Assembly (NCBI RefSeq): GCF_963676935.1
Contig: NZ_OY781470.1
Location: 2,328,680 to 2,392,679 of the forward strand
Origin: Halarcobacter sp.
Lineage (GTDB): Bacteria > Campylobacterota > Campylobacteria > Campylobacterales > Arcobacteraceae
Length of the DNA: 64,000 bases
Direction of reading: 5' to 3'
Shown here in pieces: positions 1 through 64,000 of this stretch. Every line of letters starts with the position of its first letter. Position 1 is the first letter of the stretch. The translations under genes and the position numbers were made by a program. A model generated the notes under the pieces. It saw nothing but the letters and a program-made list of their open reading frames with translations. It made no database searches and was not told the DNA's origin.

Positions 1-191
1 GGATGATGAGTAATAATCAAAGAGTTTTCTTCAACTTGCTCTAGGTTTTCTTCATCTAAATCTATTGATATATAAACTTGTTTTATCTCATCTTCTAAGC
101 TTCCAACTAGAAGCCCTGAGTTATCCCACTTTTCTTGTAATTCAAAAGGTGATAACTCATCTAAAAATTGATAAATCTCTTTTAGTTTCAT
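1..191 (-). CDS. Nif3-like dinuclear metal center protein (3'-truncated by window edge)
   Basis: The N-terminal 63 codons or so of a Nif3/YbgI-family protein, read leftwards from an ATG at 189-191 and cut by the window start. The visible protein begins MKLKEIYQFLDEL and contains WDNSGLLVGS, the conserved family block, and ends at LIITHHP, the first histidine metal-binding motif. Family members form toroidal hexamers with two metal ions per subunit; their substrate is uncertain. Only 4 bp separate it from the upstream glyQ stop, so it is probably co-transcribed with glyQ. The family assignment is firm from motifs; function is inferred only at family level. Confidence 0.85.
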   Translation of the reverse strand, partial: MKLKEIYQFLDELSPFELQEKWDNSGLLVGSLEDEIKQVYISIDLDEENLEQVEENSLIITHH

Positions 192-195
192 AAAA

Positions 196-1080
196 CTACT
201 TTCTACCAATTCTTTTTAATCTATCTTCTTCTTGATTCTTATATAAAACTGCACAACCTTGTGCTAGTTCTCTAACTTTCAAAATATAATTTTGTCTTTC
301 AGTTACTGAAATAGCTTTTCTTGCATCAAGTGTATTAAAAGCGTGTGAAGCTATCATACATTGATCATAGGCAGGAAGTGGCAACTCTTTTTCTAAACAC
401 ACTTTACACTCATTAAAAGCATCATCAAAATGTCTAAAAAGTATATCAGTATTTGCTACTTCAAAGTTGTATGTTGAGAATTCATATTCACTCTCTTTGT
501 GAACATCTCCATAAGTTGTTTTACCATATTGGTTTTCATTCCAAACAATATCATAAACAGAATCAACACCTTGAAGATACATTGCTAGTCTTTCTGTACC
601 ATAAGTAATCTCAACTGCCACAGGGTCACAAGCCAAACCACCTACTTGTTGAAAATAAGTAAATTGTGTTACTTCCATACCATCTAGCCAAACTTCCCAA
701 CCAAGTCCCCATGCTCCAAGAGTTGGAGATTCCCAGTTGTCTTCTACAAATCTAACATCATGTTTGCTTAAATCAAGTCCTAAAAACTCCAACGACTTTA
801 AATATAAATCTTGAATATTATCTGGACTAGGTTTAATTAAAACTTGAAATTGATAGTATGCACCTAGTCTGTTTGGATTTTCCCCATATCGTCCATCTGT
901 TGGTCTTCTACTTGGTGCTACATATGCTGTAGACCAAGGAGTTGAATCTAAACTTCTTAAAAGTGTTGCAGGGTGAAAAGTCCCTGCACCTGCTGGGATA
1001 TCATAAGGTTGTACTATATTACACCCTTGCTCTGCCCAAAATTGTTGTAATTTTAATAGAATTTCTGAGAATGTTACCAT
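196..1080 (-). CDS. glyQ: Glycyl-tRNA synthetase alpha subunit
   Basis: Catalytic alpha chain of the bacterial alpha2beta2 class II glycyl-tRNA synthetase, which charges tRNA-Gly in the cytoplasm. The 294-residue length is normal. It starts [20 protein letters not shown] and carries the family blocks [50 protein letters not shown] and [14 protein letters not shown]. The beta subunit glyS is not in the window, so the two subunits are not adjacent here. It lies in a tight minus-strand run with a glutaredoxin-like gene (1 bp upstream) and the Nif3-like gene downstream. Confidence 0.97.
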
Positions 1081-1081
1081 C

Positions 1082-1315
1082 TTATCTTATTCCTAATGCT
1101 TTATTAATTTTATTTTTGTCAAAACCACAAATCCACTGATTCTCTATTAAAACTACAGGCGCTCCACTGCAGCCATGCTTTTTACAATCGTTTAAAGCTT
1201 TTTTATTTGTGGAAAGATCAATTTGATTATATTTGATCTTTTTTGCTTTTAAATAAGCTTTAGCTTCATTGCACCATTTACATTTTGGTAGTGTAAATAG
1301 TGCAACTTGCTTCAT
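1082..1315 (-). CDS. Glutaredoxin-like small redox protein
   Basis: A 77-residue protein with a complete short thioredoxin fold. It has an N-terminal beta strand followed by a CKWC redox motif near residues 13-16, and the cis-proline segment GAPVV near residues 51-55. It resembles NrdH/GrxC-type glutaredoxins and probably catalyses thiol-disulfide exchange in the cytoplasm. Its ATG overlaps the purE stop (TAATG), which indicates translational coupling. The physiological substrate cannot be read from the sequence; an extra C-x-C-like pair (DCKKHGC) in the middle is unusual for so small a glutaredoxin. Confidence 0.8.
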
Positions 1316-1809
1316 TATAATCTAACTTCAATTGAAGCAGAATCAGTCTCAACAGCTTTTGATTTAACCATTCTGTCTTCTTTTAGTTTAGCAGCTAACT
1401 CTTTATCAGAAATAGCTAAAATTTGCATAGCTAAGTATGCAGCATTAACTGCCCCTGCTTTCCCAAGTGCTACTGTTGCAACAGGCATACCTGAAGGCAT
1501 CTGAACAGTTGAAAGCATTGCATCCATACCATCCATAGCTCCACCTTTCATTGGAACTCCAATAACAGGTTTAGTTGTAGTTGCAGCTAATGCACCAGCT
1601 AAGTGTGCAGCCATACCAGCAGCAGCAATAAATGCAACTGCGCCTTTCTCTTCAGATTCTTTTACATAACTTTTAGTTCTCTCTGGACTTCTATGTGCAG
1701 AAGAGATTATCATCTCATATTTAACATCAAACTTTTCAAAAGTATCAGCACAGTTTTTCATAATTTCATAGTCTGATTTACTTCCCATTATAATAGATAC
1801 AAAATTCAT
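1315..1809 (-). CDS. purE: N5-carboxyaminoimidazole ribonucleotide mutase
   Basis: PurE class I mutase of de novo purine synthesis; it converts N5-CAIR to CAIR. At 164 residues it is a standard single-domain PurE. Visible signatures are IIMGSKSDYEIM at the N-terminus, ISSAHRSPERT (active-site histidine), the glycine/alanine-rich AAAGMAAHLAG and the PVIGVPMKGGAMDGMDAMLSTVQMPSGMPVA region, which I split here only to name the family. The ATG at 1809 follows an AAGGATG ribosome-binding sequence. purK is not adjacent. Confidence 0.96.
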   Translation of the reverse strand: MNFVSIIMGSKSDYEIMKNCADTFEKFDVKYEMIISSAHRSPERTKSYVKESEEKGAVAFIAAAGMAAHLAGALAATTTKPVIGVPMKGGAMDGMDAMLSTVQMPSGMPVATVALGKAGAVNAAYLAMQILAISDKELAAKLKEDRMVKSKAVETDSASIEVRL

Positions 1810-1844
1810 ACATCATCCTTATTTTAAAAATGGTAGATATTATA

Positions 1845-3149
1845 TCAAAAATTTTCTAACAATTTAATAATCTTCGAAGAATTCAGCCTATTCCAGCCTT
1901 CAAACTTATGTAAAATCAGTGAATCATTTTTAAATATAAATTGACTAAAATTTTTTGACTTATCTTTTACATATATCGCTTTTGCACAATCATAATTGTG
2001 TGGAGTTTCTTTTTTATTTGAGTCAGTAAAGATAACAATAGTAGGTATAAAAAATGCTTCTGCTATATGATAAGTTGAAGTATTGACTGTAAGTACATTT
2101 GACATATTTGAGATAATATATGCAAAATCTAAAAATCCATTTGAATACATTGATAAATCAACAAACCTATCTTCATCTATTTTTGTATCTATTTTTAATA
2201 CAGAAACAATTGTATAATCTGGAAGTTTTACCATAAGTTCTTTTAATAATGAAGCTGCAATCTCTTTTGGAATAGACTTAGAAATATTAGCAGAAAAGGG
2301 ATGAAAAAGTAGTAGTTTTCCTTTTGATTTTAGCGTTTGGAATTTTTCTTTCAATTCATTTTTTGGTTTATAATATTCTAAACTAATATTATTGTATTTT
2401 TTCTCATTAGGGATTGAGTTATAGTCCATTCCAAATTTGTATAGCCATGCATCAATATGAGGTAACTGTGCATAATAACTTCTTTTAGATACAGAACTTA
2501 CATCTATAAAAAAATCATATTCACAAATTTTTTTTACATTTATTGATAAAGCTGTTACTCTATGAATAAAAGATTGATTAGAAAATATTGCTTTATCTCT
2601 CGAAAAATATTTGTTTTCTGAAGCATTTAAATATATATCGATTTTAACACTTCTAAATCTTTTTTTCAATTTTTCATATAAAAGTCTAAGGGCAGTAGAT
2701 GCACATATCATCTCAGAAATAGTAAGACCTGGGTTTCCTAAAATTACTATTGAAATCTCCTCTTTTAATATGCCTTCTATTTGTTTATCTATATTGGTTT
2801 TATTTTCATTTAAATATAAAGATTGAATATCGTTACTAGATTCTAAAAGATTAAATTTTTTATATTTAAAATCTAGACTTTGCGTTATTGCAAATTCATT
2901 TAGATTTGAGATACCTAACTCTTTTGGAAACTGGCTTAAATATCTTATTTTTGATTCTTCAATTGTTTTTGCTTTGTATTTTTTTCCTACATTAGTAAAA
3001 ACTCTTTTTAAATCTTCAAAATCCTCTAAAGAAGTAATATAAATATTTTCATTAAATAGATTTGATGGATTCTTTAACTTAGAATAACTTATTAAAGTTC
3101 CATCAGTTGTTTTAATATTTATATTTTCTGTCGACCTAAATATTACCAT
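1845..3149 (-). CDS. GT-B glycosyltransferase-like protein (GT9/heptosyltransferase-like)
   Basis: A 434-residue cytoplasmic protein without signal peptide. The C-terminal half looks like the nucleotide-sugar domain of family GT9 (ADP-heptose:LPS heptosyltransferases). It has LLLFHPFSANISKSIP followed by a Rossmann-like segment, then VLTVNTSTYHIAEAFFIPTIVIF, the usual GT9 'dtg..HlAaalg.p.v.lf' block. The N-terminal half (STALRLLYEKLKKRF, KIDIYLNASENKYF) would be the acceptor domain. The key residues are divergent: the usual DTG/DSG is NTS. The substrate is unknown, and it may be a degenerate or specialised transferase. The ATG abuts the stop of the upstream U32 gene, so the two are probably co-translated. 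Confidence 0.55.
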   Translation of the reverse strand: MVIFRSTENINIKTTDGTLISYSKLKNPSNLFNENIYITSLEDFEDLKRVFTNVGKKYKAKTIEESKIRYLSQFPKELGISNLNEFAITQSLDFKYKKFNLLESSNDIQSLYLNENKTNIDKQIEGILKEEISIVILGNPGLTISEMICASTALRLLYEKLKKRFRSVKIDIYLNASENKYFSRDKAIFSNQSFIHRVTALSINVKKICEYDFFIDVSSVSKRSYYAQLPHIDAWLYKFGMDYNSIPNEKKYNNISLEYYKPKNELKEKFQTLKSKGKLLLFHPFSANISKSIPKEIAASLLKELMVKLPDYTIVSVLKIDTKIDEDRFVDLSMYSNGFLDFAYIISNMSNVLTVNTSTYHIAEAFFIPTIVIFTDSNKKETPHNYDCAKAIYVKDKSKNFSQFIFKNDSLILHKFEGWNRLNSSKIIKLLENF

Positions 3150-4457
3150 TTAATTGCCACAACCACCTGTAGAACAATTTTCTTCAATATTTTCAATTCT
3201 TAACATAGTTAAATAAGGAAGTTTCCCTGGAAGTTTAATTTTATTAGTATTCCCACTATGAACTGATTCTAATTCTTTATTTGTTTCTGTAAGAATTTTC
3301 TTGAAACTAATATAATATTTACCATCTTCTTTTTTATAAATTTTCCCTATCTCATTATCAACTTCTTCAATAGTAGAATCCAATGGGGCAAAAATTTCTG
3401 TTTCTTCATTTGGATAAGTTTTATATTTACACATAAAATGTTCTTCATCTTCTGTAACTAATCCACTTACTTCAAAACTACCTTTGCTTAAAGCGTATTC
3501 ATGGTTTTGTGTGTCATTTTTTTCAAAAGGTCTATGAACTAAATAAGCATCAGTAAAACCTCTATTTTTTGTAGTTGCTAACTCAGTTTGATATTTTTCT
3601 GATTCAAATTTATTTGCGTAAAAATCATCAATTGCAGATCTATATGCATATGCTGTAACAGCAGCATAATATGGAGACTTAGTTCTACCTTCAATTTTTA
3701 CAGAATCAACTGCACCTGACTCTAATATCTCATCTAAATGTGATGCAAGATTCATATCTTTTGCATTGAAAATATATGTTCCCACACCTGGTTCCTCTTC
3801 AAGTCTAAATAAAGTACTATGATCCTCATTTGCAGCATATAAAGTGTATTCAAACCTACAATCATTTGCACAAGAACCTCTATTTGGAACTCTTCCCATT
3901 TGAACAGCACTAACTAAACATCTACCACTATAAGCAAAACACATTGAACCATGTACAAATATTTCAATCTCCATATCAGGAAGATGTTTTTTTATCTCTT
4001 TTACATCTTTTAATGAAATTTCCCTTGCAGCAATAATTCTTCTAACACCCATATCGTAATAAACTTGTGCATCTAAATAATTCATTACATTGGCTTGTGT
4101 TGAAAGATGTATTGGTATATTTGGAGCTAACTCTCTACAAAGTCTAACAACACCAGGTGCTGCAACAATTAAAGCATCAGGCTCTAATTTAGCCATCTGT
4201 ATAATATGTTTTTTTAATAAATCAATTTGAGAGTTAAAGGGAAATCCATTTATTGTTGCATAAACTTTTTTACCTTTAGAGTGTGCATAATCAATACCCT
4301 CTTTAAACGTTTCATAGGTAAATTCTTTTCCACTTCTGATTCTTAAGCTAAAATGACTAACTCCACCATATACAGCATCAGCACCGAATTTAAAAGCAAT
4401 TTTTAATTTTTCTAAGTTTCCGGCAGGTGAAAGTAGTTCTACTTTTTTATTATCCAT
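3150..4457 (-). CDS. Peptidase U32 family protein, TrhP-like (tRNA U34 hydroxylation)
   Basis: A 435-residue member of the U32 family, matching the short TrhP/YegQ type in length. Established TrhP function is prephenate-dependent 5-hydroxylation of uridine 34 in tRNA, not proteolysis. Visible blocks include ELLSPAGNLEKLKIAFKFGADAVYGG at the N-terminus (split here), the cysteine cluster around HGSMCFAYSGRCLVSA and RGSCANDCRFEY, and VDSVKIEGRTKSPYYAA. These cysteines likely bind an Fe-S cluster. A short Cys-rich tail (CSTGGCGN) ends the protein. A good AAAGGA ribosome-binding site lies 5 bp before the ATG. Older annotation would say collagenase-like protease PrtC. Confidence 0.85.
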   Translation of the reverse strand: MDNKKVELLSPAGNLEKLKIAFKFGADAVYGGVSHFSLRIRSGKEFTYETFKEGIDYAHSKGKKVYATINGFPFNSQIDLLKKHIIQMAKLEPDALIVAAPGVVRLCRELAPNIPIHLSTQANVMNYLDAQVYYDMGVRRIIAAREISLKDVKEIKKHLPDMEIEIFVHGSMCFAYSGRCLVSAVQMGRVPNRGSCANDCRFEYTLYAANEDHSTLFRLEEEPGVGTYIFNAKDMNLASHLDEILESGAVDSVKIEGRTKSPYYAAVTAYAYRSAIDDFYANKFESEKYQTELATTKNRGFTDAYLVHRPFEKNDTQNHEYALSKGSFEVSGLVTEDEEHFMCKYKTYPNEETEIFAPLDSTIEEVDNEIGKIYKKEDGKYYISFKKILTETNKELESVHSGNTNKIKLPGKLPYLTMLRIENIEENCSTGGCGN

Positions 4458-4564
4458 TTTATTCCTTTAAAATCGCAATTATATCAAATTTTTTTATAAA
4501 AAAGATTTTGTTAAAAGTTAATTAAATTTTATTAAGAAAAGTTTAGTTTGAATAGAAAAGCTTC

Positions 4565-7459
4565 TTAAAAGCTTTCCCATTCATCATCGCTATCTTGTTG
4601 AACAATAGCTTTAGACTCATTTTTTACTGCAGGTTTTTTTGTAATCTCTTTTTTTACAGGAGTTATTTTATCTGGAAGTTCTTGTTCTTGTTTTTGTTTA
4701 TGTTCACTTATTGTTTCTTCTTCTTTAAACAATTTACATCTTTCCACTTTTATATTATCCATAATACTAAATAATTTACTTGTAAAAATCTCTAAGTCTC
4801 TTGAAACCTTTTCAAGTTCTGAATTAGCTGCTCTTTTTGCATTTAATTCAATATATAAAGCTACAGATTCATGAATTTTTTCATGATATTCTTTCATATT
4901 TGCCCAAGTTGAAGATTTTGTAAAATCAACTCCTTTACTCTCTTGTTCTAAAATCCATTTACCAAAATTACACTCTTTAGCAGAAGTAACACTCCAAGAT
5001 TCATAAGTTCCTACTTTAGAAAAGTTATTGTTTTTAAACACTACATGATCATTTTTTAATTCAGTGATTTTAAAAACTAAATCAATATCACAAATTTCTG
5101 ATTTTTTATTTTTATTAAATTTTGCCCTATCAGCAATATCTAAAAGATTTGTAGATAATTTAGATACTTCATTAGCTAGATTACTAATTTGTGTTGCAGA
5201 AAAAGCATTAACTTGAGTTGCTCTATCAAGTGAATTAACAGCATCATTAATTTGAATAATACCACTTTCTTGCTCTTTACTAGCAGTTGTAACATCAGTA
5301 ATAAGACTAATTGTTTCACCAACTTTATTATTTAAATCTCCATATCCAGATATCATATTATCAGCAATGACCTTACCTTCATTTGCTTTTGTTGTAGCAC
5401 TTTCAACTAAATCTTTAATCTCTTTAGCTGCCTCGGCAGATCTAGCTGCAAGGTTTCTTACCTCTTGTGCAACAACAGCAAAACCTTTTCCAGCTTCACC
5501 TGCTGTTGCTGCTTCTACTGCTGCATTAAGTGATAAAATATTTGTTTGGAATGCTATTTGGTCTATTACTGTAATAGCTTCATTAATTGCATTTACCTGT
5601 TGATCTATATCTTCCATAGCTTGAGTAGTTTTAGAAGCTAAACTTTCTCCATCGGTAGCAGATTTACTTAAGTCATTTGCAAGTACTGACATTCTATTCA
5701 CTTTTTCATTACTTGATTTAATAATAGAAGTAATCTCTTCAACTGCTGCAGCAGTTTCTTCTAATGATGCTGCTTGTTCATTTGCAGATGTAGAAAGTTT
5801 TGTAGATGAAGATGATAAAACACCTGTATCACCATCTAATTTCTCTCCTGTACTAGTAATCATTGCTAAAAATTCAGAAATAGTTCCCCCAAGAAGTCTT
5901 GTACTTGTATAAATAGAACCAACAATACCATTTGAACTACTATGATCTACCCCTTCTGCTTTATAATCAAAATTAGAATTACCATATTCAAGAAGTATTT
6001 TATTAATCTCTTCTAATTTTTGATTTGTTCCACTAATCATTGTATTTATTGAATCTTTTAATTGCATTACAAGTGGATTTGAAGAAGTTTTTTCTACTTT
6101 ATACACATAAAAACCATTATTTACTTTTCGAATTACATCTTCTACTTCTTCTATAACCTTTGCATCTTCCTCAAAACCATCTTGAAGCTTTTTAATATAA
6201 GCATTAAAGCTATCTACAACTTTTCCTATCTCATCATCTGATTTTTTATCTATTTGATTATTGTTTGAAGAACCAGATGCTACAGTTTCAATAGCTTCAT
6301 TTAAATCTTCTAACGGTCTAATAATAGTTCTTTTTACTAAAAATGAAAAAATCCCTAATACAACTAAACCAGAGATAAGTGTATAAACTAATACAAAAAT
6401 TACTACTTCTCTAATCTCTTGATTTGTTTGTTCTTGCATTTTAAGAATATTTTCTTCTATATCATCAACATAAGCACCTGTACCTATAATCCAATCCCAT
6501 GGCTCAAATTTTGTTACATAAGAGAATTTTTTCTGAGGTTCATCTTTCCCAGGTTTTTCCCACATATACTCAACTAAACCACCTTTTTTATCTGTTTTTG
6601 AAATCTCAACCATTTCATTAAATAAGAATTTTCCTGTAGGATCTTTTACTTTTGATATATCTTTTCCATCTAAAGCTGGCTTTATAGGGTGCATAATCAT
6701 TTTTGGATGAGAATCATTTATCCAAAAATAACCACTTTTTCCATATCTCATAGCTGAGATTGATTTTAGTGCTTCTGCTTTTAAACTAGCTGAAACATCT
6801 GATACATATTCACCTGTTCCAATTACCCAACCGTAAGGTTCAAATAATTTAACAAATGAAACTTTTGGTTGAGGATCTTCAAAGCCAGGTTTTGGCCATA
6901 CATAATCAACAAACCCCTCTTTGTCTTTTTTTGCAACATTAGCAAATTCAACAAATATTTTTTTCCCACCTTTGTCTTTGAAATTTGATAAATCTTTTCC
7001 ATTTAACTGTGGTTTAATTGGATGAACAACAATATTTGCATCTAAATCATTTACCCAAAAATATCCATTATTACCATATCTTGTCCCATTAATAATACCA
7101 ATAAGCCTCTTTTTTAAATCTGCATCACTTAATATATTTTTATTCTCTTTATATTCATGTTCTAGAATTGAAAATAAGAATTTTGCTTGTGCTTTTAAAT
7201 CTTCTTGAACTTCAATTTTTATCTTATCTATAGCTGTTCTGTCATAATAAGATTTAACAGTTTCTAAAGCTAATGAAACATAGTTTTTTAACTCTTTTTC
7301 TTTATTTAAATAAGATTCCTCTTTGAATTTCTCAATTTTCTCTTTCGAAAGTTTATTTATCGAATATATTGATTCAAAAGATATCGAAATTGAAACAATA
7401 ACTATAGCTAATAGTGATATTAATAAAACCTTAGCTTTTATTGATAGATTTTTGAACAT
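4565..7459 (-). CDS. Chemoreceptor with tandem sCache_2 sensors and C-terminal CZB domain
   Basis: A 964-residue methyl-accepting chemotaxis protein. Order: cytoplasmic N-tip, TM1 (about 10-30), helical stalk, first Cache_2 unit (about 120-222, YGNNGYFWVND ... WVIGTGEY), second Cache_2 unit (about 235-335, YGKSGYFWIND ... WIIGTGAY), TM2 (about 350-375), HAMP, and the MCP signalling hairpin around [20 protein letters not shown]. Next comes a chemoreceptor zinc-binding domain with ECNFGKW and YHEKIH, the CxFGxW and HxxxH Zn motifs. The last residues are EWESF, close to the NWETF pentapeptide that tethers CheR/CheB in enterobacteria. Cache_2 domains often bind small organic acids; CZB domains sense zinc or hypochlorous acid. 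The ligand is not deducible. Confidence 0.93.
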   Translation of the reverse strand: MFKNLSIKAKVLLISLLAIVIVSISISFESIYSINKLSKEKIEKFKEESYLNKEKELKNYVSLALETVKSYYDRTAIDKIKIEVQEDLKAQAKFLFSILEHEYKENKNILSDADLKKRLIGIINGTRYGNNGYFWVNDLDANIVVHPIKPQLNGKDLSNFKDKGGKKIFVEFANVAKKDKEGFVDYVWPKPGFEDPQPKVSFVKLFEPYGWVIGTGEYVSDVSASLKAEALKSISAMRYGKSGYFWINDSHPKMIMHPIKPALDGKDISKVKDPTGKFLFNEMVEISKTDKKGGLVEYMWEKPGKDEPQKKFSYVTKFEPWDWIIGTGAYVDDIEENILKMQEQTNQEIREVVIFVLVYTLISGLVVLGIFSFLVKRTIIRPLEDLNEAIETVASGSSNNNQIDKKSDDEIGKVVDSFNAYIKKLQDGFEEDAKVIEEVEDVIRKVNNGFYVYKVEKTSSNPLVMQLKDSINTMISGTNQKLEEINKILLEYGNSNFDYKAEGVDHSSSNGIVGSIYTSTRLLGGTISEFLAMITSTGEKLDGDTGVLSSSSTKLSTSANEQAASLEETAAAVEEITSIIKSSNEKVNRMSVLANDLSKSATDGESLASKTTQAMEDIDQQVNAINEAITVIDQIAFQTNILSLNAAVEAATAGEAGKGFAVVAQEVRNLAARSAEAAKEIKDLVESATTKANEGKVIADNMISGYGDLNNKVGETISLITDVTTASKEQESGIIQINDAVNSLDRATQVNAFSATQISNLANEVSKLSTNLLDIADRAKFNKNKKSEICDIDLVFKITELKNDHVVFKNNNFSKVGTYESWSVTSAKECNFGKWILEQESKGVDFTKSSTWANMKEYHEKIHESVALYIELNAKRAANSELEKVSRDLEIFTSKLFSIMDNIKVERCKLFKEEETISEHKQKQEQELPDKITPVKKEITKKPAVKNESKAIVQQDSDDEWESF

Positions 7460-7489
7460 TAAATAACTCCAGTTGATTATTTTGTATAT

Positions 7490-7495
7490 ATTATA
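7490..7495 (-). promoter_or_regulatory. Likely sigma70-type -10 box for the Cache-CZB chemoreceptor
   Basis: TATAAT on the minus strand, with a predicted start near 7483, then GGAG (7467-7470) 7 bp before the ATG at 7459. No flagellar sigma28 or sigma54 element was recognised, so this receptor is probably transcribed by the housekeeping polymerase. A -35 is not evident, which is normal for Campylobacterota. Confidence 0.45.
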
Positions 7496-7597
7496 TACTG
7501 TATAAATGCTAAAGTCAATATTATATAGTGATTATTTACTATTATTTTCTCTTTCTTATTTTTATGTTAAAATATGACCTATTCCCAAAGGATTTGT

Positions 7598-9526
7598 ATG
7601 ATTAGTAAATTATTTAAAAAAAATACAATTGATGACTTACTAGAAGAATTAAAAAATGACAGTTTAAAAGAGAGTGTTGTTGACTCAATGTTAAAAGATG
7701 TAAATATTCATCATATAAATCAAAATCAAGAAAATTTTTTACATAAAATTATTATAGAAAATAAAATTGAATCAGTCAAATGGTTAATAAAACAAAAGCT
7801 AAATCTTAATGAACAAGATATCAAAGGGATTACTCCTTTAATGCTTGCTTGTAAATATGGTTATTTAGATGCTGTTGAAGAACTAATAAAAGCTGGAGCT
7901 GATGTTGATTGTGAAAGTTATAGTGGAAATACAGCCATAGAATTTGCAGTATACAACAACTACTTTTCTATCTACAAAATTTTAAAACCACTTGTAAAAG
8001 ATATAAATAGAAGAAATAAAAAAAACTATACTTTACTGCATACAGCTATTAAAGCAGAAAATTTAAATGTAATGGATGATCTTTTTGTAGATTCTAAATT
8101 CAATATTCCCCAAGATATACTTTTTTATAAATCTACATATACAAACATCAACGTATTAGAAAAAACAATTAAAAGATTTCAATCACTTGATATTTATGAT
8201 GAAAAAAATAGAAACATCTTATTTTATGTAATTGAAAATGGGATCAATTGTGAAAATATTTTTTTAGAACTTTTAGAAAAAGGATTAGATATTAATTGTG
8301 TGGATAATAATGGAGACAATATACTTTTGCATTTAATTGAATATATTACACAATTAGAAAATTCCCATAATAACTCAGATGAAAAAGAGAACGAAATTGA
8401 AAAGAATAGAATAAATGACTTAATTGAACTAATACCTATTATTTTATATAAAGGGATTAAAACAACTCAATGTAATAATAAAAATGAAACAATTTTATCC
8501 TATGCAGCTAAGCATAAAAATCTTGACGTTTTAAAAACTCTTTTAGATAATGATGTAGATATCAATATTTTAAATAACGACAATGAAAATGCACTTTCTT
8601 CTATAATTACCAAAGGACCCGATTATTTAGAGACTATATATTTGTTTTTTGATTATGGAATAAATCCTAATATAAAAAATAAAGACAATAAAACAATTAT
8701 TGAAACTTTTATTGATGCTAGTTTGATTACAAGAGACTTTAAAAAAGTAAAAACTATAGAAAAAAGATCACTTAACTATGAGAATGATTATTTAGCTATG
8801 CTTGAAAGCTTATTAGTTAATACAGATACAAACTTAACTGCTTTAAACTCTAAAGATGAACCATATTTCTTTGATGCAGTAAGATATGGTGCATTAGATA
8901 TTGTAAAACTTCTAATAAAATATGGAGCAGATATTAATCAACCTGATATAAACGGCAATAATATAATATATAAATATATGTCAGAAAAAGAAAATGTGAA
9001 AAAAGAGAGTGAGTTAAAGATATACTATAATATTTTACATTCTATAATTATGATGGGAGCAAATGTAAATGCTAAAGATTCTTTTGGTGGAATTACACTA
9101 CATAAAGCAATTTTAAAAGCTGATCCAACTGTTGTAAAGATGATTTTACACTCAGGTGCAGATATCAATGCAATTGACAATAGAGGAAGACATATTTTAC
9201 ACAACACAGTGTGGAAAAACAATATCAAACTATTTAAACTTATTCATGCATACAATAAAAATTTAATAAATGAACCTGATAAATTTGGAGTTTTACCTAT
9301 AAATTATGCTGCTTTTTTAGGATACACTGATATGGTGTTAGAACTTATTGAACTAAATGCCCATATAAATAATCCATACAAAAAGACTAAATATATCATT
9401 AATTTTTTAAAGAAGTTTCATAAGAATTTAAAACCTTTAATTGATAATGCAAGAACAAAAAATCAAAAAGAAAAAATAAAAGTTTTAATTAACAATATGA
9501 AAAAAGAGTTTGAAGTAGAGAGTTAA
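7598..9526 (+). CDS. Large ankyrin-repeat protein
   Basis: A 642-residue protein built of about a dozen or more ankyrin repeats with no catalytic domain, signal peptide or membrane segment visible. Clear repeats include GITPLMLACKYGYLDAVEELIKAGAD near the N-terminus (split for naming), DNENALSSIIT, DEPYFFDAVRYGALDIVKLL, GGITLHKAILKADPTVVKMI and FGVLPINYAAFLGYTDMVLELI. Such solenoids mediate protein binding; the partner is unknown. An in-frame ATG exists 8 codons upstream (7574), but the ATG at 7598 is preceded by AAAGGA at 6-bp spacing, so I chose it. The gene converges on recN, and the two stop codons overlap. Confidence 0.9.
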   Translation: MISKLFKKNTIDDLLEELKNDSLKESVVDSMLKDVNIHHINQNQENFLHKIIIENKIESVKWLIKQKLNLNEQDIKGITPLMLACKYGYLDAVEELIKAGADVDCESYSGNTAIEFAVYNNYFSIYKILKPLVKDINRRNKKNYTLLHTAIKAENLNVMDDLFVDSKFNIPQDILFYKSTYTNINVLEKTIKRFQSLDIYDEKNRNILFYVIENGINCENIFLELLEKGLDINCVDNNGDNILLHLIEYITQLENSHNNSDEKENEIEKNRINDLIELIPIILYKGIKTTQCNNKNETILSYAAKHKNLDVLKTLLDNDVDINILNNDNENALSSIITKGPDYLETIYLFFDYGINPNIKNKDNKTIIETFIDASLITRDFKKVKTIEKRSLNYENDYLAMLESLLVNTDTNLTALNSKDEPYFFDAVRYGALDIVKLLIKYGADINQPDINGNNIIYKYMSEKENVKKESELKIYYNILHSIIMMGANVNAKDSFGGITLHKAILKADPTVVKMILHSGADINAIDNRGRHILHNTVWKNNIKLFKLIHAYNKNLINEPDKFGVLPINYAAFLGYTDMVLELIELNAHINNPYKKTKYIINFLKKFHKNLKPLIDNARTKNQKEKIKVLINNMKKEFEVES

Positions 9527-9533
9527 ACTCTCT
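9517..9533. terminator. Bidirectional hairpin at the ankyrin/recN convergence
   Basis: Inverted repeat AGAGAG-TTAAA-CTCTCT. Both stop codons (9524-9526 on plus, 9523-9525 on minus) sit inside the loop. TTTT follows on the plus side. This is an economical tail-to-tail terminator shared by both genes. Confidence 0.5.
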
Positions 9534-11064
9534 TTTCTTCTAATAAATTTTTTGCAAAACTGTAAGCATCATCTGTAATATCCTCACCACTTATCATTCT
9601 TGCTATTTCATCAATTCTTGAATTTTCATCAAGTTTTTTTACTGTAGATTTTCCATCTTTTTTATCCACCAAAAAGTGAATATCAGCTGTTGAAGTTAGT
9701 TGTGGTTGATGAGAGATAGCAAAAATCTGATAGTTTTGAGATAATTTATTTAAAACTTTTGCTATTGCAGAGCTTTCTTTACCACTTAAATTGGCATCGA
9801 TTTCATCTAAAAATAAAATTCCATTTCCTATTATATCAAACTCACTAATTGAAGTTAACAAAGCTAGTCTTAGTCTGTTAAATTCCCCTGAACTTATGGT
9901 ATCAAGATTTACTCCATTTAGTTCAAATATAATCTCATCGATACCTGTTTTATCTAACTTTTTATCAACAAAATGTATTTTTGCATTTGAAAGATATAAA
10001 TACTCTAAATAATGATTGATTCTTTTTTCTAAAGTTTTACTATACTCTTTTCTAAAAGAACTAATCTTTTTTGCTTGTTCTATTACTTCTATAGAAAGCT
10101 TTTTTAAATTTTTTTCTAAAATAGATTTTTCAAATGAGATATTTTCATAAGATTCTAACTCTTTTTTCTTTTCTTCTTTATATTCTAATGCCTCTTTTAT
10201 AGAGCCAAATCTTTTTTGCAAAGATGAAAGTTTTTCTATTCTATCTAAAACATTTTCAATATCTAACTCTTCCAATTCATATAAAGAGTCATTAAATTTT
10301 TCAAAAATATTATTAAGTTCATTTATAGCTTCATCAAAAAAAGTCGAGTCTTCATCTAATAGATTTAATGCTGAATTTACAGAAGAGGTATAATTAAAAA
10401 TAGGATTTGCTTGCTCTATAACTTCTTGTATTTTTTCTTTTTTTGATAATCTTTTTTTAAGTTCATTAAGCTCTTCATATTCATCAACTTGTGGATTTAT
10501 ATTTTCTATTTTTTCTATTTCAAATTTAGCAAACTCTTTTAAGTCTTCAAGGTTTTTTTCATCCTCTTTTATTTTTTCAAGCTCTTTTTCTATAGTAAAA
10601 AGTTTTTGAATATTTTCATCAAAATTAAACTTTAACTCTTTAAAATCTTTTTTTTCTTTTATGCAAACAGTATCAAGAAAATTAATCAATTTTGATGATT
10701 CAAAATCACTTGTATCTTTTAGATGCAAATGTTTTATTAAACGCTTTGAAAAATTGTTTAAATTTTTTTTCGAAATTGTTTGAGCATTTAAAAAATATCT
10801 AGCTTTATCTTTTTTTATCTCTTTGATAACTATTTCATCACCCTTTTGAATATCAAAAGCTTCATCTTCAATATCTAAATCCAAAAGTGTAACTTCACCT
10901 AAAGAGGCTTTTGGTTCTGTTATTGCAAATAATGAAAGTATTGATTGCATTAAAACTGATTTACCAGCCCCTGATGGTCCTGTAAAAACAACAAGTCCTT
11001 TATCTAACTCTAAATCAACCTCTTGAAAAGATAAAAAATCTTTTAAATATATTCTATTTATCAA
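9523..11064 (-). CDS. recN: DNA repair ATPase RecN
   Basis: SMC-like ATPase acting in recombinational double-strand break repair. The 513 residues show Walker A GPSGAGKSVLM (about 28-38), long central coiled coils, the ABC-like signature ISSGEFNRLRLALL, and Walker B ILFLDEIDANLSGKES, followed by AISHQPQLTSTAD, all in RecN order. It is a little shorter than the Escherichia coli protein because of shorter coiled coils. The start is TTG at 11064 directly after the nadK stop, with GGGGA upstream in the nadK end. This implies translational coupling with nadK, a common epsilonproteobacterial neighbour. Confidence 0.95.
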   Translation of the reverse strand: MINRIYLKDFLSFQEVDLELDKGLVVFTGPSGAGKSVLMQSILSLFAITEPKASLGEVTLLDLDIEDEAFDIQKGDEIVIKEIKKDKARYFLNAQTISKKNLNNFSKRLIKHLHLKDTSDFESSKLINFLDTVCIKEKKDFKELKFNFDENIQKLFTIEKELEKIKEDEKNLEDLKEFAKFEIEKIENINPQVDEYEELNELKKRLSKKEKIQEVIEQANPIFNYTSSVNSALNLLDEDSTFFDEAINELNNIFEKFNDSLYELEELDIENVLDRIEKLSSLQKRFGSIKEALEYKEEKKKELESYENISFEKSILEKNLKKLSIEVIEQAKKISSFRKEYSKTLEKRINHYLEYLYLSNAKIHFVDKKLDKTGIDEIIFELNGVNLDTISSGEFNRLRLALLTSISEFDIIGNGILFLDEIDANLSGKESSAIAKVLNKLSQNYQIFAISHQPQLTSTADIHFLVDKKDGKSTVKKLDENSRIDEIARMISGEDITDDAYSFAKNLLEEKRV

Positions 11065-11934
11065 TTAATTTCCCCAACCTAATTTATCATTTAATACTTC
11101 AAAAAAGTTTCTTTTTGTTTTATGTATTAATTTAGCTTTTTTATTTGCAATTGTAAATTTTATTACTGTTCCATCATCAACCTCATAACTATCTTGACCA
11201 TCAATTAACAATACAGCCCCTTGAGCATCTTTTATTTTAAATTCTATCTCAATATCAGCAGGCATAACTAAAGGCCTTTGTGTTAAAGAATGAGATGCAA
11301 CTGGTGTGATAATAAAAGCTTCAGTAAGAGGATAAACAATAGGACCTCCAACTGAAAGATTATATGCGGTTGAACCTGTTGGAGTTGAGATAATTACTCC
11401 ATCACCATGATAAGAGTTAAAAGAGATACCATTAATTTTTGATTTTATTTTTATCATAGAAGATACAGTTTTTCTTGATATTACTATATCATTAAAAGCT
11501 ACAAAACATTTGTTGTCTACATGGCACTCTACCATCATTCTATTATCGATTTTATAATTACCTTTATTGAAATCATTTAAAAATAGATCCAACTCTTCAA
11601 CTAATACATCAGTTAAAAAACCTAATGTACCCATATGTATTCCAAGAATTGGAAGGTTAAATTCAAAAGAGTTTCGAACTACAGACAATAAAGTACCATC
11701 ACCTCCAATTGAGATTAGAAAATCCACATCTTTACATAAATCTTTTAGGATAAGTCCCTCATCTAGACCTATCATTTTTGCACTATTTTTTTCTAGAATT
11801 AATTCAATACCATATTTATTGAAACAATTTTTGATTTTTAAATATTCATCTTTTATTTCAGGAGATTCAGGCTTTAATATAATTCCTGCTTTTTTTATAG
11901 AGTTAAGTTTTTCATTACTAGTTGTAAGTTTCAC
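11065..11934 (-). CDS. nadK: NAD kinase
   Basis: Phosphorylates NAD+ to NADP+ in the cytoplasm. The 289-residue sequence has the invariant ISIGGDGTLL (GGDG motif), NDIVISR, YHGDGVIISTPTGSTAYNLS and GGPIVYP blocks of the ATP-NAD kinase family. The likely start is GTG at 11934, preceded by TAGGAA at suitable spacing. It is followed without a gap by recN, with which it shares the downstream end of the transcript. Confidence 0.96.
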   Translation of the reverse strand: MKLTTSNEKLNSIKKAGIILKPESPEIKDEYLKIKNCFNKYGIELILEKNSAKMIGLDEGLILKDLCKDVDFLISIGGDGTLLSVVRNSFEFNLPILGIHMGTLGFLTDVLVEELDLFLNDFNKGNYKIDNRMMVECHVDNKCFVAFNDIVISRKTVSSMIKIKSKINGISFNSYHGDGVIISTPTGSTAYNLSVGGPIVYPLTEAFIITPVASHSLTQRPLVMPADIEIEFKIKDAQGAVLLIDGQDSYEVDDGTVIKFTIANKKAKLIHKTKRNFFEVLNDKLGWGN

Positions 11935-11941
11935 TAAATTC

Positions 11942-13753
11942 CTATCTAATATCTATTTTTTCTATATTATCTTTATAATCTTCTATTTTTCTGTTGTTAT
12001 AACTTTCAAACTTGTTTTGATTAGTTGTGATTCTAGAGATATAAGGTTGATTTTTCTTTAAATTATAATCTAAATTCTCTATTTCCATCTTAGCCTCATT
12101 AAAACTATCAAAAACTTTGTAAAAGAGTCTATAATAATCATTATTAGAACCTATTGAATAAATAAGAATATTATTCTTAAGTTGATTTTCTTCTAAATAT
12201 GTTACTAAATCTATATCTTTTTTTTCAAAAGTTATCAATGTTATTGTGTATTTTTGAGAATCTCTGTTAAAGAACTCATCTTTTAAAAAATTTTCTTTGC
12301 CATTTTCAATATATAAAATATCTTTTGAAATGTTTTTTTTGACAGGAAGAATTTGTTCTTTTTTAATATCCTTATGAAATGTCTTATAAAGTTTTTGATG
12401 ATTTTTAATATTACTAACTCTTAAATCTTTTTTTGGAATATTTAATTTTGTTATAGCATTATTTGCTTCATCTTTTGATTCGTATGCTCCATAAATTATC
12501 CTTGCGAACTCTTTTTTATCCCCATATTTATATGCTAAAGAGTTATCTTTTAAGCCAATACTTAAATAATATTGTTCAATTGATGAATTTAATAAATCTA
12601 ATTCACCTAAATCAATTGTATAAAAAGAACTATTTTCATTTAAAAATACTTCACTTAAAATATTAAAGTTTCCATCACTTTCAATAAAATATACATCATC
12701 TAATCTTGTAACTTTTAAAAATTTATTCTCTTTCTTTTCGATTTTTGGTTCTATCTTTTTTTTCTTAATCTTTTTTACACTATTTTTTATTTTATCTTTT
12801 TGTTTATTTTCTTTTTTTGCTTTCTTTATCTCTTTTTTAAGCTCTTTAATTATCCTTGGTTTCACTATCTTTTCATTTTTTACAATTTTAATATCATCAC
12901 TAAGTTTAGGTTTACTTGCAACCTCTTTTTTATTTGTATCATTAACTTTTAATTCAACAATTGATTTATCTTTATTTTTAGAAACATTTTTATTATAAAA
13001 ACTTTGAAACTTTTCCATTTTCATAGAAAAAGGTTTATTAAGTTTTAAATTATCATTAAACTCTTTTATAGCTTCAATAGCCTCAGCTCTAGTTTTATAC
13101 AAACCATATATAATTCTTACTTTATCTTTATTTTTTCCATATACATGTGCTAATGCTTTATCTTCAATATTGTTGTTTTCAAAAAAGTTTTTAACTGCAT
13201 CCTTTTTCAAGGCAATTGAAGCTACAGCAATAGAGTAATAATCAGAATCTTTGTCAAAAAACTCTTTTTTTAATTTTTTAGATTCATCAGAATTTGAGAT
13301 GAAAATAGATTCTTTTGTCTCTTCAATTTTTTTATCTACTTGTACTTTTTTAGAACTATTTTTTTGGTATTTTTTTTGTAAAGTTGAGATTTTTACAGCA
13401 TAAGGTTTATTTCTTTTAAGATTTTCATTAAGATTATTGATTGCTATTTTTGCAGCTTCAAAACTATCATATACCCCTAAAAATATTTTTGAATAAGTGC
13501 TAGTCTCTGAATTATTATAAGATAATGCATTTCTAATATTGTTTTTTTTAAAAAAATCAATTGGGTCAATATTGTTTGTATCTATTGTAGCTAAAACAAT
13601 AGTATATTTATTTGAATTCTTATTTGAGAATTCATCTTTTAAACTCAACTCACTACTATCTAAATTTTCTACATATATAATATTGTCTTTTGTTGATGCT
13701 AATAAAATAATAGAAAAAAGAAAAGATATTAGTAGAATTTTTACGATTTGCAT
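11942..13753 (-). CDS. Exported protein with four SPOR-like repeats
   Basis: A 603-residue protein with an N-terminal signal peptide (hydrophobic VKILLISFLFSIILLAS, then a charged mature part). It has four imperfect copies of a roughly 75-residue unit at about 48-125, 172-250, 375-455 and 500-590. Each unit reads 'YxI.L..I...., FF..N.I, ...Y...K...RI.YG.Y.S..EA..AI..L', the beta-alpha pattern of SPOR domains. A lysine-rich linker (KKEIKKAKKENK and similar) separates repeat 2 from repeat 3. SPOR domains bind denuded peptidoglycan glycans at septa. That this protein does so is inference; the repeats are divergent. It sits 7 bp upstream of nadK. Confidence 0.65.
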   Translation of the reverse strand: MQIVKILLISFLFSIILLASTKDNIIYVENLDSSELSLKDEFSNKNSNKYTIVLATIDTNNIDPIDFFKKNNIRNALSYNNSETSTYSKIFLGVYDSFEAAKIAINNLNENLKRNKPYAVKISTLQKKYQKNSSKKVQVDKKIEETKESIFISNSDESKKLKKEFFDKDSDYYSIAVASIALKKDAVKNFFENNNIEDKALAHVYGKNKDKVRIIYGLYKTRAEAIEAIKEFNDNLKLNKPFSMKMEKFQSFYNKNVSKNKDKSIVELKVNDTNKKEVASKPKLSDDIKIVKNEKIVKPRIIKELKKEIKKAKKENKQKDKIKNSVKKIKKKKIEPKIEKKENKFLKVTRLDDVYFIESDGNFNILSEVFLNENSSFYTIDLGELDLLNSSIEQYYLSIGLKDNSLAYKYGDKKEFARIIYGAYESKDEANNAITKLNIPKKDLRVSNIKNHQKLYKTFHKDIKKEQILPVKKNISKDILYIENGKENFLKDEFFNRDSQKYTITLITFEKKDIDLVTYLEENQLKNNILIYSIGSNNDYYRLFYKVFDSFNEAKMEIENLDYNLKKNQPYISRITTNQNKFESYNNRKIEDYKDNIEKIDIR

Positions 13754-13819
13754 TAAGCTCTCTTATCAATTGATATTTGAAGATTTTAGCAAATAATAAT
13801 TTAAAAAAGGATTTAAAAT

Positions 13820-13883
13820 AAAAAAGCCCCACTATTTCTAGTGAGGCTTTTTAAAAAAGTTAATATTTATTAGTAAATATTAA
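13820..13883 (-). terminator. Terminator of the str operon
   Basis: Two hairpins follow or overlap the fusA stop. The first is TTAATATTTA-TTAG-TAAATATTAA at 13860-13883. The second is a GC-richer stem, AAAAGCC...CACTA/TAGTG...GGCTTTT, at about 13820-13852, that continues into a T run on the minus strand. It separates fusA from the SPOR-repeat gene. Confidence 0.8.
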
Positions 13884-15988
13884 CCATTTCTCTTTTTGAT
13901 AATCTCTTCAGAAACATTTTTAGGAACTTCTAAATATGAATCAAAAAGCATAGAATAAGTTGCTCTACCTTGAGACATAGATCTTAAGTCTGTAGAGTAA
14001 CCGAACATTTCAGATAATGGAATCATTGCAGTAACTAGTTTAACACCAGCTCTGTCATCCATAGATTGAACTTGTCCTCTTCTTTTGTTAACGTCACCGA
14101 TAACATCTCCCATATAATCTTCAGGAGTTTCAATTTCAACTTTCATGATTGGCTCAAGGATAACTGCTTGTGCAGCATCACTTCTACAACCTTGTTTGAA
14201 TCCCATAGAAGCAGCAAGTTTAAATGCCATCTCAGATGAATCCACATCATGGTAAGAACCATCATAAAGTGTAACAGCAATATCAACCATTGGATATCCA
14301 GCAAGGATACCACCAGCCATAGCTTCTTCACAACCTTTTTGAACTGCAGGAATATACTCTTTTGGTACAACCCCACCTTTAATTTCATTGTTGAAAATAA
14401 AGTTATCTTCGCTACCAGATTCTAATGGCTCAATTTTTAAGTATACGTGACCGTATTGACCTTTACCACCAGATTGTTTAGCATATTTGTACTCTTGGTT
14501 AACTGCATTTTTAATTGTTTCTCTGTATGCAACTTGAGGAGCACCAACTTCTGCTTCAACTTTGAATTCTCTTTTCATTCTGTCTACAAGAATTTCAAGG
14601 TGTAACTCACCCATTCCTGAGATAATAGTTTGACCAGATTCTTCATCTGTAGCAACTCTAAATGATGGATCTTCTTCAGCAAGTTTACCTAATGCAATAC
14701 CCATTTTCTCTTGATCAGCTTTTGTTTTTGGCTCAACTGCAACTGAGATAACTGGTTCTGGGAATTCCATTCTTTCTAAGATAACTGGATCTTTTTCAGA
14801 TGCTAAAGTATCACCTGTGATAGTTGATTTAAGACCAACAACTGCACCGATTTCACCAGCATATAACTCACTTACTTCTTCTCTATTGTTAGAGTGCATT
14901 TTAAGTAATCTACCGATTCTTTCTTTTTTCATTTTTGTAGAGTTCATTACATAAGTACCAGATTGTAACTGTCCTCTATAAACTCTTGTAAATGTTAATT
15001 GACCAACAAATGGGTCAGTCATAATTTTAAATGCTAATGCAGCAACTTCACCATCATCAGAAGAAGGTACAATTACAGCTTCACCATCTTGAGTTTCACC
15101 TCTAATATCTGCAACCTCAGTTGGAGCTGGTAAATACATTGCAACAGCGTCAAGTAAAGTTTGAACACCTTTGTTTTTAAATGCAGTACCACAAGTCATT
15201 GGAGTAATAGACATAGCTAAACAACCAGCTTTTAATCCAGCAACGATTTCTTCTTCAGATAATTCACCCTCTTCGAAGTATTTTTCCATTAACTCTTCTG
15301 AAGACTCAGCAGCAGCCTCAATCATTTTTTCTCTATACTCTTCTGCTTTATCCATCATGTCAGCTGGAATATCTTCTACATGGTAATGAGAACCCATTGC
15401 AGCATCTTCATCCCAAACGATAGCTTTCATTTGAACTAAATCAACTACACCTTGGAAGTTTTCTTCAGCACCAATTGGTAATTGAATTGGAACTGGATTA
15501 GCTTTTAATCTTTCAGAAACTTGTTTTTCAACCATATAGAAATCTGCACCAGTTCTGTCCATTTTGTTAACAAAAATCATTCTTGGTACTCTATATTTGT
15601 TTGCTTGTCTCCAAACTGTTTCAGATTGTGGTTGAACCCCACCAACTGAACAGAATACTGCAACAGCACCATCAAGAACTCTCATAGATCTTTCAACTTC
15701 AATAGTGAAGTCAACGTGTCCTGGAGTGTCGATTATGTTAATTTGTAAATCTTCTTTTGTTTTTGGGTGTGGCCAGTGACAAGTAGTAGCAGCAGAAGTA
15801 ATTGTAATACCTCTTTCTTGCTCTTGCTCCATCCAGTCCATTGTAGCTGCACCGTCGTGAACCTCACCAATTTTGTGAGATACACCAGTATAGAATAAAA
15901 TTCTTTCTGTAGTTGTTGTTTTACCAGCATCAATGTGTGCAGCAATACCAATATTTCTAACTCTATTAAGTGGTGTTTTTCTTGCCAT
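13880..15988 (-). CDS. fusA: Translation elongation factor G
   Basis: Ribosomal translocase GTPase. The 702 residues contain G1 [13 protein letters not shown], the switch region [11 protein letters not shown]3 DTPGHVDF, G4 NKMDRTGA and the EF-G domains II-V, ending [11 protein letters not shown]. The length is typical. TAGGAA precedes the ATG by 8 bp. It is the last gene of the rpsL-rpsG-fusA operon; tuf does not follow, since a terminator lies immediately after it. Codon use is clearly more conserved and less A/T-drifted than in its neighbours, as expected for a highly expressed gene. Confidence 0.98.
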
Positions 15989-16003
15989 TTTATTAGTTTC
16001 CTA

Positions 16004-16483
<480 letters not shown>

Positions 16484-16487
16484 CTAC

Positions 16488-16862
16488 TTATTTCTTAGGT
16501 CTTTTAGTACCATATTTAGATCTTGCAACAGTTCTGTTTGCAACACCAGCTGTATCTAATGCACCTCTAACGATGTGATACTTAACCCCAGGTAAATCCT
16601 TAACTCTTCCCCCTCTAACTAACACGATAGAGTGTTCTTGAAGGTTATGACCCTCACCACCGATATATGAAATAACTTCAAAACCTGTAGTTAATCTAAC
16701 TTTTGCAACTTTTCTTAAAGCCGAGTTAGGTTTTTTAGGAGTTGTTGTATATACTCTTGTACATACACCTCTTCTTTGTGGACATTTTTCTAATGCTGGT
16801 GATTTAGATTTTTTAATCACCTTTTTTCGCTCTTTTCTTACAAGCTGATTGATTGTAGGCAT
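16488..16862 (-). CDS. rpsL: 30S ribosomal protein S12
   Basis: Decoding-centre protein of the small subunit. The 124-residue sequence has [14 protein letters not shown], the streptomycin-relevant loops [18 protein letters not shown] (wild-type lysine in PKKPNS) and [19 protein letters not shown]. No resistance-type substitution is apparent at the PKKPN lysine. It is the first gene of the str operon, led by an unusually long untranslated region; an AAAGGGAAAGA ribosome-binding sequence precedes the ATG. Confidence 0.98.
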
Positions 16863-17060
16863 TCTTTCCCTTTATTTATTTTATAGAGAGTCTAATATAA
16901 ATTTGAATCAATATAGATTCTCTACTACGTGGTTTGAGCTTTAAAGCGGCTCATGCTTCTCGTTACGTCCCAATGACGCCATGACATATGACAAGAGTCA
17001 TAATCAAAACGATACTACCATTCTAGAGAAACGTTGAGTAGTTTTCTAAAAAAGTTTTGG
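16863..17060 (-). promoter_or_regulatory. Long structured 5' leader of the str operon
   Basis: About 190 nt between the predicted start and the rpsL ATG, much richer in G+C than other spacers. It can form an ordered set of helices. A closing stem pairs 16922-16926 (with 16932-16935) against 17037-17041 (with 17029-17032). Internal stems are TGAGC/GCTCA (16935-16939 with 16949-16953), ACGTC/GACGC (16965-16969 with 16975-16979) and ATGAC-AAGA-GTCAT (16988-17001). The alternative ATGAC at 16981-16985 can pair with the same GTCAT, so two folds compete. No open reading frame is visible. I see no Rfam class I recognise. Confidence 0.55.
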
Positions 17061-17066
17061 ATTATA
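17061..17066 (-). promoter_or_regulatory. -10 box of the str operon
   Basis: A perfect TATAAT on the minus strand (context AAGTATAATCC) about 200 bp before rpsL; predicted start near 17054. No clear -35 hexamer. The remaining stretch to 17284 is AT-rich spacer without a recognisable gene. Confidence 0.55.
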
Positions 17067-17284
17067 CTTAATTTAGTCTTAAATATGCCTTATATTAATA
17101 TTTAGCAAATGAGAATACTATTTATTATATAAGGCTAAATTTGAGGACAAAACATAGTTTTAGAAATTAAAAAATCTCATACGCTTCTTAGAGCGTATAA
17201 AATTATAGTTTTATTGGGTTTCGCTTGAGTTACAAAAAGTCAACTCATGTTTTATTTTGGCTAGTAATTTTTATTTTTTATAAT

Positions 17285-18100
17285 TTAAACTATCAAAAGT
17301 CCTTTTAAACTTTTAACTGTAAAAAGTCTAAGACCTTGACCTTTTTGCTCTTTTACTTCATTTGTAAACCCTGATTTTGAAAATAACATTACCTCATCAG
17401 GTACAATATCTAAACTCTCACACAACTCTTTTAATCTTGTAAGTTCTGTTTTTTTCATCTTTGAGTTTGTATATCTACATGAACCTATTATGATTTTTCC
17501 ACTTTGAGTTTGAGCCAATAGGTCTATTTGATTATCATCTTCATCCCAATATCTTCCTATATCTTCTAGCTCATCTTCACTAAAGATTGTTTTTACATAT
17601 TCATGACAAAGTTGTTCAAAAACCAAATTCATAAACTCATTTTGATAATTATTAAATCTATCAAAACATTCATCATAATCTTCTCTTGCTATCCCTCTAT
17701 ATAAAGGTGAAACAAAAGCGAACCAAAATCTTAAAAATGGTGCGGTAAAAAGTAGTTTATCTGCAACTTCATTTTCTTCAAATTGATTTGTTAAAAAGTC
17801 CATTGAGGTTTCTGTTTGAATTATATTTAACTCTTCCAACTCATAAAGACTTTTTATCCCCTCATCATATTCAATATCTGCTCTTTTAAAAGCTGAATTT
17901 ACTCTTCTATCACCTAAAGCTATCCCTGTTAATATCTTATGATATGGGGCACTATTTTTTGTAAGCTTAGAGATGCTATCTTGAATCTCATAATATTCAT
18001 CTAAAATATGTCTTATTATTAGTGTTCTTAATGGTTTTGTTATATCTATTTTTACATCAAGACCACCAAATACAGCAAAATAGTTTAAAGCTGTTTGCAT
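17285..18100 (-). CDS. DUF234-domain protein with degenerate PD-(D/E)XK core
   Basis: A 271-residue protein resembling the C-terminal part of archaeal-type AAA ATPases carrying DUF234, without the ATPase half. It has a winged-helix-like middle (YHKILTGIALGDRRV), the block APFLRFWFAFVSPLYRG, and the nuclease-like core IGRYWDEDDNQIDLLAQ...IIGSCRYTNSK. In family members the last motif is usually GECKW; here it reads GSCRY, so the E-x-K catalytic pair appears lost. The 18100 ATG is the only canonical start. However, the frame stays open and family-like upstream to about 18169 (see findings), so the true protein is probably about 23 residues longer. Confidence 0.65.
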   Translation of the reverse strand: MQTALNYFAVFGGLDVKIDITKPLRTLIIRHILDEYYEIQDSISKLTKNSAPYHKILTGIALGDRRVNSAFKRADIEYDEGIKSLYELEELNIIQTETSMDFLTNQFEENEVADKLLFTAPFLRFWFAFVSPLYRGIAREDYDECFDRFNNYQNEFMNLVFEQLCHEYVKTIFSEDELEDIGRYWDEDDNQIDLLAQTQSGKIIIGSCRYTNSKMKKTELTRLKELCESLDIVPDEVMLFSKSGFTNEVKEQKGQGLRLFTVKSLKGLLIV

Positions 18101-18209
18101 ATCTTTTGGTTTATTAGTTTCACAAAATATTTGAAACTGTTCTTTTAGTGTTTTGTCATTTTGTATGATGGGAAAACCTTTTTATTTTTTTAAAGTATAA
18201 CATAAAATT

Positions 18210-18656
18210 CTATAGATATTTTTGTAAAAAAGCATTAAAGCAGTTAGCAAAACTTTGAACATCATTTTGAGAAAAAGGTTTCGGACCTTTTGTTATCTCT
18301 CCACTATCTCTTATCTCTTGCATTAAATTTCTTATTGCTAAGTATTGTTTTATATTATCTTCTGTATAAAGCTCACCTCTATGGTCTATTGCGTGAGCTT
18401 TTTTTTCAATAACTCTATTTGCTAATGGTATATCAGCAGTTATAACTAAATCACCCTCTTCTAAGAGTTCAACAATTTTATTATCTGCTTCATCTGCCCC
18501 TTGCTCAACTATATCATAGTTTATAAAAGAGCTTTTTCCTATATTGATTTTTTTATTTGAGATAACTTGTGTTGTAAGAAAAGTTCTTTCAATCGCTCTC
18601 AAAACTACAGGCTTTAGAAGATTTGGAAATGCATCACCATCTATATAAAGTGTCAT
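18210..18656 (-). CDS. YaiI/YqxD family protein (UPF0178, PIN-like fold)
   Basis: A 148-residue cytoplasmic protein with the family hallmarks LYIDGDAFPNLLK at the start, EQGADEADNKIVELLEEGDLVIT (split from the rest) and ADIPLANRVIEKKAHAIDHRGELYT. The family (DUF188) has a PIN-like fold with conserved aspartates, suggesting metal-dependent nucleic-acid processing, but no activity is firmly established. Its ATG overlaps the ywbE-like stop (TAATG), so the two are translationally coupled. Confidence 0.88.
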   Translation of the reverse strand: MTLYIDGDAFPNLLKPVVLRAIERTFLTTQVISNKKINIGKSSFINYDIVEQGADEADNKIVELLEEGDLVITADIPLANRVIEKKAHAIDHRGELYTEDNIKQYLAIRNLMQEIRDSGEITKGPKPFSQNDVQSFANCFNAFLQKYL

Positions 18657-18844
18657 TATAATATCTCTTGAACTCGCCCAACTTGACCATCTTGAAGTCT
18701 AACTTTTATCCCATGGGGATGTGTAGGGGAATTTGTTAATATATTTTTAACTATTCCTTGAGTTAGTTTACCCGTACGTTGGTCTTGTTTTAAGACAATA
18801 TTAACTTTCATCCCTTGTTTTATATTGAATCTTTTCCTATGCAT
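18656..18844 (-). CDS. YwbE family small protein
   Basis: A 62-residue protein of the YwbE family (DUF2196). It matches along its length: GMKVNIVLKQDQRTGKLTQG, IVKNILTNSPTHPHGIKVRL and the terminal QVGRVQEIL. It looks like a small beta-barrel and is basic at the N-terminus, but the function is unknown. The start overlaps the end of the upstream hypothetical gene by 8 bp, and its stop overlaps the next start. Confidence 0.85.
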   Translation of the reverse strand: MHRKRFNIKQGMKVNIVLKQDQRTGKLTQGIVKNILTNSPTHPHGIKVRLQDGQVGRVQEIL

Positions 18845-19322
18845 TATAGTTTAATGCCTTTTTTGCTTCATTTAGGTTATAAAAAAAGATTGCTTTAAAA
18901 ACAAAAGTTGTTTTAGTTTTTTTCTCTTCGCTAGTATCTAAAATAGGAAATGAAAAAGTTTCATTTTCATTCTCTTTTGATTCAAAAGTGATTGTTACTG
19001 ATTTTAAAGTTCTCATCATATTCATTGTAGTTTTATACTCTTTTGGACTTGTGCCATTTAGCATATCACCATTCTTTTCTTCTCTTCTAATTGCTTCAAA
19101 AAGTGCTGTATATGTATCTTTGTACATAACTTTATTTAGTGTCACTTTTACATTTGATGTATGAAAAGTTCCAGTTTTATTTAATAAAGGATTAGGCTTA
19201 ATCTCTCTAATATCTTCAATCATTTTTAAAAAAGGGTTTTTCCCACCTAAAACATTGCTATAATTATCAAAACAAGAACTAATCTCTTCTTTTATTGATA
19301 CATCTAGTTTATTAAAATCCAT
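18837..19322 (-). CDS. Hypothetical protein, 161 residues
   Basis: I do not recognise this protein. It begins MDFNKLDVSIKEEISSCFDN, is soluble, and is predicted mixed alpha/beta with a lysine/glutamate-rich middle (TFESKENENETFSFPIL) and a C-terminal hydrophobic strand-helix (FKAIFFYNLNEAKKAL). It has no signal peptide and no known motif. It sits in a tight four-gene minus-strand run (methyltransferase, this gene, YwbE-like, YaiI-like) with 8-bp overlap to the next gene. This supports it being real and co-expressed. Confidence 0.7.
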   Translation of the reverse strand: MDFNKLDVSIKEEISSCFDNYSNVLGGKNPFLKMIEDIREIKPNPLLNKTGTFHTSNVKVTLNKVMYKDTYTALFEAIRREEKNGDMLNGTSPKEYKTTMNMMRTLKSVTITFESKENENETFSFPILDTSEEKKTKTTFVFKAIFFYNLNEAKKALNYNA

Positions 19323-19333
19323 AAATCTCCATT

Positions 19334-19993
19334 TTATTTTCTTGTATATTTTATCAATTGACCTTTGAAAGCTTTTTTCAAATACTCTTCAGTTTTTTTA
19401 GGCTTAAACTGAACAAAGTCAAATCCTAAAGTTTCCATACTCTTACTAAACTTTGAATGATTACCTCTACCTGGATCAGAAATTATAATTTCACATAACT
19501 TATTTGCGTGTTTATTTATAAAAGATGATAACTCTTCTATATGCCATCTTTCATATAAAATATCACTTCCAATAATTAAATCAAATTTCCCTAAAGAGTC
19601 ATCTTCATCACTCCAACTGGTTCTTTCAAATGGTATTTTATCTAAATTATTAAGATTTGTATTATCATTTAAAAAAGTTTCTACTTCAGGATGATAATCT
19701 GTAGCTGTTATATCTGCTTTTCTTTTATTTAATAGGTGACTTGAAAGCCCTATTCCACAACCAACCTCTAAGATTCTTTTACTTTTTATATCATAATCTT
19801 TCATATAATGAGCCAAGACACTTGATGCGGGCCAAACAACACCAAACAAAGACCAAGTAGCAGAAGATATTCCATATTCATTTAACTCTTGTTCATTATC
19901 ACTATCATACTCTTGTTTATCCCTAAGTGTTTTTAGATGTATATCCATTTTATCAAATTCATAAGTTTTATACTTTACACGAACTGTTGACAT
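19334..19993 (-). CDS. Class I SAM-dependent methyltransferase, METTL21/Methyltransf_16-like
   Basis: A 219-residue Rossmann methyltransferase. Motif I is ILEVGCGIGLSSHLL (about 95-109), followed by ITATDYHPEVETFL (acidic motif II) and the post-motif FDLIIGSDILYERWH (about 138-152), which resembles the D-x-x-Y segment of seven-beta-strand protein-lysine methyltransferases. The WP (VVWPASSVLAHYM) upstream of motif I is also typical of that group. A protein substrate is therefore likely but unproven. It is first in a run with the three small genes downstream and has its own spacer upstream. Confidence 0.75.
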   Translation of the reverse strand: MSTVRVKYKTYEFDKMDIHLKTLRDKQEYDSDNEQELNEYGISSATWSLFGVVWPASSVLAHYMKDYDIKSKRILEVGCGIGLSSHLLNKRKADITATDYHPEVETFLNDNTNLNNLDKIPFERTSWSDEDDSLGKFDLIIGSDILYERWHIEELSSFINKHANKLCEIIISDPGRGNHSKFSKSMETLGFDFVQFKPKKTEEYLKKAFKGQLIKYTRK

Positions 19994-20127
19994 TTTTAAT
20001 TCCTTTATTTATCTAATCAATAAATAAAGTCAAATTAGTCTTTGAAGATTAAAGAAAGCAGAAGATATTAATTAAAGTTTTTTTCATTATATACTTACTA
20101 ACTTAAAGTTCCTTGACTTTTTTTAAA

Positions 20128-20153
20128 TAAAGAAGAGGGGAAGCTCTTCTTTA
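20128..20153 (-). terminator. Terminator of the dCache chemoreceptor gene
   Basis: A perfect 10-bp inverted repeat, TAAAGAAGAG-GGGAAG-CTCTTCTTTA, that includes the chemoreceptor stop codon and runs into TTTATTT on the minus strand. Confidence 0.75.
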
Positions 20154-22274
20154 CTCTTTTCTAAACTTTTTAGTACTTACATTATCAATTATATTTTGTG
20201 CAATATTTGAAGTATCTATTGATATTTGATGTGTATGATTTGCAACATTTGCATTTTCTTGAGTTCTAGAATCAAGTTTTGCAACTGCATCATTTATCTG
20301 TTCAATACCTTGTTTTTGTTCATTTGAAGCACTTTCAATTTGAGAAATAAGTTCAGTTGTTTTATTGATATTTTCATTTAATAAACTATAACCATTAATC
20401 ATCTGGTCTGCATTTTTCTTACCTGTATTTGTTTTTACTGTTGCATTTTCAACTAACTCTTTAATCTCTTTTGCAGCTTCAGCAGATCTTGAAGCTAGAT
20501 TTCTAACCTCTTGTGCAACAACTGCAAAACCTTTCCCTGCTTCTCCTGCTGTAGCTGCTTCTACTGCTGCATTTAAAGAAAGTATATTTGTTTGGAATGC
20601 GATTTGGTCAATTACAGTAATTGATTCTGCAATAGCTGTTGTTTGTTCATTTATTTCATTCATAGATTCAACTGTAATTTTTGCTAATTTTTGACCATCA
20701 TTGATTGAAGAGAGTAAACTATTTGAATAATTTACCATTTTAGATATATTTTGAGTAGTCTCAATTATGGTTGATGTTATCTCTTCAAGTGAAGCAGATG
20801 TTTCTTCAAGTGAAGCTGCAGTTTCATTTGATGATTTATTTAAGATATTTACATTCTCTGAAAGTTGTTTTGCATTTTTTTCTAAAACTTGTCCTAAATT
20901 ATAATTTTCTTGTAACATTTTATTAATAATATCACATAAACTATTTAAGCCTTGAGATACTTTACCATTTGCATTAGGAACATTTTCTACAAAATTAAAT
21001 TTTGAATACTCTTCCAATGAACTTAATATTGTATTGATATCACTATTAACATTATTGCTAATTGTTTCAATCATATCATTTAATATATCTTTTAATTCAT
21101 TTAAAGATTTATTAGAAGATTGTTTTTCCACTTTTACATCTAATCTACCAGCTTGAATCTTATTTACTACATTTTTTACATCTTCTATTAAAACTCTATC
21201 TTTGTCAATATTTGTTTTTACACTTTCAATCTCTGTATCAATTTTTTTTGCCATATTTCCAAACTCATCATCTGTATTAATATTAAGTTTCGAAACATGG
21301 TTTGTATCACCTTTTAAATAAACAAAAAAACCATTAAGACCATCTTCAAGTGTTTTTAAAGGATTTAGAAGTTTTCTTAGTAAAAAATAGATCATTACTA
21401 AAATGATAATCAAAAGAGCTACATAAAGTACAATCTCTTTATAAATATCTTTTTTTATCTCTTTAAAGATAATATCTTTTTCAATTTCTACTACTAAATA
21501 CCAAGAGGAAAAAGGAACTTTACTATATGATACAAGTTTTGAAACTCCATTCTCTTCTGTTTCTGCAAACTTATCATTTTCTGTAGTTTTTATTTGTTTA
21601 AAAAGTTTACTTGGTTTTTTTAACAATTTTTTATCTTTATGAATTAAAACTGTCCCATCATTTGATAAAAGATAAGCTAATCCTGTTTCACCCACATCTA
21701 AATTTAATATCTCATTTACAACCGTATCTAAGAAAATATTTGCTCCAACAACACCTATTAATTTTCCATCAACCTTATAAGGAGCAAAAACTGTTATAAC
21801 TAGTTTTTTTGTTGTATTATCAACAAAAGGTTCAGTTACCCCTTTTCCTTTTATTTTTTTTGATTTTTTATACCAAGGTCTAAGTCTAGCATCATAATTC
21901 ATTGTTGCAATACTTTTTAAGGTACCATTAAATTTAATTAAATCTCCACTATCTTCTAATCCAAGATACATACTTGCGAAATTTCCTGATTTTTTTCCAA
22001 GCATCAATTGATCTACTAAAACTTTATTATCAATTGTTAAATTTTCATTTTTTATCATCTCAACAACTGAAGATACCACTTGCATTTTTGATTCTAAATA
22101 ATCATTTATAAACTTTGATGTTTCTTTTGCAACTGAAAGTTGATCGTGTTCAACTAAAGCATATTCTGCATCAAATTTATTTGATGTATTATAAAATCCC
22201 AATATTAGGAATGAACATGAAATACTTATAAATAAAAGTATTAAAAGTTTTGATTTTATACTAGACAGTTTCAT
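20151..22274 (-). CDS. Chemoreceptor with dCache_1 sensor
   Basis: A 707-residue methyl-accepting chemotaxis protein. It has TM1 (about 9-27), a periplasmic dCache_1 domain (about 35-275), TM2 (about 282-305), HAMP and the signalling hairpin with [20 protein letters not shown]. The sensor contains RLRPWYKKS ... [14 protein letters not shown] ... GVVGANI. This is close to the dCache_1 amino-acid-binding signature (R-x-WY ... Y-x-D ... T ... IT ... G-x-D), but the usual Tyr is Phe and the last Asp is Asn. An amino-acid ligand is therefore doubtful. It has no C-terminal pentapeptide. It stands alone between a methyltransferase and a sensor kinase. Confidence 0.93.
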
Positions 22275-22464
22275 CAGTTCCCCTTTTTAAATATTCATAA
22301 TTAATGATATATTATTAAAATGTCAGAAATATGTCAAAACTTAAAAATATGTAAAGTTATTGCTTGTTAATTATATTTTCAAAAAAAGTGATAATAAAAG
22401 TGACACCTTTTATATTTAAAGTTGCTAAATTAAAGTTACTTGGCTTTTAAATAATTTACTCTAA

Positions 22465-25215
22465 TCAACTTTTAAATCTAACTATAAATGCAGCTCCACA
22501 ATATTTTTCTCCTTCATATATAAACTCTTCATTTTTAACTTCAATTATTCCGTGATGTCTTTCCCTAATAATCTTATCACTCATCGATAATCCAAGTCCC
22601 GTTCCAACCGATTGATGTTTTGTAGTAAAATAAGGTTCAAATACTCTATTTATTATATTTTTATTTATACCACCACCATTATCTAAAATTTTAATCTCTA
22701 AAATATTTCCATTTGTCCTTTTAGTAGATAAAAAAAGATATCTTTTTGAATCATTTTGATTTAACTCTTTTAACTTGTCTTTTGCATTATTAATAATATT
22801 TATAAAGGCTTGACTTAATTCATTTTTATTTCCTTTTATAATCAAATCATCTTCAAACTCTTTTATAACCTCAATATAGTTTCCTTTTACTGCAGCTAAT
22901 GTTAAAACTAATGCACTATTTAATGCATCTTTTACACTTACTGGTTGCTTATGAATATCCACTTTTATAAAATTTCTAAAATCATCAATAGTTTTAGATA
23001 AGTATTCTGCTTGTTCTATAATTTGTTCAGAAAAATTTTGAATCTCTTCATTTTTTATCTCTTGTTCTAAATCAATTTTTAATGCCATTCCACTGGCACT
23101 AGTAGTTATTATACTTAAAGGTTGTCTCCATTGGTGAGCAATATTCCCTATCATTTCCCCCATAGATGCTAATTTAGATTGAGACTCCAATAACTTGATT
23201 GAAGTAACATCTTTTGCAGTAATTAATATCCTATTTTTATCTGATAATAAAGTTAGAGAAAGATTGATAGAAATTTTCTTATTATCTTTTCCTATAAATG
23301 TTTTTTCGAAATTATCAAAATGACCCTTTTTTAAAACTTTTTTAAATATTCTTCTCATATTATCTTTTTGATTATCAATAACAAAGTCTAAAAAGTTTTT
23401 TTGTAATAATTCATTTTTGGGATAAGCTAAAATATTTAAATATGCCAAATTTAAATCTAAAATATTTAAGTCTAAATCTAAAATAGCAATACCATCTTTG
23501 CTATATCTAAATATAGCCTCAAACTCCTCTTTTTGTTTTCTTAATTGTTTTCGTGATTTTGATAATAAAAAATTGATACTTTTTATCTCTTTATTTGTCC
23601 TTTTTAAAACTAAATATCTCCAAACTCCTAAGGCTATTAATAATAACATTGCTGCTAAAATCTTAAATACAAAATTATAATTAAAAACTTTTTCAACTTT
23701 TACTGCTGTCCAACTATTAACTATAGAATTCAATTTTGTAGGAGAAACCATTTTTATAGTTTTTTGTAATATTGAAGCTAAAACTTCATCACCTTTTTGT
23801 GAGGCTATACTTATTTGCAATGGTTTAACTAATCTTCCAATTATCTTTAAACCATCATAAGATTGTTTTGCAATTTGAAATTTAGCTATAGGATATAAAG
23901 TCAAATAGATATAAACTTTTCCATTTTTTACCAAATCCAAACCCTCTTCTACACTATCTACTGGAATAATTTCTATAGAGGGATATTTTTCTTTTAACTC
24001 TTTTATCAAAGAAGTATAAGCTACCACTGATATTTTTTTACCTTCTAGTTCAGATAAATCTGAAAAAAACTTTTTATCTGATTTACCTACAGCAACATAT
24101 GGTATTTCTAAAAAAGGTTGAGTCAATTTAAAATCTTCACTATTTTTTTCTGAATACTCAACAGAAGGGAGAAAATCACATCTTTTTTCTTTCAAATTAT
24201 TAAAAGTCTCTTTGAAATTTTTACTTTCAACAATTTCAAAACTTAAATTTGTATTATTTTTTATCTCCTTTAAAATATCTGAAACTATACCTGTAGCTTT
24301 ACCATCTTTAATATCACTAAAAGTTGTTAACCCAGGGAGTATACACATTTTTATTTTTTCTCTTGTATCTAAATAGTTTTGTTCATTAATTGTAAAAATC
24401 AATTGTGAATCTTTTTTTGTACCAAACCATTTTTCTTGTATTTTTTCCAATGTTTTAATATCTAAATTTATATATGCTTTATTTAATATAGAGATTAATA
24501 TTGATTCTTCTTTTAATGCTGCGAAATAGTACTTATCTAATTCTTTTTCATCATTTTGTATTATCTGATTTGAGATTTTTAAATTAGAATACCCATATTT
24601 CTTCATATAGTAATTTGCAATATTTCTATCATTTAATACTACGTCAACCTCCCCCATAGAAAGAGCATTAAGCTTTTGTTTTAAATCTTTAAAATATACT
24701 TTTTTTATTTTTGGATATTTATTTAAAAATAACTCTTCCAACCAACCTTTAGATACAGCTACTTTTTTGCCAAATAGATCCTCTACTTTTTTTATATGTT
24801 CACTATTTTTTCTAATTATATATGCATTTTCTCCAACTAAATAAGCATAAGAAAAATCAAAAAATTTTTCTCTTTTTTTATTTTTATATATTGTATGCAT
24901 TAAATCAATTTCTCCACTATGCAAACTTTCTATAAGCTTTGTCCATGACATAGTTTTGTATTCAACTTTTAAACCTAAACTTTTGGCTAAAATATTCAAT
25001 AAATCTATAGAGTATCCTGCAGGAACTCCTGATACTACAAAATCCATAGGCTCATAATTAAATTCATTAGAAGCAATAATTGTTTTTTTATTTTTTATAT
25101 AATTTATTTCACTATTAGTTAAAAATTTTTTTACATTAGGATCTATTTTAGTATATATATCATTTGAGAAAAGCAATGTAGTGCAAAGTGATAAAATTAA
25201 TATAATTTTATTCAT
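22465..25215 (-). CDS. Hybrid-sensor histidine kinase with two periplasmic SBP_bac_3 domains
   Basis: A 916-residue sensor kinase. It has a signal peptide (KIILILSLCTTLLFS), a first type 3 solute-binding domain (about 40-265), a second one (about 285-505), a transmembrane helix (about 520-540, ILAAMLLLIALGVWRYLVL), a PAS domain (about 570-680), HisKA with the phospho-accepting histidine in NIAHQWRQPLS, and HATPase with LDNGGGINKNI and GTGLGLSMS. The BvgS-like tandem Venus-flytrap design implies sensing of small ligands such as amino acids. No receiver domain is attached and no response regulator is next to it, so it is an orphan kinase here. RBS GAGGAT precedes the ATG. Confidence 0.92.
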   Translation of the reverse strand: MNKIILILSLCTTLLFSNDIYTKIDPNVKKFLTNSEINYIKNKKTIIASNEFNYEPMDFVVSGVPAGYSIDLLNILAKSLGLKVEYKTMSWTKLIESLHSGEIDLMHTIYKNKKREKFFDFSYAYLVGENAYIIRKNSEHIKKVEDLFGKKVAVSKGWLEELFLNKYPKIKKVYFKDLKQKLNALSMGEVDVVLNDRNIANYYMKKYGYSNLKISNQIIQNDEKELDKYYFAALKEESILISILNKAYINLDIKTLEKIQEKWFGTKKDSQLIFTINEQNYLDTREKIKMCILPGLTTFSDIKDGKATGIVSDILKEIKNNTNLSFEIVESKNFKETFNNLKEKRCDFLPSVEYSEKNSEDFKLTQPFLEIPYVAVGKSDKKFFSDLSELEGKKISVVAYTSLIKELKEKYPSIEIIPVDSVEEGLDLVKNGKVYIYLTLYPIAKFQIAKQSYDGLKIIGRLVKPLQISIASQKGDEVLASILQKTIKMVSPTKLNSIVNSWTAVKVEKVFNYNFVFKILAAMLLLIALGVWRYLVLKRTNKEIKSINFLLSKSRKQLRKQKEEFEAIFRYSKDGIAILDLDLNILDLNLAYLNILAYPKNELLQKNFLDFVIDNQKDNMRRIFKKVLKKGHFDNFEKTFIGKDNKKISINLSLTLLSDKNRILITAKDVTSIKLLESQSKLASMGEMIGNIAHQWRQPLSIITTSASGMALKIDLEQEIKNEEIQNFSEQIIEQAEYLSKTIDDFRNFIKVDIHKQPVSVKDALNSALVLTLAAVKGNYIEVIKEFEDDLIIKGNKNELSQAFINIINNAKDKLKELNQNDSKRYLFLSTKRTNGNILEIKILDNGGGINKNIINRVFEPYFTTKHQSVGTGLGLSMSDKIIRERHHGIIEVKNEEFIYEGEKYCGAAFIVRFKS

Positions 25216-25381
25216 GACATATCCTCAATTTTAATTATAAAAAATAACTTTTATAATGGCTTTAATTATAATTTTACAATACAATACTTATCTAACAATT
25301 AAGCAAAAAAACTAATTGATATACTCTCTCTTATAAAAATAGAAGTAGTTTTTATATAAAATTCCCAAACAAAGGCTAAAT

Positions 25382-26134
25382 ATGATAAATCTAAATTATA
25401 AACTATTGGGTAAAGGTGAAAAAAAAGTTTTATTTTTACATGAATTAATGGGAGATTGTAGAAATTATGAACCAATATTTCCTTTTTTAGATAAAGAAAA
25501 TTTTACATATATTTTTGTAGACCTTAGAGGTTATGGTTTATCAAAGGAGATAAAAGGTGATTATAACTTAGAAGAGGCTTCAACTGATATTAAAAATTTA
25601 ATATCAAAATTGAGTTTTGATGAAGTAATACTTGTAGCACACTCTATGTCAACTATGATAGCTCAAAGAGTAGCACTTATTGAAGCAAAAGTAAGAAAAC
25701 TGATTTTAACCACTCCAATATCTGCTTCAGGTATAAAAGTTCCTGAGATACAGAAAAAAAGTTTAATTAGAAAAATGGTTGAAAATAAAAGAGCAATTGA
25801 ACAAATAGTTAGAAGTTCAAGTAGAAGATATAATCAAACTTGGATTAACTATAGAATTGATATGGGATATAGTTCATCACTACCTGAAGCAAGAGTATCA
25901 TATATGAATATGTATCTAAACACTACAGATTTTGAAAATGATATAAATGAGGAAATAGAAGTTAATATAATAATTGGGAAAAATGATTCTGCAGTTTTTG
26001 CAAAAAATGAAACAAAAAAGAACTTTTCTAAATATAAAAATGTAAGTATTATTGAATGTCAAGAAGCTGGACACTATCCTATGATAGAATGCCCTATATT
26101 CTATGCAACTCAAATAGAAAAATTTTGTAAATAA
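25382..26134 (+). CDS. Alpha/beta hydrolase
   Basis: A 250-residue soluble hydrolase. The nucleophile elbow is VAHSMST (Ser near residue 88), the oxyanion segment FLHELMGD follows strand 3, the acid is probably in IIGKNDSAVF, and the catalytic histidine is in EAGHYPMIECP near the C-terminus. The substrate is unknown; it resembles small esterase/haloperoxidase-type members. The His of the usual HG motif is followed by Glu (HEL), not Gly. AAAGG precedes the ATG. It opens a plus-strand run with the MFS transporter 94 bp downstream. Confidence 0.85.
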   Translation: MINLNYKLLGKGEKKVLFLHELMGDCRNYEPIFPFLDKENFTYIFVDLRGYGLSKEIKGDYNLEEASTDIKNLISKLSFDEVILVAHSMSTMIAQRVALIEAKVRKLILTTPISASGIKVPEIQKKSLIRKMVENKRAIEQIVRSSSRRYNQTWINYRIDMGYSSSLPEARVSYMNMYLNTTDFENDINEEIEVNIIIGKNDSAVFAKNETKKNFSKYKNVSIIECQEAGHYPMIECPIFYATQIEKFCK

Positions 26135-26227
26135 ATTATCAATCTTTTTTTAAGTAAAAGGTAAACTTTTTTTACTAAAATTCCAAAATAGTTGTATATG
26201 CTATTAATTTAAAAACAAAGAGACTTT

Positions 26228-27373
26228 ATGACAAAACAACTTTTTCCCTTAGCCTTAGGTGGTTTAGGGATAGGTACAACCGAGTTTGTTATTATGGGCT
26301 TACTACCCGATATTGCAAATAACCTTGATATTACTATCCCTTCAGCAGGGCATCTTATCTCCTCTTATGCTTTTGGAGTAGTTATTGGTGCACCAGTTCT
26401 TGTGGCTTTAAGTGCAAAATTCCCACCAAAAAATATTTTAATTGCACTTATGATACTTTTTACAATATTTAATTTTTTATCTACTATTGCCCCAGACTAT
26501 TACACATTAATGATATCTAGATTTTTAAGTGGTTTACCCCATGGTGCATTTTTTGGAGTGGGAACTGTAGTTGCTTCTAAACTTGCTAAAGAGGGGAAAT
26601 CTGCACAAGCTATAGCATCCATGTTTACAGGACTTACATTAGCAAATTTAGTAATGGTTCCAATAGTTACTTTTATAGGACATCATCTCCATTGGAGATA
26701 TGCTTTTGGTATTGTTTCACTTATTGGTATTATTACAATAATTTTTATATATAAATGGCTTCCAAAACAAAAACCTTTAAGGACAGTTACATTTAAAGAG
26801 GAATTAGAGTTTTTCAAAACAATAAAAGCTTGGCATATTTTAACTATAGTTTCAATTGGTTTTGGTGGTCTTTTTGCTTGGTTTAGTTATATTGCACCAC
26901 TATTAATTCATGTATCAAATTTCGATGAATCAAGTGTTTCTTACCTTATGATAGTTGCTGGTGCAGGTATGGTAGTGGGAAATATTTTTGGAGGATATTT
27001 AGCGGATAAAAGAAATCCGATTATAGCTTGTATTATATTACTTTCTATGATGGTAACATCTTTGATATTAGTATTTTTGCTTTCAGATAGTAAAATAATA
27101 TCAATAATCTTAACATTTATATGTGGAGCTTTAGCTATGTCTATGAGTTCACCTATAAATATGATTATGTTAAAAAGTGCAAAACACTCAAAGATGCTTG
27201 GATCTGCATTTTTACAAGCTGCTTTTAATGTGTCAAATACTTTAGGTGCTTTTTTTGGTGGGATACCTTTAGTTTTAGGATTTAGTTATAGCTCTCCTTC
27301 ACTAGTAGGAGCAGGAATGGCAACTTTTGGTGTTGTACTTTGTATTTTGTTTTTTAGGAAATATAAAATTTAA
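26228..27373 (+). CDS. MFS efflux transporter, AraJ-like (DHA1)
   Basis: A 381-residue membrane protein with about 12 hydrophobic helices. The N-terminus LALGGLGIGTTEFVIMGLLPDIA and the loop ISRFLSGLPHGAFFGVG (motif B/C region, split here) match the AraJ/YdhP branch of the DHA1 drug and sugar efflux family. The substrate is unknown. The stop overlaps the start of the next gene (TAATG), so the two are translationally coupled. Confidence 0.85.
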   Translation: MTKQLFPLALGGLGIGTTEFVIMGLLPDIANNLDITIPSAGHLISSYAFGVVIGAPVLVALSAKFPPKNILIALMILFTIFNFLSTIAPDYYTLMISRFLSGLPHGAFFGVGTVVASKLAKEGKSAQAIASMFTGLTLANLVMVPIVTFIGHHLHWRYAFGIVSLIGIITIIFIYKWLPKQKPLRTVTFKEELEFFKTIKAWHILTIVSIGFGGLFAWFSYIAPLLIHVSNFDESSVSYLMIVAGAGMVVGNIFGGYLADKRNPIIACIILLSMMVTSLILVFLLSDSKIISIILTFICGALAMSMSSPINMIMLKSAKHSKMLGSAFLQAAFNVSNTLGAFFGGIPLVLGFSYSSPSLVGAGMATFGVVLCILFFRKYKI

Positions 27374-28371
27374 TGAAGTTAAGAGTAGGAACATTTAATC
27401 TTTTTCAATTTTGTGCACCACCATATTCATGGTATATAAAAAAAGATAAATTCAATGAAAATGAGTGGAAAAAGAAAAAAGAATGGATTAAAAATACTTT
27501 ACTTGAGATGAATTGTGATATTGTAGGTTTTCAAGAAGTTTTTTCCCAAGAAGAGCTTGAAAGTCTAGTTAAAGAGGTAGGATTTAATCATTTTATTACA
27601 GTTGACAAACCAAAAATCCAAAACAATAAAAAAGTATTTATTTCAACTACTCTAGCTTTGGCTTCAAAGTATCCAATAAAAGAGATACAAAAAGTCAAAC
27701 CTCATGGTCAAAGTATTTTAAAATATAAATTTGAAGGTCATTTTCGTTTTTCAAGACTCCCAATAAAAGCTTTAATCGAACTACCTAATAAAAAAGAAGT
27801 AACAATTTATGTAAATCATTTTAAATCAAATAGATTAAATGAGTTTGAATATATATTTAATAAAAATACAACACTAAAAGAGAAAAAACAAAAAGTTTTA
27901 GAAGCTTTAAAAAATAAATATTCTCCTGCACTAAAACAAAGATTATGTGAGACTTCATCTTTGTATTATGATTTTAGAAAAACAAAAACACCTATTATTT
28001 GTATGTGTGATTTAAATGATAAAGAGTATTCTTTATCAATAGATGTTTTAACAAACAATGCCTACCATCAAGATTTAGATAAAGATTACAATCTTCTTTT
28101 TGACGCCTTTTATTTATGTGATAAAAAACCTTATAATCCTCATCCAGAAAAAAAAATTGAAAGAACTCCTACAAGTTATTTTCAATCAATAGGAAATGTG
28201 ATTGATTATATCTTTGTTTCAAAAGAGTTTAACAAAAGATCAAAAAGTTACTTTGCTAAAATCTCTTCTTATGAGGTTTTTGATAAGCATTTAAAAGACA
28301 ATAAAAATGGCTCTTTATTACAAAGTGACCATGCTCAAATTGTTTGCGAAATAGAGTTTTTTCAAAAATAA
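27373..28371 (+). CDS. Endonuclease/exonuclease/phosphatase-fold protein
   Basis: A 332-residue protein of the EEP (DNase I-like) superfamily. Visible elements are RVGTFNLFQFCAP at the N-terminus, DIVGFQEVF (metal-binding Glu), VNHFKSN (catalytic His), MCDLNDKEYS (D-x-N), NVIDYIFVS and the terminal SDHAQIVCEI (catalytic D-H). All catalytic motifs are intact. There is no signal peptide, so it is probably cytoplasmic. The substrate could be a nucleic acid or a phosphoester. It is coupled to the MFS gene. Confidence 0.85.
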   Translation: MKLRVGTFNLFQFCAPPYSWYIKKDKFNENEWKKKKEWIKNTLLEMNCDIVGFQEVFSQEELESLVKEVGFNHFITVDKPKIQNNKKVFISTTLALASKYPIKEIQKVKPHGQSILKYKFEGHFRFSRLPIKALIELPNKKEVTIYVNHFKSNRLNEFEYIFNKNTTLKEKKQKVLEALKNKYSPALKQRLCETSSLYYDFRKTKTPIICMCDLNDKEYSLSIDVLTNNAYHQDLDKDYNLLFDAFYLCDKKPYNPHPEKKIERTPTSYFQSIGNVIDYIFVSKEFNKRSKSYFAKISSYEVFDKHLKDNKNGSLLQSDHAQIVCEIEFFQK

Positions 28372-28472
28372 AGAGAAATTGTTCTAAAAATACATAAGTA
28401 AATCAAAACTTTATTATCAATTTATCTATTCTTAATTAAACTATCCTTTAAAACTTAAGTTCAAGGATATTT

Positions 28473-29444
28473 ATGAGATTTATATTATTAATTCTATTTA
28501 TTTTGACATCAATAAATGCACACTCTTTCAAAGACTTATATAATAGAGATGTAAATATAAAGCAAAATAAAAAAATAGTTTGTATTGGTCCTGGGACTTT
28601 AAGATTCATCACTTATTTAAATTTAGAAAAAAATCTAGTGGGTATAGAAAAAAGAGAATTAAAATTTAATAAAAACTCAACTTATACGCAATACCTAGAT
28701 AAAGAATTCATAAAAAGTTTACCAATAATTGGACAAGGTGGTCCTGGCAAAATGCCAAACTTAGAAGCTCTTATTACTTTAAAACCTGATATAATCTTTG
28801 CAACTTTTTTATCAAAAGAGCAAATAAACTTAATAGAATCAAAAACAAAAATACCAGTAGTTGCCCTTAGCTATGGACAAACTTTAAAAAATGAAAAAAA
28901 GCTTGACTTTATAAAAAACTCTTTAAACTTAATATCAAAGATTATGAAAAAAGAAAAGAGATTTCAAGAGTTAGAAACATTTATGCAAAAGGAAGAAAAA
29001 AATATTTCAAAATTAAAAGTAGATGATAAACTTATGTATGTTGGAGGAGTAGCTTTTAAAGGAATTCAAGGAATTACAAGTACAGATAGCGACTATCCAG
29101 CATTTGAACTATTAAATATAAAAAACCATGTTTTAAAGAACCATAAAGGACATGCGTTTATAAATATTGAAACACTTTTAACTTATAATCCAGAGATTAT
29201 ATTTTTTGATAAATTAAGTAAAAAAATCATAAATGAAGAGATAGAAAAAAACAAAGTAATATTCAATAACATCAATGCTTTTAAAAACAAAAAAGTTTAT
29301 TGGCTAAATCCAAGTAATTTTTATAATATAAATGTTGAAAACATCTATATAAACTCATATCTTATAGCATCTAAATTTGGCTATGATAATAATATGGAAA
29401 ACATTAAAACAAGAGTACACAAAGCTTTTTTTACAAAAGAATAA
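28473..29444 (+). CDS. Periplasmic metal/siderophore-binding protein (FecB/BtuF type)
   Basis: A 323-residue ABC importer binding protein with signal peptide (RFILLILFILTSINAHS, cleavage after about residue 17). It has the class III fold blocks KIVCIGPGTLRFITYLN, LPIIGQGGPGKMPNLEALI and LKPDIIFATFLS. It is the first gene of a four-gene plus-strand operon with permease, ATPase and DUF364 protein. Family members bind ferric siderophores, haem, cobalamin or, in some Helicobacter systems, nickel chelates. Which one applies here cannot be read from the sequence. No convincing Fur box was found in the 101-bp upstream spacer. Confidence 0.85.
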   Translation: MRFILLILFILTSINAHSFKDLYNRDVNIKQNKKIVCIGPGTLRFITYLNLEKNLVGIEKRELKFNKNSTYTQYLDKEFIKSLPIIGQGGPGKMPNLEALITLKPDIIFATFLSKEQINLIESKTKIPVVALSYGQTLKNEKKLDFIKNSLNLISKIMKKEKRFQELETFMQKEEKNISKLKVDDKLMYVGGVAFKGIQGITSTDSDYPAFELLNIKNHVLKNHKGHAFINIETLLTYNPEIIFFDKLSKKIINEEIEKNKVIFNNINAFKNKKVYWLNPSNFYNINVENIYINSYLIASKFGYDNNMENIKTRVHKAFFTKE

Positions 29445-29449
29445 AATAG

Positions 29450-30466
29450 ATGTACAGTAAAAAACTTTACTCAAAAGAAAAGCTTTTAATTATCAGTTTT
29501 TTTGTTTTTATAACTTTAGTTTTAATTTGGATATCTTTAATTAGTGGGAATAATGGGATTGCCTTTGAAGATACCTTTAAAATCTTTAATCAAGAAGGAA
29601 CTTTTTCAATAATTTTTCAAAAAATAAGAGTACCTAGAACTTTAGCTGCTTTTTTTGTGGGAGCAGCCCTTGGCCTATCAGGAGCAATGATGCAAGCAGT
29701 TTTAAAAAACCCTTTAGCATCTCCATTCACCTTAGGTATTTCACAAGCAAGTGCTTTCGGGGCTAGTTTTGCAATTATTGTTTTACAAGCTTATTCAAGT
29801 ACAACATCCTATGAAGCAGGTTTTATAACTGCACTTTTTGCTTTTCTAACTAGTATGATAAGTACACTTTTAATAATCTCTTTAGGTAAAAAAGGGAATA
29901 TGAGTCCTGAGTCTTTGATTTTATTTGGAGTTGCTATAGGAGCATTTTTTTCAGCATTTACAATGTTACTTCAATATTTTGCAGAAGATACAGATGCAGC
30001 TGCAACTCTATTTTGGACATTTGGAGATTTATCAAAGGCAAATAATTCCTCTATCTTTTTAATATCAACTGTTTTAATTCTTTCACTTTTATTTTATTTT
30101 AAAATATTTTGGAAATTTGATGCATTAATGCTTGGTGAGGACAGTGCGAAATCATTAGGTATAAATACTAGTAAACTTAGATTTTCATCTATGATTATTG
30201 CATCACTTTTGAGTGCAGTTTCTGTTTGTTTTTTTGGAATCATTGGATTTATAGGATTAATTGCTCCACATATTGTAAGACTTTTAATTGGAAATTCCCA
30301 CAAATTTATTTTACCACTATCAGCATTATCTGGTGGAATTTTATTATTACTTGCTGATATAGTTTCAAGAACAGTTTTGCTTCCAGTTATAATTCCAGTT
30401 GGGATAATAACTTCAATGATTGGGGCTCCTTTATTTTTATACTTTTTATATGTGAGAAGAACATGA
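29450..30466 (+). CDS. FecCD-family ABC importer permease
   Basis: A 338-residue inner-membrane permease with about 9-10 helices. Family blocks: RVPRTLAAFFVGAALGLSGAMMQ (split for naming), KNPLASPFTLGISQASAFGA, SLLSAVSVCFFGIIGFIGLIAPHI (split) and the terminal GAPLFLYFLYVRR. It forms the translocation path with the ATPase encoded next, whose start overlaps this stop by 4 bp. One subunit gene implies a homodimeric permease, as in BtuC. Confidence 0.93.
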   Translation: MYSKKLYSKEKLLIISFFVFITLVLIWISLISGNNGIAFEDTFKIFNQEGTFSIIFQKIRVPRTLAAFFVGAALGLSGAMMQAVLKNPLASPFTLGISQASAFGASFAIIVLQAYSSTTSYEAGFITALFAFLTSMISTLLIISLGKKGNMSPESLILFGVAIGAFFSAFTMLLQYFAEDTDAAATLFWTFGDLSKANNSSIFLISTVLILSLLFYFKIFWKFDALMLGEDSAKSLGINTSKLRFSSMIIASLLSAVSVCFFGIIGFIGLIAPHIVRLLIGNSHKFILPLSALSGGILLLLADIVSRTVLLPVIIPVGIITSMIGAPLFLYFLYVRRT

Positions 30467-31275
30467 GTTTAAATATAAAACAATTATGTGTAAAAATAAA
30501 GAAAAATAAACTTCTTGAAAATATAGATTTAAATTTAAAAAATAGTGAACTAAATATTATAATAGGTCCAAATGGAGCTGGTAAAAGTACTCTTTTAAAA
30601 TCTATTTGTAAAATTATTGATAATGTAGATGGGGAAATTTTATTAAATAATGAAGATATTATAAAAAAAGATATACAAGAGGTATCAAAAGATATTTCAT
30701 ATATGGGTCAATTTCAAAATAATTCTAATCTAAATGTAATAGATATTTTAGAACTTTCAAGAAGAAAATATAGTGGTTTTTCTTTGAATAAAAAGGACCA
30801 TGAGATTATTGAAAAGATAATTAATGAATTTAACATTGAAAAATTTTTACATAAAAATATTGATTTTTTAAGTGGAGGAGAAAAACAAAAAATATTTTTA
30901 GCTTCTTCACTTATTCAAGAACCAAAGATTTTGCTTTTAGATGAACCAACCTCTTTTCTAGACCCAAAAAATCAAATAGAAATGCTTGAGATTATAAAGA
31001 AGGTTACAAAAGAGAAAAAACTTATAACAATAATGGTAATCCATGATTTACAAAATGCCCTACACTATGCAAATAAAATTATTATGCTTAAAGATAAAAA
31101 AATTATTGATTTCCAAGACTCACAAGATGTTCATGCTAAAATGATTTCAAATTTATATAATATACCCTGCGAAATATTTTGGCAAAATGGGCATCCTTTT
31201 ACTTTTTTTGGACACACTCATAATCATGGGAATAAACATCATAATCATCACCATAACATTAAGGATACAAATTGA
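30463..31275 (+). CDS. ABC importer ATPase with histidine-rich tail
   Basis: A 270-residue FecE/BtuD-type ATPase. Walker A IGPNGAGKSTLLKS (about 35-48), Q-loop YMGQFQ, signature LSGGEKQKIFLASSL, Walker B ILLLDEPTSFLDP and switch MVIHDL are all present. After the ATPase core it has a tail with eight histidines in fourteen residues (HTHNHGNKHHNHHH). This suggests cytoplasmic metal binding or buffering. The tail hints that the transporter moves nickel, cobalt or another transition metal rather than a simple ferric siderophore. Confidence 0.93.
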   Translation: MSLNIKQLCVKIKKNKLLENIDLNLKNSELNIIIGPNGAGKSTLLKSICKIIDNVDGEILLNNEDIIKKDIQEVSKDISYMGQFQNNSNLNVIDILELSRRKYSGFSLNKKDHEIIEKIINEFNIEKFLHKNIDFLSGGEKQKIFLASSLIQEPKILLLDEPTSFLDPKNQIEMLEIIKKVTKEKKLITIMVIHDLQNALHYANKIIMLKDKKIIDFQDSQDVHAKMISNLYNIPCEIFWQNGHPFTFFGHTHNHGNKHHNHHHNIKDTN

Positions 31276-32024
31276 TACTTGATACATTAAAAACCAAAGC
31301 ACTAAAAAGTGCAAAAAGAAATAATCTATTTTTAAAAGAGTATATGTTGGATAAAACTTTTACATTTTGTATAATAAGTAATGGAAAAAAAGATTTTGTC
31401 GGATTAACTTTAACTCCTAAAAATGAAGGTGAATTAAACACTTTTAAATCAAATTCTATAGAAGAGATTTTAACAACAACTAATTATAATTTAGCTCAAA
31501 GAGCTGTAACATTAGCACTTATTAACGCAATTGGCCAATATGAATTAGGCAAAGTTGATATTCCTTTAAAAGCAAATCTAAGAATTGCCCTTTATGAAAC
31601 AATTATTAATGAAAGTAGTGAGAATGATAATATTGTCTTTATAGGAAATTTAAAACCAGTTGTAAAAAAACTTAGTTCGTATAGAAAAAATGTCACTGTT
31701 TTTTGTAGAAGTATGACTGATGAAAAAAATGGTGTATACAATGATATTTTTGAGTATGAAGCAGTTTCAAAAGCTAATATTGTTGTAATAACAGGTGCAG
31801 CACTTATTGGTTCTACTATTGATGCAATTTTAAAATTTGCTACAAATGCAAAAACTGTTATATTATCTGGGTTTTCAGCTGGAATAAACCCTTTATGGCT
31901 TGAAGGATACAATATAACTCATGTGGCAAGTACAAGTTTAAAGGAAACAAAAAAAGAAGATATTTTAAATATCACACTTGAAAAGATTTTTGATAATCCT
32001 TGTTATTGTATAAAAAAAGATTAG
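31272..32024 (+). CDS. DUF364 domain protein (putative heavy-metal chelation)
   Basis: A 250-residue protein whose second half reads VVITGAALIGSTIDAILKFA ... VILSGFSAGINPLWLEGYNITHVAS, the Rossmann-like DUF364 pattern. The first half contains the companion N-terminal domain (AQRAVTLALINAIGQYEL). The family is often linked to metal or cofactor ABC transporters, and this gene is fourth in such an operon. The start is TTG at 31272 overlapping the ATPase stop, with AAGGA 6 bp upstream. The biochemical role is unknown; handling of imported metal is inference from context. It ends 3 bp from a converging gene. Confidence 0.8.
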   Translation: MILDTLKTKALKSAKRNNLFLKEYMLDKTFTFCIISNGKKDFVGLTLTPKNEGELNTFKSNSIEEILTTTNYNLAQRAVTLALINAIGQYELGKVDIPLKANLRIALYETIINESSENDNIVFIGNLKPVVKKLSSYRKNVTVFCRSMTDEKNGVYNDIFEYEAVSKANIVVITGAALIGSTIDAILKFATNAKTVILSGFSAGINPLWLEGYNITHVASTSLKETKKEDILNITLEKIFDNPCYCIKKD

Positions 32025-32026
32025 TT

Positions 32027-32548
32027 CTAATTCGTCTGTAAAATAGAGTTTTTTAATTTATAGCCCCAAACTTTATAAGCTTTTTGTCCTAAATGAAGAC
32101 CATCTGTTGTTAAATCCTCTTTTAAAAGACCTTTTTCATTTGAAAAAGCATAATTAAAATCTATCATTTTTATATTGTTTGATTCACAATACTCTTTTAT
32201 CATATTATTTAACTTATGAACTTTTTTATTTACTGCAGGCATTTGAGTTAATAGTACTGCTTGAACTATTATCTTTATATTTTTTTTTACTATTCTATCA
32301 ACTATTTTTTTATAGTTATCAAATATTTTTTCAAGTGGAACAGAAAGGCATAAGTCATTTATACCAATCATTAAACAAATTATTTTAGGTTCCAATTCTA
32401 TTGCTTGATTTACTTTATTTAATACCCCAAGAGTATTATCCCCATCAATTCCAAGATTTATTACAAAATTATTTTCTAAAAGCTTTTTCCAATCACCTCT
32501 TGCAGTAAGAGAATCACCTAACATTACAACTTCAATAGTTTTTTTCAT
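32027..32548 (-). CDS. SGNH/GDSL-family esterase
   Basis: A 173-residue single-domain hydrolase. Block I is VVMLGDSLTARGDW (catalytic Ser), block II NLGIDGDNT (Gly), block III CLMIGINDL (Asn) and block V TTDGLHLGQKAY (Asp-x-x-His), so the full SGNH set is intact. There is no signal peptide. It is similar to TAP-type thioesterase/lysophospholipase or platelet-activating-factor acetylhydrolase-like bacterial proteins. The substrate is unknown. It lies 9 bp downstream of the racemase-like gene and is probably co-transcribed with it. Confidence 0.88.
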   Translation of the reverse strand: MKKTIEVVMLGDSLTARGDWKKLLENNFVINLGIDGDNTLGVLNKVNQAIELEPKIICLMIGINDLCLSVPLEKIFDNYKKIVDRIVKKNIKIIVQAVLLTQMPAVNKKVHKLNNMIKEYCESNNIKMIDFNYAFSNEKGLLKEDLTTDGLHLGQKAYKVWGYKLKNSILQTN

Positions 32549-32557
32549 ATAAAATCT

Positions 32558-33256
32558 TTATTTTTTCAAGGCATAATCTACTGCATTTAAAACATGCAGT
32601 TTTGTAGTATCAAAGATGGGTATATCTACGTATCCTTGTTTTATAAGCATAGATATTTCAGTACACCCTAAAATAACACCTTCACACTCTTGCTCTTTTT
32701 CTAATCTTTTTATTATTTTGATATATTCATCTCTTGATTTTTTATTACATATGCCTAAACATAACTCTTTATAGATTACATCATGGATAATATTTTGCTC
32801 TTTTTCATTTGGAATTATAACTTCAATCCCAAAGTTATCTTGAATCCTATCTTTATAAAAAGCCTCTGTCATAGTAAACTTAGTACCTAAAAGAGCAACT
32901 TTTTTAATATTTTTTTTAACTAATTCCTTCCCTGTTGCATCTGCAATATGTAAAATTGGAATAGAGATATTTTTTTCTATTTGGGGAACAACTTTATGCA
33001 TGGTATTTGTGCAAATAATAAGAAAGTCAGCTTTTGCCTCTTGTATAGCTTTTGCTTCTTGGGATAAAATTACTGCTGTTTCATCCCAAAGTGAGCTGTG
33101 TTGAAACTTTTCAATCTCTTCAAAATCTACACTTGAAAGAATAATCTTGGCACTATGAAGACCACCAAGTCTATTTTTTATCTCTTCATTTAAAAGTTTA
33201 TAATAAGTAGCTGTACTTTCCCAAGACATTCCACCAAGCATTCCTATTTTTTTCAT
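32558..33256 (-). CDS. Aspartate/glutamate racemase family protein
   Basis: A 232-residue enzyme of the RacX/YgeA type. It starts KKIGMLGGMSWESTATYYKL. The two catalytic cysteines are visible in FLIICTNTMHKV and GVILGCTEISML. Such enzymes racemise amino acids without pyridoxal phosphate; broad-specificity and non-canonical D-amino-acid formation are known in the family. Which amino acid is used here is unclear. It is distinct from MurI, which has different flanking motifs. Confidence 0.88.
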   Translation of the reverse strand: MKKIGMLGGMSWESTATYYKLLNEEIKNRLGGLHSAKIILSSVDFEEIEKFQHSSLWDETAVILSQEAKAIQEAKADFLIICTNTMHKVVPQIEKNISIPILHIADATGKELVKKNIKKVALLGTKFTMTEAFYKDRIQDNFGIEVIIPNEKEQNIIHDVIYKELCLGICNKKSRDEYIKIIKRLEKEQECEGVILGCTEISMLIKQGYVDIPIFDTTKLHVLNAVDYALKK

Positions 33257-33324
33257 ACTTTCCCCAAAATTATAAAGTATAAATATTGTAACAAATTTAA
33301 ATTGTAGTAGAGTTTAGTTTTTCT

Positions 33325-33978
33325 CTAAGAAAGCTTTTCTAATCCATCTTTATTTAGTTTATACACACTTGGAGCAAGTTTTTCTATAAAAGTCTTATGA
33401 TGAGAGACAATAATCATAGATTTTTTTATTGAGTTTAAAATAGCAATGATTTTTTCTTCAGCAGATTCATCAAGGGCATTTGTTGGTTCATCAAGAAGTA
33501 AAATTTTTGGTTTTGTAATTAGTATTCCAGCAAGTGCTACGATTTTTTGCTCCCCTCCACTTAAATCATAAATATTTCTATTTTCTAAATGAAAGATTCC
33601 TAAATCTTTAAGAATTTCACAAGATTTGGCATAGGCTTCTTCTTTGTTTTCACCTTTGGCTCTTAGGGCAAACATAACATCTTCTATAACCGTTGGACAA
33701 AGAAAATGATCACTAACATCTTGAGGAAGATATCCAATATCACTCCTATACTTTCTAAAGTCTTTTAAACTCTTCATCTCATCATGAAATAAAAAAACTA
33801 ATCCAGAACTTGGTTTTATAAGACCTACAATAATTTTAAGCAAAGAGCTTTTCCCACTTCCATTTGCACCAATAATTGCTACTTTTTCCTCATGGGAAAC
33901 ATTTAGTGTAAGATTATTAAATACTTCTTTACTGGTGTTTTTATAAGCTAACTCTTTCAAATTTATTGAACAACTCAA
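33325..33978 (-). CDS. nikO: Nickel ECF transporter ATPase
   Basis: A 217-residue energy-coupling ATPase of the CbiO/NikO type. It has Walker A GANGSGKSSLLK, Q-loop YLPQDVSDHF (the second-position DVSDH is typical of EcfA-like ATPases), signature LSGGEQKIVALAGIL and Walker B ILLLDEPTNALD. It is the last gene of nikK-nikM-nikL-nikQ-nikO. Each of the last four genes overlaps the next by 4 bp, so stoichiometric translation is expected. The nickel (rather than cobalt) call rests on the NikK and NikL partners. Confidence 0.9.
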   Translation of the reverse strand: MSCSINLKELAYKNTSKEVFNNLTLNVSHEEKVAIIGANGSGKSSLLKIIVGLIKPSSGLVFLFHDEMKSLKDFRKYRSDIGYLPQDVSDHFLCPTVIEDVMFALRAKGENKEEAYAKSCEILKDLGIFHLENRNIYDLSGGEQKIVALAGILITKPKILLLDEPTNALDESAEEKIIAILNSIKKSMIIVSHHKTFIEKLAPSVYKLNKDGLEKLS

Positions 33979-34622
33979 ACTATTACCTCTTTTACATATA
34001 ACATAGAAACAAAAAATATCAAAGCAATATCATAAAATGATAGCTTAGAATTATTTATCAAATAAATTTTTCCATGAAATCCTCTTAATTCAAAAGAATC
34101 TTGTAAAGCGTTTGCTTTTCTTATTGACTTCACAAAAATATGACCAAAAAGATTACCATAAGTTTCATAAGCAAATAGTGAAGAGTTGGCTCTAAAACCT
34201 CTAGCTTTTAGAGTTAGTTTTATTTTTTTAAATTCGTCAGTTAAAACTTGTATCATCTTCAAAGAAAAATAAACTGAACTTACAAACTTTGTAGGAAACC
34301 TTAATTCATTTAAAGCTCTAACTATATCGTATCCACTAGACTTTGAAAATAAAAGTAAGTTAAACAAGATAATCATATTTGTTCTAATATATATATTTAA
34401 AGCATTTTGAACATCATCTTGTAGTAGTAAGATAATAAATATCATAACAATAAATAGATTTAAAAATAATAGTTTTTTAAGTATTTTAAAAAAGTCTTTA
34501 TATTCACAAACTATTGCAAATAGAATTGGAAGTAAAAAAAGGGTTTCAATTTTATTAAAACTTATAAATATAGAATATAAAAAGGCACAGATTAATATAA
34601 TTGAAGAGTTAAATTTACTCAT
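33975..34622 (-). CDS. nikQ: Nickel ECF transporter transmembrane T-component
   Basis: A 215-residue CbiQ/NikQ membrane protein. Hydrophobic helices fill the N-terminal half. The cytoplasmic coupling helices carry LTLKARGFRANSS and ALQDSFELRGFHG, the two Ala-Arg-Gly/Leu-Arg-Gly motifs of T-components that contact the ATPase. It overlaps both neighbours by 4 bp. Its identity as part of a nickel system is by operon context. Confidence 0.88.
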   Translation of the reverse strand: MSKFNSSIILICAFLYSIFISFNKIETLFLLPILFAIVCEYKDFFKILKKLLFLNLFIVMIFIILLLQDDVQNALNIYIRTNMIILFNLLLFSKSSGYDIVRALNELRFPTKFVSSVYFSLKMIQVLTDEFKKIKLTLKARGFRANSSLFAYETYGNLFGHIFVKSIRKANALQDSFELRGFHGKIYLINNSKLSFYDIALIFFVSMLYVKEVIV

Positions 34623-35017
34623 TTTTTAACTTTTTTTAAACCTATAAAAATTAAAGCTAATAAAACAATAGATACGATAGCTTCAATAAGATTATAATCT
34701 TTTACTTCTGGTTTTTCCTCTTTTAAATTTTTTACTTCAAATTCACTTTGTGCCCCATGTCCACCCAATGCTTCCACTTTTATTAGTAATTTTGGTCTTA
34801 ACTCTTTAACTATATATTCACCAGCTTTATTTGTTAAACCATTTTCAAGTAATTTACCACTTTTATCATATACTTCAACTTTACATTCATTACAATATGC
34901 TCCTGATGCAAAATATGCAGAGGCTATTACTTTTGAATTCTCTTCATATACAAATAGATTTAATTGATGAGCAAAAGCGCAGATTGTTAATAGAAAAATT
35001 AATGATATGATTTTCAT
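34619..35017 (-). CDS. nikL: NikL-like accessory component of nickel ECF transporter
   Basis: A 132-residue protein. A signal peptide (KIISLIFLLTICAFA) is followed directly by HQLNLFVYEENSKVIASAYF, a small beta-sandwich domain (GAYCNECKVEVYDKSG ... TNKAGEYIVKEL), and a C-terminal transmembrane helix (AIVSIVLLALIFIGL). The arrangement matches NikL, which replaces CbiN in many nickel ECF systems. The mature N-terminal histidine may take part in metal capture. It overlaps nikM and nikQ by 4 bp on either side. Confidence 0.78.
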   Translation of the reverse strand: MKIISLIFLLTICAFAHQLNLFVYEENSKVIASAYFASGAYCNECKVEVYDKSGKLLENGLTNKAGEYIVKELRPKLLIKVEALGGHGAQSEFEVKNLKEEKPEVKDYNLIEAIVSIVLLALIFIGLKKVKK

Positions 35018-35616
35018 AAGTTTACCTCTTCAAGAAGTTCTGGTGTAGATTTTTTTAAATAATTAATCAAGAAAATTGTAATTAGACCTTCAATAGCCAT
35101 AGCTGGAACATTTGCTAAGAATATTGTTAAAGAAGCATAAAGATACTCCTCTTTAGATAAAGCTAAAACAATTGCAAGAAAAAGAGTAGCTAACAATACA
35201 GGGAAAAAACCAATCACAAAGTATTTTATTTTTTCTTCTAAAAGATTAAAAAAACCTTTTTTTACAAATATATATGTGATGTAAGCTGGTAAAGACATAA
35301 TGACAAGGTTTGCACCAAGTGAGGTTATACCTCCATAACCCAGAAGTGTAGCTTGAAATAAAAGTGCTATTAAAATGCTTAAAAAAACACATGGACCTAT
35401 CAATATACCAATTACTCCAATTAATACCAAATGTATTTGCACCGGACCTAAGGGGATATGTATAAATGAAGCAATAAAAAATATTGCACTCATAGCAGAT
35501 ACAAGTGCAATATTTTTATTTTTTAAATTTTTAAGTGAATATAATACTAACCCTGCTCCTATTACTGCTGTAGTAATAGCAACTTCACTAGATAAGATAC
35601 CATCTGAAATATGCAT
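35014..35616 (-). CDS. nikM: Nickel ECF transporter substrate-specific S-component
   Basis: A 200-residue CbiM/NikM membrane protein. It starts MHISDGILS, where the N-terminal Met-His forms the square-planar Ni/Co site in the family. IHIPLGPVQIHLVLIG supplies the second conserved histidine region, and GYGGITSLGANLVIM is a further family block. The seven-helix pattern is intact. The first residue of the mature protein must be the initiating Met, so the start is certain. Only 3 bp separate it from nikK. Confidence 0.92.
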   Translation of the reverse strand: MHISDGILSSEVAITTAVIGAGLVLYSLKNLKNKNIALVSAMSAIFFIASFIHIPLGPVQIHLVLIGVIGILIGPCVFLSILIALLFQATLLGYGGITSLGANLVIMSLPAYITYIFVKKGFFNLLEEKIKYFVIGFFPVLLATLFLAIVLALSKEEYLYASLTIFLANVPAMAIEGLITIFLINYLKKSTPELLEEVNL

Positions 35617-35619
35617 ATT

Positions 35620-36342
35620 CTAATAAGCCTTTACCCAAATTAAAGCACCATTTTCAATAGGATATTTTTTTCCTTTGTATTCTTTTTCACCCTCTTCAAT
35701 TAGTGCTGCAAATCCCCACCAACCTTTATGGTTCATTACAAAAGAAAATACTCCATTATCATCTGTTTTAACAACTTGTGTTATGTGAGCATCAGTTGGT
35801 GCTTTTAAATTAAATTGATTATATAATTCAACTTCAACCTCTACATTTGAAACTGGTTCACCATTATATACAACTTTTCCTTGAAAAATATTCCCTGAAT
35901 ATAATCCAAAAGGCTTTGTTAATGGGATAATCTCATAAGTTAACCCAATTGGTTCATCCCATCCATCTTCTAATCCATATGAAGATACAATCACTTTAGG
36001 TACATGTGAGATATATTTTCCTTCAGCTGGTTCAAAATATGGTTCTGGAATAGTATAAAACTTGTAAACACCTGGTCTTTTTATCTCATAACTACTTTTC
36101 CAAGCTTTATGATCAAAAACTTTTGTCTCTGTCAAAGGTAAAGATTGTTTATTTTTTCCATAAAAAATACCCTTTGGTTTTACCATTGTCATACCAGTTT
36201 GTTCAAAAGGATGAATAAACATTGCATCCAAAGTTATTTTTGATTCCTCTTTTGAAGTAACATTATCAGTAGATGGGATAAAAGTTAGAAAGTGAGCATT
36301 TGCAAATACTGCAAATACTCCAGCTAAAATCAGTTTTTTCAT
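35620..36342 (-). CDS. nikK: NikK-like periplasmic nickel-handling protein (DUF4198)
   Basis: A 240-residue exported protein. The signal peptide (KKLILAGVFAVFANA) leaves a mature N-terminus of HFLTFIPSTD, with histidine in first position. Beta-rich DUF4198 domains follow (IHPFEQTGMTMVKP, SGNIFQGKVVYNGEPVSNV, DDNGVFSFVMNHKGWWGFAAL). NikK precedes NikM-type transporters and is thought to deliver or bind nickel in the periplasm. It is the first gene of the operon; a TATAAT (36369-36374, minus) and a GGAGC ribosome-binding site lie upstream. I saw no NikR-like operator that I could vouch for. Confidence 0.82.
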   Translation of the reverse strand: MKKLILAGVFAVFANAHFLTFIPSTDNVTSKEESKITLDAMFIHPFEQTGMTMVKPKGIFYGKNKQSLPLTETKVFDHKAWKSSYEIKRPGVYKFYTIPEPYFEPAEGKYISHVPKVIVSSYGLEDGWDEPIGLTYEIIPLTKPFGLYSGNIFQGKVVYNGEPVSNVEVEVELYNQFNLKAPTDAHITQVVKTDDNGVFSFVMNHKGWWGFAALIEEGEKEYKGKKYPIENGALIWVKAY

Positions 36343-36368
36343 TATTTGCTCCTTGAATTAATTGAAAA

Positions 36369-36374
36369 ATTATA
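36369..36374 (-). promoter_or_regulatory. Predicted -10 box of the nik operon
   Basis: TATAAT on the minus strand, 26 bp before the nikK ATG, within a 104-bp spacer below arsR. It would give a very short untranslated region. Confidence 0.4.
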
Positions 36375-36446
36375 AATATATAAAATTCAAAGGAAATAAA
36401 TTATTTTTTTTCTTATGTATTTTTGGAACTTTTAGCAAATATTTTA

Positions 36447-36806
36447 TTAGTTTATATTAAAAACATTCCCAATATTTTGTAACTCTTCTTTATACTCTTT
36501 AGCAATATAATAGTTTATAAGAAGTCCTTCTCTTTTTGATATTAATATGTTTGCATCTTTTAGTTTTCTAAGATGTTGAGATACTGGTGATTGTTTCATT
36601 TTCAAAATATCACTAATATCACATACACACATTTTTTCATATTTTAAAAGTAAATAAACTATTTTTAGTCTTACTTCACTTCCTAATAATGAGTATAATT
36701 TAGCCTCTTTTGAAAAAACCTCATCAAGTTTTGATATTATTGTTCTTTCCTTGTTAATTAAAGCTTCATTTACTTCTAGCCTTAGACAAGTTGTTTCATC
36801 TTTCAA
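36447..36806 (-). CDS. ArsR-family metal-sensing repressor
   Basis: A 119-residue winged-helix regulator. The core SEVRLKIVYLLLKYEKMCVCDISDIL (split here) contains CVCD in helix 3, the metal-binding alpha3 cysteine motif of ArsR/SmtB sensors. The recognition helix is MKQSPVSQHLRKLKDANIL, and REGLLINYYI is the wing. An additional Cys in the N-terminal extension (ETTCLRLEV) recalls CadC-type three- or four-Cys sites for Cd/Pb/Zn or As/Sb. It lies 12 bp downstream of the permease gene it presumably controls. The inverted repeat upstream of the permease is the likely operator, so the operon is probably autorepressed. Confidence 0.9.
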   Translation of the reverse strand: MKDETTCLRLEVNEALINKERTIISKLDEVFSKEAKLYSLLGSEVRLKIVYLLLKYEKMCVCDISDILKMKQSPVSQHLRKLKDANILISKREGLLINYYIAKEYKEELQNIGNVFNIN

Positions 36807-36818
36807 TAGATATTCCTT

Positions 36819-38042
36819 TTATTTTACTTTAAAATTGTTATTTTTATTTTGACTAAAACTTCCTTTTAAAGTCAAGTTATTTTGTACACTATTGGGCTTT
36901 AAATTATTAGTATTTTTTAACTCCGACCTAATAGTTTCATCACTAGAACAACAAGATGTTTTTTTAGTAAACTTATCTTTAAAAATATGGTATATAATTA
37001 AAGCTATCATAAAAATAGAAGCAAAAATACTAAAAATAGATACATCTTCATGATTTATAGCTATAGTAAAAAGACTTAACTCTTTAAAAAAAGTATCATA
37101 TATATAACCAAATAATAATCCCAATACAGCAATAACTAACAAATACACAATTAATGCTGTTCTTCCTAACATTTTATAAACCACACTCATGGTAACTGCA
37201 CTTGTTGCAGGTCCTGCTGTTAAAAATATAAATACAGCTCCAGGTGACATCCCTTGTATCATAAATGCAGCTGCAAATGGTAGTGATGCTGTTGCGCAAG
37301 TATATAAAGGCATTGCAAAAAGCATAACAACTAGATATGTTAAAAATTGGTTTTCAAAAAGGATTTGTGTATACTCTTTGGGAACTACTGTCATAAAAAG
37401 TGCTCCTAAAAATAGACCTACAATCAAAGCTTTAGCCATATCATTAAAAAGTGTTCCATATCCATATTTTAATACAGCTATAAAAGAAAAACCTTTTTTT
37501 GTACTTGAACTACTACAACAACTTGAAGTTGTATTTGAACTAGAACTGCAACAGCTAGATGTAGAACTAGAGTTTAAACTACAACAACTTTCTGTTTCTT
37601 CTATATTTTTATAAGTAGTATTAGTATCCTTTTTTTCAAATAAGTTTTGAACTAATCCAACTGTAATAGCTATAATTACAGAAGAAACAACTCTATATAA
37701 AGTAAATACAAATCCAAATAGTGAGTATGTTGCTAAAATAGAATCTACTCCAGTAATTGGAGTGGAGATTAAAAAACTTTGGACTGCACCTTTACTTGCG
37801 CCCTCTTTTTTCAAACCTTGTGCCAAAGGTATCACAGAACAAGAACACACAGGAAGAGGTATCCCAAAAAGTGTAGCTTTAACAACTGAACTAGTTGAAT
37901 TTTTTCCTAAATGAGATGAAACAAAATTATCAGGTATTAATTGTTTTAAAATACCTGCAAAAAATAGTCCTATGATTATGTAAAGTGACATGGCATTTAA
38001 CAAATCAAGGAAATTATCTAAAAAATTTATTAATAATTGCAT
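36819..38042 (-). CDS. SO_0444/ArsP-type heavy-metal efflux permease with CC-rich loop
   Basis: A 407-residue membrane protein of the DUF318 permease family. Two conserved repeats contain GIPLPVCSCSVIPLAQGLKK (CSC motif) and LYTCATASLPFAAAFM. The cytoplasmic-type central loop (about 150-185) has three Cys-Cys pairs in serine-rich spacing (SCCSLNS, SSCCSSSSN, SSCCSSSST). A fourth pair (TSCCSSDE) follows the last helix. These look like soft-metal relays. Related proteins export Cu/Zn or organoarsenicals. With the adjacent ArsR gene it forms a metal-induced efflux operon; the metal is not determined. Confidence 0.82.
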   Translation of the reverse strand: MQLLINFLDNFLDLLNAMSLYIIIGLFFAGILKQLIPDNFVSSHLGKNSTSSVVKATLFGIPLPVCSCSVIPLAQGLKKEGASKGAVQSFLISTPITGVDSILATYSLFGFVFTLYRVVSSVIIAITVGLVQNLFEKKDTNTTYKNIEETESCCSLNSSSTSSCCSSSSNTTSSCCSSSSTKKGFSFIAVLKYGYGTLFNDMAKALIVGLFLGALFMTVVPKEYTQILFENQFLTYLVVMLFAMPLYTCATASLPFAAAFMIQGMSPGAVFIFLTAGPATSAVTMSVVYKMLGRTALIVYLLVIAVLGLLFGYIYDTFFKELSLFTIAINHEDVSIFSIFASIFMIALIIYHIFKDKFTKKTSCCSSDETIRSELKNTNNLKPNSVQNNLTLKGSFSQNKNNNFKVK

Positions 38043-38055
38043 ATAAAAACCTTTA

Positions 38056-38083
38056 TAGTATATTAGAATATACTAATATACTA
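38056..38083. promoter_or_regulatory. Operator-like repeats upstream of permease-arsR operon
   Basis: A perfect 9-bp inverted repeat, TAGTATATT-AG-AATATACTA (38056-38075), with a third identical half-site AATATACTA at 38075-38083, ending 13 bp before the permease start. ArsR/SmtB operators are 12-2-12-like AT-rich dyads near the start site, so this is the likely binding site of the ArsR protein. Confidence 0.6.
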
Positions 38084-38121
38084 AATAAATTCTTATATTT
38101 TTCTTTTTTTTCAAATTAAAT

Positions 38122-41100
38122 TTAAACAATTTTCCTATTTCTATATGCTAAAACAATTGTAATAAAAATAACTAATAGAGTAATGGGAACAAATGGTGGT
38201 ATATGTATAGGATCACCTGCTGCATAAGAGTGTAATCCAGCCAAATAATAGTTTACACCAAAATAGGTCATAATAATAGAAGAGTAAGATATTAAAGATA
38301 AAGAAGAAAAAATAAAATTTGATGCTAAACCTTTAATATAATGAAGATGTAAAATTACTGCATAAATCAAAATAGATACTAAAGTCCAAGTCTCTTTTGG
38401 ATCCCATCCCCAATATCTTCCCCATGACTCATTTGCCCAAATTCCACCTAAAAAATTTCCTATTACAAGTAAAACCAAACCAATTATCATTGCCATTTCA
38501 TTTATTCTTCTAGCTTCTTTAATAGAGATTTTTATTGATTCTTGTTTTAAATTGCTTTTATTTCTATTTGCAAAAATAAAAAATACCAATGTCAAAAAAC
38601 CTAAGATAGCACTTAATCCCAAAAACCCATAGCTAGCTGTAATCACACTTACATGAATAGTAAGCCAATATGATTTTAATACAGGGGTTAAAGTTGTTAT
38701 TTGAGGTTCTAACCAAGATAAGTGGGCTACAAATAGAGTAATTCCACTTAAAAGTGAAGTGGTTGCTAAAGCTAAAATTGATTGTTTTGAGAAAATTATT
38801 CCTGCTAATACAATTGCCCAAGCTATATAAATCATAGATTCATAACCATTTGACCAAGGAGCATGACCTGAAACATACCATCTAAGAGCTAATCCAAAAG
38901 TAAGAATAATAAAACTTATAATAAATACTATTAAAAAAGCTTTTGATACTTTGTCTAAAGTAAGTGTTGGTTTAAATATCTTTACAAATACAAAAATCAA
39001 TAAAATCAAACCTAAAATTAAATAAATAGGTGTAAGGTTTTTAAATATATTATATTTATTAAATAAAAGTTCAGCATCAATTTTCCACTGATTAGGAAAA
39101 ATATCACTTGCATATTTTTTCTGATAATTAATAATCTCATCAAGGGCTATATTAGCTTCTGTCCAAGAACTCTTATTCTCATTTGCATTTTTTAAAGCTA
39201 TAAAATAGTTATCCATTAGTTTTGCTATATTTCTTGCTTCTTGTTCATTTAAGGCTCCAACTTTGTCATTAATAACTGAAATTGCTAAAGTTGGGTCAAG
39301 CCATTTGTTATTTTTGTCATCAATTTTAGGGAAAAGCTTTAAAAAAGCACCAGAAAATAGGTTATAAATAATATTTAATCGCTCATCAACTTTTATAACT
39401 TCTTTATCATATGTTGTTCTCTCAGAGGGCTTCTTTTTATTGATAATCTCTAAATCATCTTCTAATTTATATTTTCCTAAATTGCCATAAATATCATCAA
39501 ATCTAAAATACTTCTTACCATTAGGCACACTTAAGACCCTTTTTAATTTAATATTATTTACTCTAATAATTGGTATCTTTTGCCACTGTCTTGGATTAAT
39601 AAGCATACTTATAAATAATTGATTGGCATCTAATCCATATAAACTCTCTTTTCTCATAACCTTATTCATAATCTCAATTGCTAAAGAGTTTAAAGGTTTA
39701 ATTCTTCCTTGATAATCTTGTATCAAAACAGAACCCAATTTATTGGCATGATTTATATCTATATTTTTTAAAAGTTCTAAATCAATATCCTTTGCATTGA
39801 CATTTGCATTAAAGACAAATAAAAAGCATAAAAATAAAGCACTTAATACATTTTTTAATTCATATCTTGTTTTAGCCAATTTTTGGAATCTTCCATTTTT
39901 CATAAAAAGACTAAAAATAAGTCCTGTAAAAAGTAAAAAATATCCTATATATGTGGGGATGACTCCTGGGTCTTTATTTACTGAAAGTATTGTTGCTGTT
40001 TCATTCATAGTGTATGAACTTTGAAAAAACTTAAACCCCTTATAACTTAAGGGATTGTTCATTGAGATTAATTGTTCAAATGTTATATCATCTTTCATAT
40101 CATAAACTTTTACATAACTAGAATATGTTGATGGTGATTTTGAACCAGGATATCTTTCCAATTTAAAATCATTTAGGTATAAAGAAAAAGGAAGTTCAAT
40201 TATCTTTGCTCCCCAAGATAGTTTTAGAGTTTTATCATCTAATTTTATTGTTTTTTTATAACCTTGATTTGAACCACCTTTTCCAAAAAGTGAAACTTCA
40301 CTTATCTTTCCTTTATAATTTAACTTTGCAATGACTGCATTTAATTGTTTATCTTTTTTTACTAAAGTTTTATCAATACTTATAACTTCTACCTTTCCTG
40401 ATACAGAAAAATCTGGTGTAACAAATCTAGTTTGTGCAACCATATAAATAATATCATTTCGTAAAGGGATAGCCTCATTTGCTTTTGTACTTCCTTGTCC
40501 CACACCATCCATAAAATTGTAAGTTATTGATACATTTGATTTTATATATATTTGCCTATCTTTTGTAAAAAAATTTACTTTTGGTTTTGAGTTATCTTCT
40601 ATATTTTTATTTAGTGAAAAATTCGTATATTTATCAGAGTATATTTTTTTATTTTTTAAATCAATACTTCTAGCCCCTGTTAAATCAGTTATTATTAGGT
40701 TAACCATAGGTTTTCCACCATTAACTGTAATTATTTTTTCAGCTGCATTTGGTACAAATCTCTCAAACTCTAAACTTAAATCTTCATCTATTTTTAAATC
40801 AAAATCTGTTTGAGAAAGTTGAGTCATCAATACTTTTTTATCTTTTTTTACTATCTCTTTTTTATCTTTAGTCAATAAAACAGCTTGAATATATTCATCA
40901 TTTGACACCATTTTATTTTGGATTGTAGATTCGGGAATTGTCATGATTCCTTCATATCCTAAATATCTAGTTAATCCAGCACCTAATAAAATAAAAGCAA
41001 ATGAGATATGAATAAAGAAAATAAAAAACTTTTTAATTTTGTACATTTTAAACCAGATAATATTTGCTAGTGATGATAATACAAGTATTAACATGATAAG

Positions 41101-41253
41101 TTCAAACCATGTTTTATTATATACAAATGATTTTGCACCAAGAGTATCATAATCATTTTCAATAAATGTGGCAACGGCACATGAAAAAGCAAAAAGTAAC
41201 ATCAAAACTGTTGCTGTCTCAATTGATAAAATATTTTTTAATAGTTTTTTCAT
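38122..41253 (-). CDS. nrfI: CcsBA-type cytochrome c synthase (NrfI-like)
   Basis: System II cytochrome c maturation fusion of ResB/CcsB and CcsA, 1043 residues. The N-terminal ResB half has helices around ATVLMLLFAFSCAVATFIE and ILVLSSLANIIWF and a large periplasmic domain. A middle linker follows, and the C-terminal CcsA half has several helices and the haem-handling WWD block ANESWGRYWGWDPKETW, plus GLHSYAAGDPIHIPP. It transports haem and attaches it to apocytochromes. Position after nrfHA matches Wolinella nrfHAI, where NrfI is needed for the CxxCK haem of NrfA. A start 12 codons further up (41289) is possible, but AGGGAAGAG directly before the 41253 ATG decides this one. Confidence 0.93.
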   Translation of the reverse strand: MKKLLKNILSIETATVLMLLFAFSCAVATFIENDYDTLGAKSFVYNKTWFELIMLILVLSSLANIIWFKMYKIKKFFIFFIHISFAFILLGAGLTRYLGYEGIMTIPESTIQNKMVSNDEYIQAVLLTKDKKEIVKKDKKVLMTQLSQTDFDLKIDEDLSLEFERFVPNAAEKIITVNGGKPMVNLIITDLTGARSIDLKNKKIYSDKYTNFSLNKNIEDNSKPKVNFFTKDRQIYIKSNVSITYNFMDGVGQGSTKANEAIPLRNDIIYMVAQTRFVTPDFSVSGKVEVISIDKTLVKKDKQLNAVIAKLNYKGKISEVSLFGKGGSNQGYKKTIKLDDKTLKLSWGAKIIELPFSLYLNDFKLERYPGSKSPSTYSSYVKVYDMKDDITFEQLISMNNPLSYKGFKFFQSSYTMNETATILSVNKDPGVIPTYIGYFLLFTGLIFSLFMKNGRFQKLAKTRYELKNVLSALFLCFLFVFNANVNAKDIDLELLKNIDINHANKLGSVLIQDYQGRIKPLNSLAIEIMNKVMRKESLYGLDANQLFISMLINPRQWQKIPIIRVNNIKLKRVLSVPNGKKYFRFDDIYGNLGKYKLEDDLEIINKKKPSERTTYDKEVIKVDERLNIIYNLFSGAFLKLFPKIDDKNNKWLDPTLAISVINDKVGALNEQEARNIAKLMDNYFIALKNANENKSSWTEANIALDEIINYQKKYASDIFPNQWKIDAELLFNKYNIFKNLTPIYLILGLILLIFVFVKIFKPTLTLDKVSKAFLIVFIISFIILTFGLALRWYVSGHAPWSNGYESMIYIAWAIVLAGIIFSKQSILALATTSLLSGITLFVAHLSWLEPQITTLTPVLKSYWLTIHVSVITASYGFLGLSAILGFLTLVFFIFANRNKSNLKQESIKISIKEARRINEMAMIIGLVLLVIGNFLGGIWANESWGRYWGWDPKETWTLVSILIYAVILHLHYIKGLASNFIFSSLSLISYSSIIMTYFGVNYYLAGLHSYAAGDPIHIPPFVPITLLVIFITIVLAYRNRKIV

Positions 41254-41280
41254 CTCTTCCCTAAAAATTATACAATTAAT

Positions 41281-41364
41281 AAATAACACCTAAATTAGTA
41301 GGAGAGAAGTAACTAAAGGTGTTATTTAGTAAAAGTATAAAGAAAAGAGGAAAACCTCTTTTCT
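41281..41364 (-). terminator. Two hairpins between nrfA and nrfI
   Basis: A perfect 10-bp stem AGAAAAGAGG-AAAA-CCTCTTTTCT (41341-41364) lies just after the nrfA stop. A perfect 11-bp inverted repeat, AAATAACACCT / AGGTGTTATTT (41281-41291 and 41317-41327), follows it. Neither ends in a strong T run on the minus strand. They may attenuate or process the nrfHA-nrfI message rather than end it. Confidence 0.5.
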
Positions 41365-41382
41365 AAATATGTAATTTAAAGT

Positions 41383-42873
41383 CTAGTTATAAGAAGTTTT
41401 ATCTTCAATACCCTCTGTTGATTTAGGATTGTAGATACCTTTTTTCTCTGCTTCTTTTTTCCACTCAATTAGAAGACCACTTTTAAATTTTTCCTTGTCA
41501 TCCACAAGTTTTTTAAATGGTAATCCAACAATCTCTTGAGCTTTCTCTTTCGAAGTTGCTTGTGGTGCTTTATAATCAGCTGCACCATGTTTTGCTAAGA
41601 TTTTAGCCAATTTAATTCTAGCATTTCCTGCTTTTTCTAATGCAGTTGCTAAAACTCTTAAAGTCTCTTCAGGAGCATGGAAAAATGCTGGATGTGATGC
41701 TACTGCATAATCCCATCTCCATTGAGCGTGTCTAATATCTTTTAATACAGGAGCCATCTCCTCTTTAGTTGCACCAACTTCCCAAGCTTTTCCAGCTTCT
41801 AAGTGAGCAGCAGCAAGTTGTTTCATAGCTTTTTCATGTAACTCATTTTTTCTTTCTTTTTTCTCATTAATTGTTTTAAGTAATGAGTCTTCAGAAACTC
41901 TATGGCAAGTCATACAAGTATTTTCCATATTATCTAATGGATTTCCAATTTTATGGTCTGTATATTTAACTCCACCTTCTCTTTTATATGGCATATGACA
42001 ATCTGCACAAGATACATTATTTTTACCATGTGCTCCTGTTTTCCACATCTCATAACCTGGATGTTGAGCTTTTAACATAGGTGTTTTAGAAATTTTATGT
42101 GTCCAATCTGTGAAATTAATATTGTCATAATATTTTTCCATATCATCAACTGAAGTTCCTTCTGCCCATGGTAAAGTAACAACAGCCGCTTTTTTACCAT
42201 TAGGTGTATCAGTTTTTTTGAAATAATACTCAACATGACATTGTGCACAAACCATTGTTCTCATCTCTTGGTGAGTTGCATCAGCTAACGAAGTTTCACC
42301 ATTTGCTTGTAAAGCAGTATCTAAGTATTTTCTATTTACTTGAAGCTCCATAGTTTCAGGATTATGACAATCTACACAACCAATTGGATTAATAATATCT
42401 GAACCATATTTTGCCCATTTTCCAGTAAAGTACTCTAAGTCACCTTGCTCATTCATGATTCTAGGAACATCAGGTGATTTACATGTCCAACATGCCGTTG
42501 GCATTGGTCCAGTTTTACTATCTACTGGTGCACCTGTTCTAAGAGTATTTCTATTATCTTCTATTGCATAGAAGTGTCCTCTTGGAGCATTATAATCTTT
42601 TGCAAAACCATAACCAGCCCATAAAACAACTAACTCAGGATATTTTTCTAACATATCCTCAATTTTATCACTTTGTTTTGTTTGTTTCCAAGAATCATAT
42701 TCTCTTGGGTAAAACTTTTTAAACTCTTCGTTTTTAGTTTCCCATTTGTCAATTTTTGGAACAGAGTTTATAATTTTTTGTTCCTCTTTTTTCTCATTAA
42801 TAGATGCAACTAATGCACTTAAACAGCCAATTGCTATTAATGAAGCTACAAGTAAGACTTTAAACTTTTTCAT
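41383..42873 (-). CDS. nrfA: Ammonia-forming cytochrome c nitrite reductase
   Basis: Periplasmic pentahaem enzyme reducing nitrite to ammonium with six electrons. The 496 residues have a signal peptide (KVLLVASLIAIGCLSALVAS). Haem motifs in order are CWTCK (active-site haem with lysine ligand), CVDCH, CAQCH, CADCH and CMTCH. The catalytic neighbourhood includes VEYYFK (Tyr after the third haem) and KAQHPGYEMW (conserved Gln and His). All ligands expected of NrfA are visible. It is 14 bp from nrfH, its membrane electron donor. The CxxCK motif explains the dedicated NrfI synthase encoded downstream. Confidence 0.98.
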   Translation of the reverse strand: MKKFKVLLVASLIAIGCLSALVASINEKKEEQKIINSVPKIDKWETKNEEFKKFYPREYDSWKQTKQSDKIEDMLEKYPELVVLWAGYGFAKDYNAPRGHFYAIEDNRNTLRTGAPVDSKTGPMPTACWTCKSPDVPRIMNEQGDLEYFTGKWAKYGSDIINPIGCVDCHNPETMELQVNRKYLDTALQANGETSLADATHQEMRTMVCAQCHVEYYFKKTDTPNGKKAAVVTLPWAEGTSVDDMEKYYDNINFTDWTHKISKTPMLKAQHPGYEMWKTGAHGKNNVSCADCHMPYKREGGVKYTDHKIGNPLDNMENTCMTCHRVSEDSLLKTINEKKERKNELHEKAMKQLAAAHLEAGKAWEVGATKEEMAPVLKDIRHAQWRWDYAVASHPAFFHAPEETLRVLATALEKAGNARIKLAKILAKHGAADYKAPQATSKEKAQEIVGLPFKKLVDDKEKFKSGLLIEWKKEAEKKGIYNPKSTEGIEDKTSYN

Positions 42874-42887
42874 CTTTCTTTTCCTTC

Positions 42888-43424
42888 TTATTTCATTCTT
42901 TCTTTTACACCAATACTATATGGAGTTGATGTTAAACTTCTAACTTTGCCATGAGGTGTAAACTTATGGCATTCCCAACATTTTCGATCAGCTTTTAAAC
43001 TATCCTCTTCTGAACCATGGTAATTATCTGCATTAAGTCCCATTTGAGATGTTAAATCTCCATGACATCTAATACAATTTGCTTGTACTCTGTTTGCCCC
43101 ATCTTCACTTATGTCAATATTATTTTCATAAGTGTTTAAGGTAAAGGCAACTGAGTGATTCCAACCATCGATTGCTTTTGATTTGTATTTAGCAACCACA
43201 TCACCAACAGGCAAGTGACAATCCACACATGTTGCAACATTCTTATGAGAACTTTTTGACCATGTTGCATATGCAGAATTCATCGTATGACAATTGATAC
43301 AGGCTTTGGGATCACTTGACAGGTATGACAACATTTTTGATGCATGCACTGTATAAGCAAATAAACCAACGGCAATAAGAAAAGCTAAAATTGATCCATA
43401 GACTACAATTTTTTCTCTTTCCAT
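42888..43424 (-). CDS. nrfH: NrfH tetrahaem quinol dehydrogenase
   Basis: Membrane-anchored NapC/NirT-family cytochrome c that oxidises menaquinol and feeds NrfA. The 178 residues have an N-terminal helix (IVVYGSILAFLIAVGLFAYTV, split from its flanks) and four haem motifs: CINCH, CVDCH, CIRCH and CWECH. CINCHTMN contains the methionine near the first haem typical of NrfH. The ATG at 43424 has AAAGGA 6 bp upstream. The longer frame starting at 43445 would begin at or above the predicted transcription start, so I reject it. Confidence 0.95.
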   Translation of the reverse strand: MEREKIVVYGSILAFLIAVGLFAYTVHASKMLSYLSSDPKACINCHTMNSAYATWSKSSHKNVATCVDCHLPVGDVVAKYKSKAIDGWNHSVAFTLNTYENNIDISEDGANRVQANCIRCHGDLTSQMGLNADNYHGSEEDSLKADRKCWECHKFTPHGKVRSLTSTPYSIGVKERMK

Positions 43425-43449
43425 TCTTAATCCTTTAAATTGCATTAGA

Positions 43450-43492
43450 AGTATAAGTTAAATTTCAACTTAAATCCTTGACCTATGTCAAG
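43450..43492 (-). promoter_or_regulatory. nrf promoter with FNR/DNR-type site in class II position
   Basis: The perfect dyad CTTGAC-CTAT-GTCAAG (43477-43492) matches the TTGAY-N4-RTCAA half-site pattern of CRP/FNR-family regulators. A TATACT -10 hexamer lies at 43450-43455 on the minus strand. With a start near 43443, the dyad centre falls at -41.5, the canonical class II activator position. Control by oxygen limitation, nitrite or nitric oxide is inferred; no such regulator gene is in the window. Confidence 0.7.
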
Positions 43493-43812
43493 AATGAATA
43501 TTTAGTCATACTATAAGATGGTACTTTGTAGTTGATTTTAGTTATTTACTTAAAATATCATTTATTTTAATTATGTATTGTTAATAGTAAATTTTATTTT
43601 ACTTTATTTAAAATAAAGTTTTTAAGGTAGTTATATAGTTTTATTTATAAGCTTTAATTATATATATTTTTTTCTTTATAAAATAGTAAGTTAATTTATA
43701 AAAAATTATACTAATTTTTGAATTTGTTAAATTATTGAAAAGCTTATTTTGAAAAATGAAATATAAATCCCAAAATTTTACACAACAAACTATTTTGAAA
43801 TAAAAAATGCAT
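43493..43812. other. AT-rich spacer upstream of nrfH
   Basis: About 320 bp with no open reading frame of note, very low G+C and no repeat I would defend. It lies between the nrf promoter region and the terminator of the candidate small RNA. Confidence 0.5.
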
Positions 43813-43916
43813 AAAAAAAGCTCCCTAAGGAGCCTTCTTTTATATTTAAGAGATTATGAAAAATTCGCTTTTTTCATTATCTTAAGAATGTGTTCGCAAT
43901 TCATTCTTAAGTTATA
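43813..43916 (-). ncRNA. Candidate small RNA with three hairpins and intrinsic terminator
   Basis: On the minus strand a TATAAT box (43922-43927) predicts a start near 43915. The transcript would fold into hairpin 1, CTTAAGAATG / CATTCTTAAG (43902-43911 with 43881-43890, 11-nt loop). Hairpin 2 is ATGAAAAA / TTTTTCAT (43870-43877 with 43856-43863, 6-nt loop). Hairpin 3 is the terminator GCTCC-TTAG-GGAGC (43829-43833 with 43820-43824), followed by seven T (43813-43819). Loops 1 and 2 both expose GCGAA. No coding potential is seen. It lies between divergent nrfH and porin genes, where a terminator would otherwise have nothing to terminate. Not recognised as a known RNA family. Confidence 0.5.
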
Positions 43917-44045
43917 AGAAAATTATAATCTATAAGTATTAATCATAATCTAATACTAAATTAATGTTTAGTTAATGAACTAAGAGTTAGTTTCTCCAAT
44001 ACTCTCTTTATAATACAAGTATTTTTTATTTCCAAAATTTAAAAT

Positions 44046-44078
44046 TGCGATTAAACTGCGATTTTATTTAATTATATT
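44046..44078 (+). promoter_or_regulatory. Porin promoter: TGCGATT direct repeat plus -10
   Basis: TGCGATT-AAAC-TGCGATT (44046-44063, 11-bp period), then exactly 9 bp, then TATATT (44073-44078) as -10. The same element and spacing occur upstream of dmpQ and mdh. It is a predicted binding site for an OmpR-type response regulator. The predicted start is near 44085, giving a leader of about 90 nt. Confidence 0.6.
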
Positions 44079-44092
44079 TAATGCCAAGATTC

Positions 44093-44147
44093 ACACTAAA
44101 TACAAGTTTATAATTTTGCGAATTTTATATAAACAAGTATTTAGTGT
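44093..44147 (+). repeat. 11-bp inverted repeat in the porin leader
   Basis: ACACTAAATAC (44093-44103) and its exact complement GTATTTAGTGT (44137-44147), separated by 33 bp. It falls inside the predicted 5' untranslated region, so it could form a long stem-loop protecting the mRNA, or be a pair of operator half-sites. Confidence 0.55.
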
Positions 44148-44176
44148 ATTAATTAAAATTGACATAAGGGAATAAA

Positions 44177-45400
44177 ATGAAAAAAATCTTAGGACTGAGT
44201 ATGATTACTTCTTTCGTTCTATCAACATCAACGTATGCAGATAGTATTTCAGAGGCATTTGATAATCTTGAAGTTAATGGAGAAATTAAGTTAGGTTTCG
44301 TAAGTTCTGACTTTTTAGGAGCTGCTAAAACTGATAAAGTAACAGCAATAGGTGGAAGTTTATCTGCAGTAACAGGTTCTTTCTATGGATTAAAAGCTGG
44401 AGTAACTTTTCAAGCAGCTACAATTTTAAGTGATGATACAAAAAATAATCCAACTAATATATTTTCTGTAAACAATACAAGTTATAGAACATCTTTCTTT
44501 GATACAGATGGAGTATCTCTTTCTGAATCATATTTAGAATACACAATAGTTAATACAACATTTAAAGCTGGTAGACAATATATTCATACACCCATTGTTA
44601 ATAATGCAATAGAAGGTAAATCTTCAGAAGCGATTGTTAAAGACTCTTTTGAAGCATATCTATTAACAAATACTGATATACCAGATACAACACTTGTAGC
44701 TGGTTATATTGATAAATTTCAAGCTCAGAATAATGGGAATAGTGAATTTAACGATTTTGCAGATTTAGAAGATGGTGCTTATACCTTATATATTAAAAAT
44801 AATTCTATTGAAAACTTAACTTTACAAGCACAATATTTAGATATAGATGGAAATACAACTGCTGCTGATACTGATTTATTTTATTTACAAGCTGACTACC
44901 AAGCGGGACCTCATACTTTAAGTGCACAATATTATAGATCTTCAGTAAACAAGCAAGTTGGAAAAATGTATGGATTGAAAGCTACTGGGCCACTTGGATT
45001 AGGCAAATTAGGTTATCTAGTAGGTTATTCTTCAAGTATGGATGATATTAATGCCGTTTATACAGGTGCTGGTGCTGGTGCAACAGATTCAGTGTTTACA
45101 GCATTACCCGTTCATGATGGTGAAGTTCCTGCAAGAGCAGATACAGATACAATTGTTGGAGCTATAGTAGCACCAATTGGTCCTACAACCATAATCACAT
45201 ATGCTGGAAAATCAATGTCAAATACTCATGTTTTAGGCGATGTTACAGGAATGGGAGCAATATTTATATATCCAATTACTAAAGATTTAGTTTTAAAAGC
45301 AAATTATGCACATGTAGATACAGAAAATACTCTAGCACCTGCAGGAGTTGTAAACGACACTACCGATACAGCAAGAATCTATTTATCATATAAATTCTAA
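44177..45400 (+). CDS. Outer-membrane porin (OprD/Campylobacterota type)
   Basis: A 407-residue beta-barrel protein with signal peptide (KKILGLSMITSFVLSTSTYA, cleavage before DSISEAF). The mature protein alternates short amphipathic strands and polar loops and ends in ARIYLSYKF, with the C-terminal aromatic residue required for barrel insertion. Blocks such as LEVNGEIKLGFVSSD and LEYTIVNTTFKAGRQYIHTP resemble OprD-like porins of this phylum. The promoter carries the regulatory repeat shared with the catechol operon, so uptake of an aromatic or acidic substrate linked to phenol degradation is a reasonable inference. Confidence 0.82.
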   Translation: MKKILGLSMITSFVLSTSTYADSISEAFDNLEVNGEIKLGFVSSDFLGAAKTDKVTAIGGSLSAVTGSFYGLKAGVTFQAATILSDDTKNNPTNIFSVNNTSYRTSFFDTDGVSLSESYLEYTIVNTTFKAGRQYIHTPIVNNAIEGKSSEAIVKDSFEAYLLTNTDIPDTTLVAGYIDKFQAQNNGNSEFNDFADLEDGAYTLYIKNNSIENLTLQAQYLDIDGNTTAADTDLFYLQADYQAGPHTLSAQYYRSSVNKQVGKMYGLKATGPLGLGKLGYLVGYSSSMDDINAVYTGAGAGATDSVFTALPVHDGEVPARADTDTIVGAIVAPIGPTTIITYAGKSMSNTHVLGDVTGMGAIFIYPITKDLVLKANYAHVDTENTLAPAGVVNDTTDTARIYLSYKF

Positions 45401-45406
45401 ATTTTC

Positions 45407-45439
45407 GTGCCCTTTCAACCCTCCTCCAGGGAAGGGCAC
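45407..45439 (+). terminator. Hairpin after the porin gene
   Basis: A GC-rich stem GTGCCCTT...AAGGGCAC (45407-45414 with 45432-45439) with an inner CCCT/AGGG pairing, 6 bp after the porin stop. No T run follows, but this is the strongest hairpin in the area. Confidence 0.65.
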
Positions 45440-45842
45440 ACCTTATAAATTAAACAATTAGATATTTTCAAAAAACTCTAACCTTGCAATACTAATTAAT
45501 ATAGATTTTTTTATGATTAAAATAAATTAATGTACAATTTGAAAAAGTTTATAAACAAGCTTGAATTAATTTTGAAAGATAAGATGAAAAAGAATTATAA
45601 AAATTATACTTATATTTATAAGAAAAAAATGTAACCCTAAATAATCTTTCATAAAATACCTTAATTTTATATTTGGATAAAAAGATATTATAAAAATAAA
45701 GTTGTATATTTATCGCGAATTAATATTTAAAATACTATTTAGAATTTTACTATATAACAAAAACAAAAAGAGTTTGAGAAATTAGAAAATTGAATCTATA
45801 TATTTTTATAACTAATCAAAATATATTGCTGCATAAAAATTC
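45440..45842. other. AT-rich intergenic stretch between convergent genes
   Basis: About 400 bp with no gene I can support; only frames of fewer than 20 codons without useful ribosome-binding sites. A single CGCGAAT half-site occurs at 45714-45720 but lacks the second half at 11 bp. Possibly decayed sequence. Confidence 0.5.
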
Positions 45843-46721
45843 TCAATTTTGTAAAAGAAAATATAAAACTACTGGAATATAAATAATACTAGCTAAAGTC
45901 CCAACTGCAACTACTGATGCAACCATACTAGAATCATGATTATATTTTTCAGCTAAAATTGCATTTAAAACAGCAGGTGGCAAAATAGAAAAAAGTATTA
46001 ATAAATTAATCTGTAAGGGCGTATACTCAAAAATAGTCATTGCAAAAAATGCCATTATAAGCCCAGAAAGAGGACATAAAACTGCTCCAATTAACCCTAC
46101 TTTTAAATTTTTAAAACTTACAGTTGATAATCTAACACCAAGTGAAAATAGTATTAAAGGAATAGCCACTTGTGAAATTATCTCAACGGATGGTAAAAAA
46201 AGTGTAGGTAAATGTAAATCAAAATAATTAAAACAAAGACCAAATATTGTTGCAATTATAACAGGGTTTTTAAAAAGTTCTAAAACCTTTATATTACCTC
46301 CATACATATAAACAGCAATTGTAAACTGCCCTATTACTTGAACTAAAGATAAAGCTATAAACATAGCCATAGCCTCTTGACCAAAAGCAAAAAGTGATAA
46401 AGGAAGTCCTAGATTTATAGAGTTGTTAAACATCATTGTAGGAAGAAAAGCTTTAATATTTACATTTAAATATTTTAAAAATGGATATAAAATTAAACCT
46501 GAACCTAATACTACTATAACTGCACCTATAGAAAAATATCCTAAAACTTTTATTGAGGGAAGTTTTTCACTAATAGCATAAAATATCAAGATGGGAATAA
46601 AAATATCAAGATTGATTTTATTTGGAATATCCATACTAATTTTTTTATATTTTGCATATGCATAACCAATTGAGCTAGCTAATATTACTGGCATAAGTAT
46701 ATTTAATATTTGATATATCAT
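45843..46721 (-). CDS. AEC-family transporter
   Basis: A 292-residue membrane protein with ten predicted helices of the auxin efflux carrier family (IYQILNILMPVILASSIGYAYAK at the start, ILAEKYNHDSSMVASVVAVGTLAS near the end; both split here). It has the helix-break motifs typical of the BART superfamily. Bacterial members export or import dicarboxylates such as malate and malonate. It follows the catechol operon on the same strand but is separated by a 154-bp spacer with a strong hairpin, so its link to aromatic catabolism is only positional. Confidence 0.85.
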   Translation of the reverse strand: MIYQILNILMPVILASSIGYAYAKYKKISMDIPNKINLDIFIPILIFYAISEKLPSIKVLGYFSIGAVIVVLGSGLILYPFLKYLNVNIKAFLPTMMFNNSINLGLPLSLFAFGQEAMAMFIALSLVQVIGQFTIAVYMYGGNIKVLELFKNPVIIATIFGLCFNYFDLHLPTLFLPSVEIISQVAIPLILFSLGVRLSTVSFKNLKVGLIGAVLCPLSGLIMAFFAMTIFEYTPLQINLLILFSILPPAVLNAILAEKYNHDSSMVASVVAVGTLASIIYIPVVLYFLLQN

Positions 46722-46805
46722 CTATCTTCTTTGATTACATTTTTCTTTTAAAAAACCATCATCTACTATAGATGAAAATAATGGCAAAGGATCCTCATTT
46801 TTTAT

Positions 46806-46834
46806 GCCCTTTTATAATCTTCATATAAAAGGGC
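46806..46834 (-). terminator. Hairpin downstream of the catechol operon
   Basis: A perfect 11-bp inverted repeat, GCCCTTTTATA-N7-TATAAAAGGGC, about 42 bp after the dmpD stop. It lacks a T run in the minus direction and has one in the plus direction. It is probably the end of the long dmp transcript. Confidence 0.55.
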
Positions 46835-46875
46835 AACTTTTAATTTTTTAGCCTTTATATAATTAGTTAATTATA

Positions 46876-47697
46876 TTACTCTTCACTAAAAAAATCTAAT
46901 AAAAGCTTATTAAATCTATCTTTATGTTCTATTTGACTCCAATGTCCACACTCTCCAAAACTATGAATTTGTGATTTTTTAATTAAGTGATGTAATCTAA
47001 CAGAGTTTTCAAAAGGAATAACTTTATCATCTCTACCATGAATAATTAACACATCTTTATCAATATTTGCTATATCCTTTTCATCACTTGCCATTGCTAC
47101 AACAGATGTTTGTCTAGGAAATGGGAACATTGAACCAAATGATTCTTGGAATCCTGGTCTAATACTTGCTTCATATCGTAATTTTGCAAGTTCATCAGTA
47201 ACTAAAACTCTACTATAAGCAAAAGTATCTAGTAAAGCTTTCATATTTTCTAAACTAGGAGTATATCCCCATGCTTGGTCAAGTCCATCAGTAATAGGAA
47301 ACTCAACACCCATAGCCCCCATAAGAACTATTTTATTAAATTTTTCTGGATACTTAATAGCCAAAGATAATGCCAATGCTCCACCAAAAGAGTTACCTAC
47401 AAGGTTAACTTTTTCTAAATTTAATGCATCCATTAAATCAACAATTTGTTGAACCCATACATCCATACCATATTTGATACCTTCAGGTCTATCCGAAAAC
47501 CCAAAACCAACCATGTCAGGAGCTATTACTCTAAATTTTTTTGCTAATTCTGGAATACATAATCTCCAATTTGCATATGCAGAAACTCCCGGTCCAGAAC
47601 CATGAATAAAAATTATAACTTCCCCTTGACCTTCATCATGGTAGTTTGTATTATAATTTCCTGTTTTTATACTATTTGCAATTTCTGGATTACTCAT
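46876..47697 (-). CDS. dmpD: 2-hydroxymuconate semialdehyde hydrolase
   Basis: Alpha/beta hydrolase of the meta-cleavage pathway. It hydrolyses ring-fission products (the ketone branch, important for methyl-substituted catechols) to 2-hydroxypenta-2,4-dienoate. The 273 residues show FIHGSGPGVSAYANWR, nucleophile GNSFGGALALSLA, acid HGRDDKVIPF and histidine ECGHWSQIEH, matching DmpD/XylF. It is the last gene of the catechol operon, immediately after the flavin oxidoreductase gene. With both DmpC and DmpD present, both branches of the pathway are encoded. Confidence 0.93.
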   Translation of the reverse strand: MSNPEIANSIKTGNYNTNYHDEGQGEVIIFIHGSGPGVSAYANWRLCIPELAKKFRVIAPDMVGFGFSDRPEGIKYGMDVWVQQIVDLMDALNLEKVNLVGNSFGGALALSLAIKYPEKFNKIVLMGAMGVEFPITDGLDQAWGYTPSLENMKALLDTFAYSRVLVTDELAKLRYEASIRPGFQESFGSMFPFPRQTSVVAMASDEKDIANIDKDVLIIHGRDDKVIPFENSVRLHHLIKKSQIHSFGECGHWSQIEHKDRFNKLLLDFFSEE

Positions 47698-48717
47698 CTA
47701 TTTATCCTTTTTATTTAAATTAAATTCATTTGCAAGTAACTCATAAGAATTTTTTCTATCTTCAAAAGAATAAGTTACATTTACAACCATTACTTCTTCA
47801 ACTTTATACTCATCTGCTAATTTTTCAATTTTTTCTTTACACTCTTTAGGTGTTCCTAAAACCATTGTATCCATAGTTTCATGGAAATAGATTTTATCTT
47901 CATATGAAAGCTCTTCGTATAACTTTTTTACTTTTTGGGGACTATGCAGTGCTTCTCTTTGCTTCCCTGTAAAAGCTTGAACTTTCCAATATGTATGACT
48001 ACTTGCTATGCTTTGTGCTTTTTCTTTCGTTTCAGCACAAATACAAGCAACAGCAATCATAGGTTTAGGTTTAGAGAATGTTTTTGAAGCTTTAAAACTT
48101 TTTCTATAATTATCCATAATAATTGTTGGTCTATCGTGTGTTCCAATAAATAAAGCCAAACAAAAACCAGCTCCAAGTTGTCCTGCTAAAATGGAACTTC
48201 CTTCACTTGAACCTAAAAGATACACAGGAGTTGATTCAACTCCTTTTGGACTTACTCCAACTCCATAAAAATAGTCATCCTCTTTAAAAGAATCATTTAA
48301 AAAGTTAGTTAAATCATATGCTTTATTTGCATAAGAATCATTACTTTGATTATGTAAAGCTCTTGCACTTAAAAAGTTAGCACCACTTGCTCTTCCAATA
48401 CCTAAATCAATCCTATTTTCATAAAGTGCATTTAATGTATTAAATTGCTCTGCAACTTTATAAGGACTATAATGGTTGAGCATAACACCACCACTTCCAA
48501 CTCTAATTTTAGATGTTGAACTTGCAACTGCACCAACCATTATTTCAGGAGTTGCACTTGCATAACCAGGAGTATCATGATGTTCTGCACACCAGTATCT
48601 ATAGTACCCCAATTTTTCACTAAGTCTTGCAAGTTCTATCGTATCATGAAGTCCAGTTTTAGGCTCTTTATTATCATGAACTGGAGATTGATCTAATACA
48701 CTTAATTTTAAACTCAT
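47698..48717 (-). CDS. Luciferase-like (LLM class) flavin-dependent oxidoreductase
   Basis: A 339-residue TIM-barrel protein of the bacterial luciferase-like family. It has KLSVLDQSPV at the N-terminus, RYWCAEHHDTPGYASATPEI (conserved EHH), IRVGSGGVMLNHYSPYKVAEQF (split) and DLGIGRASG. These match the MsnO8-type LLM oxidoreductases that use FMN or F420. It is inserted between dmpI and dmpD with no intergenic gap on either side and is clearly part of the operon. No such step exists in the standard phenol pathway, so its substrate is unknown. Confidence 0.88.
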   Translation of the reverse strand: MSLKLSVLDQSPVHDNKEPKTGLHDTIELARLSEKLGYYRYWCAEHHDTPGYASATPEIMVGAVASSTSKIRVGSGGVMLNHYSPYKVAEQFNTLNALYENRIDLGIGRASGANFLSARALHNQSNDSYANKAYDLTNFLNDSFKEDDYFYGVGVSPKGVESTPVYLLGSSEGSSILAGQLGAGFCLALFIGTHDRPTIIMDNYRKSFKASKTFSKPKPMIAVACICAETKEKAQSIASSHTYWKVQAFTGKQREALHSPQKVKKLYEELSYEDKIYFHETMDTMVLGTPKECKEKIEKLADEYKVEEVMVVNVTYSFEDRKNSYELLANEFNLNKKDK

Positions 48718-48909
48718 CTATTTCCCAAGTTTTTTAACACTATTTCCAGCTATACCATAATGTTGTTTTGGCATCTCATTTATGATAATTCTAACACTTT
48801 CAATTGGAGCATCAAGTGATTGAGAAATTGCTTGACTTACACTTTCAATAAGTTTCTCTTTTTTCTCATCACTTCTACCCTCAATAATATTTATTGTTGC
48901 AATTGGCAT
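48718..48909 (-). CDS. dmpI: 4-oxalocrotonate tautomerase
   Basis: A 63-residue tautomerase converting 2-hydroxymuconate to 2-oxo-3-hexenedioate. After Met removal the catalytic Pro1 is exposed (PIATINIIEGRSDE). Arg11 is in EGRSDE and Arg39 in ESVRIII. The hydrophobic active-site position near 50, Phe in Pseudomonas 4-OT, is Tyr (KQHYGIAGN). Length and motifs are otherwise those of 4-OT. It has a good AAAGGA ribosome-binding site and follows a hairpin-rich spacer after dmpH. Confidence 0.96.
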   Translation of the reverse strand: MPIATINIIEGRSDEKKEKLIESVSQAISQSLDAPIESVRIIINEMPKQHYGIAGNSVKKLGK

Positions 48910-49038
48910 AAAATAATCCTTTTAAAATGTCCCCTTATAAAAGGGACTATACTTTTTATAACTACTTTTTAGTGATAAAAAGTAGTTTGTGGTTACACTC
49001 TCTTTGAGAAAACTCTAAAGGGCTAAATAAATTTAGCC
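48910..49038 (-). promoter_or_regulatory. Hairpin-rich spacer inside the catechol operon
   Basis: The only sizeable gap between dmpQ and dmpD. It contains three stems: GGCTAAAT-AA-ATTTAGCC (49021-49038) just after the dmpH stop, AACTACTTTTT-N6-AAAAAGTAGTT (48960-48970 with 48977-48987, perfect 11 bp) and GTCCC/GGGAC (48929-48947). It is likely a processing or attenuation site dividing the operon into dmpQ-H and dmpI-D segments. Confidence 0.5.
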
Positions 49039-49827
49039 TTATACAAACTTCATTGATAATGTTCCTAAGTCTTGAAACTTAACTGTAACATTATCCCCTT
49101 TTTTGACACTCATTGCTGCTGTAATTGCTCCTGAAAGAATATATGATCCAGCTTTTAAGGTCTCGCCTCTTTCACTCATCATATTGGCAAGCATCGCAAT
49201 TGCAGTTGCTGGATGTCCTAAAACAGCAGCACCTGCTCCTAATTGTACAATCTCACCATTGATTTCCATTACTACACCAAGAGTTTTTAAATCTAAATCT
49301 TTAACATCTCTCATTCTTCCGCCTGTTACATATCTAGAAGATGAAGAGTTATCTGCAATTACTGATTTTAAATCAAATTTAAAATCTTTATATCTTGAAT
49401 CAATAATTTCCACAGCAGGCATTACAAAATCAGTTGCAGCTAATACATCACCAATATGACAACCAGGACCATTTAAATCATCCTTTAAAACAAAAGCAAT
49501 CTCAGCTTCAACTTTTGGATGAATTAATTCATCAATTTTAATCTCTGCACCATCTCCAAAGCTAAAATAATCAGCTAAATATCCATAACAAGGATTTGGA
49601 ACACCCATTTGCTTCATTTTTGTTTGAGAAGTTAATCCCATTTTCATACCAACTATTTTTGTACCTCTTGCTTCTTTAGCAGCTCTTGCCGTCCACTGAA
49701 TATCATAAGCATCCTCATAAGTCATCTCAGGATAATCATCAGTAATTTTTGTAATCTCTTGTGCATTTAACTCTGCATCTTCACAATGTTTTGCTAATTT
49801 TTCAATTGTTGCTTTATCTAATGCCAT
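49039..49827 (-). CDS. dmpH: 2-oxo-3-hexenedioate (4-oxalocrotonate) decarboxylase
   Basis: Metal-dependent decarboxylase of the fumarylacetoacetase-like hydratase/decarboxylase fold. It converts 2-oxo-3-hexenedioate to 2-hydroxypenta-2,4-dienoate. The 262 residues follow DmpH closely: CEDAELNAQEITKITDDYPE, KIVGMKMGLTSQTKMKQMGV, LIHPKVEAEIAFVL, VEIIDSRYKDFKF and ADNSSSSRYVTGGRM. These blocks separate it from its paralogue DmpE encoded 2 kb upstream. It normally forms a complex with DmpE. Its start overlaps the dmpG stop by 1 bp. Confidence 0.94.
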   Translation of the reverse strand: MALDKATIEKLAKHCEDAELNAQEITKITDDYPEMTYEDAYDIQWTARAAKEARGTKIVGMKMGLTSQTKMKQMGVPNPCYGYLADYFSFGDGAEIKIDELIHPKVEAEIAFVLKDDLNGPGCHIGDVLAATDFVMPAVEIIDSRYKDFKFDLKSVIADNSSSSRYVTGGRMRDVKDLDLKTLGVVMEINGEIVQLGAGAAVLGHPATAIAMLANMMSERGETLKAGSYILSGAITAAMSVKKGDNVTVKFQDLGTLSMKFV

Positions 49828-50855
49828 TATAATAATCCTTTTGCTTTTGCTAATTCCATTGCACAGTCATCAATCATATCTTCTTGACCACCGATCATTC
49901 CTCTTTTCCCTAACTCAACTAAAATAGTTCTAGCATCAATACCATATTTTGCTTCTGCTCTTTGTGCAAAAAGTAAAAATGAAGAGTAAACACCAGCATA
50001 ACCTAAAGTCAAAGAATCTCTAGAGATTCTAGTTGGTTTCCCCATAATTGGCAATGCAATATCTTCAGCTGCATCTTCAATTTTATTTAAATCAATTCCA
50101 GTTTCAATACCCATTCTTTGACAGACTGCTACTAAAACCTCTGTTGCAGTATTTCCAGAACCTGCTCCAAAACCAGCTAAACTTGCATCAATTCTAGTTG
50201 CACCTGCTTCAATAGCAGCAAGTGAATTTGCTACCCCCATAGACATATTATTATGACCATGAAATCCTAGTTCAATATCATTTCCAAACTCTTTTTTAAG
50301 TGCACCTATTCTTGCACTAACATCATCAGGTAACATATGTCCAGCTGAATCTGTTGCATAAATTGTTGTAGCTCCATATGAAACCATCTTAGCTGCTTCT
50401 TCAACAATTCTTTCAGGATTTACCATATGAGCCATCATCAAAAATCCAACTGTGTCAATTCCCATAGATTTTGCTGCTTTTATATGTTGAGCTGAACAAT
50501 CTGCTTCTGTACAATGAGTTGCTACTCTAACCATTGAAGCACCATGTTCTACAGCACTTTCTAAATCTTTTACTATCCCAATTCCTGGAAGCATTAAAAC
50601 TGAAATCTTTGCATTTTTCATATGTGGTACAACTGCGTCTAACCACTCTTCATTTGTATGTCTTCCAAAACCATAATTTAAAGAACTACCACCTAAACCA
50701 TCTCCATGAGTAACCTCAATAAATGGAACTCCTGCATTATCCATAGCAGTTGACATATTTGTCATCTCTTCAAGTGAGAACTGATGTCTAATAGAGTGCA
50801 TCCCATCTCTTAATGACATATCATGAATTTTGATTTTTTTACCTTTTAAATCCAT
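49827..50855 (-). CDS. dmpG: 4-hydroxy-2-oxovalerate aldolase
   Basis: HMGL-like TIM-barrel aldolase that splits 4-hydroxy-2-oxovalerate into pyruvate and acetaldehyde. The 342 residues have the metal-site motif [17 protein letters not shown] at the N-terminus, [19 protein letters not shown] and the C-terminal communication domain ([20 protein letters not shown]) that docks DmpF for acetaldehyde channelling. AGGAG precedes the ATG. It is adjacent to dmpF, as in other meta operons. Confidence 0.97.
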
Positions 50856-50856
50856 C

Positions 50857-51741
50857 TTATTCTCCTTTTATCTTATCTGCCATTTGTTCAGCAATATTAA
50901 CAGCTGCTGCTGTAATAATGTCTAAGTTACCAGCATATTTTGGTAAATAATCCCCTAAACCTTCAATCTCTAACCAAATAGAGATTTTTTTACCATCAAA
51001 AACTGGACCATTTTTAAGTGTATATCCAGGTATAATCTTTTGCATTTTTGCAACCATATCATGAATAGATTTTGTAATTGCTTCTACATCTGGTTCCTCT
51101 GTAGTCAAACAATGAATTGTATCTCTCATCATTAAAGGTGGCTCAGCAGGATTTAAAATGATAATTGCCTTTCCTTTTTTTGCCTTTCCAACAACTTCAA
51201 TTCCAAGTTTAGTTGTTTCAGTAAACTCATCAATATTTGCTCTAGTACCAGGACCTGCAGATTTTGAAGCAGCTGTTGCAATAATCTCTGCATATTCAAC
51301 CTCTTGAACACCTGAAACAGCTGCAACCATAGGAATAGTAGCTTGCCCACCACAAGTTACTGTGTTAACATTCTGTGTATTTTTAGCTAATAGCTCTTGC
51401 AAATTTACAGAAGGCACACAAAATGGCCCAATAGCAGCAGGTGTTAAGTCAATAACTAATACACCTTTTTCAGCAAGTTTTCTATTATTTTCACCATGAA
51501 CATAAGCTGAAGTTGCATCAAATGCAATTTTAATTTCATCTTTTTCAATATGTTCTAATAATCCATCAACACCCTCATATGTAGTTTTCAAACCATTTTC
51601 TCTGGCCATTTTAAGACCCCTAGAACCTTCATTAATTCCAACCATCCACATTGGATTTAATATTTCACTTCTTTTCATTTTAATCATTAAATCAAGTCCA
51701 ATATTACCTGGACCAATTAATGCACAATTAATTTTTTTCAT
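50857..51741 (-). CDS. dmpF: Acetaldehyde dehydrogenase (acylating)
   Basis: Converts acetaldehyde channelled from DmpG to acetyl-CoA with NAD+ and CoA. The 294 residues begin [18 protein letters not shown] (NAD-binding GxGxIG), carry the catalytic cysteine in [15 protein letters not shown], and [19 protein letters not shown]. Two ATGs lie in tandem (51742-51744 and 51739-51741). AAGGA is 5 bp from the second, so 51741 is preferred. The further 20-codon frame extension to 51804 has no match to the family and overlaps dmpE; I reject it. Confidence 0.95.
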
Positions 51742-51766
51742 CATTATCCTTAAAAAATGTCCATAT

Positions 51767-52561
51767 TTATACGAATCTACAAGAAGCAGATCCAATTCCA
51801 CCAATATTAATAGTCATATTATCCCCTGGTTCTATTGTTACCATAGCACAAAGTGCTCCTGATAAAATCACTTCACCAGCTTTAAGGCCTACACCAAATT
51901 CACCTAAAGTATTAGCTAACCATGCTACAGCATTTACTGGACTTCCAAGAGCTGCAGCTCCTGCTCCTGTATGTAATAACTCCCCATTTCTTTCTAGAGT
52001 AATTCCACAAGTTGTTAAATCCACTTCTCTTGGATCAACTCCTTTGCCACCAAATACTATATATCCACAAGAAGCATTATCTGCAACTGTATCTTGAATT
52101 TTTATTTTCCAATCTTTAATTCTTGAATCTACAATTTCAAAGCAAGGCATTACAAATTTTGTTGCTTTTAATACATCAGCAGTAGTTACTCCTGGACCTT
52201 GTAAATCCTCTTTTAAAACAAAGGCAATTTCACCCTCAGCTTTTGGTTGAATCATTCCATTTGTTACATCAATTTCATCACCATCAGAATAAATCATATC
52301 AGATAAAAGGTATCCAAAATCTGGTTGATGAACACCTAACATATCCATTACAACTTTTGAAGTAACACCAATTTTTTTACCAATAATCTTACTTTCGTCA
52401 TCATTCATTCTTCTTTTTAAAAAGTGATGTTGAATTGTATATGCATCTTCAATTGTAGAATCAGGTTCTCTATTTGAGATTGGTTCAATTGAGTAGTTAC
52501 CCTTTAAAGCCTCATATAATTCATTTCCGTATTTTTCAATTTTTTCTTGAGTCATTGCCAT
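51767..52561 (-). CDS. dmpE: 2-hydroxypenta-2,4-dienoate (2-oxopent-4-enoate) hydratase
   Basis: Hydrates the dienoate to 4-hydroxy-2-oxovalerate. The 264 residues show [71 protein letters not shown] and [14 protein letters not shown], the DmpE/XylJ signatures that distinguish it from DmpH. It probably associates with DmpH. The start at 52561 has AGAGAGA at correct spacing; a start 12 codons further up would overlap dmpC and lacks a ribosome-binding site. Confidence 0.95.
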
Positions 52562-52581
52562 AAAATAATCTCTCTTTCTAT

Positions 52582-54039
52582 TTACATTTTTATACAAACA
52601 TTTTTTAATTCAGTATAGAACTCTAGTGAGTAATGACCACCTTCTCTTCCTATACCAGAACCTTTCATTCCACCAAATGGTGTTCTTAAATCCCTTAAAA
52701 ACCATGAATTAATCCAAACTATCCCTGAATCAATTTGAGCTGCAACTCTATGAGCTTTATCAAGGTTCTCAGTAAATATTGTTGATGCCAATCCATAATC
52801 TGTATCGTTTGCTAATCTAATAGCTTCATCTTCACTATCAAAAGGAGTAACATGACAACAAGGTCCAAATACTTCCTCTTTAATTACTGTTGCCGTTTCA
52901 GGTAATCCTGTCCAAATAGTTGGTTCAACAAAGAAACCATTTGCTAAATCACCTTCCATTTTAGGAGCACCTCCACCAAGAATCACATTCGCACCCTCTT
53001 TTTTCGCGATTTCATAATACTTTAATACTTTATCTCTATGAGCAGCACTTACAACAGGTCCCATATCCACAGATTCATCATTGTGAATACCAAGTTTTAA
53101 TTTTGAACCAGCTTCTTTAAGTCTTGAGACAAACTCATCAAAAATTGATCTTTCAACATAAACTCTTTCTGTACCCAAACATACTTGTCCAGAGTTTGCA
53201 AATACCGATCTTGCTGTCTCATTAATAGCTTTATCCATATCACAATCAGCAAAAATAATTGCTGGGTTTTTACCACCAAGTTCTAAAGATACATCTCTAA
53301 CACCTTTAGAACAAGCATTCATAATCATCTCACCAGTTTTAGTTTCACCTGTAAATGTTATTGCATCAACATCTTTATGAGCTGTTAAAAGATTTCCCGT
53401 AATAGAACCTTTACCTTGAACAACGTTATATGCTCCTGCTGGAACACCAACTTTTGACATTACTTCACCAAGTAATGATGTAGTTGTAGGAGTAACTTGT
53501 GATGGTTTAACAATAACAGAGTTACCACAAGCTAAAGCAGGACCAACTTTCCAAGTCATCAATAACAATGGTAGATTCCAAGGAGAAATAACTGCAATTA
53601 CACCTTTAGGTTTTCTTACACTGTAGTTAAACATTTTTTTACCATCTGGAGTATCAGCTCTGTATGCCTCTTCTGCATGAGATTTCATAGTATCAGCAAA
53701 TACTTTGAAATTTGCGGCACCCCTTGGAATATCTATATGTCTAGCAATTTTATAAGGTTTCCCCGTATCTAAACATTCTGCCTCTAAGAAATCGTCAAAT
53801 CTTCTATCAATTTCATTTGCAATTTCGTACATCATTGCAATTCTGTCATTTAATTTCATTTGACCCCATTCACCTGTAAGTGATGCCTTTGCAGCAGCAA
53901 CTGCAGCATTTACTTCTTCTTCTCTACCAAGGGCAACTTTTGATAAAAGTTTTCCATCCATTGGGTTAATATTATCAAAGAACTCTCCACAAGCAGAGTC
54001 AATAAATTTTCCATTAATATAGTGTTGTACTTTATTCAT
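52582..54039 (-). CDS. dmpC: 2-hydroxymuconic semialdehyde dehydrogenase
   Basis: NAD+-dependent aldehyde dehydrogenase oxidising the catechol ring-cleavage product to 2-hydroxymuconate, the main (oxalocrotonate) branch. The 485 residues have the ALDH blocks VISPWNLPLLLMTWKVGPAL, TFTGETKTGEMI (cofactor site), LELGGKNPAIIF (general base Glu), NSGQVCLGTERVYV (catalytic Cys) and KEEVFGPCCHVTPFD. The N-terminus HYINGKFIDSACGEFF is typical of DmpC/XylG. Its start overlaps the end of the HbpS-like gene by 8 bp. Confidence 0.96.
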   Translation of the reverse strand: MNKVQHYINGKFIDSACGEFFDNINPMDGKLLSKVALGREEEVNAAVAAAKASLTGEWGQMKLNDRIAMMYEIANEIDRRFDDFLEAECLDTGKPYKIARHIDIPRGAANFKVFADTMKSHAEEAYRADTPDGKKMFNYSVRKPKGVIAVISPWNLPLLLMTWKVGPALACGNSVIVKPSQVTPTTTSLLGEVMSKVGVPAGAYNVVQGKGSITGNLLTAHKDVDAITFTGETKTGEMIMNACSKGVRDVSLELGGKNPAIIFADCDMDKAINETARSVFANSGQVCLGTERVYVERSIFDEFVSRLKEAGSKLKLGIHNDESVDMGPVVSAAHRDKVLKYYEIAKKEGANVILGGGAPKMEGDLANGFFVEPTIWTGLPETATVIKEEVFGPCCHVTPFDSEDEAIRLANDTDYGLASTIFTENLDKAHRVAAQIDSGIVWINSWFLRDLRTPFGGMKGSGIGREGGHYSLEFYTELKNVCIKM

Positions 54040-54466
54040 ATCTTAATCCTATTTCATTAATTGCATATTTTGCACAAATAATATCTTCTTCTTCTGTTCC
54101 ACCTGAAACACCAATTGCTCCTACTTTAATACCATTTTCAAAAATCGGCATCCCTCCTCCAAAAGGAATTAATCTATCCCTATTTGAAAAACCTTGTTCC
54201 AAATGAGGCATACTTTTGAAAATTGTAGTCCAAGTGTCAGTTGTAAAACCAAAACTAGCACTTGTATAAGCTTTATCCTTTGCAATATCAATTGAATGAA
54301 TAAATGAATTCTCCATTCTTAAAAAAGCCATTTCTAAACCTTTATTATCTACTACTGAAACATTAATAGAGATATTTAATTCTTCAGCTTTTTTTATTGC
54401 AAAAAGACAAGCATCCATTGATGCTTGTCTAGAAATAGTTTTTTCAGTTATTGTTACTGAACTCAT
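54032..54466 (-). CDS. GlcG/HbpS-family protein (haem-binding-like)
   Basis: A 144-residue single-domain DUF336 protein. It has the pattern ACLFAIKKAEELNISINVSVVD (split), DKAYTSASFGFTTDTW, LIPFGGGMPIFENGIKVGAIGVSGGTEEED (split) and AKYAINEI typical of GlcG/HbpS. Family members bind haem or are found beside catabolic oxygenases; a catalytic role is not established. Here it lies between the dioxygenase and the semialdehyde dehydrogenase genes, 9 bp from the former and overlapping the latter. This suggests a dedicated role such as iron or haem handling, or help with a ring-cleavage product. Confidence 0.8.
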   Translation of the reverse strand: MSSVTITEKTISRQASMDACLFAIKKAEELNISINVSVVDNKGLEMAFLRMENSFIHSIDIAKDKAYTSASFGFTTDTWTTIFKSMPHLEQGFSNRDRLIPFGGGMPIFENGIKVGAIGVSGGTEEEDIICAKYAINEIGLRYE

Positions 54467-54475
54467 TTAATAATC

Positions 54476-55423
54476 CTACTTATACGCGGACAAGGTATAT
54501 GCAGTTGTAAATGCACCATTTTCTTGACCAGTATGATAGAAAATACCTCTCCATAATTCATCTTCTGTCCAAGTAACTGTTGGCATATCTTTACAAACCA
54601 TATATCCAAGTCCAGCAAAAGTCTCAAGTCTATGCCCAGATGGGTCAAAGAAATAAATAGTCTCACCTCTTGTGATACCATGTCTTTGTGGAGTAATATC
54701 AAGTTTAACGTTATACATTGCCATTACATCAGCAGCTCTTAAAATATCATTCCATCCATCTAAGAAAAATGCAAAATGATGCATTCCAGTTTCAGGACCA
54801 GCAACAAATGCTAAATCATGTGGTGTATTTCCCGCACTCAACCAAGTTGCAGCTTGTAATGAACCTTCAGGTCCAACGCATACTTGTTCAGCTAATTTAA
54901 AATCAAAAACCTCTTCTATAAATTTAGTAGATTCCATTACTTTTTCTGGACCTTCACACATTAATAAAATATGGTCAATCCAATGAGCTTTAATTCCATT
55001 TTCATGAATTGGCCAAGGCACAGGATTAATATGTCCAACTTTTTTACCAACAAAAGTTTTTTCAGCATATAAATTAAATTCATGTCCGCTTGGAGTAAAA
55101 AACTTTAATACTCTTCCACACTCAGCTACTTCACCAGCAGGTAACATCTCTGTTGAAATTCCATAAGCTTCAATTTTTCCTTGTAATTCATCTAAAGCTT
55201 CTTCACTTTCAACTTTATAACCAACCTTATTATATGTAGCCTCTTCACTAGGTCTAAGAATTAGACTATATTTATCCCACTCATCCCAACATTTTAGATA
55301 TAAAGTTCCATCGGCATCTTCTCTTGTAACTTCCATTCCCATGATTTCAACATAGTATTTTCTAGATTTATTAATATCTAAAACGTTGATATCAACGTGC
55401 CCAATTCTCATAATTTTGCTCAT
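54476..55423 (-). CDS. dmpB: Catechol 2,3-dioxygenase
   Basis: Extradiol ring-cleavage dioxygenase of the two-domain vicinal oxygen chelate family, giving 2-hydroxymuconic semialdehyde from catechol. The 315 residues are close to XylE/DmpB (307). The iron ligands are visible as His in HWIDHILLMCEGP, His in TGMHHFAFFLDGW and Glu in SGHRLETFAGLGY. The neighbouring acid-base His/Tyr are also present (ITPQRHGITRGETIYFFDPSGH, split). It follows the ferredoxin gene by 20 bp and has a strong AAAGGGG ribosome-binding site. Confidence 0.97.
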   Translation of the reverse strand: MSKIMRIGHVDINVLDINKSRKYYVEIMGMEVTREDADGTLYLKCWDEWDKYSLILRPSEEATYNKVGYKVESEEALDELQGKIEAYGISTEMLPAGEVAECGRVLKFFTPSGHEFNLYAEKTFVGKKVGHINPVPWPIHENGIKAHWIDHILLMCEGPEKVMESTKFIEEVFDFKLAEQVCVGPEGSLQAATWLSAGNTPHDLAFVAGPETGMHHFAFFLDGWNDILRAADVMAMYNVKLDITPQRHGITRGETIYFFDPSGHRLETFAGLGYMVCKDMPTVTWTEDELWRGIFYHTGQENGAFTTAYTLSAYK

Positions 55424-55443
55424 TTTTTCCCCTTTTAATAAAA

Positions 55444-55773
55444 TTAGTTTTTTTGCCCAAGAAAATAGGCTTGTTTACCTGACTTACTTGTCATAACTTT
55501 TGGTAAAAATTCAATCTCCATATCACTTAGAGAATAAACCCGACATGCTAAGAAAATATTATCCCATTCATCTTTTATAGATATATGTTTTCTATTCATC
55601 TTTGCAGTTCTAAATTCTCCTTTGTGTACTTTGATTCTACACAACCCACACGCACCATTATGGCAAGCTTTTGGGACCAAATCTTCACAAACGTACAAAC
55701 CATCCATCAAATTTTTGTTATCAAAACATTTTTGAACTTGGTTTTTATTTTTAACAAGAATTTCGTGTTTCAA
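55444..55773 (-). CDS. dmpQ: Plant-type [2Fe-2S] ferredoxin, DmpQ/XylT-like
   Basis: A 109-residue ferredoxin. Cluster cysteines occur as CHNGACGLC with the fourth in FLACRVYS. XylT/DmpQ re-reduces catechol 2,3-dioxygenase after oxidative inactivation of its iron, and this gene sits directly upstream of dmpB as expected. There is no ATG. Two TTG codons compete (55777-55779 and 55771-55773). AAGGA lies 6 bp before the second and directly abuts the first, so the start at 55773 is preferred. It is the first gene of the catechol operon. Confidence 0.9.
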   Translation of the reverse strand: MKHEILVKNKNQVQKCFDNKNLMDGLYVCEDLVPKACHNGACGLCRIKVHKGEFRTAKMNRKHISIKDEWDNIFLACRVYSLSDMEIEFLPKVMTSKSGKQAYFLGQKN

Positions 55774-55822
55774 AAACAATCCTTTTTTTGATTTAAAAAG
55801 CTTCCACTTTTTAACTTTTAAA

Positions 55823-55855
55823 ACTTTACTTTAAAAAATTCGCAGAATAATCGCA
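55823..55855 (-). promoter_or_regulatory. Catechol-operon promoter with TGCGATT-type direct repeat
   Basis: Minus-strand TGCGATTATTCTGCGAAT (55855 to 55838; two 7-mers with 11-bp period) is followed by 9 bp and a -10-like TAAAGT (55828 to 55823). The predicted start is near 55816, about 43 nt before the dmpQ start. The weak -10 fits an activator-dependent promoter. It matches the porin and mdh elements in sequence and geometry. Confidence 0.65.
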
Positions 55856-55888
55856 AAATTTGAAAATTTGAAAATTATTGAAAATTAT

Positions 55889-56824
55889 TTACTTAGAACT
55901 TTCTTCTAACTTTTCAATTAATGTTTTAACTGAACTAACTGATTTAGAAAACTCACTTTTTTCAATATCATTTAACTCTTTTTCAATAATTGTTTCAGCA
56001 CCATTTTTACCTAAAACAACAGGAACACCAATCACAACATCTTTATGACCATACTCTCCATCTAACTTCATAGCACATGGAAAAATTTCTTTTTTATCTT
56101 TCAAAATAGCCTCCACCATTAATGCTGTAGAATTGGCAGGAGCATAATAAGCAGAACCTGTCTGCAATAGTTTAACTATCTCTATACCACCATTCTTTGT
56201 TTTTTCTACAATCTCAGATATCTCTTTATCATTTAAAAAATCTTTTAGTGGTTTGTCATCTACAGTAGTTGAATTTATAAGTGGAATCATTTCATCTCCA
56301 TGACCACCTAAAACCAATGTTTTTATATTTTTAGGGCCTACTTTTTCTTTTATAAAATGACACAGCCTTGAAGTATCAAGGACTCCAGCCATTCCAAGAA
56401 TTTTATTTCTTTTCCATTTCGAAGCTTTTAATGCCCAGTAAACCATTGCATCAAGAGGGTTAGATACAATTATGATAATTGCATTTTCATTGTATTTAAT
56501 AACATTTTTTACAATAGAAGTCATGATTTTTGCATTTGTAAATAGTAAATCATCTCTACTCATGTTAGGTTTTCTAGGAATACCTGCAGTGATCACAACG
56601 ATATCGCAATCACAAAAATCTTCATCATTTGAAATAGCTTTTACTATTGTTTTTGAATTAATACAACTTACTGCTTGAGAGATATCTAATGCCATAGCTT
56701 GCGTAAAGTTATCTCTAATATCTTTTAATAAAATACAATCACACAAGTTTTTCATAACAAGTGTAAATGCTAAAGTTGAACCAACATTTCCAACACCAAC
56801 TATACCTACTTTTTTTTTCTTCAA
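55889..56824 (-). CDS. mdh: NAD-dependent malate dehydrogenase
   Basis: A 311-residue lactate/malate dehydrogenase-fold enzyme. It has GIVGVGNVGSTLAFTL (NAD site), ITAGIPRKPNMSRDDLL (the first Arg of PRKPNMSR is the malate-selective position; lactate enzymes have Gln), VSNPLDAMVY, GMAGVLDTSRL and LGGHGDEMIPL (catalytic His). The upstream ATG (56890) lies above the predicted transcription start and has no ribosome-binding site. TTG at 56824 has AAGGA 7 bp upstream and starts directly at the fold, so I chose it. It may support TCA flux from acetyl-CoA produced by the pathway. Confidence 0.9.
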   Translation of the reverse strand: MKKKKVGIVGVGNVGSTLAFTLVMKNLCDCILLKDIRDNFTQAMALDISQAVSCINSKTIVKAISNDEDFCDCDIVVITAGIPRKPNMSRDDLLFTNAKIMTSIVKNVIKYNENAIIIIVSNPLDAMVYWALKASKWKRNKILGMAGVLDTSRLCHFIKEKVGPKNIKTLVLGGHGDEMIPLINSTTVDDKPLKDFLNDKEISEIVEKTKNGGIEIVKLLQTGSAYYAPANSTALMVEAILKDKKEIFPCAMKLDGEYGHKDVVIGVPVVLGKNGAETIIEKELNDIEKSEFSKSVSSVKTLIEKLEESSK

Positions 56825-56848
56825 TCTAAATTCCTTCAATCTAAATTC
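56819..56848. repeat. 15-bp tandem duplication at the mdh start
   Basis: CTTCAATCTAAATTC is repeated exactly twice in tandem (56819-56833, 56834-56848). On the minus strand it duplicates the GAATTTAGATTGAAG start region, giving two in-frame TTG candidates, at 56824 and 56839. The second copy supplies AAGGA to the 56824 start. Confidence 0.8.
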
Positions 56849-56853
56849 TTTTA

Positions 56854-56886
56854 AGTATATAAGAAAATATTCGCGAAATAATCGCT
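56854..56886 (-). promoter_or_regulatory. mdh promoter with TGCGATT-type direct repeat
   Basis: Minus-strand AGCGATTATTTCGCGAAT (56886 to 56869), then 9 bp, then TATACT (56859 to 56854). Predicted start near 56847. This is the third copy of the element; the site also lies 28 bp upstream of the divergent kinase promoter's -10, so autoregulation is possible. Confidence 0.6.
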
Positions 56887-56910
56887 TCATTTAATTAAAA
56901 ATTTTTTATA

Positions 56911-56919
56911 TGTTATAAT
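56911..56919 (+). promoter_or_regulatory. Extended -10 of the sensor kinase/regulator operon
   Basis: TGTTATAAT, a perfect extended -10, gives a start near 56926 just ahead of a GAGGTGGGGAA ribosome-binding sequence and the kinase ATG. It suggests constitutive expression of the two-component pair. Confidence 0.55.
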
Positions 56920-56937
56920 TTTTATTGAGGTGGGGAA

Positions 56938-58230
56938 ATGATAGATGTAAGAAAAAAGATTTTTGATTTAAAAAGAATAGCAAGTAAATTTTCTTTAATT
57001 TATGTGGTTATTGGAGTAGTTGGATTAATCTCTTTAGATAGTTTAGTTAGTGCATACTCTATTAACAAAAATTTAGAAGTTCAAAGCCCATTTATTTATG
57101 GTGTTTTCTTTATAGTATTTACTGGAATAATACTTTATTTAATGATAAGTCACATGCAAAATGTTATAAAAAATATTGATAAAGCATATAAGGAACTAAA
57201 GAAAAAAGAGAAAGATAGATTAGCCCCTTACGAATTTGCTCTTGATCATTCTGTTGATGCTATTCACTGGTTTACTTTAGATGGAAAATATATTTATGTA
57301 AATGAGGCTACATGTAAAATGGATGGTTATTCAAAAGAAGAATTTGAAGAATTATATTTAGAGGATATTGACCCAAATTTTACAAGAGAAACTGCAATTA
57401 CTTGTATGAAAGATATAGAAAAAACGCCAAATTGGAGGTTAGAATCAATCCATAAAAGAAAAGATGGGTCAACCTATCCTGTGGAGGTTTCAGGTCATGC
57501 TTTTACTTACAATGGCAAAAAATATATTTGTGCTTTTGCTAGAGATATGACAAAAAGAATTGAAAGTAGAAAAAAAATCACAAATATGAATGAAGAGTTA
57601 CAAAAATCTGTAAAAGAAAAAGAGATTTTATTAAAAGAGATTCACCATAGGGTTAAAAACAATATGGAAATAATTTCATCACTTCTTAATATGCAAGCAA
57701 ACAAATCTGATGATTTGAAATTTAAAGAAGCAATGAAAGAGAGTAGAAGTAAAATTCATGCAATGGCGCTTGTTCATGAATTTTTATATCTTGGTGAAAA
57801 TCTAGCTTATATAAATGTAAATGAATATATCGAAAGATTGATTGATGATATTACTGAATTATATGAATTTAGTAATACACAAATAGATTATGACTTAAAT
57901 ATTGACAAATTAGAGTTTTCTATAAATAGATGTATACAAGTTGGAATGCTTTTACATGAACTTTGTGTAAATGCATTTAAATACGCTTTTAGTGAAGAAA
58001 AAAGAAATCTCTTATGTGTACATATGAAACTTGTTGAAGATGAAATTCATATGAAAATCAGAGATAATGGAGAAGGATTAAAAGATTTAACAAAGTTAGA
58101 TAAAGCAGATTCAATTGGTATGCAACTTATCCATTCTATTGTTGATTTTCAATTACATGGAACAATTAACTTTAAAAACAATAATGGTCTTGAATGTGAT
58201 ATTATCTTTCCACAAAAGGAGGTTAAGTAA
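56938..58230 (+). CDS. Membrane histidine kinase with cytoplasmic PAS and HisKA_2 domain
   Basis: A 430-residue kinase. TM1 (about 17-40) and TM2 (about 51-72) are joined by a loop of only about ten residues, so it has no periplasmic sensor. A PAS domain spans about 95-207 (FALDHSVDAIHWFTLDGKYI, YICAFARDMTKR). The HisKA_2 phospho-acceptor is in KEIHHRVKNNMEI (His237, or 236), and HATPase with LHELCVNAFKYAF and IRDNGEGLKDL follows. Sensing is therefore probably cytoplasmic or intramembrane. Its stop overlaps the regulator start (TAATG). It sits between the catechol and phenol blocks, so it is the probable effector sensor for both. Confidence 0.92.
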   Translation: MIDVRKKIFDLKRIASKFSLIYVVIGVVGLISLDSLVSAYSINKNLEVQSPFIYGVFFIVFTGIILYLMISHMQNVIKNIDKAYKELKKKEKDRLAPYEFALDHSVDAIHWFTLDGKYIYVNEATCKMDGYSKEEFEELYLEDIDPNFTRETAITCMKDIEKTPNWRLESIHKRKDGSTYPVEVSGHAFTYNGKKYICAFARDMTKRIESRKKITNMNEELQKSVKEKEILLKEIHHRVKNNMEIISSLLNMQANKSDDLKFKEAMKESRSKIHAMALVHEFLYLGENLAYINVNEYIERLIDDITELYEFSNTQIDYDLNIDKLEFSINRCIQVGMLLHELCVNAFKYAFSEEKRNLLCVHMKLVEDEIHMKIRDNGEGLKDLTKLDKADSIGMQLIHSIVDFQLHGTINFKNNNGLECDIIFPQKEVK

Positions 58231-58991
58231 TGAGTAAAACAAAAATTTTAATAATAGAAGATGAACCAATAATTGCCTTAAACCTAAAACAAGTATTGAC
58301 TGAACTTGGGTATGAACCTTGTGGCATTTCAAATAATAGATGCAATACAATAAAACTTTTAGAAGAAAAAATCAAACCTGACTTGGTTCTTATGGATATC
58401 TATTTGCAAGGTCCAACTACAGGAATAGAATTAGCAAAAGAATTAAGAAAAAATCAACTTCCAGATGTACCTGTAATTTTTTTAACTGCTAATTCAGAAC
58501 TTGCTACAATTAAAGAAGCCTCTGAATCTTTTGCATATGGATATTTAATTAAACCATATAAAAAAAGTCATCTGCAAGCAGCAATAGAGGTTGCCTTAAA
58601 AAAGGCAGAAGAGGATAATAAAAATAAGTTTGATTTAAATGCAGTTAAAAATGTAAATAGAACTTTGGAACACAAATTGTCCCTTGATATTGAAACTAAA
58701 TCTAGAACTATAAAACTAAAATATGGTTATCTTTTTGATAAAGAGAAAGAGGTTTTATATTTCGGGGATGAGCCTGTAAAACTAACTTCAAAAGAGATAA
58801 AAATCATAAAAGTTCTATGCCAAACACCAGGACAAAATGTTTCTCAAGAGCAATTAGAATATGCGATTTGGCAAGATGAACCAGCTGGATATGCTGCTTT
58901 TAGATCACTTCTATTTAGACTTAGAAATAAAATTCACAAAGATTTAATAATAAATCAAAACAATACAGGATACAAAATAGAGTTACTTTAA
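58230..58991 (+). CDS. Response regulator with OmpR/PhoB-type winged helix
   Basis: A 253-residue regulator. The receiver domain is at about 4-125, with acidic pocket IIEDEP, phospho-acceptor Asp56 in LVLMDIYLQ, Thr86 in VIFLTANSE and Lys108 in YLIKPYKK. The C-terminal winged helix (about 165-253) shows VKLTSKEIKIIKVLCQTPGQ, SQEQLEYAIWQ and the recognition-helix region FRSLLFRLRNKIHKDLIINQ. OmpR-type domains bind tandem direct repeats about one helical turn apart. This fits the 11-bp-period repeats found upstream of dmpQ, mdh and the porin. A long linker separates the two domains. Confidence 0.92.
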   Translation: MSKTKILIIEDEPIIALNLKQVLTELGYEPCGISNNRCNTIKLLEEKIKPDLVLMDIYLQGPTTGIELAKELRKNQLPDVPVIFLTANSELATIKEASESFAYGYLIKPYKKSHLQAAIEVALKKAEEDNKNKFDLNAVKNVNRTLEHKLSLDIETKSRTIKLKYGYLFDKEKEVLYFGDEPVKLTSKEIKIIKVLCQTPGQNVSQEQLEYAIWQDEPAGYAAFRSLLFRLRNKIHKDLIINQNNTGYKIELL

Positions 58992-59106
58992 ATACAGTAA
59001 AAGATAGTCAAATCAAAGTCAATGTTTAGATATTAATGTAGAAAAAGAAACTACAAAACAATAAAATATTTTAGCCTTATTTTGATATTTGAAAAATCAT
59101 TATTCT

Positions 59107-59910
59107 CTACATTAAAGAATAAATCATCTTAATACTTAAAATTAAAGGTAGAACTGCAAACAGCTTTTTCATCAAATCAATATTAATCTTATGTACCAAT
59201 GAAACACCAATTGGTGCAGTTAAAAAACTAGCAACAGATACACAAACAAATGCAACTAAATTTACATACCCTATTGAATAAGTATCAAAAGAGCTTGTAC
59301 CATATCCATTTACAATATATCCTAATGTCCCAGATATAGCAATTGGTACACCAATAGCTGATGAGGTTGCAATAGCTTTTCTTATATCAATATTTTGCAT
59401 AACTAAATAAGGAACACTTAAAATCCCTCCACCAATAGAAACAAGTGAAGACAAAGCACCTATTATACTACCTGACAAAACTTGTGTTTTTTTAGAGAAA
59501 ATTTTATATTCAGCTTTTGGTTTTTTACCAATAAACATCTGGATTGCAGAATAAAACATAAATATCCCAAAGATTATAGATAGATAAAAGGAGTCTAATT
59601 GTGAAGCTATAAAAGTAGCTAAAAAAGTACCTATTAATATACCTGGAACCATAAGTTTTACAATACTCCACTCTATTGCTTTTTTCTTTTGTTGAGCTCG
59701 CACACTAGAAAGAGAAGTTATGATTATAATAGACATAGATGTTCCAAGTGCTAGATGCACAACAATAGTTGAATCAATTCCTTTACTTAAAAAAATAGAT
59801 GAAAGGACTGGTACAATAATACCTCCTCCACCTATTCCAAAAAGTCCTGATATTATACCTACGAAACCGCCTAAAAGTAAAAAGTAAATCAAAGTTTCAA
59901 TCTCAAACAT
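59107..59910 (-). CDS. TSUP family transporter (TauE/SafE)
   Basis: A 267-residue membrane protein with about eight helices and the two family repeats FVGIISGLFGIGGGGIIVP (split) and ALSSLVSIGGGILSVPYLV. TSUP proteins move sulfite, sulfoacetate, thiosulfate or organic anions, usually outward. It directly follows dmpP (16 bp) with its own AAGG ribosome-binding site, so it is the last gene of the phenol hydroxylase operon. Its substrate here might be an aromatic or acidic intermediate; that is inference from position. Confidence 0.87.
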   Translation of the reverse strand: MFEIETLIYFLLLGGFVGIISGLFGIGGGGIIVPVLSSIFLSKGIDSTIVVHLALGTSMSIIIITSLSSVRAQQKKKAIEWSIVKLMVPGILIGTFLATFIASQLDSFYLSIIFGIFMFYSAIQMFIGKKPKAEYKIFSKKTQVLSGSIIGALSSLVSIGGGILSVPYLVMQNIDIRKAIATSSAIGVPIAISGTLGYIVNGYGTSSFDTYSIGYVNLVAFVCVSVASFLTAPIGVSLVHKINIDLMKKLFAVLPLILSIKMIYSLM

Positions 59911-59926
59911 AATCTATACCTTATTA

Positions 59927-60985
59927 TTATAATGATCTAAATAATGGACTTCTTTGGTTATCTCCACTTAAATCTGCTTTCGAAAAAAACTTTTCTATAT
60001 GAATATCTCTTTCATATAATCTCCCTCTCATTAATACTGTAATACAAGAATCAAGCATAGCAGGTGGCCCACATAAATATGCCTTATGATTAGAAAAGTC
60101 ATTATCATAGGTTTTAATTGCTACATCATTTAAATAACCAGTTTCACCACTCCAATTTTCTAAATTATCACCTGAGAGGACTGGAATATATCTAAAGTTT
60201 TCATGCTCTTTTTCTAATTTTTTAAAAAGTGAAGAATAATATAATTCATCTTCATTTCTTGCTCCATGAAATAAAGTAATTGGTAAATCACATCCCCTTT
60301 GCAATAAATCTTCAATCATAGATTTGGGACTTGAAAGTCCTGAACCACCAGCGAAAAACATCATAGGTTTTTGAGCTGATTCTTTTACAAAAAATCTTCC
60401 AAATGGACCTGTAATTTTAAATTCATCTCCAATTTTACAATTTTGGTGAATTAAAGGTGTTACTTCACCATCATTAACTAAAGAGATATTTAACTCTATT
60501 GTTTTAGTATCTTTTGGTGATGTAGCTATTGAAAAAGCTCTTGGTTCTTCAAATCCTGGCATATAAAATTGCACATACTGACCAGCTTGAAAATCAATCT
60601 CTTCATTTAACTCTAAAACTATCCCTTTTATTCTAGGGGTTAAATCTTTTATTTCAATAACTTTCCCCTTAAAATCTTTAACTGGAATTGTTCTAGCATC
60701 TTCATCTTCATCTATATCAGCTTCAATTGCACAATCTTCTTTCAAAGTTGAAGTACAAGCTAAACATTTTCCTTCATCTCTTTCCATATCCATTAGTGCA
60801 AAAGGTGAAGCTTCCCCATGGTCAATTTCACCTTCTAAAAGTTCAATCTTGCACGTTCCACATAAACCATGGTTACATGCATGGGGTAGATATACCCCTT
60901 GCCTTAATGCAGCATCAAGGATTGTTTGTCCCTCTTCCACCTCAACAACATCTCCAGTTGGTTCAATCTCTAATGTATAACTCAT
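59927..60985 (-). CDS. dmpP: Phenol hydroxylase reductase component (P5)
   Basis: Transfers electrons from NADH through FAD and a [2Fe-2S] centre to the oxygenase. The 352 residues contain an N-terminal plant-type ferredoxin domain (CNHGLCGTC with fourth Cys in KCLACTST), a FAD-binding barrel (EEPRAFSIATSP, the RxxS flavin motif) and a NAD domain (MMFFAGGSGLSSPKSM, KAYLCGPPAMLDS). The length matches DmpP. Its start lies 1 bp after the dmpO stop. Confidence 0.97.
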   Translation of the reverse strand: MSYTLEIEPTGDVVEVEEGQTILDAALRQGVYLPHACNHGLCGTCKIELLEGEIDHGEASPFALMDMERDEGKCLACTSTLKEDCAIEADIDEDEDARTIPVKDFKGKVIEIKDLTPRIKGIVLELNEEIDFQAGQYVQFYMPGFEEPRAFSIATSPKDTKTIELNISLVNDGEVTPLIHQNCKIGDEFKITGPFGRFFVKESAQKPMMFFAGGSGLSSPKSMIEDLLQRGCDLPITLFHGARNEDELYYSSLFKKLEKEHENFRYIPVLSGDNLENWSGETGYLNDVAIKTYDNDFSNHKAYLCGPPAMLDSCITVLMRGRLYERDIHIEKFFSKADLSGDNQRSPLFRSL

Positions 60986-60986
60986 C

Positions 60987-61352
60987 TTACATTCCTAAAC
61001 CGTTTAATCCCTTTAGAGTTGGCGTTTCAAACTGTATTAATGATTTATGGTCAATGCCATTCTCTTCTAAAGACTTTTCTTTTTGTGGGTTAAATGGTTC
61101 ACCATTTAACTGCCAATTTATCTGCGTAGTATCCCAATCAAGTTTTTCAAAATCTGGGTGATCTTTGAAACAACTTGGAAGTACATCATTTAACAATGCA
61201 TTAAAAGGCATTGCAGGTGGTAAAGGAAAAGCCATAGCTGAATTTATCATTCTATGTTTATCCCATCCTACATAAACTACAATATTACCATGAAAATTTT
61301 CTACTACATCCCTTGTCTTTGGGTTATAATCTCCAATATGTTTTGTTGCCAT
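60987..61352 (-). CDS. dmpO: Phenol hydroxylase component P4
   Basis: A small 121-residue oxygenase subunit of the (alpha-beta-gamma)2 hydroxylase. It is the gamma-type subunit in toluene/phenol diiron hydroxylases. Family blocks: IGDYNPKTRDVVENFHGNIV, YVGWDKHRMINSAMAFPLPP, PFNALLNDVLPSCFKDHPDF and WQLNGEPFNPQ. AGGAG lies 6 bp before the ATG. It lies between dmpN and dmpP in canonical order. Confidence 0.95.
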   Translation of the reverse strand: MATKHIGDYNPKTRDVVENFHGNIVVYVGWDKHRMINSAMAFPLPPAMPFNALLNDVLPSCFKDHPDFEKLDWDTTQINWQLNGEPFNPQKEKSLEENGIDHKSLIQFETPTLKGLNGLGM

Positions 61353-61361
61353 TTTTACTCC

Positions 61362-62882
61362 TTATGATTGACCATGCCAAGATTTAAATGCTGCTTCATC
61401 TTGTGAACCAACAAAGTCACAGTTGTCTTGTCCAAATTTAACTTTATACCAGTCTAAAACTTCAGGTAATGTTGCCCCACCACAATTTCCTTGGAAAATT
61501 TGATGTACTGGTAACCAAGAATATACATACTTTTCTGGCTCATTTTCAAAAATTTCTTTACAGTGGTCTGAACAGAAATGATATCTTTCACCTTTATATT
61601 TACCCTGCTTATGAACATATTGCATTGGATCATCTTTTTCAACTTCTGTAAATAACATTGGTACTTGACATACTTGACAAAGTTGAGGTAGCATCTCAGA
61701 ATAATATCTATTTCCCTCTTCTTCTCTTTTTTTCCAATGTTCATAAATTGGTCTATAGTATTTATCAAAAGTATTTGGATACTTTTGGCTTAACCAGTCC
61801 ATTTTTTCCTCACTAGGAATCCATGTATGCATAGCTGCTGGTGCAGCATGAGTATATAATGTTAACCACACTTGATGAGACAAATGCTCTTTTTCGGCTG
61901 CAACAGTACCTGTACATTCTGGAACTTTGATACCGTATCTTTCTAAATCTTTAAATAATCCAACAGTATTTTCTTCAAAATATAATTCCCATGCTTCTTT
62001 CCATGATTGTGGAGATTCAGGTAACATATAATCCATCATAGCTGCAACTAATGCTAAAACTCTATAACCTCTCCAAGTCCATTTATCAATCCATTTTTGA
62101 ACAATAGGAACATTATCTGGGTCTTGTTCTAACATAAATTTAATAGCTTGAAGACCTAAAGTCATATGTCTTGCTTCATCACTTTGTGCTGAAAAACCAA
62201 AGGTTACAGTTGCCATATCTCCATTATATGCTGCACCACTCATAAATGGTACAAATAGAAGGTTAGTTAATACATATTCAAATGAAAAACCAATAGCAAT
62301 CATAAATTCAAATGGTCCAGCTGACCTTGCATCATCAAAAAATGATTTAGGAACAGATAAATACCATACTCTATCATGCCAATGTGAAAATTCAGAGAAT
62401 CCATTAAAATACTTATTATAATGACTTAATGTATGTATTTGAGTTTGAGCATGTCTTAATTCATCAATTGATTGCATTTGACAAGCAACTCTTGGACCAT
62501 CACCTCTAAAGTTTCTTGCAACATGTGCAAAACCTCTATTTGCTTGATATTCAAGTGGCGTTACACCTTGTAAAAATAGTTTCAATGCTGATACATATCT
62601 TGCATCAGAAATATTTTTTTGTCCATGGTTTTGTGCAAATGCATCTATAATTGCATATAGTTTTTTATCTTTTTCCCCTTGATATTTCCAATATGCATCC
62701 ATTGTCATTCTAAATGGATCTTCCCAAGCTTCCCAATCATGAATCTTAATACCCTCATATTTATCATAAGGAAAAACCTTGTCCATATCTTGATAAGTAG
62801 TTTCCCATCCAAGCCTTGTCATATGCTTGTACTTATCCTTCATACTTAATCTTTTTTTTCTTTTTTTAATATCCATAGTCAT
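61362..62882 (-). CDS. dmpN: Phenol hydroxylase large oxygenase component (P3)
   Basis: Diiron catalytic subunit that ortho-hydroxylates phenol to catechol. The 506 residues show the four-helix-bundle iron ligands in ExxH pairs, SIDELRHAQTQIH and SAQSDEARHMTLG, plus RGFAHVARNFRGDGP and MLPESPQSWKEAWELYF (split). A late cysteine-containing block (LCQVCQVPMLF, HFCSDHCKEIFENEP) is the YHS-like C-terminal element of DmpN/TouA-type subunits. AGGAG precedes the ATG at 62882. The length is slightly below the Pseudomonas DmpN (517). Confidence 0.97.
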   Translation of the reverse strand: MTMDIKKRKKRLSMKDKYKHMTRLGWETTYQDMDKVFPYDKYEGIKIHDWEAWEDPFRMTMDAYWKYQGEKDKKLYAIIDAFAQNHGQKNISDARYVSALKLFLQGVTPLEYQANRGFAHVARNFRGDGPRVACQMQSIDELRHAQTQIHTLSHYNKYFNGFSEFSHWHDRVWYLSVPKSFFDDARSAGPFEFMIAIGFSFEYVLTNLLFVPFMSGAAYNGDMATVTFGFSAQSDEARHMTLGLQAIKFMLEQDPDNVPIVQKWIDKWTWRGYRVLALVAAMMDYMLPESPQSWKEAWELYFEENTVGLFKDLERYGIKVPECTGTVAAEKEHLSHQVWLTLYTHAAPAAMHTWIPSEEKMDWLSQKYPNTFDKYYRPIYEHWKKREEEGNRYYSEMLPQLCQVCQVPMLFTEVEKDDPMQYVHKQGKYKGERYHFCSDHCKEIFENEPEKYVYSWLPVHQIFQGNCGGATLPEVLDWYKVKFGQDNCDFVGSQDEAAFKSWHGQS

Positions 62883-62891
62883 AATAAGCTC

Positions 62892-63167
62892 CTAATTATC
62901 CCAATAAATTATAAAATGATCATAATCTTCATCAACATTTCCAGCAAGAGTGATTAAACAAAGTTGTAACTCTTGAGGATCCCATTCTCTTCCTATAATC
63001 TCTTCCATAGTTTCAGCATTTATTACTAATCTGTCAGGACAAGTAATTCTAATCATTGCAGGTTGGTTTTCAACTATCGCATTTATATTATCTTTTTGCA
63101 CTGCTTGAACTATTGGTCTTGCCTCTTCTACATCTTGAAGAACTAAAAGTACATTATTCTCTGCCAT
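62892..63167 (-). CDS. dmpM: Phenol hydroxylase effector protein (P2)
   Basis: A 91-residue cofactor-free coupling protein that docks on the oxygenase and gates its activity (MmoB/DmpM family). The sequence VLLVLQDVEEARPIVQAVQK, DRLVINAETMEEIIGREWDP and LQLCLITLAGNVDEDYDHFI (each shortened) matches DmpM throughout. AGGAG lies 6 bp before the ATG. It sits in canonical order between dmpL and dmpN. Confidence 0.96.
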   Translation of the reverse strand: MAENNVLLVLQDVEEARPIVQAVQKDNINAIVENQPAMIRITCPDRLVINAETMEEIIGREWDPQELQLCLITLAGNVDEDYDHFIIYWDN

Positions 63168-63175
63168 ATTCTCTC

Positions 63176-64000
63176 CTATAATTCTAAACCGTTTTTATTC
63201 AAACGTTTTATTAAATTTTCTTTTATTTCACTAACAATATTTTCTGGGTCATTTACTAAATTTTTTGCCAATAATATAGTTGCTTTTTCCAACTCACTAA
63301 TGTACTTTTCACACCACTTAGTAATAATTTTTTTATTTTCATCTGATTCACTTACGGCAACATTGATAGTTTTATCTACCCATTTATTTGATTCATCAAA
63401 CCAAACAGTCATAAATTCTGTCATCATACTTTGAATATTTCCACCTTTAGTAGCAATCTCTCTTTCATAGTAATCAAAAAATAAAGGATGAATAAATCCA
63501 TCCATTACAACGTTTTGGAAAATAAAAAGTTCAAACCAATCTTCAACAACAAAAGAATCTTCAACAACTTTTCTTAGTCCTTGCCAAGAAGTTTCATTTA
63601 CCCATAAATCTTTTGCTTCATCTAAAAATTTTGCTTCATTTTCTCCTAACAATAGACCAATTTTTGTTATATATTGAGCCATACCTAATCTATCTTCAGA
63701 ATGAAATGTAGCTGCATTAGCCATTGCCGCACCATAACATTCAGATACAATCTGTAGATTATTCATGTTTGCACCCCACTCATAGTGTCTTAAAGGTACT
63801 ACATATTTTAAAATCTGTTCTTTTATATCTTGTGGCATTGTAATTAAAAGGTCTCTTCTTTCGATAAACGAAAAGTTTTGTTCTGCAACTTCTTGTTGTT
63901 TTGCCCTTGTAATAACATAGTTTGAATAGTAATACTGTCTTGGATCTAAAAATTTATACCAATCAGACATTTTTATTGCTGTTTTATTTTCATCATATAT
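63176..64000 (-). CDS. dmpL: Phenol hydroxylase P1 (beta) subunit, 5' end beyond the window
   Basis: Beta-type oxygenase subunit, structurally like the alpha subunit but lacking the diiron site. An ATG at 63970 would give 264 residues, but the family has about 330. The ten in-frame codons above it, up to the window edge, continue the family match: ENKTAIKMSDWYKFLDPRQ aligns with DmpL TAIRMQDWYAVTDPRQ from memory. The gene therefore continues past 64000 and lacks roughly 55-60 N-terminal residues here. Family blocks seen are AEQNFSFIERRDLLITMP, PLRHYEWGANMNN, DRLGMAQYITKIGLLLG and WQGLRKVVEDSFVVEDWFEL (split). Confidence 0.94.
   Translation of the reverse strand: MYDENKTAIKMSDWYKFLDPRQYYYSNYVITRAKQQEVAEQNFSFIERRDLLITMPQDIKEQILKYVVPLRHYEWGANMNNLQIVSECYGAAMANAATFHSEDRLGMAQYITKIGLLLGENEAKFLDEAKDLWVNETSWQGLRKVVEDSFVVEDWFELFIFQNVVMDGFIHPLFFDYYEREIATKGGNIQSMMTEFMTVWFDESNKWVDKTINVAVSESDENKKIITKWCEKYISELEKATILLAKNLVNDPENIVSEIKENLIKRLNKNGLEL

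Follow-up and report, generated by a model that had tools for sequence, protein, structure and literature searches.

A direct-repeat element as the candidate operator of a two-component phenol regulon in Halarcobacter and its relatives

The phenol gene cluster and its repeat elements

The window, the whole stretch of 64,000 nucleotides of Halarcobacter sp. DNA analysed here, holds genes for phenol catabolism on its minus strand. These are the phenol hydroxylase operon (dmpP, O, N, M and L; 59927-64000), in which dmpL and dmpK extend past the window, and the meta-cleavage operon. The first gene of the latter encodes a DmpQ-like 2Fe-2S ferredoxin (55444-55779). It is joined by a run of genes (46876-55423) comprising dmpB, an HbpS-like gene, dmpC, E, F, G and H, a luciferase-like oxidoreductase gene and dmpD, in an order that is kept in relatives. 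A malate dehydrogenase-like gene, mdh, lies on the same strand (55889-56809; NF004863, 379 bits against a cut-off of 283) and adjoins plus-strand genes for a sensor histidine kinase (56938-58230) and a response regulator, RR1 (58230-58991). A porin gene of the Opr/OprD type completes the candidate regulon members of the window (44177-45400, plus strand).

An 18-bp element made of two 7-mers at an 11-bp period (consensus NGCGAWT-N4-NRCGAWT) precedes three of these transcription units. Ahead of the meta-pathway operon, the candidate dmpQ operator TGCGATT-N4-TGCGAAT (55838-55855, minus strand) ends 9 bp before the -10 hexamer TAAAGT (55823-55828, minus strand), the whole reading TGCGATTATTCTGCGAAT-tttttaaag-TAAAGT. 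The candidate mdh operator AGCGATT-N4-CGCGAAT (56869-56886, minus strand) is common to mdh and the divergent kinase gene; 9 bp past it stands TATACT (56854-56859, minus strand), in AGCGATTATTTCGCGAAT-attttctta-TATACT. On the plus strand, the candidate porin operator TGCGATT-N4-TGCGATT (44046-44063) is followed at the same distance by TATATT (44073-44078), in TGCGATTAAACTGCGATT-ttatttaat-TATATT. Strand, period and gap to the -10 are all as the original prediction had given them. That prediction also expected a copy upstream of dmpL, beyond position 64000, and one was found, with the same geometry, ahead of dmpK, with which the hydroxylase operon begins (TGCGATATTTTTGCGATA-ttgtttatt-TAAAGT; G000:C1:2393180-2393212, minus strand, with the operator at about 64516-64533 in extended window coordinates). 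A fifth, TGCGATTTTTTAACGATT-ttttttcta-TATAAT, lies just outside the window ahead of a short-chain dehydrogenase (SDR) gene. The arrangement of 18-mer, 9 bp and -10 is identical at all five sites. Their targets include the genes for phenol hydroxylase (Phenol_Hydrox, 242.7 bits) and catechol 2,3-dioxygenase (extradiol dioxygenase domains), and the occurrence of elements of one geometry at cluster genes supports the proposal of a co-regulated phenol gene set. The longest mdh reading frame begins upstream of its proposed -10 (56854-56859; region 56810-56890), so the true mdh start codon has to lie further downstream.

Such copies had been judged unlikely to arise by chance, and their rarity in the genome agrees. 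GCGATTN5GCGAWT has three exact matches in 3,108,161 bases, namely the dmpQ, mdh and porin sites, and an order-2 Markov model of the window (28.5% GC) gave none in four simulated 3.1-Mb genomes. With two mismatches allowed, three were found in the window against 2.07 expected from shuffling it, and the case therefore rests on the exact matches and on comparison. A genome-wide scan of the kind originally suggested, run with a composite pattern of repeat, spacer and -10, gave five exact matches, all ahead of cluster genes: dmpK, dmpQ, mdh, porin and SDR. Because this pattern was derived from those five sites themselves, its strength lies in the lack of any further exact match and in the relatives. 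The one-mismatch genome matches that were inspected all lie inside open reading frames, except for the SDR site, a real fifth site; the remaining weak matches were dropped as elements because those inspected were inside reading frames.

Conservation in the Arcobacter family

We scanned 104 Arcobacter-family genomes with GCGATN6GCGAWN10TANNNT, taking an identity of at least 69% to define a regulator orthologue. The pattern occurs in all 24 genomes with an orthologue versus 4 of the 80 without (Fisher p ~1e-19, shared ancestry not being corrected for), and two of the four exceptions, G017 and G095, are fragmented genomes that still hold part of the cluster. The family matches in G043 and G071 look like chance and were set aside. 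A reversed control pattern found two matches in all across the same 104 genomes.

The geometry is strictly kept. Among the promoters of five gene classes in family relatives, 89 of 97 have the repeat, and same-strand GCGAW words in this promoter set are spaced by 11 bp in 77 of 79 cases. TANNNT stands exactly 9 bp past every one of 90 repeats, against a background of 0.043 per position; the 30 repeats out of reach of the fetching pattern also all have a -10 at 9 bp. Sites recur at the dmpQ/dmpB promoters of 20 relatives and at the porin in 24. Flanks and -10-to-start distances vary among these relatives, and the spacing from repeat to -10 stays constant. In G042, the hydroxylase genes and dmpB lie ~110 kb apart, with the porin and regulator genes on other contigs; each target nonetheless retains its element. 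Regulator and catabolic genes are almost always inherited together in the family, so that their co-occurrence by itself would be compatible with another cluster-linked factor as well. No other cluster-linked regulatory factor was seen among the reading frames between the porin and SDR genes.

Several relatives carry variants of this arrangement. A prephenate dehydratase gene, mostly beside the porin gene, has its own element in several of them (for example AGCGATTTTTTTACGATT-tttttcctg-TATAGT; L105 11261 in G002, L108 7522 in G006, L109 14419 in G022, L110 8380 in G034 and L096 9192 in G011), which suggests a link from aromatic amino acid synthesis to the regulon. Repeats beside the duplicate kinase/regulator pair precede an operon for a periplasmic binding protein and a branched-chain-type ABC transporter (L073 14385 and 14473 in G061, L076 15130 in G034, L089 16598 in G022, L084 6474 in G096). 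AATAAT replaces TANNNT at 9 bp there, and the operon is a possible uptake system with a shifted -10. In G060 (L072 17611 and 17741), mdh is missing and its operator still stands beside that of dmpQ in a tandem arrangement, which looks like loss of the gene with retention of its promoter. Two systems are decaying: G011 (L096) retains a truncated regulator and the dehydrogenase site without phenol hydroxylase, and in G232 (L250 8380-8961) the regulator is interrupted by a stop and the sites are weakened. G005 (L090 2114) has an element at a second, divergent hydroxylase-like operon (27% to DmpN).

Other Campylobacterales families

The element also stands at phenol or p-cresol-type genes in eight genomes of other families that have an intact, distant regulator (43-51% identical where measured). 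In G318 and G138, whose regulator is ~50% identical, an operon for cytochrome c and a flavoprotein has elements ahead of it, and so does an aldehyde dehydrogenase gene. The best solved relative of the flavoprotein is p-cresol methylhydroxylase (1dii, E 1e-216). Neighbours of the p-cresol-type genes encode PobA (617.6 bits, cut-off 538.7), a LigB-type dioxygenase and 4-oxalomesaconate tautomerase (486.4 bits, cut-off 440), the enzymes that would be expected to lead from p-cresol to cleavage of the ring. G349, G280, G444, G454 and G218 likewise have homologous regulators, and elements at p-cresol- or phenol-type genes. Another-family genome, G429, has a dmp cluster with a kinase/regulator pair 48% and 51% identical, a porin and a dehydrogenase with the element, and a dmpK promoter of unchanged geometry, AGCGACTTTAAAGCGATT-taaaaaatg-TACAAT; its orthologue was missed by the order-level regulator search and found by reading the cluster directly.

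Many order-level pattern matches were attributed to chance in more GC-rich DNA, and only AT-rich matches near regulator genes were retained. A scan of genome contigs with the regulator alignment returned mostly unrelated regulators, owing to conserved peptides common to many receivers. TGCGAT repeats of the TGCGATRTGTTTGCGATR type, with the 9-bp geometry, occur at a quite different response-regulator gene (23% identical) in G404 (L133 ~8439-8489 and 12600), G242 (L136 8652) and G360 (L138 8797). The half-site is therefore not wholly exclusive to the clade of RR1 and its second copy RR2, and another regulator clade may use a similar one.

Two two-component systems in one genome

The kinase gene of the window encodes a HisKA_2 domain (89.2 bits, cut-off 22.3), a PAS_9 domain (41.7 bits) and two hydrophobic stretches; its HATPase matches in Pfam are weak and below cut-off. 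By hydropathy, there is little between the two hydrophobic stretches and the PAS domain comes after them, a layout suited to a sensor that detects a membrane-permeant compound in the cell interior or in the membrane itself. The Pfam matches of RR1 are Response_reg (78.6 bits, cut-off 30.2) and Trans_reg_C (41.8 bits, cut-off 26.2) alone, and the receiver residues E10, D11, D56, T86 and K108 are invariant in alignment A1. Receiver, Trans_reg_C domain and the ~11-bp tandem repeats at the -35 position that RR1 would bind all place it in the OmpR/PhoB family. It is no PhoB equivalog by TIGR02154 (78.7 bits against a cut-off of 296.2).

A second kinase/regulator pair lies just past the window, flanked by the hydroxylase operon and the SDR gene, and its regulator, RR2, is 70% identical to RR1. 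In the regulator tree, the window-type copies of nine genomes and one further copy from G061 form one clade (100/98 support), nested within the radiation of the other copy. The RR2 type is present in nearly all relatives and is the type found in genomes with a single pair. By this comparison, RR1 is evidently an accessory duplicate linked to mdh, and RR2 the ancestral, near-universal copy. Genomes with RR2 only retain elements at dmpK, dmpQ/dmpB and the porin, and mostly at SDR also. The two regulators have almost the same recognition helix (AGYAAFRSxLFRLRxKxHKDLI), so RR1 and RR2 should, and most likely do, bind the same elements. The original prediction had named the product of 58230-58991 as the binder. 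An OmpR/PhoB-type operator of two 11-bp repeats at the -35 position speaks for that assignment, with the amendment that RR1 is probably neither the only binder nor the original one, given the near-universal RR2 and the elements kept in RR2-only genomes.

The AlphaFold model of RR1 (mean pLDDT 84.8) consists of a receiver, a 46-residue helix (residues 112-157) and an OmpR-type winged helix, with domain placement made uncertain by a pTM of 0.54. The predicted helix linking receiver and DNA-binding domain is unusually long, and together with the receiver it is more like EutV than like the classical OmpR regulators. The best solved full-length matches are OmpR-family proteins, namely MtrA, KdpE with DNA and PrrA, together with PmrA, PhoP and CosR on DNA, and the first ~154 columns of the model align with EutV at 2.9 A. 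The partner of EutV is the HisKA_2 kinase EutW. With a HisKA_2 kinase on both sides and a EutV-like receiver and helix, RR1 looks in the model like a EutV-type receiver fused to an output domain of the OmpR type.

Promoter architecture and proposed mechanism

The two sides of the divergent region follow different rules. None of 90 catabolic promoters in the family has TGn before the -10, versus 24 of 24 divergent kinase promoters, and the lack of an extended -10 is as expected for activator-dependent promoters. In the window, the extended -10 of the kinase gene, TGTTATAAT (56911-56919, plus strand), lies exactly 27 bp from the mdh operator read in reverse. The distance from reversed element to TANNNT, with TGn, is the same at both kinase genes of the genome and, across the family, in all 24 kinase promoters, among which anything from 6 to 27 bp separates the -10 and the start codon. 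A fixed 27 bp in the face of such variation suggests that the kinase genes are autoregulated from a fixed operator position. Shared descent of the divergent kinase regions may contribute to this constancy, and outside the family the spacing differs (30 and 25 bp). According to the title of Petersen 2003 (cited in PMC3847290), Campylobacter sigma70 promoters have a periodic signal instead of a -35 box.

Control by a DmpR/XylR-type sigma54 activator was rejected. No XylR_N (PF06505) protein was found in the source genome, while plasmid pWW0, the positive control, scored 109 bits, and the six near-matches to sigma54 -24/-12 sites in the window are not above the 8.4 expected, with none at the catabolic promoters inside the window, which were the ones scanned. 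A catabolic regulon without such control, as originally proposed, accords with both results.

We consider it very probable that the element is the operator of a PAS/HisKA_2 kinase and OmpR-type regulator pair that controls phenol catabolism; binding, activation, ligand and autoregulation are our inferences from sequence. The kinase would detect a phenolic compound or a related signal. The phosphorylated regulator would then bind as a head-to-tail dimer over the -35 position, supply the missing -35 contact and recruit RNA polymerase to the plain -10, 9 bp downstream. One signal could in this way switch on the hydroxylase operon, the ring-cleavage operon, the uptake porin, mdh and the dehydrogenase. 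The kinase genes would have a basal extended -10 promoter that the regulator, sitting on the reversed element 27 bp away, can modulate. Two systems would operate side by side, an ancestral pair by the hydroxylase operon and a duplicate pair by mdh, and both regulators would most likely bind the same elements. We also lean, with more modest confidence, towards a wider reading: a two-component family across several Campylobacterota families would control phenolic catabolism (phenol and, in other families, p-cresol) via one operator serving two divergent promoters, with 9 bp between it and a plain activator-dependent -10 and, within the Arcobacter family, 27 bp between it and the extended kinase -10, through a regulator with a EutV-like receiver and long helix on an OmpR-type DNA-binding domain.

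Other readings were weighed against this operator model. RR1 alone might control the regulon, with RR2 serving another purpose, since RR1 is the copy within the window and its pair diverges from one of the elements. This is unlikely: elements persist at hydroxylase, ring-cleavage, porin and mostly dehydrogenase genes where RR2 is the only copy, the window copies are a single derived clade, and the two recognition helices hardly differ. We also find it improbable that the bound regulator represses, covering the -35 region and blocking polymerase until a signal releases it. The element does overlap the -35 position, a common seat of repressors, and BumR of Campylobacter represses or activates depending on the promoter (PMC11796366). 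However, promoters that have an operator in place of a -35 and no extended -10 (0/90) look too weak to need repression, and exact 9-bp phasing over 90 sites is expected for polymerase contact, not for simple blocking.

Fixed spacing to a -10 is a sigma-factor signature as well, and binding by the regulator itself is inferred, so the element could be read by another DNA-binding protein or by a cluster-linked alternative sigma factor. That seems distinctly unlikely, because the -10 is of the housekeeping type, the direct repeat has the 11-bp period seen for PhoB, the stretch from porin to SDR showed no further transcription factor, and distant regulators bring the same element into unrelated p-cresol-type clusters. 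The clusters are homologous, which makes sites at one gene non-independent between genomes and leaves room for chance or for neutral inheritance of functionless promoter sequence. Yet five unrelated promoters in one genome share an identical geometry with no exact match elsewhere, the spacing is constant amid varying flanks and -10-to-start distances, and the pattern recurs at other genes in genomes of other families; this explanation is scarcely credible. The operator model, with activation by either regulator, is preferred.

Outlook

Among control systems for aromatic catabolism, sigma54-dependent DmpR/XylR and those of the TodS/TodT type are the best known. A literature search, with most subscription journals outside its reach, returned no account of the present regulon and no paper joining Arcobacter and phenol hydroxylase. 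For phenolic catabolism in Campylobacterota, the comparison offers a defined candidate operator together with its target list and its probable regulator, and the set is kept from phenol pathways to those of the p-cresol type. A single site seems to be common to two regulators within one cell and to divergent ones in different families, so that simple gel shifts could put the co-evolution of regulator and operator to the test. With their phasing of 9 bp and 27 bp, the promoters are a clean natural data set on how activators act in bacteria where most promoters have no -35 box. Finally, the element may be worth trying as a part for phenol-responsive reporters.

Comparison with known systems

DmpR and XylR, the sigma54-dependent one-component enhancer-binding proteins of Pseudomonas dmp and xyl genes, serve the same kinds of target genes as the regulators proposed here and differ in belonging to that sigma54-dependent, one-component class. 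TodT and StyR have LuxR/NarL-type DNA-binding domains and work with multi-domain hybrid kinases, whereas the present regulator is OmpR-type, with no LuxR/NarL-type domain found in RR1 by Pfam, and its kinase is simple. What TodS/TodT and StyS/StyR share with the present systems is two-component control of aromatic catabolism with PAS sensing (PMC4861429; PMC2442086).

The closest operator architecture is that of PhoB, KdpE, PmrA and PhoP, with two 11-bp direct repeats ahead of a housekeeping -10; the pho box itself is 22 bp long and consists of two such repeats (PMC3978041). The RR1 model matches DNA-bound KdpE, PmrA and PhoP. Here, in contrast to PhoB-type systems, the half-site is TGCGATT, the stimulus would be another one, the kinase is HisKA_2 instead of HisKA, and the receiver is EutV-like with a long helix.

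Within the Campylobacterota, PceP of Sulfurospirillum (tetrachloroethene respiration) bound direct repeats overlapping the -35 in gel shifts, and the best match of PceS/PceP outside Sulfurospirillum is an Arcobacter pair with identities of 35% (kinase) and 46% (regulator) (PMC7755780). The likeness extends to an OmpR-type regulator adjoining the genes it controls and to repeats at the -35. PceP, however, serves another substrate, and its operator CTATW-N17-CTATW (22-bp period) does not fit the elements described here, which read TGCGAWT-N4-TGCGAWT. BumS/BumR of Campylobacter jejuni has a cytoplasmic PAS sensor that acts as a phosphatase in a response to branched short-chain fatty acids (PMC11796366). 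It resembles the present pairs as a Campylobacterota two-component system with a PAS sensor and differs in that phosphatase activity, cytoplasmic location and signal. EutV, for its part, ends in an RNA-binding ANTAR domain. EutW/EutV and the present pairs have a HisKA_2 kinase in common and are alike in receiver and long helix, to which EutV adds ANTAR and RR1 an OmpR-type DNA-binding domain.
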